A stretch of DNA of 64,000 bases from NCBI RefSeq assembly GCF_000715075.1, contig NC_134095.1:11022722-11086721 (forward strand), read 5' to 3'. The first letter of the stretch is position 1, and each line of letters starts with the position of its first letter. Shown here piece after piece: positions 1 to 64,000 of this stretch. A model generated the notes under the pieces. It worked only from the letters and a program-made list of their open reading frames with translations, was not told where the DNA came from and made no database searches. Position numbers and translations under genes: made by a program. This stretch comes from Nicotiana tabacum (Eukaryota > Streptophyta > Magnoliopsida > Solanales > Solanaceae).

Positions 1-2045
1 ATTTCAAGAAGGTCGGAGGGGGTAGTTTAGGAATTGTACATTTGTAATTGTTTATTTGAAGCATGGGGACAAAATGAAATGGGGTGGGTTGTGATATGAT
101 TATTTAATATAAAGGGGGGACAAGATTTAATTTAAAGGGGGAATCTTGTATTATTTTAAATGAAGCATGGGGGACAAAATATAATGGGGTGGTGTGATAT
201 GTTTATTTAATGTAATGGGGATGAGTGGAAAGATAATGGGTTGGGTAGAGAAAAAGTATGGATTTTAATTAATTGAAAGGTTTATGGGATGGGTTATAAG
301 AAGAAGTCTTGAACACAAGACAAGATAGACAACAGAAAGAACAGATAAGAGAAAAATACACAGATACGAGAGAGAGAAACAAATCTGAAAATAAGAGAGA
401 GAAAAGAGCTGAACATTTAAGAGATAAAAAATTCCGAAAAATATTTAAGCTTTCAAATAAAAAAAAACTAAAAAAAACATTCTGCTTTCTTTGTTTGAAA
501 TCAGAATTAATTGTTGTTTCATCAAAGCTGGAAGCTTTTTTTTTGTTTTGGGGATTACTACTCCACCGGTCTGTTACTGGGTTGTTACTGTTGCTGGGCT
601 ATTGTTGCTGTGTTGTACTGATTTTACTGCTGCTGCTGATTCTCATATTCATTTTCTTTTGCTTCCAATATCAGGTACACAACTGAAAAGCTGGTTATTA
701 TAATCCGAAATATGAAGCGTGAATACATATGAAGAATGAAAATTTGAAGTTTTAATTTCGTTTTTTTTTCTTTGTTCCTTTTGTTGATTGTATTTAAGCT
801 ATTTCATGAATTACTAAATAATAACTGGAATAAGAAAATAATATCATAAGTTAGTCTGTAATAAATCGGTTCGGCAAAATAGGTTAATTCACTAGTTATG
901 AAGGCTTCAAGATTATAGGTTGATCATGAACAAGTAGCTAAATTTAGCTAAGACACGATTTTAAATTAAACATCGTAAATTAGCATTAAGGCATGACTTG
1001 AGCTTAAGCAATATTAGAAGAACGTTTAAGTCTAATAAACTTTCTAATAAGCTTTAGTAATTATGGTTAAATTTAGTTTCAAATGATTGTGAATAATTAA
1101 TCTCAATAATATTTTTTTAAAATAACAATGCTGAGTTTTAATCTAGCTATATTTGTTTATTTTGAATATTAGTTGTTGAATTTTTATTTAATTTATAATT
1201 TTCGAAATTAAGAATAAAATTCCTTTTTCATCAATATTTTTATTAACCAAGCAATTAGCGTGTCATGTTTTCTTAAATAATAATAATAAAAAAAACGTAA
1301 TTAATTAGGATTTTCTTTATTCATTTTAGAGACTAATTTTAAATAGCAAAATGTAGTCGCTTTAAGATTTATCCATTTAGGAAAATAAATGAGATGAGCC
1401 TCGCTTAATAAAATGTATAGATTGCGGGGCCCTCAATAAATGTACATTTAATTGCTTAGAATTAAGGAGGAGTCGTTTTAGCAAATTTCACGGTCCTACC
1501 CCAAAGTAATAAATCGCTAATTGCTTTAGGCGCGATATAATAATAATACATTCTTAAACACGGGTATGCATTTATGCGACCCAAATCCAAATCCCAAAAC
1601 ATTGAATAAAAATACGTTCCGGATCGTGGATGCATTTTATGTGACCCAATCCAAAGACATGTTTTTAAACGATGTTCACATTCTTTAAAAAATATAATAA
1701 TGTAAGCGGTAAAAAGATAAAACTTGCACATGAGTCCATATTTGTATAAAATCAGATAATCAAGCCAGATATAACAGTTGAGCGACCGTACTAGAACCAC
1801 AGAACTCGGGAATGCCTAACACCTTTCTCCCGGGTTAACAGAATTCCTTATCCGGATTTCTGGTGCGCAGACTGTAATACAGAGTCATTCTTTTCCTCGA
1901 TTCGGGATTAAAATAGGTGACTTGGGACACCCTAAATCTCCCAAGTGGCGACTCTGAAATAAAGAAATAAATCCCGTTTCGACTGTCCTTTAATTGGAAA
2001 AAACTCCCACGCACCCTCGCGGGAGCGGAAAAAGGAGGTGTGACA
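1..2045 (+). repeat. TE-A 5' LTR, 3' half (Ogre/Tat-type)
   Basis: This stretch is repeated almost base for base at about 12719-14755, so both are LTRs of one element. The window opens inside the LTR, so its first ~2.14 kb is not visible. The end is ...GGAGGTGTGACA at 2034-2045, directly before a primer-binding site. By eye the two LTR copies differ at only about 20-25 sites plus small indels over 2 kb, so the insertion is young. Open frames here, including a minus-strand one at 1462-1800 present in both LTRs, are shared only because the LTRs are near-identical, and I do not call them genes. Confidence 0.9.
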
Positions 2046-2049
2046 GCTC

Positions 2050-2079
2050 TGGCGACTCTGCTGGGGAACGAACCCAGAA
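2050..2079 (+). other. TE-A primer-binding site, tRNA-Arg
   Basis: TGGCGACTCTGCTGGGGA, starting 4 nt after the LTR, is complementary to the 3' end of plant tRNA-Arg. Complementarity runs on into the T arm (GAACCCAG...), about 28 of 30 positions against the tRNA-Arg sequence as I recall it. An arginine tRNA primer is characteristic of the Ogre/Tat branch of Ty3 elements. Confidence 0.85.
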
Positions 2080-3642
2080 CCACTGGTTCAGGGTTCAAGA
2101 ATTCGAGCTTAAAATAACTGCTATAGTTGGCTTTATTTATTATCTGATTTTACATGATTTATGCTTAATGTGCTAAATGTTGCTTTTTACCGCTTTAATA
2201 TTATCTGAACTGTGTATATACAACTGCTACGAAACCCTTCTTCTTTCTGAGTCTTCTGAATTTATGGTGTACACGTGCGCGTGGCCCACCTTTCTGTTAG
2301 AAGTCATACCAAATAAGACGAAGTTGGGACAAGTAACTAGGCCGGGCAGACTTTCGTGCTCCCGGTACGTTGCCCCCACTTCGGCTCAAGCTGTCCACTT
2401 GGGTGAGCCAGGGCTAGAACAATATGCCTCAGGTTTTTTCACTTAGAATAACTCAGCTTCATGCCGGATCCCTAGTAGGAACGTTTGTTTGCATCACGTG
2501 CATTTGACTTTGGAGGCTCAACACAGGGGTTGGGTCTGTCAAGGACAGGTGCACCAAAAATGAAAATGACTATCCTGATGCATCTTACTTGCTCCTACTT
2601 GCGCATTTATTTGATTTGGACTTGTGTGTTGACTATCTTTTGAATATCAGGAATAATATTTTAAAATTGAAAAAAAGAAAAAAGAAATAGCTGTTAGAGA
2701 ATTGATTCTTTATTTTTGAAAAAAAAAACAATGCCCAAATAACTGTCAAAATTCTGCCGAAATTTTGAGAAAATGAAAAAAAAATGTTTTATTAGTTTGT
2801 CTTATTAAAAGCAAAGAAAAATAGAAAGATAAAAAAAATCGTTGTTCTGTCTTATTTTTCAAAAAATAAAAATAAAAAAAATAAAAAAAGGAAAATAGTT
2901 TGTCTTCCCCTGAAAAATGAAAATGAAAAAGAATCTTATTTTTAAAATAGTTTTTTTTATTTGTTTCTGAAAATGCCAATAATAAAATAAAAAGAGTCGC
3001 GTTGAAAGTGGTTTTATTATTTGTTGCAAATATATATATATATAAATCCAAAAAGTTTCTCTATATATATAAATCCAAAAAGTTTTTCTTTATTTCCAAA
3101 AAATGTATATATATCTTTATTTGTTGCAAAAATATTTGTCCTGCCAAAAAGTCTAGAAAAGTTTTTTTTTAGACTCCCAATTTTCAAAACAAAAAATCCA
3201 AAAATATTTTCCATTATTGACTTCTTTAGAAAGTCTTTTTAATTATTAAAAAAAATATATATATAATAAAATTAAAAAAAATCCGAAAATATTTTCCTTC
3301 TTCTTTAAAAATTGAAAAGAAAATTCAAAATTCAAAAAAAAAATTTAGAAAGCATTTCTTTTATTAGAGGTAAAATTCCAAAAAATATTTTCTTTCTTCT
3401 TTAGAATAAGAAAAAACAAAAAAAAAATATCTTCCTTTTACTTTTGAAATTCTCAAAGTTCAAATCAAAAGAAAAGGAATTCTTAGAAGTCTTTCTTTCA
3501 AAAAGAAAATCAATCAAAAATCCAAAAAAAAAATATAAAAATACTTCCTTTCTTCTTTTAAAGCAGTTCTTTTACAAAAAAAAAATAAAAAAAAATAATC
3601 ATAATTTAAAATCAGTTTATTTACTTTATTCATGACCTGCCC

Positions 3643-3706
3643 GAACTACGCGGGTATGATTCTCACCGGATGTGAGATACGTAGGCAACCCTCATCGGGT
3701 TCAACC
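3643..3706 (+). other. Double-hairpin motif, copy A
   Basis: Hairpin 1: outer stem CTACG (3646-3650) with CGTAG (3680-3684); inner stem TCTCAC (3661-3666) with GTGAGA (3672-3677), loop CGGAT. Hairpin 2: AACCC (3687-3691) with GGGTT (3697-3701), loop TCATC, then CAACC. The conserved linker TGATTC precedes and overlaps the inner stem. All pairs are Watson-Crick. Confidence 0.75.
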
Positions 3707-4491
3707 CCCCTTTATTGCTAAAATAGCCAAAAACCAATAAATAAATAAAAAATGTGTCAAAATTTTAATTTTTGTCATAAATAAGTCGGGCGGTGTCCAA
3801 CCTCCCCATTTGCTAAAAAATAGCCAAAAAAATATATGTCAAATTTTAATTTCGTCATAAAGAAGTCGGGTGACGTTGTTTTATCAAGACATAGCCGAAT
3901 GTTCCCGAAAAGGACGCCGGAAGGCTGACTTTTCATAAACAGCCACCTTTTGGGTCATGTTTAGGATTTTTGGTCCAGTTGACCCACACAGCCTTAAAAA
4001 ATCTTCGTCCCCGAGGCGCTGAAGGGCCGTGTTTGCAACACCCGGTTTTTATTGTAATTTGAAAAAAAAAACACAAAAACAAAGAGTCAATGGTCAGGTG
4101 AATACCGTTTGGATATTTGGTCAAAATAAGCCGAGCCAGCTTCGGCCGCGTCTTAAACCGTTCTTGCCGAAATAGCCTTAGAATATCTTTCAGTTGTCGA
4201 AAGGCTATTTTCGTAAAAGAATGAACAAGTGTGTAAAGTGTCAAAATAATCCTCCCCGGCCTCAAAATTCATGTGAGATTTGGAAGGGGCCACATTTGCA
4301 AAAATAGCCGTTTGGTTGCATTTGTCAAATGGAGAAAGGAAGCTGGCCGTTTGTTTTGGAGTTTGTAAAACTTTTGATTATAATATGTGGGTCATTTGAT
4401 TTTCAAGTTTGTAGGTCATTTTTAAACCTTTGAAACCCAATATGAAAATCGAAAAAAAAAATGATTAGTATTGCTTATCTTTTATTGGTCC

Positions 4492-4555
4492 GAACTACGC
4501 AAGGTCTGATTCATGCGGGGTCATGATACGTAGGCAATCTCTATAAGATTCGACC
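4492..4555 (+). other. Double-hairpin motif, copy B
   Basis: Hairpin 1: CTACG (4495-4499) with CGTAG (4529-4533); inner stem TCATG (4511-4515) with CATGA (4522-4526). Hairpin 2: AATCT (4536-4540) with AGATT (4546-4550), loop CTATA, then CGACC. The inner stem and hairpin 2 differ in sequence from copy A but pair perfectly. Confidence 0.75.
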
Positions 4556-4714
4556 ACAACAAATAATGAAAAAAATGAAAAAAAAAATCGAAAAAGGGGA
4601 AAAAGATGTTGCTAGTAATAAGAACCGACTGAGTCCATTCTAACATGTTTTATTTTGAATTGTGAAGAAAGTTGAGTTGGTCGGTTTGTTCAGAGGGTTC
4701 AACAAGAGTCTACT

Positions 4715-6208
4715 GTGCCGGGAAAAAATAGAATACTAAAACAGCAAATGACCGGAGTGTGTCAAGCATGGGCCAGTGGGCAAGGACAGCCTCGTCATGA
4801 GTCACAATTTGCGACACAACAAGAGCAGTACCACTCTCCTAAGTACCACCCGTACTCGTTAGATCTTCCTTCAAAGATTGAAGAGCCTGCCCGAAAAATG
4901 GTACAAGAAGAAATGACCCAAAGGGTGAAAAACTTAGAACAATGGTTGAAAAACAGGCAAGGGTTGTCTGGCCAAAAGAGTGTTGCCTTCAAAGATCTAT
5001 GTATGTTCCCCGATGTCCACTTGCCGCCTGGTTTCAAAACTCCCAAATTTGAAAAGTACGATGGACATGGAGATCCCATTGCCCACCTGAAAAGGTATTG
5101 CAATCAACTGAGAGGTGCGGGAAGAAATGAAGAATTATTGATGGCTTATTTTGTGGAAAGCCTTACGGGAGTAGCTTCCGAATGGTTTATGGATCAAGAC
5201 ACGTCTCGCTGGTATGTCTAGGACGACATGGCACAAGCATTTGTCAAACAGTTCCAATACAGCATCGACATTGCCCCAGACCGCATTTCCCTTTCAAACC
5301 TGAAGAAGAAACCAAGTGAAAGTTTCAGGGAATATGCTATTAAATGGAGAGAGCAAGCAGCTCGAGTTAAGCCACCCATGGATGACCACGAGCTAATAAC
5401 TGTCTTCCTTCAAGCGCAAGAGCCAGATTACTTTCAGAACATGATGTCCGCAGTTGGCAAATCCTTCTCGGAAGCAATCAAAATGGGAGAAATAATAGAG
5501 AATGGTCTTAAGACAGGAAAAATTATGAGTCAAGCAGTTTTTAAAGCTGCAACTCACGCTGTCCGGGTTGAGTCTGATAATTTTTGCGACACAAATGAGA
5601 AGATTGAAGAAATCATGATGACATCAGGGTCAAGAAGAGGTCCTAGGAGAACATCTCGAAGGTATGAGTAGCCTCCTAAAGTTATCTATGAATCCCCTGA
5701 GCAATATTATCCCCCTCAGAACCCACAACACTCTATTTTTCCACCTCAGTATGTTGCCCGGCCACCAAAACGCCCCAGAAGGCGAGCACGAGCATCACAA
5801 AATCTCCAGAAGCCTCCACATAACTTTCAGGTGCCCTATAACCCACATCCAAGCCAGAAGTATAAAGGGGAACGAAGGTTGAAAGATAATTTTACACTAA
5901 TAGGAGAGTCCTATGAAAGCTTATTTGAGAGGTTAATGCATCACGACATGATTGCATCTATTCCTCCAAATCATCTGGACACACGTGCAAGAAGCTTTGA
6001 CCCTTCTAAAAGGTGTGAATACCATTCCAATGCCTAGGGGCACAATGTTGAAAGTTTTCGGGATTTGAAAAAAGAAATAGAAAGGATGATCCAGGAAAAT
6101 CTGATTGTGATCCAAGGTAATGACACCCAGAATATTGCACAGAATCCTTTACCTGCACATCATGATGCACACTTTATGGGGAGGATGCCTGGTAACATGG
6201 GATTTTAG
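4715..6208 (+). pseudogene. gag: TE-A gag, broken by three in-frame stops
   Basis: One reading frame encodes a Tat-type Gag, the capsid/nucleocapsid polyprotein that would package the element RNA. The core has the typical run PPGFKTPKFEKYDGHGDPIAHL (N-terminal part, ~5025-5090), then a capsid-like helical region with WREQAARVKPPM and the later CEYHSNA...GHNVE segment. The frame is interrupted by TAG at 5219 (in a W-Y-V-[W]-D-D context, so probably TGG to TAG), TAG at 5669, and TAG at 6035 (probably CAG to TAG). It ends with TAG at 6206-6208. There is no good ATG at the front: the first open codon is a GTG at 4715 and the first in-frame ATG is about 4748. No protease, RT or integrase follows before the 3' LTR. 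Confidence 0.8.
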
Positions 6209-8869
6209 AGTCATCCCGGAAAGCCGCTAACTGATGATAATGATATCGAAGTTGGAAATGGTCTGGACAATACTGCAAAGCCCAGTGGCTAAAGATGCCA
6301 ACTTTGATAAAATGGGAGGACGCTCCGTTCCTTGGTTAGCAAGAGAGAAGCTTGTGGTGGCTTATTTTGTTGTCATTTCTGTTGTCCGGATTATTCTTAG
6401 GGTTGTAATCCGAATATTGTCTTGAGTCAAACCTTCTTATCTTTCCATTTTGTCATATCAGTTTGTTTAAGTTTTGTCAAGGCTGTGTTAGGATTTTATT
6501 CTGCTTGTTTTGTTTGTTTTATTATTCAAACCATTTCGCCAGTAGTCTAATACAAAAGCCGGTCTTTTATTATTTCCAGTTTTCTTTTGATTAGTCCTTT
6601 TATCATTTTTATTCAAGCGCCGATTCTAGTGACATGACATGCGCACACAGTTTGGGCCTAGTCTATAAAGTTAATCATAAAACCCTGGGAAGGTGATCAA
6701 AGCATTTAAAGGAAGTAAGAACGGTTTGAGATTATTTGAAGCCCGAGTCATGTGGAACTGGGGCAAGTAAAACATAAAGAAAACCGTTAAATGCAAGATT
6801 CGCCAAATTGGCATGAGGGTCGTGCATGAGTGTGAGAGTGTCGCCCAGCAGTGCTTTAGAAATGACAAAATGAAAAAGCAAGTGGTTAACATAATTGTCA
6901 AGACCAGCACCGTCGGAAGAGACTATAAATCTATGTTCAATTATGTTGTTTGCACTTGGCATGTTTTGAAGACTGGAACGACGAAGGCATTTTGTTCTGC
7001 TACCTAAACACTTTATCCTTCGTTACCCCTTTTGAGACTTATTTTATTTTCTTTCATACCCCTCGTTCGGAATCAATAGCAACGACTAGGAAATACAAGC
7101 CTAGAAGGTAAAGAAAAAAGAAAGAAAAAAAAAGAAAAAAAAACAACAAAAAATGAGAAAAAAATGATAACAAAAAAAAAAGTCAGAAGAAAACAGAGGA
7201 ATTGGGAACTACGTTTGACCTGATTCCTCAAAGAGGATACGTAGGCGCCTCACGGCTCGGTCATAGGGTGCATAGTGTGCATAATGTGCATGGTGTGCAT
7301 AGTGTAACAAAAAATTAAAAAAAAATATAAATAATAAATAAATAATCCCCAAGCAAGAAACTGGGGCAAAGGTTGCGCTTGTTGTAAACAAATATGATTT
7401 CGAAGGTTGTAATTTTGAACCCCAAATTGATTTGTTTTTGAGCCTTTAATACCCTTTCTTTCTAAGCCTATCCAAAAAACCCACATTACGGTCCAAAGAA
7501 AGACCTTCTGACCAGTCTGCAGAAGATGCCAAGTCAGACAAATGAGAGTCTTACCGGCGAACATAACATTCTGTTCCACAGCAGAAAGGACTCTAATCTC
7601 CAGCAGAGAGAGTCATACCGGCAACACTCCAAATCCCCAGCTGGAAAGTGATATAAATGAGAGAGTCTTATCGGTGAAAATCTTCACGGACACCATAAGG
7701 CGATGAAAGCTGAGAGAAAAACCCAAAATGAGAGAGGCTTGATAGTGAAAACCCTTCGGGCACTACAAGTCGAATAAGATTAAGAATCAGATGGGGAATT
7801 GCCAATTGAAGATCTTGAAAGATGATTGACAGCAGAGGATAGGACACATATGCATGTCATGACCATTAGAGTCGGTGTCTGCGTTTGATAGTTTTTTTTA
7901 TTTATAGTTTCTTTCGTTAAAGAGTCATCTTTTTTCTTTTGTCTTTTATTCTGTTACTTTTTATCTTTCTCCTTTCATAGAAAATTCCCCAGTAGAGTCT
8001 GTTTGGTCAGAACCAGTGGGAAATGACTTCAAAATAGGCCATCAGCTTTCCAAGATAAGATCTGACTAGTACATACAAATGGTATAGTCAGCAAGGAACA
8101 AGCGCGAGGCCAGTGTCAAAAAAAAAGATATCCCCAGCAAAAGGGAATTGACAAAAAGATCAACGAGTGTCAAGAGGGATATCCCCAGCAGAAAAGGATT
8201 ATCCCCAGCAAATAATATCGTCCCTTATGGAATGCAAAGCAAGGAAGGAGAAAGGGAAAAGTCATCCCAGTGGAGTATCACAACCAACTACCACGCTTTA
8301 AGCTAACAAATTTTGTTTGAGTTAAAACAGGTAAAGGAAATGACATTGATGTCGGAAATGCATGCCACAAGAAAGATTGTCAAACTGGGGCAGAAAATTT
8401 TCTTTTCAGTTAGAAAATTTTCTGGAAAATCAGGTACCCATTTGGGGAAGAATAAAGATAGCACCAAGGAAGTGGTCTTTGAACCAGGGTTTCCCCCAAC
8501 ATAATAAGTTTCCAATGGAGGAAATTGATCCCCAACAGACAGAACCAAAGAGATGAAATTGGTATATAGAAAAAGCAAAAGCCATTGTCATCCCCAGCAG
8601 CTTCCAGAAGAATGAAGCATCGATTTGAAGGGATAAAATTCCCCAGCAGCGTTATCCTCAACAACGTTATCCCAAAAAGATAACACTTATATCCCCAACA
8701 GTGTTAAAAAAATTGAATTTGAATTTGAAGGAGGGGAAGAAAGAAGACTCCCGCAGTGGTATTATCCCCAGCAAGTAAGAACAAAGCAGCGCAAAGGAAA
8801 AAGAAAAGAAAAGAAGAGATTGCAAAGGTAAGTTTCTCAAATCATTGATCTTTACATTTTTCTCCTAGG
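6209..8869 (+). other. TE-A non-coding internal region in the place of pol
   Basis: No coding frame in this 2.66 kb resembles any pol domain. It contains a short tandem stretch of TGCATAxTG words (about 7262-7304), copy C of the double-hairpin motif, and many copies of the word TCCCCAGC (for example 7637, 8134, 8185, 8204, 8592, 8641, 8765), which is complementary to the primer-binding site. Confidence 0.65.
7206..7264 (+). other. Double-hairpin motif, copy C
   Basis: Hairpin 1: CTACGT (7209-7214) with ACGTAG (7239-7244), a six-pair outer stem; inner stem TCCTC (7225-7229) with GAGGA (7233-7237), loop AAA. Hairpin 2: GCGCC (7245-7249) with GGCTC (7254-7258), one mismatch, loop TCAC, then GGTCA. 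The linker is CTGATTC, as in copies B and D. Confidence 0.7.
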
Positions 8870-9465
8870 ATAAAAAGTCCTAGTATGATGAATTTCCCTC
8901 CCGAGTCAAAATCTTGGTCTGATGAAATTGTTCTCCCAAGATAAAATCTTAGTCGGATGAATCTTTCTCCTAAGATCACAACAAAATGGACCTAGTCTGA
9001 CGATTTATCTCCTAGAGTCAAAATCTTGGTCTGATGAAATTGTTCTCCCAAGATAAAATCTTAGTCGGATGAATCTTTCTCCTAAGATCACAACAAATGG
9101 ACCTAGTCTGACGATTTATCTCCTAGAGTCAAAATCTTGGTCTGATGAAATTTTTCTCCCAAGATAAAATCTTAGTCGGATGAATCTTTCTCCTAAGATC
9201 ACAACAAAATGGACCTAGTCTGACGATTTATCTCCTAGAGTCAAAATCTTGGTCTGATGAAATTGTTCTCCCAAGATAAAATCTTAGTCAGATAAATCTT
9301 TCTCCTAAGATCACAACAAATGGACCTAGTCTGACGATTTATCTCCTAGAGTCAAAATCTTGATCTGATGAAATTTTTCTCCCAAGATAAAATCTTAGTC
9401 AGATGAATCTTTCTCCTAAGATAAGATATCAAATCCTAGTCTGATGAATTTTCTCCTAGGATAAT
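8870..9465 (+). repeat. Tandem repeat array, 111/112-bp unit
   Basis: Units start with GAGTCAAAATCTTG at 8903, 9015, 9126, 9238 and 9349. Spacings alternate 112, 111, 112, 111 because ACAACAAAATGG and ACAACAAATGG alternate, giving a ~223-bp higher-order dimer. Each unit is itself three diverged ~37-bp sub-units of the form CTCCxAAGAT...TAGTCxGATGAAT. No protein frame runs through it. Confidence 0.85.
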
Positions 9466-9499
9466 AATTATAAAAAAAAGTTTGAATTGAAAAAAAAAT

Positions 9500-9900
9500 G
9501 GTTGAAGTCAGGAGCCCCCCTGAAGAATAGAATGGCGATTTATTGGTTGAAATCAGGAGCCCGCCTGAAGAGAGGAATGGCGATTATTTTCAAAGTTGTT
9601 GTTGAAGTCAGAAGCCCGCCTGAAGAGAGGAAAGACGTTTTTTTTAAAAAAAAAAGTTGTTGAAATCTTGCCAACCTAAAGAAAGGAATGGCGATGTATG
9701 GTTTGAAGTCAGGAGCCCGCCTGAAGAGAGGAATGGCGATTATTTTCAAAGTTGTTGTCAGGAGCCCGCCTGAAGAGAGGAAAGGCATTTTTAAAAGTTG
9801 TTGAAATCTTGCCAACCTAAAGAAAGGAATGGCAATGTATTGGTTGAAGTCAGGAGCCCGCCTGAAGAGAGGAATGACGTTTATTTCTAAAGTTGTTATT
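9500..9900 (+). repeat. Tandem repeat array, GAGCCCGCCTGAAGAGAGG type
   Basis: About eight units of 43-55 bp. Type 1 is GTCAGGAGCCCGCCTGAAG with GAGAGGAATGGCG. Type 2, at about 9660 and 9800, is a diverged form, ATCTTGCCAACCTAAAG with AAAGGAATGGC. The order 1-1-1-2-1-1-2-1 suggests a partly duplicated multi-unit block. Confidence 0.8.
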
Positions 9901-10082
9901 GATGTTGGGAGCCCGCCCAGATAACAGAGGTATACATTTCAGTCTTTATATTTCAAGCGTCGAAGTTGGGAGCCCGCCCAGACAACAGAGGCATACATTG
10001 CAGTCTTTACATTTCAAGTCTTTAATTTTCAAGTATTGAAGTTGGGAGCCCGCCCAGATAACAGAGGCATACATTTCAAGAT
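9901..10082 (+). repeat. Tandem repeat array, GGGAGCCCGCCCAGA type
   Basis: Three units, each beginning GTTGGGAGCCCGCCCAGAxA followed by ACAGAGGxATACATT, at about 9905, 9965 and 10040. They share the word GGAGCCCGCC with the preceding array, so the two probably derive from one ancestral repeat. Confidence 0.75.
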
Positions 10083-10397
10083 CAAGTCAGAGGACAATAA
10101 AACAGAGGGTTACAATAGGAATCCCCAGCGGGAAACAATAAAAATCCCCAGCACCGGGAAACAGAAGGTTGCAACAAGAGGTCACAGTACAAACTCAAGT
10201 ATATGTGTCAAAAGAAGAAAAGCACCGGAAGAAATGCAAGCAGACAAGGAAGCAAGGCAACAAAAACAAATTGTACTCTAGCCTAGCTTCTTGTTCTTTT
10301 TAAGCACAGTGTAACAAGGAGATCGGTAAGCAGTAGTAATAGCATGCAACAACAGTGACAATGCAGTCCCACGGTAGTCCCAGCTACCAAAATTTCC

Positions 10398-10467
10398 CGA
10401 ACTACATTGACCTGATTCCTGTTTAGCCCAGGATATGTAGGAAACCTTTGAAGCAAAGGTTCGGTCA
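10398..10467 (+). other. Double-hairpin motif, copy D
   Basis: Hairpin 1: CTACAT (10402-10407) with ATGTAG (10435-10440), a compensatory change from CTACGT/ACGTAG in copy C; inner stem TCCTG (10417-10421) with CAGGA (10429-10433). Hairpin 2: AACCTTTG (10443-10450) with CAAAGGTT (10454-10461), eight perfect pairs, loop AAG, then CGGTCA. It lies about 100 nt upstream of the polypurine tract. Confidence 0.8.
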
Positions 10468-10560
10468 AATCTTTTTCAAAAAAATGCTTCAACGGAGTAC
10501 TCGGATGGGCAAAAATCGCTCGCTTTATCTTTGCACGAAAACCCTTCATGTCTTCGGGCA

Positions 10561-10572
10561 AAGAGGGGCAGC
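10561..10572 (+). other. TE-A polypurine tract
   Basis: AAGAGGGGCAGC lies immediately before the TGTAAGCACG that starts the 3' LTR. This is the expected plus-strand primer position and it sets the LTR start. Confidence 0.75.
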
Positions 10573-13500
10573 TGTAAGCACGTGAGTTTTGCCCTATATG
10601 AGAATTACTCCCAAAAAATTCAAAAATAAAATGATTTTTCTTTGGTGTGCAATTTTGTGATATTTTGAATAATTATTTGTATTTGTCTGTGCATGTTTAT
10701 TTGCTAAATTAATAAAAAATACAAAAATATGTCGCATTTTGCATGTAGGATTTAATTCTAAAATTGTTAGTAATTAAATTTGTTTTACAAAAATTAAAAA
10801 TTACAAAAATAGGCATCGTTTGCATTTTTAGCATTTAATGTCCAAATATACAATTTTATGCTTAATTATTACTTAATTGTGCGTTAATTGTTATTGGGAG
10901 TTAATTTGCACTTTTATAACTTAATTTAGTTCTTAATAATAGTTTAAGTATTTTTATAATTTAGTTTTAGAAAAATAAAAGAAGAAAAGAGAGCGAAAAT
11001 ATAAAGAAAGTCGGAATTGGGCCTTTTCTTCAATTTCAAGCCACAGGCCCAAAAAATGGTCCAATCTTCCCTACGACCCAGTCCATTTCGAACTGGGTCA
11101 ACCCAGTCCATAACCCAAAAGACCCAAACCCCTTTGTCTTACATTTTACAAAAACAAAACAAAAATTAAAAGAAGAAAACCCTAAAAACATTAAACCAAT
11201 CTGCCCCCACCCTTCCTATCTTCTTCTTCTTCCTCAAGCTTCTCCACCTCCCATGGCTTCCCTTTGCCTTCAACCTCAAGAAGTCATGACTACACACACA
11301 CACGCACGTCACCCTCACGACCCCGGCTCAACTAAACTACCCCAGCCCTATCCGCCATTGAAGCTCGTCAAGCTCAAAGCTTGCTCGACTATGGCTGCTT
11401 CCCCGCTGCGTTTCAGCTGCTTTTGCTTACGTCCAAACACGCCCCCCAGTTGTTGCTGCTTCATGGTTCAAACTTCAAGCCCTGAGCTGCCTCATCCAGC
11501 TTCATGCCTCGTCGTTCATGGCTGAACATCCATCGCAACAACCCAATTGCTGCTGCGTTGTTCTTCTTCGTCTCCGTCACGGCCAAGATCACGCAGCAAC
11601 TGCTGCTGCTCACGTTTCTGCCATGGACGAGCAAGCTTTGATGCTGCCATGGCCAGCTGCGGACTGCTGCTCCTTTCCCTCCGTCTTCTTCGTTTGGTCG
11701 AGGGTTTTTCGTCGAGTCAAGATCTTGTACGTCGTGAGTTCATCGTCAAGTTCGTTGTTTGTTTGGTCGTTGTTCGTCGTTTCGATCCGGTTAGTAGTTT
11801 TTGAGTTTTATTTTTGTCCATATTTTTGTTTGATATTTTCCGGATCCAAAATCGTTAAATGATTTAATCCTTGTTTTGTTCGTTGATTCATCGTTGAAAT
11901 AATTTTCTAGTGTGTTCATGTTGTTTGTTAAATTAATTTTCAGATTTTAAAATAGAAGTTTAATTAGTTGTTTTCATATTCATTTTATGTTTGTATTATT
12001 GTTTAAATGAATATTTGTTAGTTTGAGGTTTGTTAGATTCAAATTGAAATTTAATTAACTATTTCTTCAATTTGTTTCTTGGGTTTATGTATTGTTAGAA
12101 ATTGTTAATATTGTTAAGTTCAAGTTTAAGTTCATAATTGTTTCTTCGTCGATCTTGTTATTTGTTTAAAGAATTTAGTTGTGTTAGAGAAATATGTTGT
12201 TTTAATCGTTTAAATCCATCATGTTTGTTGTTTAAAATAGATTTAATTCATGTTCATACTTTGTTTGATTGTTCTTGAATCCGAAATTTGTATAGCTTGA
12301 TTTCTTGTTTACCATTTGTGATTATTTCTTGAATTTGTCTCATAAAGTTTAATATAGGAATTGTTGGTTGTAATGTTGTTAGAATTGATTTTAAGTTCAA
12401 TATGATTGAAGTTAGAAATCTAAATATACTTGTTTGTTGTAGTTGTTGAATCCGAAAATAGGATTGTTTGTTGCTAAAATATCGTTCAATCAAATTTTAG
12501 TTGTTCTTTGTTGTTCAATTTGTGTTCATGTGATTTGTTGTTAAAATCGTGTTCATGTGATATTGTTGTTATGATGTTCATCCGTGTTCATATTGTTGTT
12601 TGAACATTGTTAGAAATTGATCATATAGTCTATATTTTGGTTAAGTTTGATTAATTGATGTGTTATAGCTGATGGGTAGTTTGGTAAATTTGTAGTACGT
12701 TCAGGGGTAGTTTGGTAATTTCAAGAAGGTCGGAGGGGGTAGTTTAGGAATTGTACATTTGTAATTGTTTATTTGAAGCATGGGGACAAAATGAAATGGG
12801 GTGGGTTGTGATATGATTATTTAATATAAAGGGGGGACAAGATTTAATTTAAAGGGGGAATCTTGTATTATTTTAAATGAAGCATGGGGGACAAAATATA
12901 ATGGGGTGGTGTGATATGTTTATTTAATGTAATGGGGATGAGTGGAAAGATAATGGGTTGGGTAGAGAAAAAGTATGGATTTTAATTAATTGAAAGGTTT
13001 ATGGAATGGGTTATAAGAAGAAGTCTTGAACACAAGACAAGATAGACAACAGAAAGAACAGATAAGAGAAAAATACACAGATACGAGAGAGAGAAACAAA
13101 TCTGAAAATAAGAGAGAGAAAAGAGCTGAACATTTAAGAGATAAAAAATTCCGAAAAATATTTAAGCTTTCAAATAAAAAAAAACTAAAAAAAACATTCT
13201 GCTTTCTTTGTTTGAAATCAGAATTAATTGTTGTTTCATCAAAGCTGGAAGCTTTTTTTTTTTTGGGGGATTACTACTCCACCGGTCTGTTACTGGGTTG
13301 TTACTGTTGCTGGGCTATTGTTGCTGTGTTGTACTGATTTTACTGCTGCTGCTGATTCTCATATTCATTTTCTTTTGCTTCCAATATCAGGTACACAACT
13401 GAAAAGCTTGTAATCCGAAATATGAAGCGTGAATACATATGAAGAATGAAAATTTGAAGTTTTAATTTCGTTTTTTTTTCTTTGTTCCTTTTGTTGATTG

Positions 13501-14755
13501 TATTTAAGCTATTTCATGAATTACTAAATAATAACTGGAATAAGAAAATAATATCATAAGTTAGTCTGTAATAAATCGGTTCGGCAAAATAGGTTAATTC
13601 ACTAGTTATGAAGGCTTCAAGATTATAGGTTGATCATGAACAAGTAGCTAAATTTAGCTAAGACACGATTTTAAATTAAACATCGTAAATTAGCATTAAG
13701 GCATGACTTGAGCTTAAGCAATATTAGAAGAACGTTTAAGTCTAATAAACTTTCTAATAAGCTTTAGTAATTATGGTTAAATTTAGTTTCAAATGATTGT
13801 GAATAATTAATCTCAATAATATTTTTTTAAAAATAACAATGCTGAGTTTTAATCTAGCTATATTTGTTTATTTTGAATATTAGTTGTTGAATTTTTATTT
13901 AATTTATAATTTTCGAAATTAAGAATAAAATTCATTTTTCATCAATATTTTTATTAACCAAGCAATTAGCGTGTCATGTTTTCTTAAATAATAATAATAA
14001 AAAAAACATAATTAATTAGGATTTTCTTTATTCATTTTAGAGACTAATTTTAAATAGCAAAACGTAGTCGCTTTAAGATTTATCCATTTAGGAAAATAAA
14101 TGAGATGAGCCTCGTTTAATAAAATGTATAGATTGCGGGGCCCTCAATAAATGTACATTTAATTGCTTATAATTAAGGAGGAGTCGTTTTAGCAAATTTC
14201 ACGGCCCTACCCCAAAGTAATAAATCGCTAATTGCTTTAGGCGCGATATAATAATAATACATTCTTAAACAGGGGTATGCATTTATGCGACCCAAATCCA
14301 AATCCCAAAACATTGAATAAAAATACGTTCCGGATCGTGGATGCATTTTATGTGACCCAATCCAAAGACATGTTTTTAAACGATGTTCACATTCTTTAAA
14401 AAATATAATAATGTAAGCGGTAAAAAGATAAAACTTGCACATGAGTCCATATTTGTATAAAATCAGATAATCAAGCCAGATATAACAGTTGAGCGACCGT
14501 GCTAGAACCACGGAACTCGGGAATGCCTAACACCTTCTCCCTGGTTAACAGAATTCCTTATCCGGATTTCTGGTGCGCAGACTGTAATACAGAGTCATTC
14601 TTTTCCTTGATTCGGGATTAAAATAGGTGACTTGGGACACCCTAAATCTCCCAAGTGGTGACTCTGAAATAAAGAAATAAATCCCGTTTCGACTGTCCTT
14701 TAATTGGAAAAAACTCCCACACACCCCCGCGGGGGCGAAAAAGGGAGGTGTGACA
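10573..14755 (+). repeat. TE-A 3' LTR, complete (4.18 kb)
   Basis: It starts TGTAAGCACG after the polypurine tract and ends ...GTGTGACA at 14755. Its last ~2.04 kb matches 1-2045. An A/T-rich stretch with a TATAA-like word at about 10954 could hold the promoter; that is inference. The LTR 5' part contains a pyrimidine-rich leader and an ATG in a fair context at 11253. The minus-strand 112-codon frame at 14173-14511 mirrors the one in the 5' LTR. The 5 bp to its right is ATAAT; the matching left target site lies outside the window. Confidence 0.85.
11253..11525 (+). other. Possible short ORF in TE-A LTR
   Basis: A 90-codon ATG frame follows a CT-rich leader (CCTCCCATGG context). The predicted protein is rich in Cys, Pro, His and Ser and resembles no family I know. 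The matching part of the 5' LTR is outside the window, so conservation cannot be tested. It may be an upstream ORF in the element transcript or chance. Confidence 0.2.
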
Positions 14756-15295
14756 ATAATTTCGGTCAAAGATTTATTTTAGAAGAACTCGGGTTACTGA
14801 TAATCAATATATAAAATGAATAAAAAAAATTGGCTTTGATAATAATCAGATGAACAGAAGAAAACAAAGTAAATCATTATATTTCGGTGATATTCCGTGT
14901 CCTTACAAATGATCAATCTTCTCCTTTTATAGCTATTTCTAAGTGGTATGTTTCGTTTCTTCCATAATTGAGTCATTATTGCTAATTAATGACATTTAAT
15001 GTAACGTTACAATCAACAATCATATTTGATTCAATACAAATTTCTTAATGTTTCTGTATTTAATGCCCAATAGTTCGTATCTATTCCTTATTTTCTATCA
15101 GATTTATTCTCTTCCGTCATAAAGAGGTTCGAGCACCTGCCTTCCTTGCCTTTTATCTGAATGATTGCCCGTGTCTGTTGAAGCTCGTGCCTCTTTGATT
15201 ATTTTTCATCACTTGTTCCTCTTTAACTGGTCCACGTGTCATGACGTGTCATCTTATAATGAAGTTCATATAGAAACTTAATTTTTCCCAATACA
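14756..15295 (-). repeat. Minus-strand LTR of the TE-C (Retand-like) family
   Basis: Read on the minus strand this begins TGTATTGGGAAAAA at 15295 and follows the TE-C LTR (40147-40699), including the stretches around ACACGTGG and ATTATCAGTAACCCGA and the TTTGACC near its end. It is clearly diverged from TE-C. Roughly the last 20 bp of the LTR is missing where TE-A abuts at 14755, so TE-A probably inserted into it. No adjoining internal sequence is visible, so it may be a solo LTR. Confidence 0.75.
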
Positions 15296-16130
15296 GGTAC
15301 ATTATCTGTTTTGGGGTTTGAGTAAATTATGATTCGCGCCGAAATCTCACATTGAGAGATAAACTGTTGCCTAACTTCATACCCGAGCTCAATTAGAATC
15401 GTAACATTTGGTCAAGAATGAAAGAATACTTACCATTCTATTACAACTCATGCATGCCGGCCATAAAGTTAATTTTTCAATCAAACAAAAATGGATCGAC
15501 TTGCTAATTTATTCATTGTAAATCTCTAGGGAATGCCATTGCTTTGATAGAATATCGAGTCATCGATATTTCCCACAAAAAGGTTTCAAGGAATCAATAA
15601 AATTAACTTTAGCAGCCTTATTTTAATGTGGTATATAAACAAATAGTATTTATATCCCGAATCTTTCACACTAGTTGAACCTAGGTATACACCAACTTCA
15701 AGATGTAACATTTTCCTATCCTATACGCATAATCCCTCCCTTAATTTTTACATAGGTCACTGTTGATTTCACCAAAAATAAAAATAAAAACAAAGAAGAA
15801 TCATTCACGGCATAGCCTACACAATTCTTTTACTTCATTCCTTTTCTTACTTCCACTTTTTGATCAAGTTCAGCGTGAAGCACAAGTGTTCAAAGATACT
15901 GAAAGATCTTCAAAAGTTTAAAAGCATCTAATCAAAAGAGAATAATTAGATATTTAATTAAGACTATCATAGTTACTTTTAACCCTGATATAGTTTGCGT
16001 TAATATACATTCATCCTAATAAATAGTTAAAGGAAGAAGGAAACAGTTAAAGTAAGAATAAATTCTTAATCTTTATCCAAGCAAAAAAAATCGCGCAGAA
16101 AATGACTTATCACGGAATTTTAGCTGGCCT

Positions 16131-16139
16131 TATATATAT
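16131..16139 (+). promoter_or_regulatory. TATA box of EF-hand gene copy 1
   Basis: TATATATAT lies 88 nt before the ATG in a context (GCTGGCCTTATATATATG) conserved in copy 2. No experimental start site is known from the sequence. Confidence 0.6.
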
Positions 16140-16226
16140 GGAGCGTCTCTTATTGGCAATTTATCCACCAGTTTCCTTACATTCCTAACGATACAAAGAA
16201 AAAGTATACCAAAAAAGAAGAAAAAA

Positions 16227-16499
16227 ATGCCTTGGACGTTCATTCGTAGAGGTGTAAGTCACCCACTAACTGAAGAACAAGTGAAAGGTATGCTCAAGAA
16301 ATATGATAAGAATAGAGATGGTAAACTTAGCAAGCAAGAATTCGGGTTAGCTTTTAAAGAGATGGGTTGTCATTTCTGTGGTTGGAAAGCTGGAAAAGCC
16401 CTTCGATTTGCAGATAAAAATGGTGATGGATTTATTAACGAAGATGAGATTAGTGAGTTCATCAAATATGCTTCCAAATGGGGTTTTAGGATCAAATAG
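16227..16499 (+). CDS. Small two-EF-hand calcium-binding protein, copy 1
   Basis: A 90-residue protein with two canonical EF-hand loops. Loop 1 is residues 27-38 (DKNRDGKLSKQE; ligands D27, N29, D31, S35, E38). Loop 2 is residues 63-74 (DKNGDGFINEDE; ligands D63, N65, D67, N71, E74). Each has Gly at loop position 6 and Glu at position 12, so both should bind calcium. There is no signal peptide or membrane segment, so it is probably a cytosolic or nuclear calcium sensor of the calmodulin-like (CML) type; a target cannot be named. The start is the first ATG after the TATA box, in an A-rich leader. It is a single exon ending TAG. It differs from copy 2 at about a dozen residues, including WTFIRR versus WFIPR near the N terminus. 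The intact frame suggests it is or recently was functional. Confidence 0.85.
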   Translation: MPWTFIRRGVSHPLTEEQVKGMLKKYDKNRDGKLSKQEFGLAFKEMGCHFCGWKAGKALRFADKNGDGFINEDEISEFIKYASKWGFRIK

Positions 16500-16718
16500 G
16501 CTTCTTATTGTTTTTCTTAGGCTTCTATATATTTTGCCGCCTCTGATATGTATCTTGTTATGTTGTTTGATGCTTTTGTGTTCGTGTTTTGTTTTGTTTT
16601 GTTTGGTAACCAAAGATCCTTGTAATATTTAAAAGAAAGGGTCTTCTTATTGTATATAATATATGTACTACTATATAATTGTCTATATGTTCCATGTTTT
16701 CTATGTAACTTTCGTTCT

Positions 16719-16860
16719 AGTTGGACGATATAGTTGATTTGGAAGTTTCTATTAATATATGACTGATCGAGAGTGGCCTTGAGTACATGAAATTTTATGC
16801 ACATGGGTGATAGTTGGAATTTTACTTGTTTTAGATTTTGGGATAGCTGTATTTTGAAGG
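16719..16860. other. Flank of EF-hand copy 1
   Basis: Unique-looking 3' flank with no gene. The words TTAGATTTTGGGATAGCTGT and TATTTTGAAG at about 16832-16860 recur at 19465-19493, bracketing the repeat block between them. Confidence 0.5.
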
Positions 16861-18471
16861 AACATTTGCCAAAATCCTAAAATAAAAAAAATAAAAAAAT
16901 AAAAAGAGGGTTTGAAAGTTAGTCAAATTTTTGAAGGTTGAATTGTAAAATAGTCCAAGGATTTGATTTTGCATGAGAGGACATATTCAATATTCAAAGT
17001 TGTGGATACAACTCCATGTTATGAATTTGATTTGGAGAAGAAATAATTGAACGCAGAAAGAGTGTAAGATAATAATAGCTTAAACAGATCTAGACTGTTA
17101 GACTTGGCGTGAAGATATTATGAGGAACATGCTTATAGGGGTCTAAGCTTAACGTTTTTTTAAGTGATTTGATATTACTAGTGATATCATGATGGTGACG
17201 TTATAAGTGTAACTGTGGCATGACTATCCTAATTTAAGTGCATTGAGTATGACCTTGATAGTGGCACTAGGTGATATAAAAAATACAACATATTATACTC
17301 GGGGTCTGCCAATGAATTTCGATCTCTGAGAGAAAGTAAGACTTATGTATAATGCTTAATACACCAATATAGTAAAAGAGTGAGTATGAAAATTAGCGAA
17401 TAGTGGCATGATTAACTATTAAAAATAAGAGTAAGATGTACAGTATGGAGACAGTCGTGCACCGTATATAAGAGCGATAGACAATTCAAAGAGTTGAGAA
17501 AAGAATTAGCACAAATGTTATCGAATTCAATGTCTCTTCTGATAATTGTCCTAATGTTGTATCTTGTACTGCATGAGTTGAGAAAGTTTGAATATTGACG
17601 AAGTAATGTGATAACTGAAAAAGTATAATTTTACCCAAGTGAGGAGAGCTTACTATTGTTGATTGTGTTTATCAGGCATATAGGATTATAATTTGGACAG
17701 AGGGATAGTTGTGAATTCGATATAGATAGTAATGTTGACATTTAAGTGAACTTGGGTATGGAACGACTAGTTTTGTAATATTTAGTACTACACATGTGCC
17801 ATACGTGATGACGACCCTAGTGGGGAGACTATATTTGTGGATAGAGTATATAGATGAGATGTGATATTTGTTCAGGAAAGGGACACCGTAGTCGCTCTAC
17901 CAATGTTGCCAATGTCTAAATTTAATGTTAATACGTACATAGACTGATTGGTATCGTTCTATGTGACGCACAATTATCAGGTAAAGGGTATTAAGATTGG
18001 TGTTCCTATGGTATTAGAATAAAATGGAAGGGTATTCACGATTGCCATGGGAACGAAAGTACCTTACATGAAGGCTTTACACGAGATGAATAGAAAGTGT
18101 TCTGCATATCTATCTATGATTTTTAAGACACTAGAGCTAAGATTGGTGTTCCTATGGTGTTAGAATAAAATGGAAGGGTATTCACGATTGCCATGGGCAA
18201 GGAAGTACCTTATATGAAGGCTTTACATGAGATGAATAGAAAGTGTTCAATATATCTATCTATGATTTTTAAGACACTAGAATAGAGATTTAATCTCTTG
18301 GGATAGTGGTAGTTTTTAATAAGTTTCCAAACAAGTTACAAAAGGTGTATATAGTGTAAATAGGAAGAAAATAAAATAAGGCGAATGTAACGATGAAGTA
18401 TTCATACTCTCTTTCCTAAGGTGTGGTTGCCTTAACATTCGAGGACGAATGCTCTTTTTAGTGAGGGAGAA
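16861..18471 (+). mobile_element. Decayed Ty3-type internal region, 3' end
   Basis: No usable frame survives. The end is diagnostic: CATTCGAGGACGAATGCTC, then a purine tract (GTGAGGGAGAA, 18461-18471), then an LTR start at 18472. This is the same arrangement as the end of TE-B (GAGGACGAGCG then GGGGAGAA). An imperfect 146-bp tandem duplication lies at 17995-18286. The clade cannot be named safely, but chromovirus is likely. Confidence 0.5.
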
Positions 18472-19463
18472 TGTAATAACCCGAAATATCTTAACATACT
18501 TATTAATTATTGAATTATAGAATCAATTATTATTTATAGTTATTGGGTCAAATACTAAGCTAGTAAGTGAAAGTTATTATATATTTATATAAAATAGTGT
18601 ACTATTAATTTGCTAGTAGACCAAATTTACAAGTATTACATATGATTGTTGATAAATTAATTAAATTAGTAGGGTGTTTAATGAATAAATAAATTTTAAA
18701 AAAAAATAATGGGCCTAGCCCCATCTTGTGAATCTCACGTGTAAGATGAGAAAATAGGTACCAAGGGTATTTATTCATTAGAGGAGGCAAACCAAAGAAA
18801 TAAATAAAAAGGTTTCGGGATAGGAATTGGCAGCGGTGCATTAAGAGACGTAGATGCTTGGAATTATTTTTCCATTGACAACATTAATAAGAGTTTACGG
18901 AGGAGCAAATTGCGCGTTGCTTCCTCTCTTTATCCAACAAAGGAAAGGAAATTTCCTTTGCTCAGGTACTACTAGTTCTTGTATATTTTTTAAACTTATT
19001 TTGGCCAACTAGTAATGATGACAATAGGAAACAATAATGTGGCAATGACTAGTGAACTAGAATTAGACATAAAACAGTGAATTAAAAGTTGCCGTGGAAA
19101 ACTATTTACAATGGTAGTTTTGGTTCCTATTACTCTTACATTAGGGAATAAATAAATTAACTAATAAGTGTTACTGATGAGAGAATATCTTGATGGTAGT
19201 AATAATGACCCATGTAATACTAAACAATAAAAATAGTACTAAATTTCATTAGAGGAGAAACCAGTAAATATGAATATGAATTTCAGAACGGATAGGTTAT
19301 ATTAAAAGTCACTGTTTTGCCAAAAAAAAATTCCATTCATGAGAGTGCCGCAGTTGACACTGATTTGGATACCTATATTGATTAATTAGACTAAGGGTTG
19401 AATATGTTTTTTGACTTGCTCTAAAAATTGAGAGGATGTTCAGTTAAGGGGTATTGATTAATT
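18472..19463 (+). repeat. Ty3-type LTR start, truncated
   Basis: It opens with TGTAATAACCCGAAAT after a polypurine tract, the usual opening of solanaceous Ty3 LTRs. No second copy and no primer-binding site is visible, so its right end is uncertain; it cannot extend past about 19463 where the flanking repeat word returns. Confidence 0.5.
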
Positions 19464-19537
19464 AGATTTTGGGATAGCTGTATTTTGAAGCACATAACCA
19501 ATTTTATCACTTATGGAGACAATTTCCTCTTACAAGG

Positions 19538-21170
19538 TTAGAAAGGAGACTCACCTTACTCCGAAGATCCACAATCGGCATTTCTCTTCCTTCTGAAGAC
19601 TCTAATCGGTGTACAAAGCTCCAAAGCTAGACAATAATAATACAAATCCATTAATATATGCTCAACTACCCCTAATAATCCAATTTATAACAATTCCTAA
19701 CCCCGATCGAAAAGTTGACCAATACGCCCCCGGGCCCACGTGCCCGGATTCCGAAATTTTTCGAAGAATAAGTTTACCCACTACCTCATCAATTATATAA
19801 TTTACTCTCAATTTCCTACCCAAAATCGCGGCCAAAATCAAAAATACCATTTCTAGGTCTTCCTACCAAAATTCCAAATTTCATGCTCAAATAATCCGTA
19901 CATAATCAATGTATTTAACTCAAGATAGGTAGGGATAGCTTACCTTGTTGTTGATGATGAAAACCCTCTCTTGAAACCCTCCAAGAATCTCCCAAGCCAA
20001 GAGAAAGATGAAAGAAAATGGTCAAATCCCGACTTTAAAACAACCCACTGCCTCCAGCCCTTTCCGCACCTGCGGTCTCTTGACCGCTTCTGCGGTTCCG
20101 CAGGTGCGGACCAAATGCCGCTTCTGCGGTCCAGGGCTCCCAGCCCATTCCGTTTCTGCATCCTCTCCTCCGCAGATGCGGTCTCGCATCTGCGGCGAAA
20201 TAACCGCATCTGCGGTCCCAGCTCTCCCCCACCAATTTCGCATTTACGACCATAGAGGCCGCTTCTGCGGCTCCGCACTTGCGGCCCTAGTCTCGCAGGT
20301 GCGGTTACACCAGCAACCAGCAACTTCAGCCTTCTCTAAAATTCCATTTTCGATCTGTCAACCACCTGGAATCCACCCGAGGCCACCGAAACCCCAACCA
20401 ATCATACCAACCAGTCCCAAAACATATTACGTACTTGCTCGAGGCCTCAAATCATATCAAATAACGCTAAAACCATGAATCGACCTCCAATCCAAGCTTT
20501 ATGAAACTTCTGCTTTTGATGTTTAAACATATCAAATCACGTCCAATTGACCTCAAATTTTGTACATAAGTCATATTTGCCATTACAGACCTACTCTAAC
20601 TTCCGGAATCAGAATCCGACCCCGACATCAAAAAGTCCACTTTCGGTCAAACTTCTCAAAAACCTTCAAGTTTCTATCTTTAGCCAAATGACTCCAAAAA
20701 TGGTACACGGACCTCTGAATTCATTTCCGATCCCGCTCCCAACACCAGAATCACCATACGGAGCTATTCCCCGACTCGGAATCCCAAACGGACATCGATA
20801 ACACTGAAATGCAATTCAACCCAAACTTATGAAATTACTCCAAAATGTTAATTTCCACAGTATGTGCCGACACGTTCCCGGGTCTTCCAAAACCCGATCC
20901 GGGCATATGCCCAAGTCTGAAATTATCATACGAACTTGCTGGAACCTTCGAATCCCGATTCCGAGGTCGTTTACTAAAAAATCCAATCATAGTCAATTCT
21001 TTCAACTTAAAGCTTCCGAAATGAGAATTCTCTTTCCAAATCAACTCCGAACTTCCAGGAATTCAATTCCGACTGAGCGCACAAGTCATAATATTTGAAG
21101 TGAAGTTGCTCATGGCCTCAAACTGCTGAACTAAGTGCTAGAGCTCAAAACGACTGGTGGGATCGTTACA
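19538..21170 (-). repeat. Minus-strand Ty3-type LTR, truncated
   Basis: On the minus strand it opens TGTAACGATCCCACCAG at 21170, the TGTAACGAxC opening also used by TE-B. The expected LTR 3' end and primer site are missing on its left, so it is a fragment. 20060-20310 is a cluster of CG-rich words (CCGCAGAAGCGG, CCGCACCTGCGG and variants). Open frames of 127 and 156 codons there come from that composition, not from genes. The left edge is approximate. Confidence 0.65.
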
Positions 21171-21678
21171 GGAGTAAAGGAATCCTTTAACAATATGTTT
21201 GAGCCCCTTGGAAGTCAAGTCATTTCTCACATATATTTTAAAGGTAGGTACTCTTACCAATTGTATCTCCATATAATTTTTTAAAATAGCTTTATGTCAA
21301 ATAATCCCCTGGTAGTCAGGTCGATCCTATTGGCATAGTTGAGTTCAACCATCATGATAGCAAAGAATTTATTAAATTTTATACTCCCCGAGTAGTCCAG
21401 ACGTCTAGTAAAAAATTGAATAATTCTTTCAATCCATGCATCTAATGCAATAAATAATTTTAACATATTTTCGAACTACAAGTCTTCTGGTAGTCAGATC
21501 GCTCCTTATAAACAAGAAATAAGTAAAATTATTTACTTTGATGGATATCTCTATAATAAAATATCTTATATTTTATTATTTAAGAACTCAAATTTTAGTA
21601 AGAGGGAATTGTTACTAAAACAATTTTTAATAACATGAAGATCAAATCTTTTATAGCAAGTGAATTTAGTTCAAATTG
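21171..21678. other. Unassigned A/T-rich segment
   Basis: No gene. The phrase GGTAGTCAGxTCG appears twice (about 21312 and 21492), with a related GAGTAGTCCAGACG between them, so this may be a fragment of another repeat. I cannot name it. Confidence 0.4.
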
Positions 21679-24600
21679 TGTAACGACCCGAACCGTCGTT
21701 TCCTGTATTTTCGTCCCGTATTCCCCGTTAAATGCTTATTCATGTTTCAATATGTGTACTTGGTGAATTTGAGTCAATTCGGATCGAGTTTGGTATGAAA
21801 TGGGACAATTAGCCTCTTTAAGGAAGAATTAGTTTGGAAAAGTCAACCAGACGTTGACTTGTGAGTTAGAGGGCTCGGAATTAAATTCCGATAATTCGGT
21901 TAGTTTCGGGGGATGATTTAAGGCATAGGAGAGCAATCGGAATTAATTTTGGAGGTTCGGTGAAGAAATTAGCTCATTTTGGCGAAGTTAGTATTTTGGC
22001 GATTTCCGGTTGATAGGTGAAATTTTGATCCGACGGTCGGAATGGAATTCCGAGAATTTCTGTAGCTTCGTTATGCCATTTTGGATATGTGTGCAAAATT
22101 TCAAGTCATTCGGACATATTTTGGTCGAGTTTTGATCGAAAGCGCGTTTTGGAAGTTTTAAAGAAACTTAGACTTGAATTCGGTGTAATTCGATAATTTT
22201 GGTATTAGTCGAGGTGTTTTGATAATTGGAAGAAGTTTGAATAATATTATAAGATGTATTGGTATTTTTAGTTGAGGTCCCGAGGACCTCGGGATGATTT
22301 CGGATGGCTAACGGGAACTTTTGAAGTTGGAAATTTCATAATAGACGAAAGTTGTAAATGAGTGCGCACAAGGCCTCATTTTGAACGATACTATCTCTCG
22401 TTATATAAGGAGTTGTGTGAGCTACAACCTATTAAATTAAAGTTCTTTGAGTCTACTTTCCAAAGCAATAAACCGTTCGTCATTTGGAAGTGTATACAGG
22501 AAGTTATGACCATTTAATGGTCAGGTGTCAGAGCGCGCGAAGTCGCGCATTTCGCGCGTCTGAGGCAGAATGCTCAGCAAAACGCGCGAACAAACGCGCG
22601 ACCAACGCACAAACTACGCGACTGAAGGTTTTTTAAGTACTCTAAAGACCGGAAATGAGAGGAATTGAGTCATTCTCAAGCCTAGGGCTTCCCCAATACC
22701 CCCAATTCGACCAAGGCACACAATTGCACTCCTAAGGTAAGATTTTTGGAGTATTTTGAGTTGATTACTACTCCCAAACACTTATATTAACATGGATTGA
22801 TCTTAAAAATCCTTAGATTTTCAAGAAATTCCTTCAAGAACTCAAAGAAGGGTTTTGCAAGATTTCTTCCAAAAGGTAAATCCTACACCTTAGACTCACA
22901 TATATGGATATATTATGGAAATATGAGTATGAGTCAAGTATTACAACTTATTGTATGGTGGTTGGAAGCCATAAATTCCCTATTTAAATACATGAACATG
23001 GTAGGGATTTAGAGGTGTTTATTTGATGGAATTTTTGTTGGTTTGGGTGTGAATGGTTGATCACACATGTGATGTTAGGAGTATAAATTGTTAAAGAATA
23101 ATAGTGTGATGAATTGTTGGTTAATGGTGATAGTTGGAGGAACCAATGCTATAGTTAAGAGGTGTAAATATTTATACCTACAAGATGTTTGATAATATGC
23201 CTAAATGGCATAATTTATGGGATCTAGTACTAATATTGGCCATATTGAGTGTTATATTGTAGATTGAAGTTACATAACTGTATGGGATCATTATAGTATC
23301 ATTAAGGGGCGAATTTCAGATATGTATGGTTAAAACCCCGTCTTTTAGAAATCGAACTTCATCGAGGTTTGTGTGATTTTTGGCAGATTCGTCACACGAG
23401 GAGGCCAATTAGAGAGGCAAGGGCATAGCGAGCTAGAGGTGAGTAATAGATGTAAATGCTGTTCTGAGGGTTTGAAACCCCAGACTTTCACATCATAATG
23501 CTATATTGAGGCGTGACACGCACTCCATGGCGAGTGCGGGGTCGGATACTACTGGGGATTGTGACTTGGTCCACCTCGTGTGATGTTTATACTATACTGG
23601 TGATTGATACACATACTTCATTAATATTACTGGGCTTGATGCCATGTTTGGGGCCTTATGCCGATTTGTAAAATCCTTCGAGGATTGATATTACTGCTTA
23701 GCATGATTTGCATATCATTTAATTTCAGTCCAAGGTTTTAAATGCTATTTTGTAAACTCAGCCATAATTCTAAGTGTTGAAAACTTAAATAATATTTTTA
23801 AATGTATTCCGGGCTGGGAACTTCAGTTTTGTAAATGCCAAAGGGGCTTATTATATTATTTTCTGGACTGATTATAAAGTGACTTGAAACAGTGGTAACA
23901 ATGACACTGTGTGATATACTTGACACAGTGGTAACAATGACACTGTGTGATATACTTGAAATAGTGGTAACAATGACACTGGATGATATACTTGAACAGT
24001 GGTAACAATGGCATTGTATGATATAAATTGGTCAGGTAACAATGGCTGACCGGTCAGGTAACAATGACTGACCAAGATATTGCGCTTGGGATGTAGGAGC
24101 CCCTCCGGAGTCTGTACACACCCCCAGTGAGCGTCGTCGACGATAAATAAATATGGATGGCTCAGGCTGCACGCCGCAATGGGTACTGGAATGTACCATC
24201 ATATGCATTGCATTGCATTCATGTATTTGCCTTTATACTGTTGTTTAGCTGTTCAGTTCCATATGTTGCTGTATATTTAGATTTTAGCTTACCTTGTGTA
24301 TTTACTGGATTTTCTTATCTTCGGACTGTAGTTATTTTTATTACTCACTGAGTTGGAGTACTCATATTACTCCCTGCACCATGTGTGCAGGTACATGTAT
24401 TCCTGAGGCATAGAGCGAGTTTTCTGCTGTTCAGTTTTCATCGGAGTTATCGAGGTAGCTGCATGGCGTTCGCAGCCCCATTTTCTCCCTTATCTTTGTT
24501 ATTTATGATAATTCCAGACTTTGTAAAATATTAGTAAACTCTGTAGTAGCTCATTACCCGATTTCGGGCTGAGTTGGGATGGTTATCCTTATTCTATCAC

Positions 24601-24748
24601 GTTTATTTCGCATTTAAGATTATATTGCCCATGATTTAGACTTATTCTTGCTAAGTAATTATAAAGAGATGTACTGTTTTGTTGATTGGCTAGCCTTGTA
24701 CTCACGAGAGGCGCCATCACGACCGGGTTGGGATTTTGGGTCGTGACA
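21679..24748 (+). repeat. TE-B 5' LTR (Tekay-type chromovirus)
   Basis: It starts TGTAACGACC and ends GTCGTGACA, and is repeated at 29269-32389 with a few percent difference by eye. It contains CG-rich GCGCGCGAA words (about 22530-22625), a 36-bp tandem repeat in four copies (about 23885-24030), and a paired GGTCAGGTAACAATG repeat (24034-24075). The 71-codon frame at 22797-23012, conserved in both LTRs, has no recognisable features. Confidence 0.9.
23885..24030 (+). repeat. 36-bp tandem repeat in TE-B 5' LTR, 4 copies
   Basis: The unit contains CAGTGGTAACAATGACACTG then TGTGATATACTTG. Four copies here; the 3' LTR at about 31487-31668 has five, so one unit was gained or lost after the element inserted. 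Confidence 0.85.
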
Positions 24749-24751
24749 AGT

Positions 24752-24763
24752 TGGTATCAGAGC
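24752..24763 (+). other. TE-B primer-binding site, initiator tRNA-Met
   Basis: TGGTATCAGAGC, three bases after the LTR, is the standard complement of the initiator methionine tRNA 3' end. Confidence 0.9.
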
Positions 24764-26027
24764 CAGGTTACTTGGTCTCACGAGTAATGAGCCGATTTAG
24801 TAGAGTCTCGCGGATCGGTACAGAGACGTCTGTATTTATCCCCGAGAGGCTGCAGAACCTTTAGGAAAAACTTCATATTCTTGAATTCTTATTGTGCGTC
24901 CTTGATTCAGCTTGAAAAAGTAACTTTTACAATTCCTTCCACGTATTCGTATACGCGAACGAATGCGCATTATTAGATGTGCCTTGATGGCTTGTAATTC
25001 CCCGATCGAAGGGCGAGACGTGGTCGTTTTGAGTTTGATGTTAGGCCAGTCTGGAGGACTTGAGGCCGGATCTTTGCCAATGGCTTTAGCACCGAGGTGC
25101 TTATTGTATGAGCAAGTATTTTGAACTTATATGTTCGGTATTGCCTCTATTAGTGGGAATCATGGCTGGATAGCTACGTGAGAAGTATGATAGTACTGCG
25201 ATATGTATCTATATGACTTGGAAGTGATGAGGAAGGTCTACTGGATGAGAGATGAACTATTGAGTGTGTGATTTCCATTGTGATAGGATGTGTAGTCCCA
25301 AGTTATGGGTGCGTGAAGGATCTTTTTATGTCTCCTATTTGAAGTGAAGTAAATTTCATGTTACGGTATGAGTTTAGACTCAGGAAGATTAAGTGATTGT
25401 GTAATGTGTATGGCAGTGGAAGGTATACAAAAAATGTTAACTAAAGGTAAAGCTAGTGGGTAATTGGCTTATGAGGGGAATCTATTTGTCATACTAGTTA
25501 GATAAGTCTGGGAGCTGAGATCGCTTCTGTAAATGTATTATGACGAAATCGTTAAGTCAAGGAGACCACCTTGAAGGTATAAAACATTAAAGAAAGAATA
25601 TGTTCTTACTCGGTTGAATAGCCCAATAATGGAGGATTGAAAGGTATTTTCTATGTGTTATGATTTAAATAGGTGCAACACATGTCCATGTATCAATTTT
25701 GATAGTATAATACATGTAATATTGATATTAATGTAATTGATATACGTTGTGATGCTTTGTCAAGTTGTGGATGTGTTGTTATGATGGTTTTGGTGATTCT
25801 CTGGCAGGTGGATAGGCCCAATTACAAAGGAGACTCTGCCGAAATTTTTGAAAAATTTGGGACTTAGTAAAAATTTGGTCCCCTAGAGAGTAGTCTTAAC
25901 TATTAGGTGAGTGAATGCAAGAAAACGCGGAAGAGTTAAAATTTTAGATGAATTGTGTTTCCACAAAATTATGAAGGAGTGAGTTTAATCTCACTATGGT
26001 ATTATCTCAGTCTGCCACATAGATGCC
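24764..26027 (+). other. TE-B leader; gag missing
   Basis: About 1.26 kb lies where a Tekay element would carry its leader and a gag of more than 1 kb. I see no capsid-like frame and no CCHC zinc knuckle. Gag has been deleted or replaced by non-coding sequence. Confidence 0.6.
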
Positions 26028-28216
26028 TCTGTCTTATTTGATCCGGGATCCACCTATTCTTATGTGTCTTCATATTTTTCCCGTCATTTGAGTATGCCCC
26101 GGGAGTCTCTTACTTTACTTGTTCATGTGTCTACCCCGGTGGGCGATACTATTGTTGTGGACCGTGTATATCGGTCATGTGTTGTGATTATTGGGGGTCT
26201 TGAGACCCGAGTTGATCTACTGCTGTTGAGCATGGTAGATTTTGATATTATTCTGGGCATGGATTGGTTATCTCCATATCATGTTATTCTAGACTGTCAT
26301 GCTAAGACAGTTACTTTGGCTATTCCGGGTGTTCCGAGGATCGAGTGGCGTGGCATGACTGATTATGACTCTAGCAGAGTAATTTCTTTCTTGAAAGCCC
26401 AGCGTATGATTGGGAAGGGTTATCTATCATATCTGGCTTTTGTGCGGGATGTTGGAGCTGAGACTCTTAGTATTGATTCTATCCCTGTTGTGAGGGACTT
26501 TCCTGATGTATTTCCTGCAGACCTGTCGGGCATGCCGCCGGACAGGGATATTGATTTTGGCATTGACTTAGTGCCGAACACTCAGCCCATTTCTATTCCG
26601 CCATATCGTATGGCACCAGTAGAGCTGAAAGAATTGAAGGAGCAACTTCAGGAACTCTTAGATAAGGGGTTCATTCGGCCTAGCGTGTCCCCGTGGGGTG
26701 CACCTATTTTATTTGTGAAGAAGAAAGATGGCACAATGAGAATGTGCATTGATTATAGGCAGTTGAATAAGGTAACAGTGAAGAACAAGTATCATTTGCC
26801 TCGCATTGATGACTTATTTGATCAGCTTCAGGGAGCGAGGGTATTTTCTAAGATTGATCTGCGTTCGGGCTATCACCAGTTGAAAATCAGGGAGTCGGAT
26901 ATTCCCAAGACTGCTTTCAGGACTAGATATGGTCACTATGAATTTTTGGTTATGTCTTTCGTGCTGACCAATGCCCCAGCAGCGTTCATGCATTTGATGA
27001 ACAGTGTATTTCAGCCTTATCTGGATGCATTTGTTATTGTATTCATTGATGATATCCTGGTGTATTCGCGTAGCCAGGAGGAGCATGCCCAACATTTGCG
27101 TGTGGTGTTGCAGAGATTGAGAGAGAAGAAGGTTTATGCAAAATTCTCCAAATGTGAATTTTAGCTAAGTTCTGTGGCATTTTTGGGACACATAGTATCC
27201 AGCGAGGGTATACAGGTTGATCCAAGGAAGATAGAAGCAGTGTAGAGTTGGTCTAGACCATCCTCATTCACAGAGATTCGGAGTCTTCTTGGGCTAGCAG
27301 GCTATTATCGCCGATTTGTTCGGGGGTTTTCTTCTATTACATCGCCTTTGACCAAGTTGACTCAGAAAGGTGCCCCATTTGTATGGTCCGGCGAGTGTGA
27401 GGAGAGCTTTCAGAAGCTCAAAGCACTTCTGACCACAGCTCCAGTGTTGGTGTTACCATCATCTACAGGTTCATACACGGTATATTGTGATACTTCTAGA
27501 GTTGGGATTGGTTGTGTGCTAATGCAGAAGGGTAGAGTTATTGTTTATGCTTCTCGTCAGTTGAAGCCCCATGAGAAGAACTACCCTGTTCATGATTTGG
27601 AGTGGCTGATATAGTTCATGCCTTAAAAATTTGGAGGCACTATTTATATGGCGTATCTTGTGAGGTTTTCACTGATCATCGTTGTCTTCAACATTTATTT
27701 AAACAAAAAGATCTTAATTTGAGGCAGCGGAGATGGCTTGAGTTACTTAAAGACTATGATATTACCATTCTATATCATCCGGGAAAGGCCAATGTAGTGG
27801 CCGATGCATTGAGCCGAAAGGCAGTCAGTATGGGGAGTTTGGCTTGCATCCCAGTTGGGGAGAGGCCTCTTGCAGTTGATGTTCAAACCTTGGCCAATCA
27901 GTTGGTGCGGTTAGATATTTCTGAGCCTAGCCGGGTATTGGCTAGTGTGGTTTCTCGATCTTCCTTATATGATCGCATCAGAGAGCACCAGTATGATGAT
28001 CCACATTTGATTGTCCTTAAGGACAGAGTTCAGCATGATAATGCCAAAGATGTGACTATAGGTGATGATGGCGTATTGAGGATGCAAGGCCGTATTTGTG
28101 TGCCCGATGTTGATGGGCTTAGAGATTTGATTCTTGAGGAGTCCCACAGTTCGCGGTATTCCATCCATCCGGGTGTTGTTCGTGAGTGGCCTTCCTCGGA
28201 CTTTGAAGAATTTTGA
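26028..28216 (+). pseudogene. pol: TE-B protease, reverse transcriptase and RNase H, broken
   Basis: Domains in order: aspartic protease with active site [12 protein letters not shown] (~26042) and the later ILGMDWLS; reverse transcriptase from VRDFPDVF (~26492), with the RT palm motif FIDDILVYS (~27040); RNase H around [10 protein letters not shown] (~27483) and YPVHDLE. Breaks: TAG at ~27162 (context KCEF-stop-LSS, probably TGG to TAG), TAG at ~27243 (context IEAV-stop-SW, probably CAG to TAG), and a one-base loss at ~27601 that shifts frame before [15 protein letters not shown]. The frame ends after HPG where the front of integrase is deleted. It would have copied the element RNA in a cytoplasmic particle; it cannot now make a full polyprotein. 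Confidence 0.85.
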
Positions 28217-28724
28217 TTCGATTTGGGTCGTTACGGATAGGCTGACCAATTTAGTGCATTTCATTCCGGTGTGTACCACATATTCTGCAGAGCGGCTGGC
28301 TAGGATCTTTATTCAGGAGATTGTGCGGTTGCATGGTGTTCCAGTTACTATTATTTCGGATAGAGGTACTCAGTTCACTTCTCAGTTTTGGAGGACTTTT
28401 CAGCACGAGTTGGGCACTCAGGTGGAGTTGAGTTCAGCATTTCATCCTCAGACGGACGGACAGTCCGAGCGTACTATTCAGATATTGGAGGATATGTTGC
28501 GTGCCTGCGTGATTGATTTTGGAGGCTCTTGGGTTGAATTTTTACCACTTGCAGAGTTTGCCTACAACAACAGCTATCAGTCCAGTATTCAGATGGCACC
28601 GTATGAGGCCTTATATGGGAGGCGGTGTAGAACTCCAATGGGTTGGTTTGAGCCCGGTGACGCTAGGTTGTTGGGGACAGATTTGGTCCAGGATGCCTTA
28701 GAAAAGGTGAAGGTAATTTAGTAA
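28190..28724 (+). pseudogene. TE-B integrase catalytic core, zinc finger deleted
   Basis: The text goes straight from the RNase H/integrase linker ([11 protein letters not shown]) to [11 protein letters not shown], skipping the HHCC zinc-binding domain and the start of the core (about 60 residues, ~190 bp), with a frame change at the junction near 28185. The three catalytic acidic residues remain: D in VVTDRLTN, D in IISDRGTQF, and E in DGQSERTIQ. The core ends with TAG TAA at 28719-28724. Without the zinc finger it should not integrate DNA. Confidence 0.8.
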
Positions 28725-29258
28725 CGACTTCGCACAGCTCAGTCGCGTCAGAAGAGTTATGCGGACCAGAAGTTCCGAGATGTGTCATTTATGGAGGGCG
28801 AGAAGGTTTTGCTGAAGGTTTCGCCGATGAAGGGTGTTATGAGGTTCGAAAAGAAAGGGAAATTGAGTCTGCGGTTTATTGGACCATTTGAGGTACTTAG
28901 GAGGATTGGTGAGGTGGCTTACGAGCTTGCTTTGGCCCCTAGATTGTCGGGTGTTCATCCGGTATTCCATGTGTCCATGCTCCGGAAGTACATTGGGGAC
29001 CCGTCTCATATTTTTGATTTCAATACAGTACAGTTAGATGAAAATTTGACTTATAATATGGAGCCAATGGCTATTTTGAGTCGACAGGTTCAAAAGTTGA
29101 GATCAAAAGATATCGCATCAGTGAAAGTACAGTGGAGAGGTCGGCCCGTGGAGAAGGCTACTTGGGAGACCGAGCAGGAGATGCGGAGCAGGTACCCGCA
29201 CCTATTTGAAACTCTAGGTATGTTTCTTAACTCGCTCGAGGACGAGCGTTTGTTTTAG
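28725..29258 (+). pseudogene. TE-B integrase C-terminal part and chromodomain
   Basis: This continues the integrase frame after the two stops: GPFEVLRRIGEVAYEL and HPVFHVSMLRKY, then a chromodomain-like end (ASVKVQWRGRPVEKATWE ... YPHLF). A C-terminal chromodomain places TE-B among chromoviruses; the sequence style fits the Tekay/Del clade. In active relatives this domain steers integration toward particular chromatin. It is open from 28782 to TAG at 29256-29258, 10 bp before the 3' LTR. Confidence 0.8.
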
Positions 29259-29268
29259 TTGGGGAGAA
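29259..29268 (+). other. TE-B polypurine tract
   Basis: TTGGGGAGAA directly precedes the TGTAACGACC of the 3' LTR. Confidence 0.75.
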
Positions 29269-32200
29269 TGTAACGACCTGAACTGTCGTTTCCTGTATTT
29301 TCGTCCCGTATTCCCCATTAAATGGTTATTCATGTTTCAATATGTGTACTTGGTGAATTTGAGTCAATTCAGATCGAGTTTGGTTTGAAATGGGACAATT
29401 AGCCTCTTTAAGGAAGAATTAGTTTGGAAAAGTCAACCGGACGTTGACTTGTGAGTTAGAGGGCTCGGAATTGAATTCCGACGGTTAGTTTCGGGGGATG
29501 ATTTAATGCCTAGGAGCGCAATCGGAATTAATTTTGGAGGTCCGGTGAAGAAATTAGCTCATTTTGGCGAAGTTAGTATTTTGGCGATTTCCGGTTGATA
29601 GGTGAAATTTTGATCCGATGGTCGGAAAGGAATTTCGAGAATTTCTGTAGCTTAGTTATGCCATTTTGGATATTTGTGCAAAATTTCAAGTCATTCGGAC
29701 ATATTTTGGTCGAGTTTTGATCGAAAGCGCGTTTTGGAAGTTTTAAAAAAACTTAGACTTGAATTCAGTGTAATTCGATAATTTTGGTATTAATCGAGGT
29801 GTTTTGATAATTGGAACAAGTTTGAATAATATTATAAGATGTATTGATATTTTTGGTTGAGGTCCCGAGGACCACGGGATGATTTCGGATGGCTAACGGG
29901 AACTTTTGAAGTTGGAAATTTCATAATAGACGAAAGTTGTAAATGAGTGCGCACAAGGCCTCACTTTGAACGATAATATCTCTCGTTATATAAGGAGTTG
30001 TGTGAGCTACAACCTATTAAATTAAAGCTCTTTGAGTCTAGTTTCCAAATCAACAAACCGTTCGTCATTTAGAAGTGTATACAGGAAGTTATGACCATTT
30101 CACTGGTCAGGCGTCAGAGCGCACGAAGTATCGCGTGAAGTCGCGCATTTCGCGCGTCTGAGGCAGAATGCTCAGCAAAACGCGCGAACAAACGCGCGAA
30201 CAACGCACGAACTACACGACTGAAGGTTTTTTAAGTACTCTAAAGACCGGAAATGAGAGGAATTGAGTCATTCTCAAGCCTAGGGCTTCCCCAACACCCC
30301 CAATTCGACCAAGGCACCCAATTGCACTCCTAAGGTAAGATTTTTGGAGTATTTTGAGTTGATTACTACTCCCAAACACTTATATTAACATGGATTGATC
30401 TTAAAAATCCTTAGATTTTCAAGAAATTCCTTCAAGAACTCAAAGAAGGGTTTTGCAAGATTTCTTCCAAAAGGTAAATCCTACACCTTAGACTCACATA
30501 TATGGATATATTATGGAAATATGAGTATGAGTCAAGTATTACAACTTATTGTATGGTGGTTGGAAGCCATAAATTCCCTATTTAAATACATGAACATGGT
30601 AGGAATTTAGAGGTGTTTAATTGATGGAATTTTTGTTGGTTTGGGTGTGAATGGTTGATCACACATGTGATGTTAGGAGTATAAATTGTTAAAGAATAAT
30701 AGTATGATGAATTGTTGGTTAATGGTGATAGTTGGAGGAACCAATGCTATAGTTAAGAGGTGTAAATATTTATACCTACAAGATGTTTGATAATATGCCT
30801 AAATGGCATAATTTATGGGATCTAGTACTAATATTGGCCATATTGAGTGTTATATTGTAGATTGAAGTTACATAACTGTATGGGATCATTATAGTATCAT
30901 TAAGGGGCAAATTTCAGATATGTATGGTTAAAACCCCGTCTTTTAGAAATCGAACTTCATCGAGGTTTGTGTGATTTTTGGCAGATTCGTCACACGAGGA
31001 GGCCAATTAGAGAGGCAAGGGCATAGCGAGCTAGAGGTGAGTAATAGATGTAAATGCTGTTCTGAGGGTTTGAAACCCCGGACTTTCACATCGTTACGCT
31101 ATATTGAGGCGTGACACGCACTCCATGGCGAGTGCGGGGTCGGATACTACTGGGGATTGTGACTTGGTCCACCCCGTGTGATGTTTATACTATACTGGTG
31201 ATTGATACACATACTTCATTGATATTACTGGGCTTGATTCCATGTTTGGGGCCTTGTGCCGATTTGTAAAATCCTTCGAGGATTGATATTACTGCTTAGC
31301 ATGATTTGCATATCATTTAATTTCAGTCCAAGGTTTTAAATGTTGTTTTGTAAACTCAGCCATAATTCTAAGTGTTGAAAACTTAAATGATATTTTTAAA
31401 TGTATTCCGGGCTGGGAACTTCTGTTTTGTAAATGCCCAAGGGGCTTATTATATTATTTTCTGGACTGATTATAAAGTGACTTGAAACAGTGGTAACAAT
31501 GACACTGTGTGATATACTTGACACAGTGGTAACAATGACACTGTGTGATATACTTGACACAGTGGTAACAATGACACTGTGTGATATACTTGAAATAATG
31601 GTAACAATGACACTGGATGATATACTTGAACAGTGGTAACAATGGCATTGTATGATATAAATTGGTCAGGTAACAATGGCTGACCGGTCAGGTAAAAATG
31701 ACTGACCAAGATATTGCGCTTGGGCTGTAGGAGCCCCTCCGGAGTCTGTACACACCCCCAGTGAGCGTCGTCGACGATAAATAAAATGGATGGCTTGGGC
31801 TACACGCCGCAGTGGGTACTGGAATGTACCATTATATGCATTGCATTGCATTCATGTATTTGCCTTTATACTGTTGTTTAGCTGTTCAGTTCCATATGTT
31901 GCTGTATATTTAGATTTTAGCTTACCTTGTGTATTTACTGGATTTTCTTATCTTCAGACTGTAGTTTTTTTATTACTCACTGAGTTGGAGTACTCACATT
32001 ACTCCCTGCACCATGTGTGCAGGTACATGTATTCCTGAGGCATAGAGCGAGTTTTCTACTGTTCAGTTTTCATCGGAGTTATCGAGGTAGCTGCATGACG
32101 TTCGCAGCCCCATTTTCTCCCTTACTTTGTTATTTATGATAATTCCAGACTTTGTAAAATATTAGTAAACTCTGTAGTAGCTCATTACTTGTGACACCCC

Positions 32201-32389
32201 GATTTCGGGCTGAGTTGGGATGGTTTTCCTTGTTCTATCACGTTTATTTCGCATTTAAGATTATATTGCCCATGATTTAGACTTATTCTTGCTAAGTAAT
32301 TATAAAGAGATGTACTGTTTTGTTGATTGGCTGGCCTTGTCCTCACGAGAGGCGCCATCACGACCGGGTTGGGATTTTGGGTCGTGACA
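29269..32389 (+). repeat. TE-B 3' LTR
   Basis: The counterpart of 21679-24748, about 50 bp longer because it has a fifth copy of the 36-bp repeat and small insertions, including one in the CG-rich word region (~30125). It ends GTCGTGACA. Unusually, it is followed by primer-site and leader sequence rather than flanking DNA. Confidence 0.9.
31487..31668 (+). repeat. 36-bp tandem repeat in TE-B 3' LTR, 5 copies
   Basis: Same unit as in the 5' LTR but five copies. The extra copy duplicates the ACACAGTGGTAACAATGACA version. Confidence 0.85.
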
Positions 32390-32430
32390 AGTTGGTATCA
32401 GAGCCTAGGTTACTTGGTCTCACGAGTCAT
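32390..32430 (+). mobile_element. Second TE-B primer site and leader stub
   Basis: The bases after the 3' LTR (AGTTGGTATCAGAGCC, then AGGTTACTTGGTCTCACGAG) match those after the 5' LTR (24749 on) apart from an extra T and one change. So this LTR is, or was, also the 5' LTR of another copy; the match stops at ~32430. Confidence 0.8.
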
Positions 32431-32432
32431 GT

Positions 32433-32847
32433 AATAAATAATTCAAAATTATGTAACGAACAAGCATGTGACATAAAAACGAAATTCAACATCTTCTAAC
32501 ATATTTATCTTATATATCATATAAAAATAATTTATGCCAGAAAACTATTATTAATTAGCATCTCATGAACTAATAACAATTAAAAATAACAATAGAATCA
32601 TGTAACCTATTATATATTCCTGTCGTATCTAATACAAAATTTCAAATTCAAGTTACGAACTATCTCAATAGCTTAACTTGTATAAATAGATATTTTATTC
32701 ACAACAAAATAATAGTAATGTAATATGCATTCAAACAATTTGAATATTGCACAATACACATATATTATGGTTTGAACTCTTCAAATATAATCTTAAAATA
32801 TTTTGTAAATAAATTTTAGACACGAGAAACCATGGCTCTGATACCAC
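32433..32847 (-). mobile_element. Leader fragment of a Copia-like element
   Basis: On the minus strand this follows the LTR at 32848-35318 and starts with an initiator tRNA-Met primer site (complement of 32835-32846). It is A/T-rich with no coding frame, and is cut off at the TE-B stub. Confidence 0.6.
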
Positions 32848-35318
32848 TGAAGGATTGCATATAGGTGTTCATAACACGCAGTGGAAGACAATAACAATCT
32901 AGACAGATCTTTTCGTGTTTAAAATTTATTTACATGTCAATAAATCGGATCTAAGACGTACCTTGTGAAGAAAGCCTCATTTCAAATTCTTTGATAGCGC
33001 GAAGACTCTATGCGTATCCACACCGAGACCGACCCATGCTATCAACTCTTTGATCAATGAAACCCGCGAAAAAATTGAATAAAATATTGTGTTGAAATTT
33101 TTCTCAAAAATCTCAACTCAATGTTAGAAGAACAAGAAACACTTTTCTTGTAATTGTATTTTCTCTCTTGGCTTGTGTTGCACTCTCACTTTCACAAAGT
33201 AGTTTTTCTTCTCAAGAATTAATAATGCGGTAAATTTTCTCTATCACCCTTTATATAACATCACTTACAAACCTTTTTCCTATTTGGTTAGAGGCAATGA
33301 TTTACTTAGGGTAAAAGTTTATTCCAAAAATAAACTTTATTGAATTTTCTTGGAAAATATCGATCCTATTCACAATAAGATTCTAACGACGTGTGGCCGT
33401 AACTAGTCCGTATGGACTTTTACATTGCTAATCCAATTCTAACTTGGATACTAATTTACAAACTTTTTATTAATATTTTCCTGAAAATATAATCCCATTC
33501 CAAATGGGTTTAAGTTGTCGAACATCCTAACAGCTTGTTTGGATGGTTATTGCGCATCATTTCATAATGTATCATATCGTATTGTATTGTATTGTACTAT
33601 ATCGTTTGATAAATACAATATTTGGATAGATTGTGTCGTTTGCCATCGTTTCATGATATCACGCACCAGCAATATGAAGAATAAACTTGCAATATTATAA
33701 AGAAAAATTATGATACAACGTAAAATTACTGTATAAAAAGATAGGATAAATAATAAAATAAAATAATTTAATAATAATAGAGTGTGAGATTGATAGAAAA
33801 AGACAAGGTAACAGTGCAACCGCACCAAATCAATCGTTACATAAAGTGGCACATTTCGTCGTTATGTAACGGCGGATTTAACGATACAATACAATAAAAT
33901 TTAAGTAACAATCAAAACAAACATTGTATTTAAAGTAACAATACGATACGATACAATGGGTAACAACCATCCAAACAAGCTGTAAGGATTCGCGTTAATC
34001 CAATCCAACATTGGATTTAACTTATACGTCCTTTATGGACTTTGCAATTCCAATTCCAATTTGGTAAGAATAAATTAATATTATATACATAAACTTTATA
34101 TAAATGAATACTAATTTATTTTATATATATCACATATATATTTCAACCAAGAGATACAATTTAATTTTCTATTCCAAAGAGAAAACTTCAATTTATTCAT
34201 AATATTAATTATATCCTCTGTACTAGCAAAGAATATAACAGTATTTCATTTGGACTAATAACTAAATATATTTGACTAATTAAATTCCTTAATTTAGTTA
34301 TCAAATAATAAGTTAATTAATCCTTTAGCAAAGATCAGAACACTCGTTAGTGTGCGACCCCATAGGTTTAATACTAAACCTGTAGTAAATTGATCACATT
34401 AATATACTAATCAAAGATGGCGTCTAACAACACTCCTTAACGACCGGATAGCATGAAGTATACAATTTACTCTCAAGAACCAGTAGAAGAATAATGTAGT
34501 AATTCCTTATGTCCTTATAGCTCTGGATCATCCTAGGATATGGTTCAACTGTCAAATCCTAATAGGCAACCAAATATGTGTTCATGTCAAATATAATCGA
34601 CCATTGAATGATCTAAGAAACTCTTTTCTTCTTTCATTTAATTGCCCTGACCAAGGTCTTAGTTTGGTCGTTTATAATTCATGACAACATGAAGCTTAAA
34701 CTCATTACTAAGAGTTGACATATTTCATCTTGATCAACCACTAATTCTACAAGCATTTAATCATACCCAATATCCTTTCAACTATCCCTCTAGGGCCATA
34801 AGTGTCTGGTATCAAAGCACAATAAATAACTTGTCAATTATTACAACGATCTTAGGTCAAAGGAAATTTTTACATCACATTCTTCAAGAAAATATCCTAT
34901 TGACAGTTATGGTAATTCTAACCATTAGGAATTATCCAATGAGTCGGTTCAATGATCATATCTCTATATACATCATCTATCTATGTGATTTAGTTAATGA
35001 GATCAACTAATCTTTATCCAATAAAGACGATCACATAAATATTGATCTAACCGGATTACTAATGTCCAAATTAATAATCCTACGATCAAGAACAAATTTA
35101 GGTTAAACTATAAGAGACCTTGCTTTCATTATCATGATCTCTATCACGTTGACAAATCTCAAAATTTAATCAAGGACCTTATCAAATCAATCAAATAATT
35201 AATAATAACTATGATAAAAGAATGCCATATATTTTTATATTAAATAACATTCACAAAAATATATTCAAATCATCAAATATGAGATTGGATATAGGGCATA
35301 TCTACTATATCCCTAACA
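32848..35318 (-). repeat. Minus-strand LTR, probably Ty1/Copia
   Basis: On the minus strand it starts TGTTAGGGATATAG at 35318 and ends ...CCTTCA at 32848, one base before a TGGTATCAGAGC primer site. Its length is about 2.02 kb after removing the 452-bp MITE inside it. The Copia assignment rests on its general look only; no pol is present. Confidence 0.65.
33531..33982. mobile_element. MITE, probably PIF/Harbinger type
   Basis: Perfect 18-bp terminal inverted repeats CAGCTTGTTTGGATGGTT and AACCATCCAAACAAGCTG, extended imperfectly inward. It is flanked by TAA on both sides (33528-33530, 33983-33985), the target-site type of PIF/Harbinger elements. 452 bp, no transposase frame. Confidence 0.8.
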
Positions 35319-35429
35319 GGATGTTGCTGCTACTTTTTATTTTGCCCCCTCTGCCTTTATTAAATGTCCATAAAAGGACTTCTGCCCATTCTTCAAAAAG
35401 TTAATTCTTCTTTTTGTTTTTCATCTCGG
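35319..35429. other. Flank between Copia-like LTR and duplication copy 2
   Basis: Pyrimidine-rich non-coding sequence. It has no match in copy 1, where the LTR at 14756-15295 sits instead. Confidence 0.4.
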
Positions 35430-36021
35430 GTACATTATCTGTTTTGGGGTTCGAGTAAATTATGATTCGCACCGAAAATTCCATATTGAGGGATAAACTG
35501 TTGCCTAACTTCATACCTAGAGCTCAATTAAAATCATAATATTTGGTTAGGAATGAAAGAATACTTACCATTCAATTACAACCCATCATGCCGGCCATAA
35601 AGTTAATTTTTCAATCAAACAAAAATGGATCGACTTGCTAATTTATTCATTATGAATCTCTAGGGATTGCCATTACTTTGATAGAATATCGACTCATCGA
35701 TATTTCCCACAAAAAGGATTCAAGGAATCAATAAAATTAACTTTAGCAGCCTTATTTTAATGTGGTATATAAACAAATAGTATTTATATCCCGAATCTTT
35801 CACACTAGTTGAACCTAGGTATACACCAACTTCAAGATGTAACATTTTCCTATCCTATACGCATAATCCCTCCCTTAATTTTTACATAGGTCACTGTTGA
35901 TTTCACCAAAAATAAAAATAAAAACAAAGAAGATTCATTCACAGCGTAGCCTACAATTATTTTTGCTTCATTCCTCGTCTTATTTCCACTTTTTTATCAA
36001 ATTCCGCGTGAAGCACGAGTG

Positions 36022-36207
36022 CTTTTTTGGTTTCTCATTCGATGTCCGATATTCGCATTGGAACCCGACTATATTCGGATTCGCGCCGCTTAAGGCCTCA
36101 TTCGGGGGGAAGCGCTCCCTACCAAAATTTTTTCTATACTCAGGGCTCGAACTCGAGACCTCTGGTTAAGGGAAGAGCAATCCCAACCACTGCACCACTT
36201 TGGTGGT
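36022..36207 (-). mobile_element. tRNA-derived SINE
   Basis: A 186-bp insertion absent from copy 1. It is flanked by 13-bp target duplications TGAAGCACGAGTG (36009-36021) and TGAAGCACAAGTG (36208-36220). Read on the minus strand it has an A-box-like GTGGTGCAGTGGTTGGGA and a B-box-like GAGTTCGAGCCC, and ends in a short A run. That fits a solanaceous SINE with an internal pol III promoter. Confidence 0.85.
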
Positions 36208-36462
36208 TGAAGCACAAGTGTTCAAAGATACTGAAAATCTTCAGAAGTTTAAAAGCATCTAAGCAAAAGAGAATTATTAGATATTTAATTAAGACTATCA
36301 TAGTTACTTTTAACCCTGATATAGTTTGCGTTAATATACAGTCATCCTAAATAGTTAGTTAAAAGGAAGTAGGAAACAGTTAAAGAAAGAATAAATTCTT
36401 AATCTTTATCCAAGCAAAAAAATTCGCGCAGAAAATGACTTATCACGGAAGCTTAGCTGGCC

Positions 36463-36472
36463 TTATATATAT
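36463..36472 (+). promoter_or_regulatory. TATA box of EF-hand gene copy 2
   Basis: TTATATATAT, 87 nt before the ATG, in the same context as in copy 1. Confidence 0.6.
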
Positions 36473-36558
36473 GAAGCGTCCCTTGTTGGAAATTTATCCG
36501 CCACTTTCCTTATATTCCTAAGGATACAAAGAAAAAGTATACCAAAAAAGAAAAAAAA

Positions 36559-36828
36559 ATGCCTTGGTTCATTCCTAGAGGTGTAAGTCACCCACTAACT
36601 GAAGAACAAGTGAAAGGTATGCTCAAGAAATATGATAAGAATAGAGATGGTAAACTTAGCAAGCAAGAACTCAGGTTAGCTTTTAAAGAGATGGGTTTAC
36701 ATTTTTGCCGTTGGAAAGCAGGAAAAGCCCTTCGTTATGCAGATAAAAATGGTGATGGATATATTAACGAAGATGAGATGAGTGAGTTCGTCAAATATGC
36801 TTCCAAATGGGGTTTTAGGATCTCTTAG
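36559..36828 (+). CDS. Small two-EF-hand calcium-binding protein, copy 2
   Basis: An 89-residue paralogue of the protein at 16227. Both EF loops are intact: residues 26-37 (DKNRDGKLSKQE) and 62-73 (DKNGDGYINEDE). Differences from copy 1 lie mainly at the N terminus (MPWFIPRG), between the loops (LRLAFKEMGLHFCRW, where copy 1 has FGLAFKEMGCHFCGW) and at the end (GFRIS versus GFRIK). No signal peptide or membrane segment. A single exon with the same leader and TATA box as copy 1. It is probably a calmodulin-like calcium sensor. The SINE lies about 350 bp upstream and could alter expression relative to copy 1; that is inference. Polcalcin-like two-EF-hand proteins are similar in size but differ in sequence. 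Confidence 0.85.
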   Translation: MPWFIPRGVSHPLTEEQVKGMLKKYDKNRDGKLSKQELRLAFKEMGLHFCRWKAGKALRYADKNGDGYINEDEMSEFVKYASKWGFRIS

Positions 36829-37005
36829 GCTTCTAATTGTTTTTCTTAGGCTTCTGTATTTTGTAATGTTGTTTGATGCTTTTGTCTCAAACATCCTTGT
36901 AATATTTAAAAGAAAGGGTCTTCTTATTGTATATAATAATATATGTACTACTATAAAACTGTCTATATGTTCCATGTTTTCTATGTAACTTTTGTTCTAG
37001 TAGCC

Positions 37006-37633
37006 AAATCATGATATAAGCTATCTTCCACATTTTAATTTCTTTCAGATTAATTATCTGCTCTTCTTTATGACTTGAGTTATATGGTCGATCCAGATGT
37101 TCTACACACCTGAAAAAATATAATGAACCTTATCTTTCAGTAAAGCTTAAGAATATATAATTATCCAAGATATTGAACGATGTCATACTAGCTGGAACCT
37201 TTTTTCTGGAAATTAATGATATTTTAAAAAATCAACTTTACTTTTTCACAACCGTAACCGTGTCAAGTCACGAGTTTAGAGGAAAAAGGGTATATAGACT
37301 ACTTTTAAGCATCCCCTCCACAAGCTCATCCTAAAGAAAAGATAGCCGAGCCATGTCAAACAGATATGAATAATTGAACCCGGTTCCCCCTTATCTTCAA
37401 AGTCAAACAGCAAAAGCACTGTATCTTTTATATAGGAGTATGTATTGTTTGCGAAGCAATATCTAATGACATCAGTTGGTTGAAGGTTTATCTGTTAGAA
37501 GATGATCGCAAAAAGGAAATTCAAAAACTACGATTGCAGTATCACTTGGTAGCTTAAAACTTACTACTACTAGTAGGTAAACTAGTTTGTATCTAGTTAT
37601 CTCTTTCGTTATGTTTCTTCTGCTCATCTTAAT
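37006..37633. other. Intergenic sequence
   Basis: I see no gene, RNA or clear repeat here. It is single-copy-looking A/T-rich DNA. Confidence 0.4.
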
Positions 37634-37908
37634 GGGCGTTTGGACATAAGAATTGCAAAATTTTGGAAAAATGTAAAAAAAAATTACAAGAGAAAATGAT
37701 ATTTGAAAATTAGATTTGTATTTGGCATGAATATAATTTTGGTTGTTTTTGAATTTTTGTGAATAATTTGAGGGAAATTTTTTGAAAAATAGCTTTTTAG
37801 AATTTTTTAATTTCATCTTCAAGTGAAAATCGAAAATTTCATGATCAAACATTAATTTCGAAAAAAAAAAAACTTTTGAAAAAAGGATTTTTTATGGCCA
37901 AACGGCCC
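37634..37908. mobile_element. MITE with GGGCGTTTGG termini
   Basis: Imperfect terminal inverted repeats: GGGCGTTTGGACATAAGAAT on the left, and on the right the complement GGGCCGTTTGGCCATAAAAA. 275 bp, A-rich middle, no coding capacity. Target duplication is not clear. The 126-codon minus frame over it is a composition artefact. Confidence 0.65.
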
Positions 37909-39120
37909 TTAGTGTTATGTTCATGAATGACCCCCTGTTGGACGAAAAAAGGCACAATAATAGAGAAAAAAGTGACACGTATTTCCTGATGACGTCATAT
38001 TCATGATATCAGTTATAGACATAGGGGAAAGAAGTCTTTGAGATGAAACAAAGGGTCATGATCGGTTGAAAAGGCAAAATGTAAACAAAAGATAACATCC
38101 TCGGTGTACATTGCAAAGAATCCGATCCAAGAATTTTCATTTAGCTGGCCTGGAATAATTGGGAGAAATTCAAAAATAGTGAAAGAGTACATGACTTCAC
38201 TCAGAAAATTGATTTAATAAAAAATATTAATTTAAAAATTAAATTAAGGCCGAAAAACCTGAGATAAAGAGGGAGATCCGTGGGTGTTGAAGGGTGAAAA
38301 TGTAAGACGGAATAGGCTAATAAGTGGATATGAGGTGAGGTTTTAATTTAAGCCAATAGAAAATTAACACATAATAAATAATAAAAAAAATTCTTAACTA
38401 AAATAGGGCTGTTAGTTTTTAGGGTATGAGTGGGCCGAAAAGTTGACGTTAGGGGCATGAATGGGTCAGATTTTTAACGATAAGGGCAATTTTTACAAAA
38501 CAGGTGGACGTAGGATATTTTTAAACATAAGCGAATAAGTTAGGGGCAGTTTTGGCCCTTTTCCAAAGAAATTAAGCTATCAGAGATTGAATATTTTTAC
38601 TTAATTCCATTTTCCTGGATTAAGCTCCTGAAACTATTTATTTGTATGGCTAGCACTTCAATTTTTCCTATGTCACTAATTTCTGGCACAAGCCGTCTTA
38701 TATTTACTTTAGCAAAGCCAGAGGTATATCTCCAAATTTTAAATGATTACATTCGTCTGTAGAAGGTGCAAGTAGTATACTCCGTTAAAGATACATCAAC
38801 AACAAACTCAGTAGTTTCTTATAAGTTGAGTCTGGTGGGGATGAGATGTACACAGTCTTGCCCTTACCTTTGAAAGGGCAGATAAATTGTTTCCGATAAA
38901 TTCTCGGCTAGAAAACGATTAAAAAAGAAAAGGTAATTAAAACAAGTAGGGATAACAACAAGATGAAATAGTACATTAAAGATAAAATGAGAATAATGTC
39001 ATTTGAGATAATTTGGTCATTTCTCGGGTTAATTTCACTGATAGTCACTCAATTATGTTTCAATTTCATTAAGGTCACTCAACTATTTTTTGTCACTTAA
39101 AGTAACTAAACTTTCACATT
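37909..39120. other. Intergenic sequence with a SINE-like scrap
   Basis: No gene. About 38788-38910 (CATCAACAACAAACTCAG ... CTTGCCCTTACC ... TTGTTTCCGATAAATTCTCG) looks like a diverged scrap of a SINE-like repeat common in Solanaceae; this is recognition from memory and weak. 39047-39120 (GTCACTCAA words) probably belongs to the next inverted-repeat element. Confidence 0.35.
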
Positions 39121-39882
39121 GTCACTTAAAAATTATTTTGGCTCAAACCCCTACCATAAATATGACATGGCATAAAATTTAATGAGAAAAATCTAAAAAT
39201 AAATGCTACATAAGCTTAAATGGATCATACCCACTTTAGATCCATTTCTCCCTTAATGTGATTTGACCCATAACCCAAATGGGTTTCAATAGGGAAAAAA
39301 AACACCCCTAATAAAATTAGGTCTTGTGATTTTTTATGGGGTTTTATCGTACAAATACAATATTTCTTTTGTCTAAACAATTGCAATAGGTTGTCTATAA
39401 GTGCATGTTTTGTGAAAATAAACTCTTATTAGTCTTATTATTATTCTTTTATGCTTAGATACATTAGTATGTTATGTAAGATGAATACAATACTATTTTA
39501 ATTTCACTAGAAAATTATAAATATGTTATGTGAGTTGGATACAGTAGTATTTTAACTTCAGTAGAGTTATAAAACGACTCGGATGGGGCATACAAACAAG
39601 ATAAGAATTTTTTTAGTAGAATAATTATAAATGGGCATTACGCAATAGGAAAGGTAAGAATTTTGTAGTATAGGATAATCATTTTAAACTAATGTGAAAT
39701 TTAATATTTTTTTATTGTATACGACCTTGGGTTATAAGTCAAATCACATTAAGGAAGAAATGGATCTAAAGTGGATATGATCCATTTAAGTTTATCTGAC
39801 ATTTATTTTTGAATTTTTCTCATTAAATATTATGTCATGTCATATTTATGGCAGGGGTTTGAGCCAAAACGACTTTTAAGTA
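39121..39882. mobile_element. Inverted-repeat (foldback/MITE-like) element
   Basis: Left arm 39121-39279 and right arm 39728-39882 are reverse complements over about 155 bp (for example ATCCATTTCTCCCTTAATGTG against CACATTAAGGAAGAAATGGA). The ~450-bp middle is non-coding. The left arm seems to continue outward to ~39047 while the right arm is cut at 39882 by the next element. Confidence 0.7.
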
Positions 39883-40146
39883 AGGTCAAATAGACAATCC
39901 CTGAAGTTGGCTCCAATTTTCGTTTAGACACTTCAATTAAGGTCACTACCTATTAAACACTTTAATCTTAAAGAAAGTGGCTCATTAAACACTTTTTGCT
40001 CACATGGCACATGAAGTGATTGTAACCTTTTGTGGAGCGCGTGAAATGTTTCTTTCTTCTTCTTCCTCTTCTCTCTTCTTTTTATCCTATATTTTCTGTC
40101 TGATCGAAAAATACACCGGCGAACACAATGACCACCCCTTCCTCAT
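39883..40146. mobile_element. Left part of a TIR element split by TE-C
   Basis: The sequence from 39883 (GGTCAAATAGACAATCCC, then GTTGGCTCCAATTTTCG) is the diverged inverted partner of the end at ~51944, on the other side of TE-C. It ends with the target duplication CTCAT at 40142-40146. Confidence 0.65.
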
Positions 40147-40699
40147 TAAATTGGGAAAAAACTGAGTTTATATTAAAAGATGATGTGGCATGACACGTGG
40201 ATTAGTTAAATGGTCAAAGCGCAGCAATTGACTAAGAGGCACGGATGGAAACAACCACGGGAAGAAGAATTTAAATAGGCACGAGACAACGTATAGATAC
40301 GAGTCTCGTACCAATTTAAATTATCTACAGCCAACGGATAGAAGGCATTGAAAGCAAAGATCTGGTGACAGAAAGGAGTCCAAATTCATTATTAAATACT
40401 TGATACGTTATGAAGTCGGTATTTAATAGGAATGATTGTATAACGGCTTATTTAATATCATTTATTACTCATGATTATATCATTAAAGCTGAGGCTTCAT
40501 TCCTTTACCTAGAATTATCTATAAAAGGAAGAAGTATCATCATTTGTAAGGACACGGAATACTATTGAGAATTTATTGAAATATACATTTATTTGCTTCT
40601 TACTATCGTTCTCAAAAGTATTTTATTTTTGTCTCCTGATTATCAGTAACCCGAATTTCTTTTTAGCTTTGACCAAAGACTCAGATTTTTTGTTAAACA
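40147..40699 (+). repeat. TE-C 5' LTR (Retand-like Tat element)
   Basis: 553 bp, the same length as the 3' LTR at 50514-51066, with about 8-10 differences by eye. The start is TAAATTGGGAAAAAAC, where the 3' LTR has TGTATTGGG, so the terminal TG has mutated. It ends TTAAACA. Flanking 5 bp: CTCAT (40142-40146). Confidence 0.85.
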
Positions 40700-40702
40700 A
40701 AT

Positions 40703-40722
40703 TAGTTCCATTACCGGGAATC
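40703..40722 (+). other. TE-C primer-binding site, probably tRNA-Glu
   Basis: TAGTTCCATTACCGGGAATC resembles the complement of the plant tRNA-Glu 3' end (expected TGGTTCCGTTGCCGGGAATC; three mismatches against the tRNA as I recall it), three bases after the LTR. Confidence 0.6.
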
Positions 40723-40768
40723 TGATAATCTTTCCTTTTAAACTACATCTTATCTATTAGGCGTCACC

Positions 40769-43145
40769 ATGTCAAACAACAACGCCGACAACAATAGTAA
40801 CAACACATTGGGAAACCATGAGAATCAAATACATCAAAATCAAGATAATGTGGTTCCCTCTCCTCTAAATTTCACCACGTCAATCTCGTGAAGGCACTCC
40901 TGTTACCGAATCACGTGCTGATCAACAAGAGCAATCTGAACATTTTGAAGGAGTTACAACTGAAGCTTTGCAAAAGCTAATTGATGCACAGGTCGGCAAA
41001 GCTCTTCAGGCACTTGTTAGTCGATTGCCTGCTGCGCCACCTACACCAACTCCTAATAATAATACATTGGAGAACCCCCGTTCTGGTCTTGATAATTCTG
41101 GAAACGGAGCAACCCCCAGTGAACCACAAGAAGGGGGACCAGGTAATTTAAATAATTCGTATTTGCAAAATTTAGTACTAACCTTGCAGAAACAACTTAA
41201 GGAACAAAATGAGCGTATTGAACAAATCCCTGGAGTTCCACCTGTAATAAAAGGAGTAGACATGGACAAATACTCACAACAACCATGGAAGCCTAGTGCT
41301 GCTCCCCTTCCAATTCCGAAAAAGTTCAAAATGCCTGACATCCCGAAATATGATGGTACTACAGACCCACGTGACCACGTAACTGCATTTACAACCGGCG
41401 TAAAAGGCAACGACTTGACCAAACAAGAAATTGAATCAGTATTGGTCAAGAAATTTGGAGAAACACTCACCAAGGGTGCATTAACCTGATATTCTCTTTT
41501 ATCTGAAAATTCTATTAATTCTTTTGCTAAGCTTGCAGATTCTTTTATTAAAGCACATTCGGGAGCACAAAAGGTTGAGAAAAGGATGGAAGATATTTTC
41601 AAAATCAAACAAGGGGATTCGGAGTTGCTTAGAAACTTCGTTGATAGATTCCAGCTTGAAAGAATGACTCTACCTCGTGTGCCTGACAATTGGGCTGCTA
41701 TAGCTTTTGCAAGTAATTTAAATGACAAAAGTTCTGAAGCCACAAGACGACTCAAAGAAAGTCTTAGAGAATTTCCTGCAACCACATGGAATGATGTTTA
41801 CAACAGGTATAGCACGAAGCTGCGAATCGAAAAAGATACCGTACCTAAGCTCCATCATGAAGAAAGGGGCGGTACTCGAAGGTCAAAAACCGAAAAAAGA
41901 TCAGGTAAAAACAGGTACGATCCATATATGGGACCCACAGGAAAGGACCCACGGTCGAAACAAGATAGCCAGCAATATGATCAAAAGTCAAGGAATCGGG
42001 ATTCTGGTTCTTCTTCAAAGTTCAGGAATGATCGGAACAGACAAGAATCACGAGATGATGACAGGAGTTTAAAGGCACGATTCGGTGGATATAATTTTAA
42101 TGTCTCTACCTCCGAGCTCGTAGCTGTTTTAAGAAGCATGGGAGATAAGGTACGGTGGCCAAAAGAGATGCGGTCAAATCCAAGTAGACGCAATCCGGAT
42201 CATTGGTGCGAATTTCACAACGATCACGGGCACAAAACTTCAGAATGCAGATTCCTGCAGAGTGAAGTGGATCATTTATTAAAGCAAGGGTACCTTACTA
42301 AGTTATTTAGTGAGAAAGGAAAACAAGCTTATATGAAAAACAGACAAGAGCCACCACAACCTCATTCACCCAAAAGGACAGTGAATGTCATAAGCGGGGG
42401 AGAGGACATTCACGGCGTAACCTATACAGCCTCCAACAAGGTTTCTAAGGTAACAATAACACATGGGAAACGAGTGCGGCAGGTCCTTGAAAATGAAAGT
42501 ATTTCATTTGATGACGCAGATACCGAAGGAGTAACAACTCCACATAATGACGCACTGGTAATATTTTTACTTGTACATGATACTAATGTAAAACGAGTTT
42601 TGATTGATCCAGGGAGTTCTGTAAACATTATATTATTAAGGGTACTACGAGAGATGCAAGCTGAAGACAAAATGATACCCAAGGCACACACCTTGTCAGG
42701 CTTTGACAATTCAAGTGTAGTAACAAAAGGTGAGGTATTTCTAACAACTTTTGCTATGGGTGTTGTGAAGGAAACTAAATTTCAGGTAGTTGATATGGAA
42801 ATGGCCTACAATATGATCATGGGGAGACCATGGATACACGATATGGACGCTGTCCCATCAACTCTACATCAGGTTATTAAATTCCCATCACCATGGGGAA
42901 TTTGCCAAATTCGTGGGGATCAGCAGATGGCTAAAAGTGTCAATGCTGTAACAAATACGAGCACTGAGAATAAAGAAAAGTAGCAATTACAGGAAACAAT
43001 TGAAGGTAAAAAAGATCAAACTTCAACTGAATAGGAAAAGAAGGATTTGGACTCAAGACCTGACACAATTCAAGAACCTGAAGAAAATGAAAGCATCAAA
43101 ACGACAATTGAAGATCTTGAGGCAGTGATGTTATTTGATCAATAG
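40769..43145 (+). pseudogene. gag-pro: TE-C gag and protease, broken
   Basis: It starts at ATG 40769 (MSNNNADNNSNN). Gag core: KKFKMPDIPKYDGTTDPRDH (~41317) through DSFIKAHSGAQKVE and FQLERMTLPRVPDNW. A later CEFHNDHGHKTSEC is the Tat zinc-binding region. The protease has VLIDPGSSVNIIL (~42598) and MIMGRPWIHD. Breaks: a frameshift near 40888; TGA at 41487 (context LT-stop-YSLL, probably TGG to TGA); and TAG at 42981, 43032 and 43143 in the protease-RT linker. The rest runs in one frame into RT, so gag and pol were a single polyprotein. Confidence 0.85.
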
Positions 43146-46100
43146 CCTGAACGAAAGGTTTATGTCGGGGCCAATTTAAGCACGAACATGCGAGGTATGA
43201 TAATCGAATTTTTAAAAGCTAACTTAGACTGCTTTGCTTGGTCCCACGCTGACATGACAGGTATTCCACCAAATGTGGTCACTCACAAACTCAATGAGGA
43301 CCCCTCTTTCACACCAATAAAGCAAAAGAAACGGAAACAAGGTGCTTTCAAGAACCAGGTGATTCAGGAGGAAGTCCAAAAGTTAATAAAAATCGGATCA
43401 ATCTGTGAGGTAAAATATCCTACTTGGTTAGCTAATACGGTGGTCGTACCCAAGAAAAATGGTAAGTGGCGTGTTTGTGTAGATTATACCGATTTAAATA
43501 AAGCCTGTCCAAAAGATTCCTTTCCCTTACCGCATATAGATCAACTAATTGATGCAACCGCAGGTCATGAACTTTTAAGTTTTTTAGATGCATACTCAGG
43601 ATATAATCAGATTAAAATGGATCCTGGTGATGAAGAAAAAACTTCTTTCATCACAGACAGGGGGACTTACTGTTATAAGGTAATGCCCTTTGGCCTCAAA
43701 AATGCTGGGGCAACCTATCAAAGGTTGGTCACCAAAATGTTCCAAGAACATTTAGGGAAAACGATGGAGGTATATATAGACGATCTGCTCGTCAAAACCC
43801 AGCAATCTCACGACCATGTTTCTCATCTATCTGTTACTTTTGAAATTTTGCGAAAATTTAATATGAAACTCAACCCAGAAAAATGTGCATTTGGGGTGGC
43901 ATCAGGTAAGTTTTTGGGTTTTCTTGTTTCTAATCGTGGTATTGAAGTGAATCCTTCTCAGATCAAAGCAATAGAAGAAATCCCGGATATACTTACTAAT
44001 AAAAAGGAAGTACAAAGATTAACGGGAAGAATTGCAGCTTTGGGGAGATTTATTTCCAAATCCTCGGAAAGGTGTTTTAAGTTTTTCTCTGCACTTAAAA
44101 AGCAAGATCATTTTGAATGGAATGAAGATTGTCAACAAGCTCTTAGAAATTTGAAAGCTTATTTGTCAAAACCACCGTTGTTGGCAAAACCGAAGGTGGG
44201 GGAAAAACTTCTCATTTATTTGGTCGTGTCTGAAGTCGCAGTAAGTGCTGTTTTAGTCCGCGAGGACCAAGGTAAACAATCTCCTATTTATTATGTAAGT
44301 AAGTCCTTATTGGAAGCTGAGACACGATACCCACAGCTAGAAAAATTAGCATTAGCTTTGATCATGACATCTAGAAAGTTATGACCTTATTTTCAATGTC
44401 ATCCTATTGTAGTTGTTACAGCTTTTCCACTTCGAAATATATTGCATAAACACGAACTTTCAGGAAGATTAGCAAAATGGGCTATAGAACTAAGTGAGTA
44501 TGAAGTTATTTATCAACCCAGGACCGCTATAAAGTCTCAGGTACTAGCTGATTTCGTGGCTGATTTTAGCCAGGGGATGCATTTAGAAGCAGAAAAAGAA
44601 TTATTAGTTTTTAATGGTGCGAACCCGGGGACTTGGGTTTTATACACTGACGGTTCATCTAATGTAAAAGGGGCAGGCCTAGGAATAGTCCTCGTACCAC
44701 CTGCGGGTGAGACCATTAGACAGGCTATAAAATATCATTCTATAACTAACAATGAAGCAGAGTATGAGGCTGTAATTGCAGGTTTAGAATTGGCACGAGA
44801 ACTCGGCATAACACAGATTATAATCAAGAGTGATTCTCAACTCGTGGTTAATCAGATGCTGGGGACTTATACAGCCAGAGAGTCACGAATGCAAGAATAC
44901 CTCGCAAAGGTACGGAAGTTAATAAAGCAATTCCAAACTTGGAAAGTAGTGCAGATCCCAAGGGATGAGAATGTAGAGGCAGATGCTTTAGCTAACCTTG
45001 CGTCCGCAGCAGACGTGGCAAACAATACAGATGCTTCAGTCATACATCTATTTCATTCCGTTCTTGAACCTGATAAAAACGAGGTAAATTTTAATCATCT
45101 AACATGGGATTGGAGAAATGAAATTGTTGCCTTCTTACAGCACGGAACCGTGCCTAATGACAAAGGAAAGGCTTACGCGCTTCGCAAAAAAGCTGCACGA
45201 TATTGTTTATATCAAGGTAATCTTTATCGAAAGATGTTCGGCGGACCACTAGCAAGGTGTCTCGGTCCCTCTCAAACCGAATATGTCATGAGAGAAGTAC
45301 ATGAAGGACATTGTGGGAATCACGCAGGAGGACGGTCACTAGTAAGAACGTAAATTTGCACAGGATATTATTGGCCTAAGATGGAAGAAGAGGCAACCAG
45401 TTTCGTGTCCAAATGTGATAAATGTCAAAGGTACGGCAATAATATGCACAGACCAGCTGAGTTACTACATCCTGTTTTAGCCCCTTGGCCCTTTATGAAA
45501 TGGGGAATGGATATCGTAGGTCCACTTCCACAAGCAAAAGGTCAGGTAAAATTTCTACTTGTACTTACAGATTATTTCACTAAATGGGTAGAAGCAGGGG
45601 CATTTAAACAGGTACGAGAAAAAGAAGTTAAAGACTTCATATGGCGAAATATAATATGCCGCTTTGGAGTACCAAAGGAGATCGTGTGTGACAATGGACC
45701 ACAATTCATTGGAGCACAAGTTACAGAATTTCTTCGAAGTTGGCAGATCAAAAGAATAACATCTACGCCATATCATCCAGTGGGGAATGGACAAGCGGAA
45801 TCAACTAACAAAGTTATTATCAATAACTTGAAAAGGAGGTTACAAGATTCAAAAGGTAATTGGCCTGAGGTGTTACCCGGAGTACTATGGGCTTATCGTA
45901 CAACGACCAAAACAGGCACTGGAGAAACACCATTTTCGATGGTTTATGGTACGGAAGCCTTAATTTTAGTTGAAATAGGTGAGCCAAGCACACTGTACGA
46001 TCAGGCAACGGAGGAATCCAATAATGAGGAGATGCGGGTTAGCCTAGATTTACTTGAAGGAAGAAGAGAAGCTGCTTTGATAAGGATGGCAGCACAAAAG

Positions 46101-46345
46101 AAAGTAATAGAACGATATTACAATAGGAAAGCACGCCTCAGATTTTTCAAAATTGGGGACTTCGTGCTTAAAAAGGTGTTCCAATCTGCAAAAGCTGCTA
46201 ACTCAGGAAAGCTAAGTCCAACATGGGAAGGACCATACAAAGTCCGTGGCATTGCGGGAAAAGGAGCATACCAGTTGGAACAATGGATGGTAAAGTTTTA
46301 CCCTCACATTGGAATGCTATCCACTTAAAAAGATATTACTTTTAA
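43146..46345 (+). pseudogene. pol: TE-C RT, dual RNase H and integrase, broken
   Basis: Domains in order. RT with DCFAWSHADMTGIP (~43228), RVCVDYTDLNKACPKDSFPLP and the catalytic YIDDLLVK (~43777). A Ty3-type RNase H whose catalytic region reads LIYLVVSEVAVSAVL, lacking the usual first Asp. An archaeal-type RNase H with acidic set D (YTDGSSN), E (NNEAEYEA), D (IKSDSQL) and D (VEADALAN). Integrase with an HHCC zinc finger (HEGHCGNH...CDKCQ) and core residues D (LTDYFTKW), D (CDNGPQF), E (NGQAEST). The dual RNase H is the mark of the Tat lineage. Breaks: TGA at 44382, TAA at 45351, and a one-base loss near 46280 that shifts the last ~22 codons; the other frame ends at 46345. Confidence 0.9.
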
Positions 46346-47385
46346 GAAAGTACCTACGGTCAAGTATCATCATGTTAAAATTTTTATCTTGGTTTATTAA
46401 TATTTTACTAACGATTTTAGATGCTAGGCAAAATATCCTAACTCGTGCCAAATGATGAGTCACAACCTGCAAGACAAAATGGAGTATTCTTAAATTCCTA
46501 GCCCAGGGTTACAATTAATTTGATGGAAAATACACACGAGTTAGGCAGTCTTCATCTATAATCGCACCGTCGAGTCCCGTATATCTTTCTGTTTCAGGAA
46601 AAGGGCCAAAGTAAAAGAAATAAACAAGTGCTCGAGGCTTCATACTTCACCGCTCAAATACTTGGGGGACTACATATTATACACATATAGGTGCAGAGAA
46701 ACAGATACGAGTATCGAACAAAAATCGGCCACAAAGAAGTAAGTGTTAAGAAAAAGTTACGAAGTCTTCAGCATTCATGAGAACAACAGAGTCATCTCTC
46801 AAACTCATAAACAAAGTCACCTCTCAAACCCTTCTTAACATGTAAAGATAGGGTCATGACTATGTACTGAAAAAGGTTATGAAGAAAAACCTTGTTTATT
46901 TTATGTTATTTACAAATCTGTTACAAGAAAAACAGTTACGAGAAAAGTTGTAGATGTATTGTAATACATGTAACAGTCAAACACTTGTTAAACGTTTATG
47001 AATGAAAACTTGCCAAAGTTGTTTCATACAAAACGTGTGTTTTCCTATTACTTTCATCGTATTTTAACACCATTATGAAGTTGAGACGTCTTCTTCATTA
47101 AGTGTCGATAAAATAAAAGTGCCCTCTTTTATAAACCTCATGTCAATAAGTCATGGGAAGAATCATAAAGCATTTTCAAAGGATAAAAATGCTAAACTAT
47201 TCTATAAGTCCTAAATAAGTAAGGAAAAGGCAAGAGTAGAACACATTGAAGTACTAACAAAACTTCTTGATATAATTAAAAAGACTAAGTAGAAACTTAG
47301 TCAATAAAAGTTTATACAAGTGCCCCATTATGATAACTGGGGACTTTCACCAAAAAATCCCTTAAAAAACTAAGGGATAAAACCA
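46346..47385. other. TE-C region between pol and the antisense gene
   Basis: About 1 kb with no coding frame, separating the convergent 3' ends of pol (plus) and the antisense gene (minus). It should contain both polyadenylation regions; I cannot mark a site with confidence. Confidence 0.5.
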
Positions 47386-50184
47386 TCATTCAATTGAAGG
47401 GGTTGTCACGGAAGCTTCAACTTCCACAGACTGGGTTATAGAAGTTTCACCCTCTGAAGCTGGAATAGCAACATTTTTAGCTGAAGCAGGAATTGTAATC
47501 CCAATTGCTGTAGTATTCACTTCCTCATTTAAAAGTTCTTCCGTTCCAGGAACTTCAAGTGCAGGAGAAGGAGTATCAGTAGACTGTTGGCTTTTCTCGA
47601 TGGTATTTATGACTTTGGCCAGTTCAGACTGCAAGTCAAAACCTTCTTGAGCAGTCCGTCAAAGCATCACGACGAGAATTCAGGAAAGCCCAACTCACTT
47701 CTATGTTAAACTTTTCCTCTAGAAGTCCATATTCCTTTTCCCATATAGCAAGATCGTTTTTTAAAATTTGATATTCAGCTAAATGAGAATCAAGGGAAAC
47801 TTCAAGAGAAGCATGAGAACTCTTCAAGGCATGAATCTCGTCAGAAGAAGTCTGTAAGTCAGCTTGAGCTTGAGTCAAGCTTTGCACTAACTCTCCTGCA
47901 TATTCTTCCTTTCTAGCCAAAAGTGCCTTCAGCTCTCTAACTTCTTCACTAGCTCTGGATAATTGTTCTGACAAAGAGCATTCCAAAAGCTCTTTGTCTC
48001 TTTTCAATTGGCTTGAAAAGGCTTTGACAGTTGCCAGTTCAGAAGTTAAACCACGGTTTTGCTGCTCCAGGAGATTTTTATCTTCTTGCAACTCTTCTAT
48101 GGTCCCTTGAGCATTTTCGAACTGCTCCTTCCAATTGGTTGCTTCAAGCTGGGCTCCCCTAGCTATTTCCTCAGCCTCGTGGACAGACTTTTCAGACTCA
48201 CGAGCTTTTCTTTCCAGTAGGGAAATTCTTCTCATTAATTCCGTGCCAATAAGGTTAGCCTACAGAGGTAAGTCATGGAAATGAGAGATTGAAGATAATT
48301 TAAAAAAAACTTGTTGGTAGAAATACCTTCAAAGTAGAATGAACTACGTCATTCATCAAAGTTAAGCAGCTATGGCTCTCCATCTTCTTATTCTCGATAT
48401 CTCCAATTAGAGGTTCGAGCCAAACATCGGCTCTGCCGGTCTTCCTCAAGAGGCTATGATTGGCAGGAACCTCCAAAGTAACACTTCTCATTGTCATATT
48501 TCCGCTGCTAGAACCTGTCTCTGTATGATGAACAGAGGGAAGAGGAGCAGTGGAAAGAATGGAGGGAAAAGATGTAGAAACCAACACCGGAGCGGAAGCA
48601 GGTGCGGTCGAAGCAGCCAAGGGAACGGATATAGGAGTGGTAGAAATTGGCAAACAAACGGAAGTTGTCAAAACTGGTAAAGAAATACTTACGGCTGGCA
48701 GAGGAATGGAGGAAATAGGAACAAATGAGGAAAGATGAGCTTCATCAAAAACAGGTCCGAGCTCGCCACTCCCGAAACCACTGTCAAAAAGGTGCTGAAT
48801 TGACTCATTATTATCTTTTGGTTCGGCATCCTCATCAGATTGAATCAAAACAGGTTCGGTGGCGGAGGTACGAGCAGGAGTGTTTTCAATTTCATTATCA
48901 ATGATTATTCGTCTCCTGGCCCTTGGCCTGGTAATTAGGGAGGTACCCTCCTCTTCTTCTTCAGAACTTTCCTTTGTAGCTTTTCTTTTAGGCAGCAAGG
49001 CTCGAGCCTTATCTAAATCCAGAGCAGCATTCGCAGACATGCGAATGACCATAGCTACTTCAGCCATCATTCCTCTAATGCCAAATCCTGATTAAAGGAT
49101 GGATATACATGATTAAAGTTGAGGAAAAAGCGCTTAACATGTAAAAAAAATTATAAAAGAGGGGATACCGTGTGTTTTGACTTTCCAGCCATGTAAGGAA
49201 GAAATTGATTTCCAAGTTCTCTGCTCCCTAGAAGCAATCTTCAAAAGTGAGTCTACCCAACCACGAAAGTTGGGAATAGGTTCCACATCTCCCATGGTTG
49301 CTACAAAAAACCAAGAAGGGACGAGATTAGAAAACAACTTTCTTTTGAAATTCTCAAAAGTAAGTACGGTAAATAAAAGGAAACCTACGTTCAAAATTCC
49401 ACTTCTCAGGGAAGGGAATATTTGTTTCACCAATCAAGTCCATTGTACGTACAACAACGTAACGAATATACCATCCACGATTTTTATCATCCTCAGGATT
49501 TACCAAAACCTTTTTGCTCCTTGCAGTTAAGGTAAAAACCCCATGGCGTATTAAGTTAGGATGGTATAGATGAATGAGGTGAGAAAAGGTGAAATTGACA
49601 TTGGCCTTGGAAGATAAATATCTCAAACAAGCCACTGTTCTCCACACCAATGGACCGATTTGGGCCAAACAAATTGTAAAGAAACGACAAAAATCGAGAA
49701 TAACTGGGTCAATCGGAGGATTGAAACCTAAAGTGAAGGGGTAAGTGTAAACAGAAGAATACCCACTTCTAAAAGAGGAAATTCTTTGATTTAGGGAAGG
49801 AATTGACATTCGGAGACTATCCTTCCAGTTACAATCTCTTCTTATGGTGGGGATTGTAAGTTCGGTTACTATTGTTGGGTAAGTATCGGCTCTTTCTAAA
49901 TTTTTAATTTGTTTTTGAAGAGACGTTTTGTCACTTTCAAAAGACAAATCGCCGGGAACTATATCATCAACTGAGGGTTCTTGAGAAGGATCAAGAATTT
50001 CCCTACTCTTAGAAGAAGGGGCTTTTGGGATAGAACTCCTTGAAGAAGAACCAGAGGAGCCGCCTCGCGTAGATTCTAACCCTGTTCGAAGCCTACCTCC
50101 TCCGCCTCTTCTGTGTCTAACAGGGGCGTTGGGGAATTGATCTAGAATTGGAACTTTTTTACGGTTAGGGTTTGAAGAAGACAT
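47386..50184 (-). pseudogene. TE-C antisense gene, four exons, one frameshift
   Basis: Read on the minus strand, four exons join in phase at GT-AG sites: exon 1 50184-49389, exon 2 49300-49169, exon 3 49087-48327, exon 4 48259-47386. Introns are 88, 81 and 67 bp. The product would be about 850 residues: a basic Ser/Arg-rich N terminus (MSSSNPNRKK); a conserved region (SSVYTYPFTLGFNPPIDPVI, FFTICLAQIGPLVWRT); the exon 2 segment MGDVEPIPNFRGWVDSL; an acidic and basic low-complexity exon 3; and a long coiled coil in exon 4. The conserved region resembles the family often labelled putative gypsy-type transposase, found beside plant Tat elements; its function is unknown. A one-base shift near 47650 separates the coiled coil from the last ~85 residues, so this copy is probably inactive. 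Individual exon frames are open. Confidence 0.75.
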
Positions 50185-50513
50185 TGTTAAGAAGGAAGTA
50201 AGTGCTGAAGATTTGTGAAGAAGACAAAGGAGGACAAAGTTATGTGTAAAATGGGAACCGTCAACTTTTTAAGTGTAATGATGAAAAGCCTATAATAAAG
50301 GCAGCTATCACTTCGTAAATAGTGAGAGTGAAGAAGTCTCGAAAAAGAGTATGAATAGTGGAATCAATTAGAAAATGACACATGAGCAGAACATTAAATG
50401 GAAAAGACCGATGAGTCGTTAGTACTGTCATGAGCATTAATTACGGTAAAAATTCCTTTTACATGAAGATCCACTTATACTGGGTTGTTGTTGTTGTTGT
50501 TGTTGTTGGTATA
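50185..50513. other. TE-C internal end before the 3' LTR
   Basis: This would hold the antisense gene promoter. It contains a GTT/TTG microsatellite (about 50484-50509) right before the LTR, where a polypurine tract is expected but not seen. Confidence 0.5.
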
Positions 50514-51066
50514 TGTATTGGGAAAAAACTGAGTTTATATTAAAAGATGATGTGACATGACACGTGGATTAGTTAAATGGTCAAAGCGCAGCAATTGACT
50601 AAGAGGCACGGATGGAAACAGCCACGGGAAGAAGAATTTAAATAGGCACGAGACAACGTATAGATACGAGTCTCGTACCAATTTAAATTATCTACAGCCA
50701 ACGGATAGAAGGCATTGAAAGCAAAGATCTGGTGACAGAAAGGAGTCCAAATTCATTATTAAATACTTGATACGTTATGAAGTCGGTATTTAATAGGAAT
50801 GATTGTATAACGGCTTATTTAATATCATTTATTACTCATGATTATATCATTAAAGCTGAGACTTCATTACTTTACCTAGAATTATCTATAAAAGGAAGAA
50901 GTATCATCATTTGTAAGGACACGGAATACTATTGAGAATTTATTGAAATATACATTTATTTGCTTCTTACCATCGTTCTCAAAAGTATTTTATTTTTGTC
51001 TCCTGATTATCAGTAACCCGAATTTCTTTTTAGCTTTGACCAAAGACTCAGATTTTTGGTTAAACG
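50514..51066 (+). repeat. TE-C 3' LTR
   Basis: 553 bp, starts TGTATTGGGAAAAAAC and ends TTAAACG (expected TTAAACA). It is followed by CTCAT (51067-51071), identical to the 5 bp before the 5' LTR, which fixes both borders of TE-C. Confidence 0.9.
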
Positions 51067-51945
51067 CTCATCATCTCAACTTATTCTACCATTTTTACTG
51101 CTTCAACTTCTCATTCAATCGTCCATAAACACTATTCACCACCTATTTTCAACACCATCTGCCAGCGACAACACCACCTGAACATTTTCACCAACAAAAA
51201 ATCACCTTTCGTTTTTGTTGCGAAGTTTAATTAAAATGTTTTGACAAGATACTACAGAAGCAAAATTAAACATTATCTCTGTAGCTAACCAGTTCTTTGA
51301 AATCCACCATGCTGATGCTGAAGTTTCCGCGCTAATATGAAAATATTTGAAAGTTCTCAGCTTGAGAGTAAATGGGGTCTCTGAAACCATCAAAATAAGA
51401 AAAGTCAAAGAGGAAAAGATTGGGTTTGCTCATTAAAGCGACCAGATCCAGAGAAGAAAATATTCGAATCTCTTAAATCCGACAGCAGAACAACGCAATT
51501 GAAACGCGAAAACAAGGGTTAGAGAAAGAAATGCGCAGAAGACTTATCGCGAAGGAGATGTTAACGTAGGTTCAAGCTTTCAAGCCAACCAATTACTTTG
51601 AGATTTATGAGCAATTTCAATTCATAGCCAACAGAAGAAGCCTTTGCCTTTTTCTGGCAACAATTTTGCTGCATTAGAGTTGTAGGGAACTTGGGCAGAT
51701 CCTGGCCTTTTGGTTTTTAAGTTCTTTCGTGTTTTTTTTTTAATTTGGCTGATATGTTATTTTCTTATTGATTTGATTTGCCACATCAGAAAAGTTATAG
51801 GAGACTGAGATTCACACACTTATTTTGTTTTGAGGTTGTCTAATTTGTGTTCAATAGCCACACTTTTATTATGTTGAAGTGCTTAGTTAAAGTGTTTAAA
51901 TGAAAATTGGAACCAATTTAAGGAGTTGTGTATGTATTTGGCCTA
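51067..51945. mobile_element. Right part of the TIR element split by TE-C
   Basis: The right end, read inward on the minus strand (CCAAATACATACACAACTCC, then TTGGTTCCAATTTTCATTT), matches the left end at 39883 imperfectly over about 100 bp. With TE-C removed the host element is about 1.1 kb. It has no transposase frame. Confidence 0.6.
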
Positions 51946-52077
51946 AGAAAAATTAATTAGGATGAGATTTTGACTATTTTACTCTTATTCATGTCTTAAT
52001 ATTTAATCTTTCTTCATTGATATTTGAACAAAGTTATTCATAATTGAGGTGTTTGTAGTCTTCAAGAATAATTATTA

Positions 52078-52339
52078 CTCCCTCCGTTCACTTTTACTTG
52101 TCTATTATTCTAAAAATAGATTTTCACTTTTACTTGTCTACTTTCGCATATCAAGAGAAAAATATTTTATTTTTTCTATCTTGCATTTAGCATTAATTAC
52201 TCATTCTAAATTATTTTCAAATCCATTTAGACTATACACCAATTAATATGGGTACCAAGGTAAATTATGTACTTTATTCATTATTTCTTAAGGGGCGTGA
52301 AAAGTAAAAAACGTGACAAGTAAAAGTGAACAAAGGGAG
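52078..52339. mobile_element. Stowaway-type MITE
   Basis: Termini CTCCCTCCGTTCACTTTTAC and, at the right, GTAAAAGTGAACAAAGGGAG, flanked by TA on both sides (52076-52077, 52340-52341). 262 bp, non-coding. Typical Stowaway (Tc1/mariner-derived). Confidence 0.85.
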
Positions 52340-52341
52340 TA

Positions 52342-52456
52342 CTAAGGGTAAAAAAAAGGAAAAAAATAATCAATTTTGTCTTGAACTTCTAAAGTGACAG
52401 ATAATTTAAGACAACTATTTTTAGTAATCACGACTGATAATATGAGACGGAGGGAG
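52342..52456. mobile_element. Right-hand fragment of a second Stowaway-like MITE
   Basis: It ends ATATGAGACGGAGGGAG before TA, a Stowaway terminus of a different subfamily. Its left end is missing, so the first MITE landed in or beside it and part was lost. Confidence 0.6.
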
Positions 52457-52591
52457 TATCTTCTAAAAATCTTTTCTTTGATTCTTTCCAAAATCGTCCT
52501 AGCAAGAAGAAGATCTAAAGCAATTGTGTGTGGCTTTGCCTCTAATTTTGGAGTATAATATTAGTATTGTATTATACTCAGAATTATTTTC

Positions 52592-54400
52592 GGTTAAGGT
52601 CCCTAAGCAATCACTTCGTGGAAAAGGAAGTGATCGAGCAATGACAACCAGGAGTTGGGCTTGGAAGCAACCATCCTTTGAAGAAAGCATAATAGCACAT
52701 TGGTCTAGCTCCATGACACCGAAAATGTATCAGGGCTCAAGTGATTTACCGAAGCGACGAGACCTTAAAAGCTGCTTTTTCAAGTGTCAGTAGCGGAACA
52801 TTCTGTTAATCGGGGAAGGTTTTTGGTGACAAGACGTGGAGATATCATAAATGAGAATGCTGACATGAGTAACGAAAAATCCTGTGAAAAACACGATCGC
52901 CTATCAGTGGAAGGTTTTCTGCATTCAACCAACTACACAAAGTGAATCGGTCCCTAAGAAATCCCCGAAAGGGTTGCCATCTGATGGATACATGAAAGTG
53001 ACGAAGTTGCTTTGACTACAAAACCAGTCCTGTCTGTTGGAGCAAATTGGATGATCGGGCCGAGGGCTACCCCCTCTTCCCCTCACTCCCTTTTTCCTAA
53101 TATGAACCTTGAGTCATCAAAGCCTTTCTGACTCAGCCTGTCCCGATTGCCCTACGCGATTGGCGCTTTAAAAGGCAAAACTCTCGGTCGTAGTTTGGCG
53201 ACCTATCTTCAGTAGGGGCCTTTAGTCTTTTGATTAGAGTAAGGGTCGCGAGAGAGCATAGCATACCGCCCTGCCATAGTCACGAGTCTGTTTATAGTCG
53301 CGACTGTTATCATAGTCAACAAGATTGAAACTTCCAGGAAAAAAACTTTAAATCAGGAGGGCGATCCTCCCATGAACTGACCATACCCCAAATCGACACA
53401 GGTGAACAAGTAGAGTATACTATGGCGCTTGAGAGAACCATGTCGAAGGAACTCGGCAAAATAACCTTTTAACTTTGGGAGAAGGGGTTCTCTCCTATCT
53501 TTTGATTAGGAAAGAGGCACATACCGGGGGTAGCGACTGTTTATTAAATACACAGGTCTCTACTAAGTGGAAACACGATGTATAGAGTCTGACACTTGCC
53601 CGGTGCTGAAAGGTCGAAAGGAGAAGTGTTATAAGCTTTAAATGGAAGCCCCGATAAAATTGAATGGTGTAACGACTTCCCTGCTGTCTCCGACATGGAC
53701 CTGGTGAAATCGAATTCTCCGTGAAAACATGGAGTACCAACGTCTACACGGTAAGACCCCGTGCACCTTAACTATAGCTTCGCAGTGACAACCTTAATCG
53801 AATGTGTAGGATAGGTGGGAGGTGGGGGCACACAACGACCAATCCTGAAAGACCACTCTTTCGTCTAAGGATGCCTAACCACCGCACCGACCATTCAGGG
53901 GGAGGCGGGACACTACAAGGTGGGTAGTTTATCTAGGGAGGATGCCTCCTAAAGAGTGACTAAGGTGTGCGAAGGTAGGCTCAAGCTAAGATTCTGCTCA
54001 TGAGCGTAATGGTATAAGCCTACCTGATTGTGAGACCGACTAGTCGAACAGAGACGAAAGTCGGCTATAGTGATCCGGGAGTCCCATGTGGAAGGGCTCT
54101 CTCTCAACGGATCAAAAGTACACCGGAGTTAATAGGCTGATCACTCCTAAGAGCTCTTATCGACGGAGTCGTTTGGCACCTCGATGTCGACTCATCATAT
54201 CCTGGGGTTGAAGAAGGTCCCAAGGGTTCGGTTGTTTGCCGATTCAAGTTGTACGTGAGTTGGGTTTAGAACGTCATGAGATAGTTCGGTTCCTATCTAC
54301 CATTGGTGTTAAAGGGAGAACTGAGAGGAGCCAACCCTAGTACGAGAGAACCGGGTTGGGCTAACCTATGGTGCATCAGTTGTTATGCTTATAACGCATG
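52592..54400 (+). pseudogene. rrn26: Nuclear copy of mitochondrial 26S rRNA (rrn26), 3' part
   Basis: The sequence follows large-subunit rRNA from about E. coli 23S position 1000 to near the 3' end: GGTCCCTAAGCAATCAC, GCTTGGAAGCAACCATC, CCCCAAATCGACACAGGTG, GCGACTGTTTATTAAATACA, GACCCCGTGCACCTTAACTA, AGTACGAGAGAACCGGG. It resembles the plant mitochondrial gene and sits between nuclear transposons, so it is a mitochondrial insertion. The strongly conserved domain IV segment containing AACTATAACGGTCCTAAGG is missing: at ~53650-53670 the text goes from GAAGCCCCGATAAA directly to GAATGGTGTAACG, about 70 nt short. It therefore cannot be a working rRNA. The minus ORF at 53495-53740 is an artefact. 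Confidence 0.9.
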
Positions 54401-54850
54401 TTTGTTTTTATTTCTTTAGAGTAGCTTCTATTAATGTATTTCTTTGATTTCTTATTTAATTTTGTGATAATATTTTTTAATTTTTTTTTATTATGAATCA
54501 GATTAATTGAATCGATAGTCATTTTATTAATTTTGCACTATTGCTTATTTCCTATCGTATTTAGAAATTTTTTAACGTGTGATATATATTACTGTTTCTT
54601 GATCATCTAGAGGTATGTTTTTGCAAATATATGTTTGTGATTTTAGTCTATGTATTGTAAATTGTAATTTATTTTGAAGTTCGGTTCTTAGTTACATTAG
54701 ACATATTTAATTTAACATTCAATTTATTCACACCAAAATACTTTCTGACCACGGAATTCCATTGTCGATATATTACTTTATAAGTTTTGATAGATATAAG
54801 ATTTCAGTATTGTATACGGGTAAAATTGAGGATAGAGTTATCCTCGTTTT
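54401..54850. other. Flank between the rRNA copy and TE-D
   Basis: A/T-rich sequence with no gene or clear repeat. Confidence 0.4.
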
Positions 54851-55511
54851 TCTATTGGGGAACGAGGAATGATATTACTTGTTATTGGCTCGAGTGAGAT
54901 CGAAGGTACCCATATATCAGAACCATGAACGAACGATACGACGGGTCTCGGGCATGGCCGATTTCGGAAAGAATCAAGCTCGAGTAAGATGAAAGATCGA
55001 GGGTAAAGTAAAGACGGTTAAAGGAGATAAAATAGGGAACCACAATATCTGCCATCAAGTGGATATTGCAGCGCGGATCACGCCCGGTACTAGCTACAAA
55101 TCATATTTTTGTGAAAAAAAGGAAAGAAAAGATTTTTACCTTATTTAGACTTGTATTAGAGTTAAAACTCCTCTACTATATGAAAAGGAGAACCCTTTTA
55201 TTTTTTGGTCACTGTTAGCATGCATATCAAGGCAATAAAATTTATTTTAGCTTTTAGCAATTGGTTAAGTGTTCTTCAGTTGTTCATTCATTTACTTGGA
55301 ACCGAGCTCTATCTCGAGGGCTCAATTGAAACTGACCGGAAGCATTTAAATCTAACGCATGGCTTAATTATTCCGCCATTACATTTGGTTTGATCGTTTT
55401 ATCTCATTTCAATTCAATTACTTACTGCTTTTTGGTCATTTGTGTTAAATTGAACCACGTATCCTTTAATCTGCATACAAATTCAAAGTTATCTATTTTA
55501 AGGGGTAAATA
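54851..55511 (+). repeat. TE-D 5' LTR (Retand-like), borders approximate
   Basis: The start TCTATTGGGGAACG is alignable with TGTATTGGGAAAAA of TE-C, and the end GGGGTAAATA with GGTTAAACA, both lightly mutated. It directly precedes a tRNA-Lys primer site. No second LTR is visible because TE-E cuts the element. Confidence 0.55.
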
Positions 55512-55514
55512 GTT

Positions 55515-55533
55515 TGGCGGCCACTGTGGGGCT
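55515..55533 (+). other. TE-D primer-binding site, tRNA-Lys
   Basis: TGGCGGCCACTGTGGGGCT matches the complement of the plant tRNA-Lys 3' end (TGGCGCCCACCGTGGGGCT) with two mismatches. Confidence 0.75.
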
Positions 55534-55629
55534 AAGAATAATAGTGGTAATTTAATACGAATCTTGATAACGCACAATATTTTACGCTTGTTCTTTGAAG
55601 TTTGATTTCAGGACTATTCAATATATCAA

Positions 55630-57390
55630 ATTCTCAATATGCTCACTTAAGTGTTGATGCGGAATCAGGTCACCACGGTGAAAATAACAACAGGGTACCA
55701 AGCAACAACGTACCCCCTGTCGACCCTAATGTCGTTCCAATTGTTGATTCAGTCGATGCCAATTCATAGGTTGCTGTCAATTCTAACCTACCAACTGGCC
55801 CCAATAATAGCATCTATGGGGCACCTCGGTCGTCGGTTAGCGAGGCGCCCGAATGGGGAGGCGATGGAGTTATCTTACATTTTATTTTTGAGATGTTATA
55901 AGCCCAACAAGTTGCCATAGCGCAACTACAGAGTCAAAATCACAACGCAGTTGAACTCGAACGAGTTGGAGAAGATACTTGGAGGGAAGAACAGAATGTC
56001 ATAGAACCCAATGGGTCCGGACCCGGGGAAACTTCCGAGATGATGAAAATTCTTGAGCACTAACAAAACGGGTAGAATCTGGCGTAAAGAAGATAGAGGC
56101 AAATGATAAGAAAATGAAAACTTACAACTCAATGGTCGATCAGATCCCGGAGAAACCTCTGATGGTGAAGGGATCAGATTCTAAAAGTTCATTCAGAAGC
56201 CTTCCCCCCCCCCCGAGCATGATACCAAAGCCTATTCCGAAAAAGTTTCAAATGCCTGATATTCCCAAATATAATGGGACCACAGATCCAAATGAGCATG
56301 TAACCTCTTACACATGTGCAATAAAAGGTAACGACCTCGAGGATGACGAGATCGAGTCGGTATTGCTGAAGAAATTTGAAAAAATATTGTCCAAAGGAAC
56401 GATGATATGGTATCACAATTTACCTCAAAACTATATTGATTCATTTGTTATGTTTGTAGATTCCTTCGTTAAAGCTCACGCCGGGGCCATTAAAGTTGAG
56501 ACGAAGAAATCAGACCTGTTCAAAGTCAAGCAGAGGGGTAACGAGAAGCTTAGGAAATTTGTGTCGAGATTCCAAATGGAACAGATGGACTTGCCACCGG
56601 TTGCTGACGATTGAGCCATTCAGGCACTTACTCAATGGCTCAACACCCGAAGTTCAGTTGCATCTCAACAGCTAAAGCAAAATTTGATAAAGTATCAATC
56701 AGTTACCTGGGCCGATGTCCATAACTGGTATTAGTCAAAGATCAGAGTCAAGAACGACCAATTAAGGACCCATTCGGGGTCGGTCTACCCCAATAGGGCG
56801 AAAAACAAGTTTAAAAGAGTAATGGTTCAAGAGTTGAGGCCACGCCGAGACTGATACCAGCCTTACAACCCAATCTTTATTCGACCAGGAACGACAGAAG
56901 AAATGATCAAGGTCCAAGCAATCGAGGGTTGGCAAATAGAAACGGGTTCGACATATCACCCAGAGTCAGAGATATCCAGGGGCTAACAGAATATAACTTC
57001 AACATAGATGCAGCAAGTATTGTATTAGTCATCGGTCACATCAAGGAGACCAAATGGCTGAGGCTGCTCCATTCCGATCTAGCACAAAGGGATCACAATT
57101 TGATATGTAAATATCACGATACTCACGGGCATAAAACCGAGGATTGTCGGCAGTTAAGGGAAGAAGTGGCTCTTAATGGGCATTTTTTAGAATTCCTAAG
57201 TGAGCGGATACTCACGAGCATAGAATTGAGGATTGTTGGAGGAGTAGACATTCCCTAAGGACCGATGATAAAATGCACCAAAGTTTCCATCACAAGAGAA
57301 AACGAACTCGAGATTATGTTCCAGAAGGATCCATTTCATTTAGTGACGAGGATGCTGAGGGCATCATTCATCCTTATAACGATACACTAG
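55630..57390 (+). pseudogene. gag: TE-D gag, heavily decayed
   Basis: The best-preserved part is 56114-56614: KKFQMPDIPKYNGTTDPNEH, SFVKAHAGAIKVE and FQMEQMDLPPVADD, a close parallel of TE-C gag. Further on, in another frame, CKYHDTHGHKTEDCRQLREE (~57108) is the zinc-binding region. There are several stops and at least two frameshifts. A 12-base C run at about 56205 invites slippage. Confidence 0.8.
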
Positions 57391-58901
57391 TAATATTTGT
57401 ACTTATTAACAAATATTGAATTAAGTGCGTGTTAATTGATCCGGGTAGCTCGACTAACATCATCCGATAGAGAGTCATGGAACAACTAGTGCTATTGGAT
57501 CAGATCGTACCAGCAGTCCGAGTACTGAACGAGTTCAATATGGCGTGCGAGACAATGAAGGGTGAAATTACCCTATCGGTCAATACGGTCGGAACCACTC
57601 AACAAGCAAAGTTCAATGTGATCGAGGGGGATATGAGGTACAATGCCTTTTTCGGAAGACCGTGGGCTCATAACATGAGGGTGGTATCATCGACCTTGCA
57701 CCAAGCATTAGAATTTCTAACTCTAGGTGGAATTAAAACGGTCTACGGGGAACAACCGACAGCAAAAGAGATGTTTGCCGTCGAAGAAGTGATCTCGCAC
57801 CCACGATCACAGCATCGAAAGATAAGGGACTGATCGAAGAGAAAGGCACCAAATAGTAATTACAGGTCTCGGCCTCAACCCAGCCCAAAAAATGGGAGGA
57901 GCATCTAATAGATGAGGAAGATGATTTCGGGGTTCTGAGATCCTTCGTAGAACCAGATGACGCTATGCCACCAAGTCAACAATCGAGGAACTAGAGCAAG
58001 TCATATTGTTCGAGCATCTGCTAGATAGAAAGGTATATCTGGGAACGGGGCTAACCCCCAAGCTTAGGAAAAAACTCATTGATTTTCTTAAAGCAAATGC
58101 CGATTGTTTTGCCTGGTCCCACTTAGATATGACAGGAATCCCACCGAAGATAACAACTCTCGAATTGAGTTTGGATCCGAACTTCCACACAATTAAATAG
58201 AAGATGAGGCAACAGTCCGAAGTCAAGCACGTATTCATCAAAGACAAGGTATCGAAACTTTTAAAAATAGGTTTCGTTCGAAAAGTTGAATACCCGGATT
58301 GGCTAGCTAACATAGTCGTTGTACCTAAAATGGAAACAAACTTAGAATGTGTGTAGATTATAAGGATTTGAATAAGGCATGTCCAAAGGACTCGTTTTAT
58401 TTGCCTAACATCGAATGAATGATCGATGCAACGGTAGGGCACGAGACCTGAGCTTTCTCGGCGCCTATTCCAGGTACAACCAAATACGGATGGTCCCGGG
58501 GGACCAAGAGAAAACCTCTATTATAACTAAGTTCGGCACTTATTGTTATAACATGATACCATTTGAGTTAGAAAATACCGGTGCCACGTATCAACACAGG
58601 TTAACCGAATGTTCGAAGAACAAATAAGAAAATCAATGGAGGTTTATATTGATGATATGTTAGTTAAGTCCCTACGAACAGAGGACCATTTGAAGCATTT
58701 GCAAGAAACCTTTGACATACAAAGGAAATACAATATGAAGTTGAACCCGGAGAAGTGTGCCTTCCGGATCGGCTCGAGCAAGTTCCTCGGATTCAGGGTA
58801 TCTAATCGGGGAGTAGAAATCAACCTGGATAAGATAAAGGCCATAGAATACATCAACGTGATTAACAATGTCAAAGTAGTGTAAAGGCTGACCAAACGAA
58901 T
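57391..58901 (+). pseudogene. pol: TE-D protease and partial RT, cut by TE-E
   Basis: Protease: VLIDPGSSTNII (~57430) and NAFFGRPWAHNMRVV (~57640). RT in pieces: ADCFAWSHLDMTGIPPK (~58098), a frameshift near 58330 inside the VVVPK...CVDYKDLNKACPKDS region, further stops, then MEVYIDDMLVKS (~58636) and NMKLNPEKCAF. The text stops at RLTKR just after the RT palm region, where the TE-E LTR starts at 58902. RNase H and integrase are not in the window. Confidence 0.8.
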
Positions 58902-61626
58902 TGTGATGACCTAAATCACTTGATTTACAAGTCAATTCTATATTCCGAGGCCTTAAAAACCTCATTTTATCTCACCTCGATTTTCATGCACGATCCGGCG
59001 TATATCCCGAACGCTTTTATCTATAAATTTGATAAAAATGCTAATTTTGCCTTAAAAATTAAATTAAAGTTAATTTCGGTCAATATTTTAGGTAAACGGA
59101 CCCGGACCCATGATTTGACCATATTTTGGTTTTGGAGCTCGATATAGGTCTTATGTGGTATTTAAGTTCTGCCTGTAAAATTTGGTTAGAAACGGACTTC
59201 ATATGACGTGAATCGGACCCTCGGTTGTGAAAATTTGAACTTAAGAGTTATTGATATTCTTCTTCGATTTTGATGCTAAACCCGTAGTTTGAGGCATTAT
59301 TTTGGTGATTTGATCGTACGAGTAAGTTTGTATGATGTTTTTAGGGTTGTGTGCATGTCTGGTCGCGAAGCCATTCTCGCGATCGCAAAACGCAAACAGG
59401 GATGGGGAGGATTTTACTCTATGCGAACGCGAGACCCAGGTTTCGAACGCGGAGCATTATGGGGTTTGCTCTACGCGAATGCGACCGGTCAATCGCGAAT
59501 GCATAGCCGTAGGATGGGCTGGTCAGGGAACTTAGGGAGAACTACACGAACACGACCCCTTTATCACGAACGCGAAGGTTGGGTTAGGCTAAGCCTTCAC
59601 GAACGCGAAGCTTCTCCCGCGATTACGTAAGTCCACAACTGGCAGCTCTTCGCGAACGCGATAGTGCTCATGCGAACGCAATGAAAACTATCGCCCAACA
59701 CTTAAAACAGTAGCAAAATCGGGATTTAGCCACATTTTCATATTTTCAAAACTAGAGAGCAGTGAGGCAATTTTCAAGAAGCAAGTTCTTCCCCAAAGTA
59801 TTGGTATATGATTCTAAACCTTTTTCTTTCGATTTCCCTTTGCATTTCGTCAGACTTCATCCAAAAATCTAGGGTTTTTATGGTAGAAATTGGGAATCTG
59901 GATAGAGTTAGGGCTTTTTGAATAATTGGAATTTAGATCTCATTTTGGGATCGGATTTCGAAACTAATTGCATATTCGGGCTCGTGGGTAAATGAGTGAT
60001 TGGGTTTTGGTTTGAACCTCGAGTTTTGACCAAGCAGGCCGGGGGTCAATTTTTGGCCTTTTGGGGAAAATGATAGAAAACCTATAATTAAGCATTGAGT
60101 ATGAATTCTTTAGCATTTATTGACATCGTTAAATTAATTTGGGTTAGATACAAGTAAAGTGGAGGCAAATTCTAAAGGAAAAGCGGTGTTTGAGGCTTGA
60201 GTTGGCCGTAGAAGTTCGAGGTAAGTGTTTGGTCTAACCTTAGCTTGAGGGAATATGTATTGTGCTTTATTTGCTATGTGCTAGTGTAGTGTACGATGCA
60301 TAGGTGTGGTGACGAGTATCTATATGTTGGTGTCAAGCATACTTGTGGGTCTTAAATTGTGATCGTTGTGTTTCTTAATAAGTACTACGAATGCCTAAAC
60401 TGTTGACTATACATGTTGAGCAAGATTTATGATTATCTTCTTGGTATTTGGTTATTGTTGAGCATTGGCTCTAGTTGAGGTTCAATTGTGAAGTTGATTA
60501 TTGGTACATGTTTGGTTATAGCTGATTCAATTGTCGGGACATATTTAATTCTTATTATTAATTCCCTTGCCAGGATGTATTTATACTTATTGTTGATTTC
60601 CTTGCCGGGATATTGTTGTTGCTATTGTTCGGTTGAGGAAAGAGTGATACAGCACGAAAGGTGATGTTGTGCACATTCATACTCATGCATATGGTGAGGA
60701 AAGAGTGATAAAGCACGAAGGGTGATGCCGTGTACATTTATATTGATATTGATGCATATGGTGAGGAAGAGTGATAAAGCACGAAGAGTGATGCCGTGCA
60801 CATTTCTAATACTTATATGGTGAGGAAGAGAGATAAAGCACGAGAGGTGATGCCGTGTACATTTTCATTATTTAATTGCATTGGTGAGGACTGAGACTAA
60901 AAGCACGAAGGGTAATGCCGTGCACTTATTGCTAGTTTGTCATTATTTCTTGTTGTTATCGGTTCAAGTGCCTTAATTGTTTCATTCCGTTATTTCTGTG
61001 ATTTTTTACACTGCTATTCCCCCATAGCATGTTACCCCTCCCCGTTACTTTTTGAATTGTGTCTATTACTTTTATTCTGCTAGATACTGTTTAACTACAG
61101 GTTATGTTAATTGTTGTGTCCTAGCCTCGTCACTACTTCTCCGAGGTTAGGCTCGACATTTACTAGCACATGGGGTCGGTTGTACTGATACTATACTCTG
61201 CACTCTTTTGTGCAGATTCCGGTACTAGAGCATACAGACCTTAGCTAGGGGTTGCTGCCTTCAGTCCATCAGAGACCCAAGGTAGTCTTGGCGTCCCCTT
61301 CCTATCTTGTTTATTTTGTTCTTTTCTATTTCAGAGATAGACATGTATTTATTTGGTTCAGACCCTATTTATAGTATTCTAAGATAGTCCGTGAGATTGT
61401 GACACCAGTTCTGGGTGGTTTATGTTTATGGATTCGTATTGGTATTATCTAAAATGTTAAATTTTGTTCTTCTGCATTATTATTTTCGCTGTTTATAATT
61501 TGTTAACTTGAAATTGTTAAGAGATTAAAAATGAAAAGGGTAAATTAATCGGAATTGTTGTCTTGCCTATCTTTCACTAGTAGGCGTTATCACGACTCCC
61601 GAGGGTGAAAAATCTGGGTCATGACA
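58902..61626 (+). repeat. TE-E 5' LTR (Tekay-type)
   Basis: It starts TGTGATGACC inside TE-D pol and ends GTCATGACA before a tRNA-Met primer site. 2.7 kb. It holds a cluster of CG-rich GCGAACGCGA words (59360-59690) and a tandem repeat at 60637-60930. The presumed target site is CGAAT (58897-58901); the far end is outside the window. The 113-codon frame at 59289-59630 reads the CG-rich words and is not a gene. Confidence 0.8.
60637..60930 (+). repeat. Tandem repeat in TE-E LTR, about 60-67 bp x 5
   Basis: The unit contains GTGAGGAAGAGTGATAAAGC then ACGAAGGGTGATGCCGTGCA, with A/T-rich spacers of varying length. It occupies a position in the LTR similar to the 36-bp repeat in TE-B. Confidence 0.8.
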
Positions 61627-61629
61627 AGT

Positions 61630-61641
61630 TGGTATCAGAGC
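61630..61641 (+). other. TE-E primer-binding site, initiator tRNA-Met
   Basis: TGGTATCAGAGC, three bases after the LTR end. Confidence 0.9.
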
Positions 61642-61825
61642 TTTAGGTTGCTTAGGTCTCACAATTCACGGACAAGCTTGGTAGAGTCTGAGGGATTGGT
61701 ACGGAGATGTCTGTGCTTATCCCCCAGAGGCTACAAAGTTAGGAACAATTTCACTTCTATTTTTCTCTTTCGTGCGATTTGGTTTCTCAATGCTAATTGA
61801 AATTCTACTCTATTCTTTCGTAGAC

Positions 61826-63400
61826 GACGAGAACATGTGCTTATTCATCTGCTGATCCCCAGCCAGAGCCCCTAGCAACAACTCCCACGAGAGGTAGAGG
61901 ATGAGGCCGAGGCCATGCTAGGGGCTGAGGCAAGGGCAGAGTTCAGCGCAGAGAAGCAGCACCAGCGGTGGAGCCTCAGGTTGAGTTTGATGATGAGGTT
62001 CCATCCCAAACAGTTCTAGTGGGCCCTACTCAGGTCCCAGAGGGGTTCATCTCTACCCCCTTACTCCAAGATGTTGTGGTCCGTCTAGTGGGCCTTATGG
62101 AGAGTGTCACTCAAGTAGGCTTACTTTCTGTAGCACCAGCCATCTCTTAGGCTGGGGGAGGAGCACAGACTCCCGCTACCCGCACTCCGGAGCAGATGGC
62201 TCCCCAATTTCAGACTCCAGCAGCTCACCAGTTGGAGCAGTTCAGCCGGGTGTAGTAGCTCAGACCGGTGATGGAGTAGCTATGTCCGCCGATGCTTTGT
62301 GGAGGTTGGACAGGTTCACCAAGCTATTCACTACTACTTATGGTGGTACATCTTTAGAGGATCCCCAGATAGCTGTCATGAGGTTCTTCGGAACATGGGG
62401 ATAGTGGAGACCAATGGGGTCAACTTTGCTGCTTTCCGTCTATCAAGTTTCTCCAAGAAATGGTGGAGAGATTATTGTTTGACCAGACCAGTTGGACCAC
62501 CAGCTCTCACTTGGGACCAGTTCTCGAAGCTATTTATCGAGAAGTTTCTTCCCTTCACTCAGATAGAGGAGTACCATAGGTGGTTCGAGGGTCTCTAGCA
62601 GGGTTCTACGACTGTCACCCAGTACGAGATCAGAATTATTGATTTGGCTCGTCATGCTCTTCTGATACTCCCCACCGAGTGAGAGAGGGTGATGAGGTTT
62701 ATTTAGGGACTCACTCAGCCTATTAGACTGCAGATGGCTAAGGAGACAGGTAGCGATATTTCTTTCCAGGATGTGGCCAATGTGACCCGGAGGGTTGAGA
62801 TGGTTTTATTTTAGGGGAGCGGTCAGGGGTCTAATAAGAGGCCTCATCATTCTGGCAGATTTAGTGGTGCCTCGTCTGGAGGAAGGGATTCTTTTGGTAG
62901 AGGCCATCCTCCTAGGTCATTCAGTCAGCACTTCAGGTTTCTCACGGTGCTCCAGGTGGCCGTAGTTCTCATATGCACTTTTCTGATTAGTTACCCTACA
63001 ATATACCACCAGCTCCTATCAGTGCACCTCTGCTCCAGAGTTTTCAAGGTGGTTATCTAGGCCGTCAGGGTCAGTTTCAGGGTCAGCAGTCTCAGCAGCC
63101 GAAGTCTTGCTATACTTGTGGCAATACAAGGCACATTGCTAGGTTTTTCCCTCGAGCCTCGAGCAGTTCTCAGCACCAGGGTTCTCGTGCTATGGTTGCA
63201 GCACCGGATGTTCCACCGCCCGCTCAACTAGCTATAGGTAGGGGTAGAGGTGTTAGAGGGGGAGGTCAGGCAGCTAGAGGTGGAGGCTAGGCAGCTAGAG
63301 GTGGAGGCCAGCCAGCAAAAGGTGGTCCTAGGGATGTAGTTCAGAGTGATGGGGCCCAACCCTCGATGTTATGGTATGCCAGGCAGACCTAAGGCTGAGG
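61826..63400 (+). pseudogene. gag: TE-E gag, broken
   Basis: A Tekay-type Gag. The front reads TRTCAYSSADPQPEP; the expected ATG start appears to be ACG (~61827), inferred from family pattern. The middle keeps DRFTKLFTTTYGGT, KKWWRDYCLTRPVGPPALTW and FIEKFLPFTQIEEYHR. The CCHC zinc knuckle (SCYTCGNTRHIARFF, ~63106) has its last Cys replaced by Phe. Stops occur at several places, for example 61896, 61926, 62148, 62596, 62680 and 62812, with frameshifts upstream of the knuckle. Most stops sit where Gly, Gln or Trp codons are expected. Confidence 0.8.
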
Positions 63401-64000
63401 CCTCCAATGTTGTTATCACAGGTATGGTTTTAGTGTGCAGTAGAGATGCCTCAGTTCTATTTAATCCAGAGTCTACATATTCTTATGTATCATCTTATTT
63501 TGCCCTTTATCTGGTTGTGCCTCGTAATTTTTTGAGTGCTCCTGTATATGTGTCTACACCGGTGGGTGACTCTATTATGGTAGAGCGTGTTTATCGTGCT
63601 CGCGTGGTCGTTATTGGGGGTCTTGAGACCCATGTAGATCTCATACTTCTCAATACTATGGATTTCGATGTCATTTTGGGGATGGATTGGTTATCCTCTT
63701 ATCATGCTATATTAGACGGTTATGCCAAGACCGTGACCTTAGCACTACCGGGGTTGCCTCTTTTGGAGTGGAGAGGGACTCCTGGTCATTCTACCAGTAG
63801 GGTTATCTCATATATGAAGGCTCGGCGTATGGTTGATAAGGGATGTTTGGTCTATTTGGCATGTGTTCGTGATTCTAGTGCTGAGATTCCTTCTATATAT
63901 TATGTGCCCATTGTTCATGAGTTTCCAGATGTATTTTTTTCAGACCTGCCGGGGATTCCACCCGATATGGACATTGACTTTTGCATTGATTTGGCTCTAG
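63401..64000 (+). CDS. pol: TE-E protease and start of RT, open to window end
   Basis: One open frame runs from about 63395 through the last base. The protease keeps [29 protein letters not shown] and [16 protein letters not shown] begins around IVHEFPDVF (~63912). The protease active site reads FNPESTYSYV where the clade, including TE-B here, has [10 protein letters not shown]: the catalytic Asp is Asn and the Gly is Glu, so this protease should be dead despite the open frame. Both changes are G-to-A. The gene continues past the window. Confidence 0.75.

Follow-up and report, generated by a model that had tools for sequence, protein, structure and literature searches.

The window, meaning the whole 64-kb stretch of DNA analysed here, carries near its start an LTR retrotransposon, TE-A, in which four copies (A to D) of an RNA motif with helices P1 to P4 are distributed around a gag reading frame. 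The features are as follows.

1..2045, + strand: 5' LTR of TE-A, truncated at the window start (98.6% match to 12718-14755)
2050..2067, + strand: primer binding site, read from the sequence; its complement ends in CCA
3643..3707, + strand: motif copy A, upstream of the lost ORF1; P1 3646-3650/3680-3684, P2 3661-3666/3672-3677, P3 3687-3691/3697-3701, P4 3652-3655/3704-3707 with one A-A mismatch at the pair adjoining UGAU
4492..4555, + strand: motif copy B, upstream of gag; P1 4495-4499/4529-4533, P2 4511-4515/4522-4526, P3 4536-4540/4546-4550, P4 GGTC 4503-4506/GACC 4552-4555
4715..6292, + strand: gag reading frame, interrupted by TAG at 5219, 5669, 6035 and 6206, with TAA at 6290
7206..7263, + strand: motif copy C, downstream of gag and, in full-size relatives, of pol; P1 7209-7214/7239-7244, P2 7225-7229/7233-7237, P3 7247-7249/7254-7256, P4 GACC 7217-7220/GGTC 7259-7262
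10399..10468, + strand: motif copy D, a short distance upstream of the polypurine tract; P1 10402-10407/10435-10440, P2 10417-10421/10429-10433, P3 10443-10450/10454-10461, P4 TGACC 10408-10412/GGTCA 10463-10467
10560..10572, + strand: polypurine tract before the 3' LTR, read from the sequence
10573..14755, + strand: 3' LTR of TE-A (TG...CA), its start read from the sequence

A Retrotrans_gag domain is found in the piece 5228-5668. As had been proposed, the element lacks pol, and the motif copies have been kept while coding regions were lost. By likeness to the Ogre primer binding site described in the available part of PMC9289625, that of TE-A would be of the tRNA-Arg type. Motif order, primer binding site, LTR size (4.18 kb) and gag assign this gag-only element to the Ogre lineage.

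The original prediction of four copies stood, with GAACTAC starting at 3643, 4492 and 7206, except that the fourth begins at 10399 and not at 10398. The outer stem, the inner stem and the second hairpin are all present as it gave them. A covariance model, the check it suggested, was built from 40 copies, window copies A, B and D among them, and recovers all four copies with E values from 2e-27 to 2e-16; these are its matches in the 64 kb, with no further copy up to E=1. The pattern GAACTACGN{3,10}TGATTC occurs three times in the window, against a mean of 0.00 in 100 shuffles, and copy D carries GAACTACA. Allowing one mismatch, the 10-mer GATACGTAGG is unremarkable alone (5 matches, a number reached by 5 of 100 shuffles). 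Simple chance is rejected by the shuffles, by the covariance-model search and by reversed-pattern controls in the genome, which gave 0. A known Rfam family was likewise rejected, as comparison of the window with 4,227 models gave no match to the motif up to E=1. The only Rfam matches in the window up to that value are LSU rRNA fragments at 52482-54515.

From 5' to 3', the motif consists of GAA, the P1 5' strand (CUACG), a short joiner, the P4 5' strand, UGAU and hairpin P2, followed by U(A), the P1 3' strand (CGUAG), GGCA or similar, hairpin P3, one or two bases and the P4 3' strand. The linkers had been described as fixed, which does not hold for the joiner between the outer stem and TGATTC: it varies, and does so in covariation with a site that follows the second hairpin. 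The two pair with each other, the joiner through its bases ahead of UGAU and the site directly downstream of the hairpin, and form a fourth helix, P4, that had been overlooked; the proposal of selected RNA structure is itself supported. Together with the outer stem P1, P4 forms an H-type pseudoknot, and we regard its selection as RNA structure as very likely.

Several lines of evidence bear on P4. It is paired in 94.4% of cells among 40 sequence-aligned copies and in 94.6% among 114 copies aligned with a covariance model that had no P4, and two-sided changes occur at all four of its pairs. Ranked by covariation, P4 is second of 1,779 antiparallel 4x4 windows, with inner P2 above it. Double changes on the same branch number 10 against 2.9 expected (p=0.0004), all from pair to pair. 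P4 of at least four contiguous pairs forms in 83% of cases with strands from the same copy and in 52% with strands from different copies, the latter figure remaining high because many copies share P4 letters. As pairing is preserved while letters change, the RNA signal is probably functional. On the sense strand, mismatches comprise 92 G.U against 34 A.C and 63 others (counted as cells, not events), and the G.U excess points to sense-strand RNA. The structure as a whole scores 0.439 in covariation, against 0.223 when shuffled and at most 0.118 when slid. Taken singly under a tree-aware null over all 3,160 column pairs, none of the P4 pairs reaches E<0.05 (E 0.24, 0.37, 2.6 and 33). In the same test a non-helix column pair, 62-64 in the P3 loop, passes with E 0.02. 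The nested part of the fold has no unusual stability (mean z -0.41, 112 copies).

These figures reflect how the copies were gathered. Nearly all were fetched by patterns fixing GAACTAC, TGATYC and GATA[CT]GTAGG, so that four P1 and two basal P2 pairs are invariant and count neither way. The sample covers the first 10 Mb of one contig, eight further loci (the window and TE-A relatives) and locus L001. Forty of the copies that model R1 later scored had served to build it, and for A3, 100 of 129 loci were searched, with 29 overlapping or similar loci omitted as judged by eye. The tree-aware, same-branch and stability tests used 112 of 114 copies, two cut-off rows having been dropped, and the tree for the all-pairs and same-branch tests was built from the same short alignment.

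Ogre (Tat), the host family, is characterised by an ORF with a plant mobile domain (PMD), a G-patch, the order RT-RH-aRH-INT and large LTRs. In full-size Ogre-type elements, A precedes ORF1, B separates ORF1 from gag-pol, C follows pol and D stands a short way ahead of the polypurine tract; gag-only TE-A and other shorter derivatives, the latter judged by spacing, also keep the A-B-C-D order. Neither this siting at ORF boundaries nor the spread of the motif across the genome in Ogre-type elements had been recognised in the original prediction. Among the sampled places, the step from one copy to its neighbour is alphabetical in 72 of 80 cases and eight chains are exactly A-B-C-D; the input was 100 listed of 52,314 places with a G/C form of P1 and 43 of the 100 listed of 23,214 with an A/T form, both from the same 0.27-4.77 Mb, with classes A to D assigned simply from the letters of J1 and P2. 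As to context, a PMD ORF1 follows A, B lies between ORF1 and gag, an integrase ORF precedes C, and a polypurine tract follows D, where in 25 of 30 D loci a polypurine-like block starts 149-178 nt past the first base. A precedes the ORF1 frame by 145 and 370 nt at the two loci examined, and B lies 162-233 nt after an ORF end (4 loci) and C 175-539 nt after one (7 of 9 loci); A and D have no main-ORF stop just upstream.

Individual elements carry the domains of the lineage. The full-size A-B-C-D element C1:1766419-1779240 has RVT_1, RT_RNaseH and RVT_3 in order (L135), and its C locus, L037, has an integrase ORF before C; it thus has the additional RNase H after RT-RH, and the integrase further 3', of the Ogre lineage. 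At L020, the ORF1 upstream of gag matches PMD (3.1e-18) and DUF7745 (2.6e-24), giving the plant mobile domain of the lineage, and at L014 and L024, which hold the C-terminal part of ORF1 only, DUF7745 is barely above the cut-off and PMD under it. PMD is reported in 57% of Ogre elements, and splicing is reported to affect only part of Ogre transcripts (PMC6317226, available text).

Exact pattern matches in the 4.0-Gb host genome number 52,314 for the G/C form and 23,214 for the A/T form, and the mixed forms number 2,857 (G/T) and 2,381 (A/C). The change from G-C to A-T in the outer stem of D could be yielded by two CpG deaminations alone. Independent changes would give ~130 A/T copies against the 23,214 counted, so the genome-wide counts argue against independence. 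The A/T form looks to be largely one inherited class, of D type, and its copies are therefore not independent events.

One full motif lies ~50 nt after a hAT transposase ORF on a Sapindaceae-like contig that is chimeric with bacterial DNA. By eye, this copy has the four helices with other letters, and L001 hints at P4/P3 covariation across independent plant families. The hAT protein has no real match among the collected motif loci (tblastn; a lone 30-residue match, E 0.51). A viral-contig source was rejected, with motif patterns, the gag piece and the hAT protein each giving 0 in viral contigs; a looser motif pattern gave 3 loci there, which score at most 10.8 bits with the covariance model and are thus chance matches. 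It is conceivable, though less likely than not, that one pseudoknot RNA family, with >75,000 pattern-matching copies in one genome, serves unrelated plant transposons of both classes, Ogre LTR retrotransposons of the 4-Gb genome and a hAT DNA transposon of a Sapindaceae-like plant, as a module that governs RNA fate in transposons generally.

What might such a fold do? We infer, at about an even chance, that the motif is a cis-acting RNA-fate element whose main role is export or protection of unspliced, multi-ORF RNA. The fold would act in cis on transposon RNA as a docking site for an RNA-binding factor of the host or the element, and this factor would let the long unspliced multi-ORF RNA be exported and evade surveillance of long 3' UTRs, in a mode likened to the MusD MTE and IAP RTE export elements or to the Rous sarcoma virus RNA stability element (RSE). 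The same role would also fit a hAT transposase mRNA.

The MTE and RTE of murine LTR retrotransposons are likewise structured cis elements in retrotransposon RNA; according to the available text of PMC12786077, the MTE uses a pseudoknot and both support export of unspliced RNA. They are mammalian, whereas here a single compact fold recurs about four times around the ORFs. The RSE, located behind a stop codon, protects RNAs whose 3' UTRs are long (PMC5580461, available text); B, C and the hAT copy lie ~50-540 nt past ORF ends. Unlike the RSE, which is single and 155-400 nt long, A and D are not behind a main ORF. Pure decay protection would lead one to expect a preceding main-ORF stop at these two copies as well. 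An ENE or dnENE was rejected, with no U-rich internal loop seen by eye in the 40-copy alignment and no Rfam ENE match: an ENE requires U-rich internal loops clamping poly(A), whereas the motif is a pseudoknot without such loops. An ENE-type RNA structure aiding plant transposon RNA survival was reportedly described by Tycowski in 2016. For the ENE and double ENE triple helix, as in Evade, RNA structure is described as aiding plant transposon RNA survival in the available text of PMC12501189.

The main rival to export or protection, which we consider unlikely, is a packaging signal, with Gag recognising the fold in cis so that gag-only derivatives and genomic RNA enter particles and additional copies add affinity. 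The presence of the motif in gag-only TE-A and, by spacing, in shorter derivatives would fit this, as would the two copies in the 5' leader ahead of gag; however, one copy follows a hAT transposase ORF, DNA transposons form no particles, and copies also lie far 3' of gag, past pol, near the polypurine tract. Neither packaging nor initiation of translation would, as the sole role, account well for the hAT copy or for the copies beyond pol. An IRES or re-initiation element on a polycistronic RNA, with A serving ORF1 and B serving gag-pol, is improbable: it accords with A lying upstream of the ORF1 frame and B between ORF1 and gag-pol, but 5-8 AUGs separate B from the first in-frame gag ATG at the four full-size B loci examined, and no consistent sense ORF follows C and D. 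Slightly less probable again is an exonuclease-blocking (xrRNA-like) or other RNA-processing fold yielding subgenomic RNAs, suggested by a pseudoknot located at ORF boundaries; the topology of the motif is not known among plant-virus xrRNAs, which counts against it. Dimerisation via the P2 loops was rejected, for no palindromic kissing loops were seen by eye, leaving it without specific support. Most improbable is the absence of any RNA function, with old intra-element duplications whose paired changes arose by CpG deamination, palindrome correction and inheritance: the D change in P1 amounts to two CpG transitions, the copies share descent and the invariant P1 and P2 pairs were required by the search pattern, but P4, inner P2 and P3 covary outside that pattern, the P4 strands are tens of bases apart, G.U outnumbers A.C, both order and position are conserved, and the Sapindaceae-like copy keeps its helices.

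No earlier description of the motif was recognised among the literature matches listed, judged by title and abstract start, and the available text of PMC6317226 and PMC11963269 on Ogre makes no mention of a conserved RNA motif. According to the available part of a December 2025 review (PMC12786077), plant LTR-retrotransposon RNA export has not been directly studied. Few cis-acting RNA signals have been charted in plant LTR retrotransposons, and the motif provides a compact, countable and mutable handle on them. Point mutations in P1 and P4, with compensatory pairs, could separate export, decay, packaging and translation, and the motif may help locate Ogre fragments without coding sequence. If it is truly common to Class I and Class II elements, it would suggest that very different transposons exploit one and the same host factor.

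Tobacco copies A to D of the motif start at 3643, 4492, 7206 and 10399 in TE-A, the gag-only LTR retrotransposon probably of the Ogre lineage, and all four are present as originally predicted, with D placed at 10399. The window is locus G000:C16:11022722-11086721 of a 4.0-Gb genome in 700 contigs. The proposed covariance-model check was carried out with R1, a model built from 40 copies including A, B and D, and run with filters off on both strands of the 64 kb it recovers exactly A to D up to E=1. Since these are its only matches, the motif is absent at that threshold from the Retand-like element and the window's other elements. The features concerned are as follows.

1-2045: 5' LTR of TE-A, cut by the window edge
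2050-2067: PBS of TE-A
5219, 5669, 6035 and 6206: premature stops in TE-A gag, all TAG
10573-14755: 3' LTR of TE-A, its start read from the sequence
40150-51065: Retand-like element with RT, additional RNase H and integrase; LTRs 98.9% identical

The TE-A LTRs are 98.6% identical over their common part. Its gag frame, which has a Retrotrans_gag match, is broken by the four TAG stops, presumably compatible with deamination at CAG/TGG in methylated DNA, and no pol was found among ORFs of at least 120 aa. Between C and D lie tandem arrays (~112-bp units at 8879-9459, ~150-bp units at 9487-9900), which Tat elements often have in their 3' region. Elsewhere in the window, an element with a 96% LTR pair (21679-32431) is nested within an older one (15296-37001, flanking repeats 93% alike), the Retand-like element carries an antisense ORF with a Transposase_28 match below cut-off, and three adjoining pieces of bacterial-type LSU rRNA at 52482-54515 are probably organelle DNA inserted into the nuclear genome.

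The original prediction correctly drew the outer stem (P1), inner hairpin (P2) and second hairpin (P3) and missed a fourth helix, P4. In copy D, the loop TTGACC is complementary to GGTCAA immediately 3' of the second hairpin; the corresponding strands are GGGT/ACCC in A, GGTC/GACC in B and GACC/GGTC in C. Fetched copies show GGGTT/AACCC, GGGTC/GACCC, GATC/GATC, GACT/AGTC, TTAACC/GGTTAA, CGCGACC/GGTTGCG and others, and L001, a copy from another plant, has GGCCTT/AAGGCC. P1 encloses only one of the two P4 strands, which makes P1 and P4 an H-type pseudoknot; one of its loops contains hairpin P2, a second one hairpin P3.

There is good support for this structure and for selection on it; columns fixed by the fetch pattern count neither for nor against. 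When 40 copies are aligned with MAFFT on sequence alone, paired cells amount to 90.4% (P1), 92.7% (P2), 87.0% (P3) and 94.4% (P4), all four P4 pairs show two-sided changes, and covariation is 0.432, versus 0.223 when shuffled and at most 0.121 when slid. P4, although absent from the model, is 94.6% paired in 114 model-aligned copies and ranks second by covariation among 1,779 antiparallel 4x4 windows, behind the inner end of P2. Same-branch double changes on a FastTree tree exceed expectation for P2 (13 versus 4.1, p=0.0002; 12/13 pair-to-pair), P3 (9 versus 3.5, p=0.003; 7/9), P4 (10 versus 2.9, p=0.0004; 10/10) and the single free pair of P1 (2 versus 0.1, p=0.002). In a stricter test of all 3,160 column pairs against a tree-aware null (200 simulations), E is below 0.06 for three pairs of P2 and one each of P1 and P3, and is 0.02 for a single column pair outside the helices (62-64, in the P3 loop). 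The P4 pairs reach E = 0.24, 0.37, 2.6 and 33 there, or ~0.0015, 0.0023, 0.017 and 0.2 when scaled to the 20 proposed pairs. On the sense strand G.U outnumbers A.C (92 versus 34, alongside 63 mismatches of other kinds; these are counts of cells rather than of events), as expected if RNA of that strand is what folds. The nested helices alone show no unusual stability (mean z -0.41, 112 copies).

The two-sided P1 change in D, to which the original prediction gave weight, is weak evidence by itself because G-C to A-T amounts to two CpG transitions; the coupling it pointed to does hold genome-wide. Counts for this pair are 52,314 (G/C), 23,214 (A/T, against ~130 expected under independence), 2,857 (G/T) and 2,381 (A/C), and reversed-pattern controls gave 0 matches for each of the four forms. 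The A/T form looks to be mostly of the D class, so the counts indicate coupling rather than many independent events, and the near-equal single mutants look like decaying dead copies.

Among the matches listed within 0.27-4.77 Mb of one contig, 143 copies fall into 63 chains, of which eight read exactly A-B-C-D. Alphabetical order holds in 72 of 80 sense-order steps (the rest being five class repeats, two backward and one unclassed), and 80 of 91 neighbours at most 11 kb apart share a strand. A full-size A-B-C-D element, which encodes G-patch, then RT, RNase H and additional RNase H, with integrase before C, is of the Ogre lineage as described in PMC6317226. The frame after A, ORF1, matched DUF7745/PMD (plant mobile domain) in both loci tested (L020, L010). 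Four full-size B loci among those viewed with 3 kb of surrounding sequence (L014, L024, L033 and L036) show an ORF that stops 162-233 nt upstream of B and a gag frame that opens 294-300 nt past it. C is preceded in seven of nine loci by a sense ORF (150 aa or more) that ends 175-539 nt upstream, and this ORF was integrase in all five Pfam-tested loci (L015, L023, L025, L037, L038). The polypurine tract starts 149-178 nt after D's first base in 25 of 30 D loci. Spacing is ~2.4-2.8 kb (A-B) and 7.6-7.8 kb (B-C) in full-size elements, 0.6-1.5 and 1.3-5.7 kb in shorter chains, and 0.85 and 2.7 kb in TE-A. Shorter chains are defined by spacing, with ORF content read for TE-A and its relatives only; the A-B interval of these holds no sense ORF of 150 aa. 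Within classes, motif similarity is 0.65-0.90 (inflated by the fetch pattern) versus 0.12-0.79, mostly 0.3-0.6, for the flanks.

Outside this genome, L001 is the sole exact match in bacterial and archaeal assemblies, on a contig of a roe-deer-gut "Bacilli" MAG that joins bacterial-looking genes to plant-like DNA. The fetched contig locus reads as follows.

L134, 25-123 and 174-2144, minus strand: hAT transposase ORF, then full motif, then bacterial-looking genes

The ORF (at least 656 aa) has hAT transposase domains (Dimer_Tnp_hAT, 1.9e-21) and ends ~50 nt before the motif. Its protein's best relative is 97% identical. Named relatives come closest in Dipteronia (73% across 85% of the query) and Acer (73-74% across 32-41%), which makes a Sapindaceae plant eaten by the deer the probable source. 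Drawn by eye, L001 accommodates all four helices, in letters unlike those of this genome's copies; R1 scores it at 49.5 bits and misaligns P3. This single hAT-motif association may instead reflect chimeric assembly or nested insertion. The contig is itself a case of plant contamination inside a deposited bacterial genome.

As for function, we infer that the motif would act in cis on the transposon RNA, since shorter derivatives retain copies. RNA export or protection would fit better than packaging or translation initiation, given copies before, between and after ORFs and one in a hAT 3' region; translation initiation also has to contend with 5-8 AUGs between B and the gag start in all four loci examined. 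Needs for both export and protection would exist, as Ogre transcripts are only partially spliced, according to PMC6317226, and an RNA with ORF1 first would have a very long 3' UTR. Candidate precedents that may work alike are the MusD MTE/IAP RTE (PMC12786077) and the RSV RSE (PMC5580461). The ENE (PMC12501189) is excluded, the motif having no U-rich loops.

The motif has no Rfam match, and no paper describing it was found among the matches listed in open-licence literature. It is presented here as a new RNA family within a known kind, the cis-acting transposon RNA element; its repetition at ORF boundaries is unusual, as is its possible occurrence in different transposon classes.
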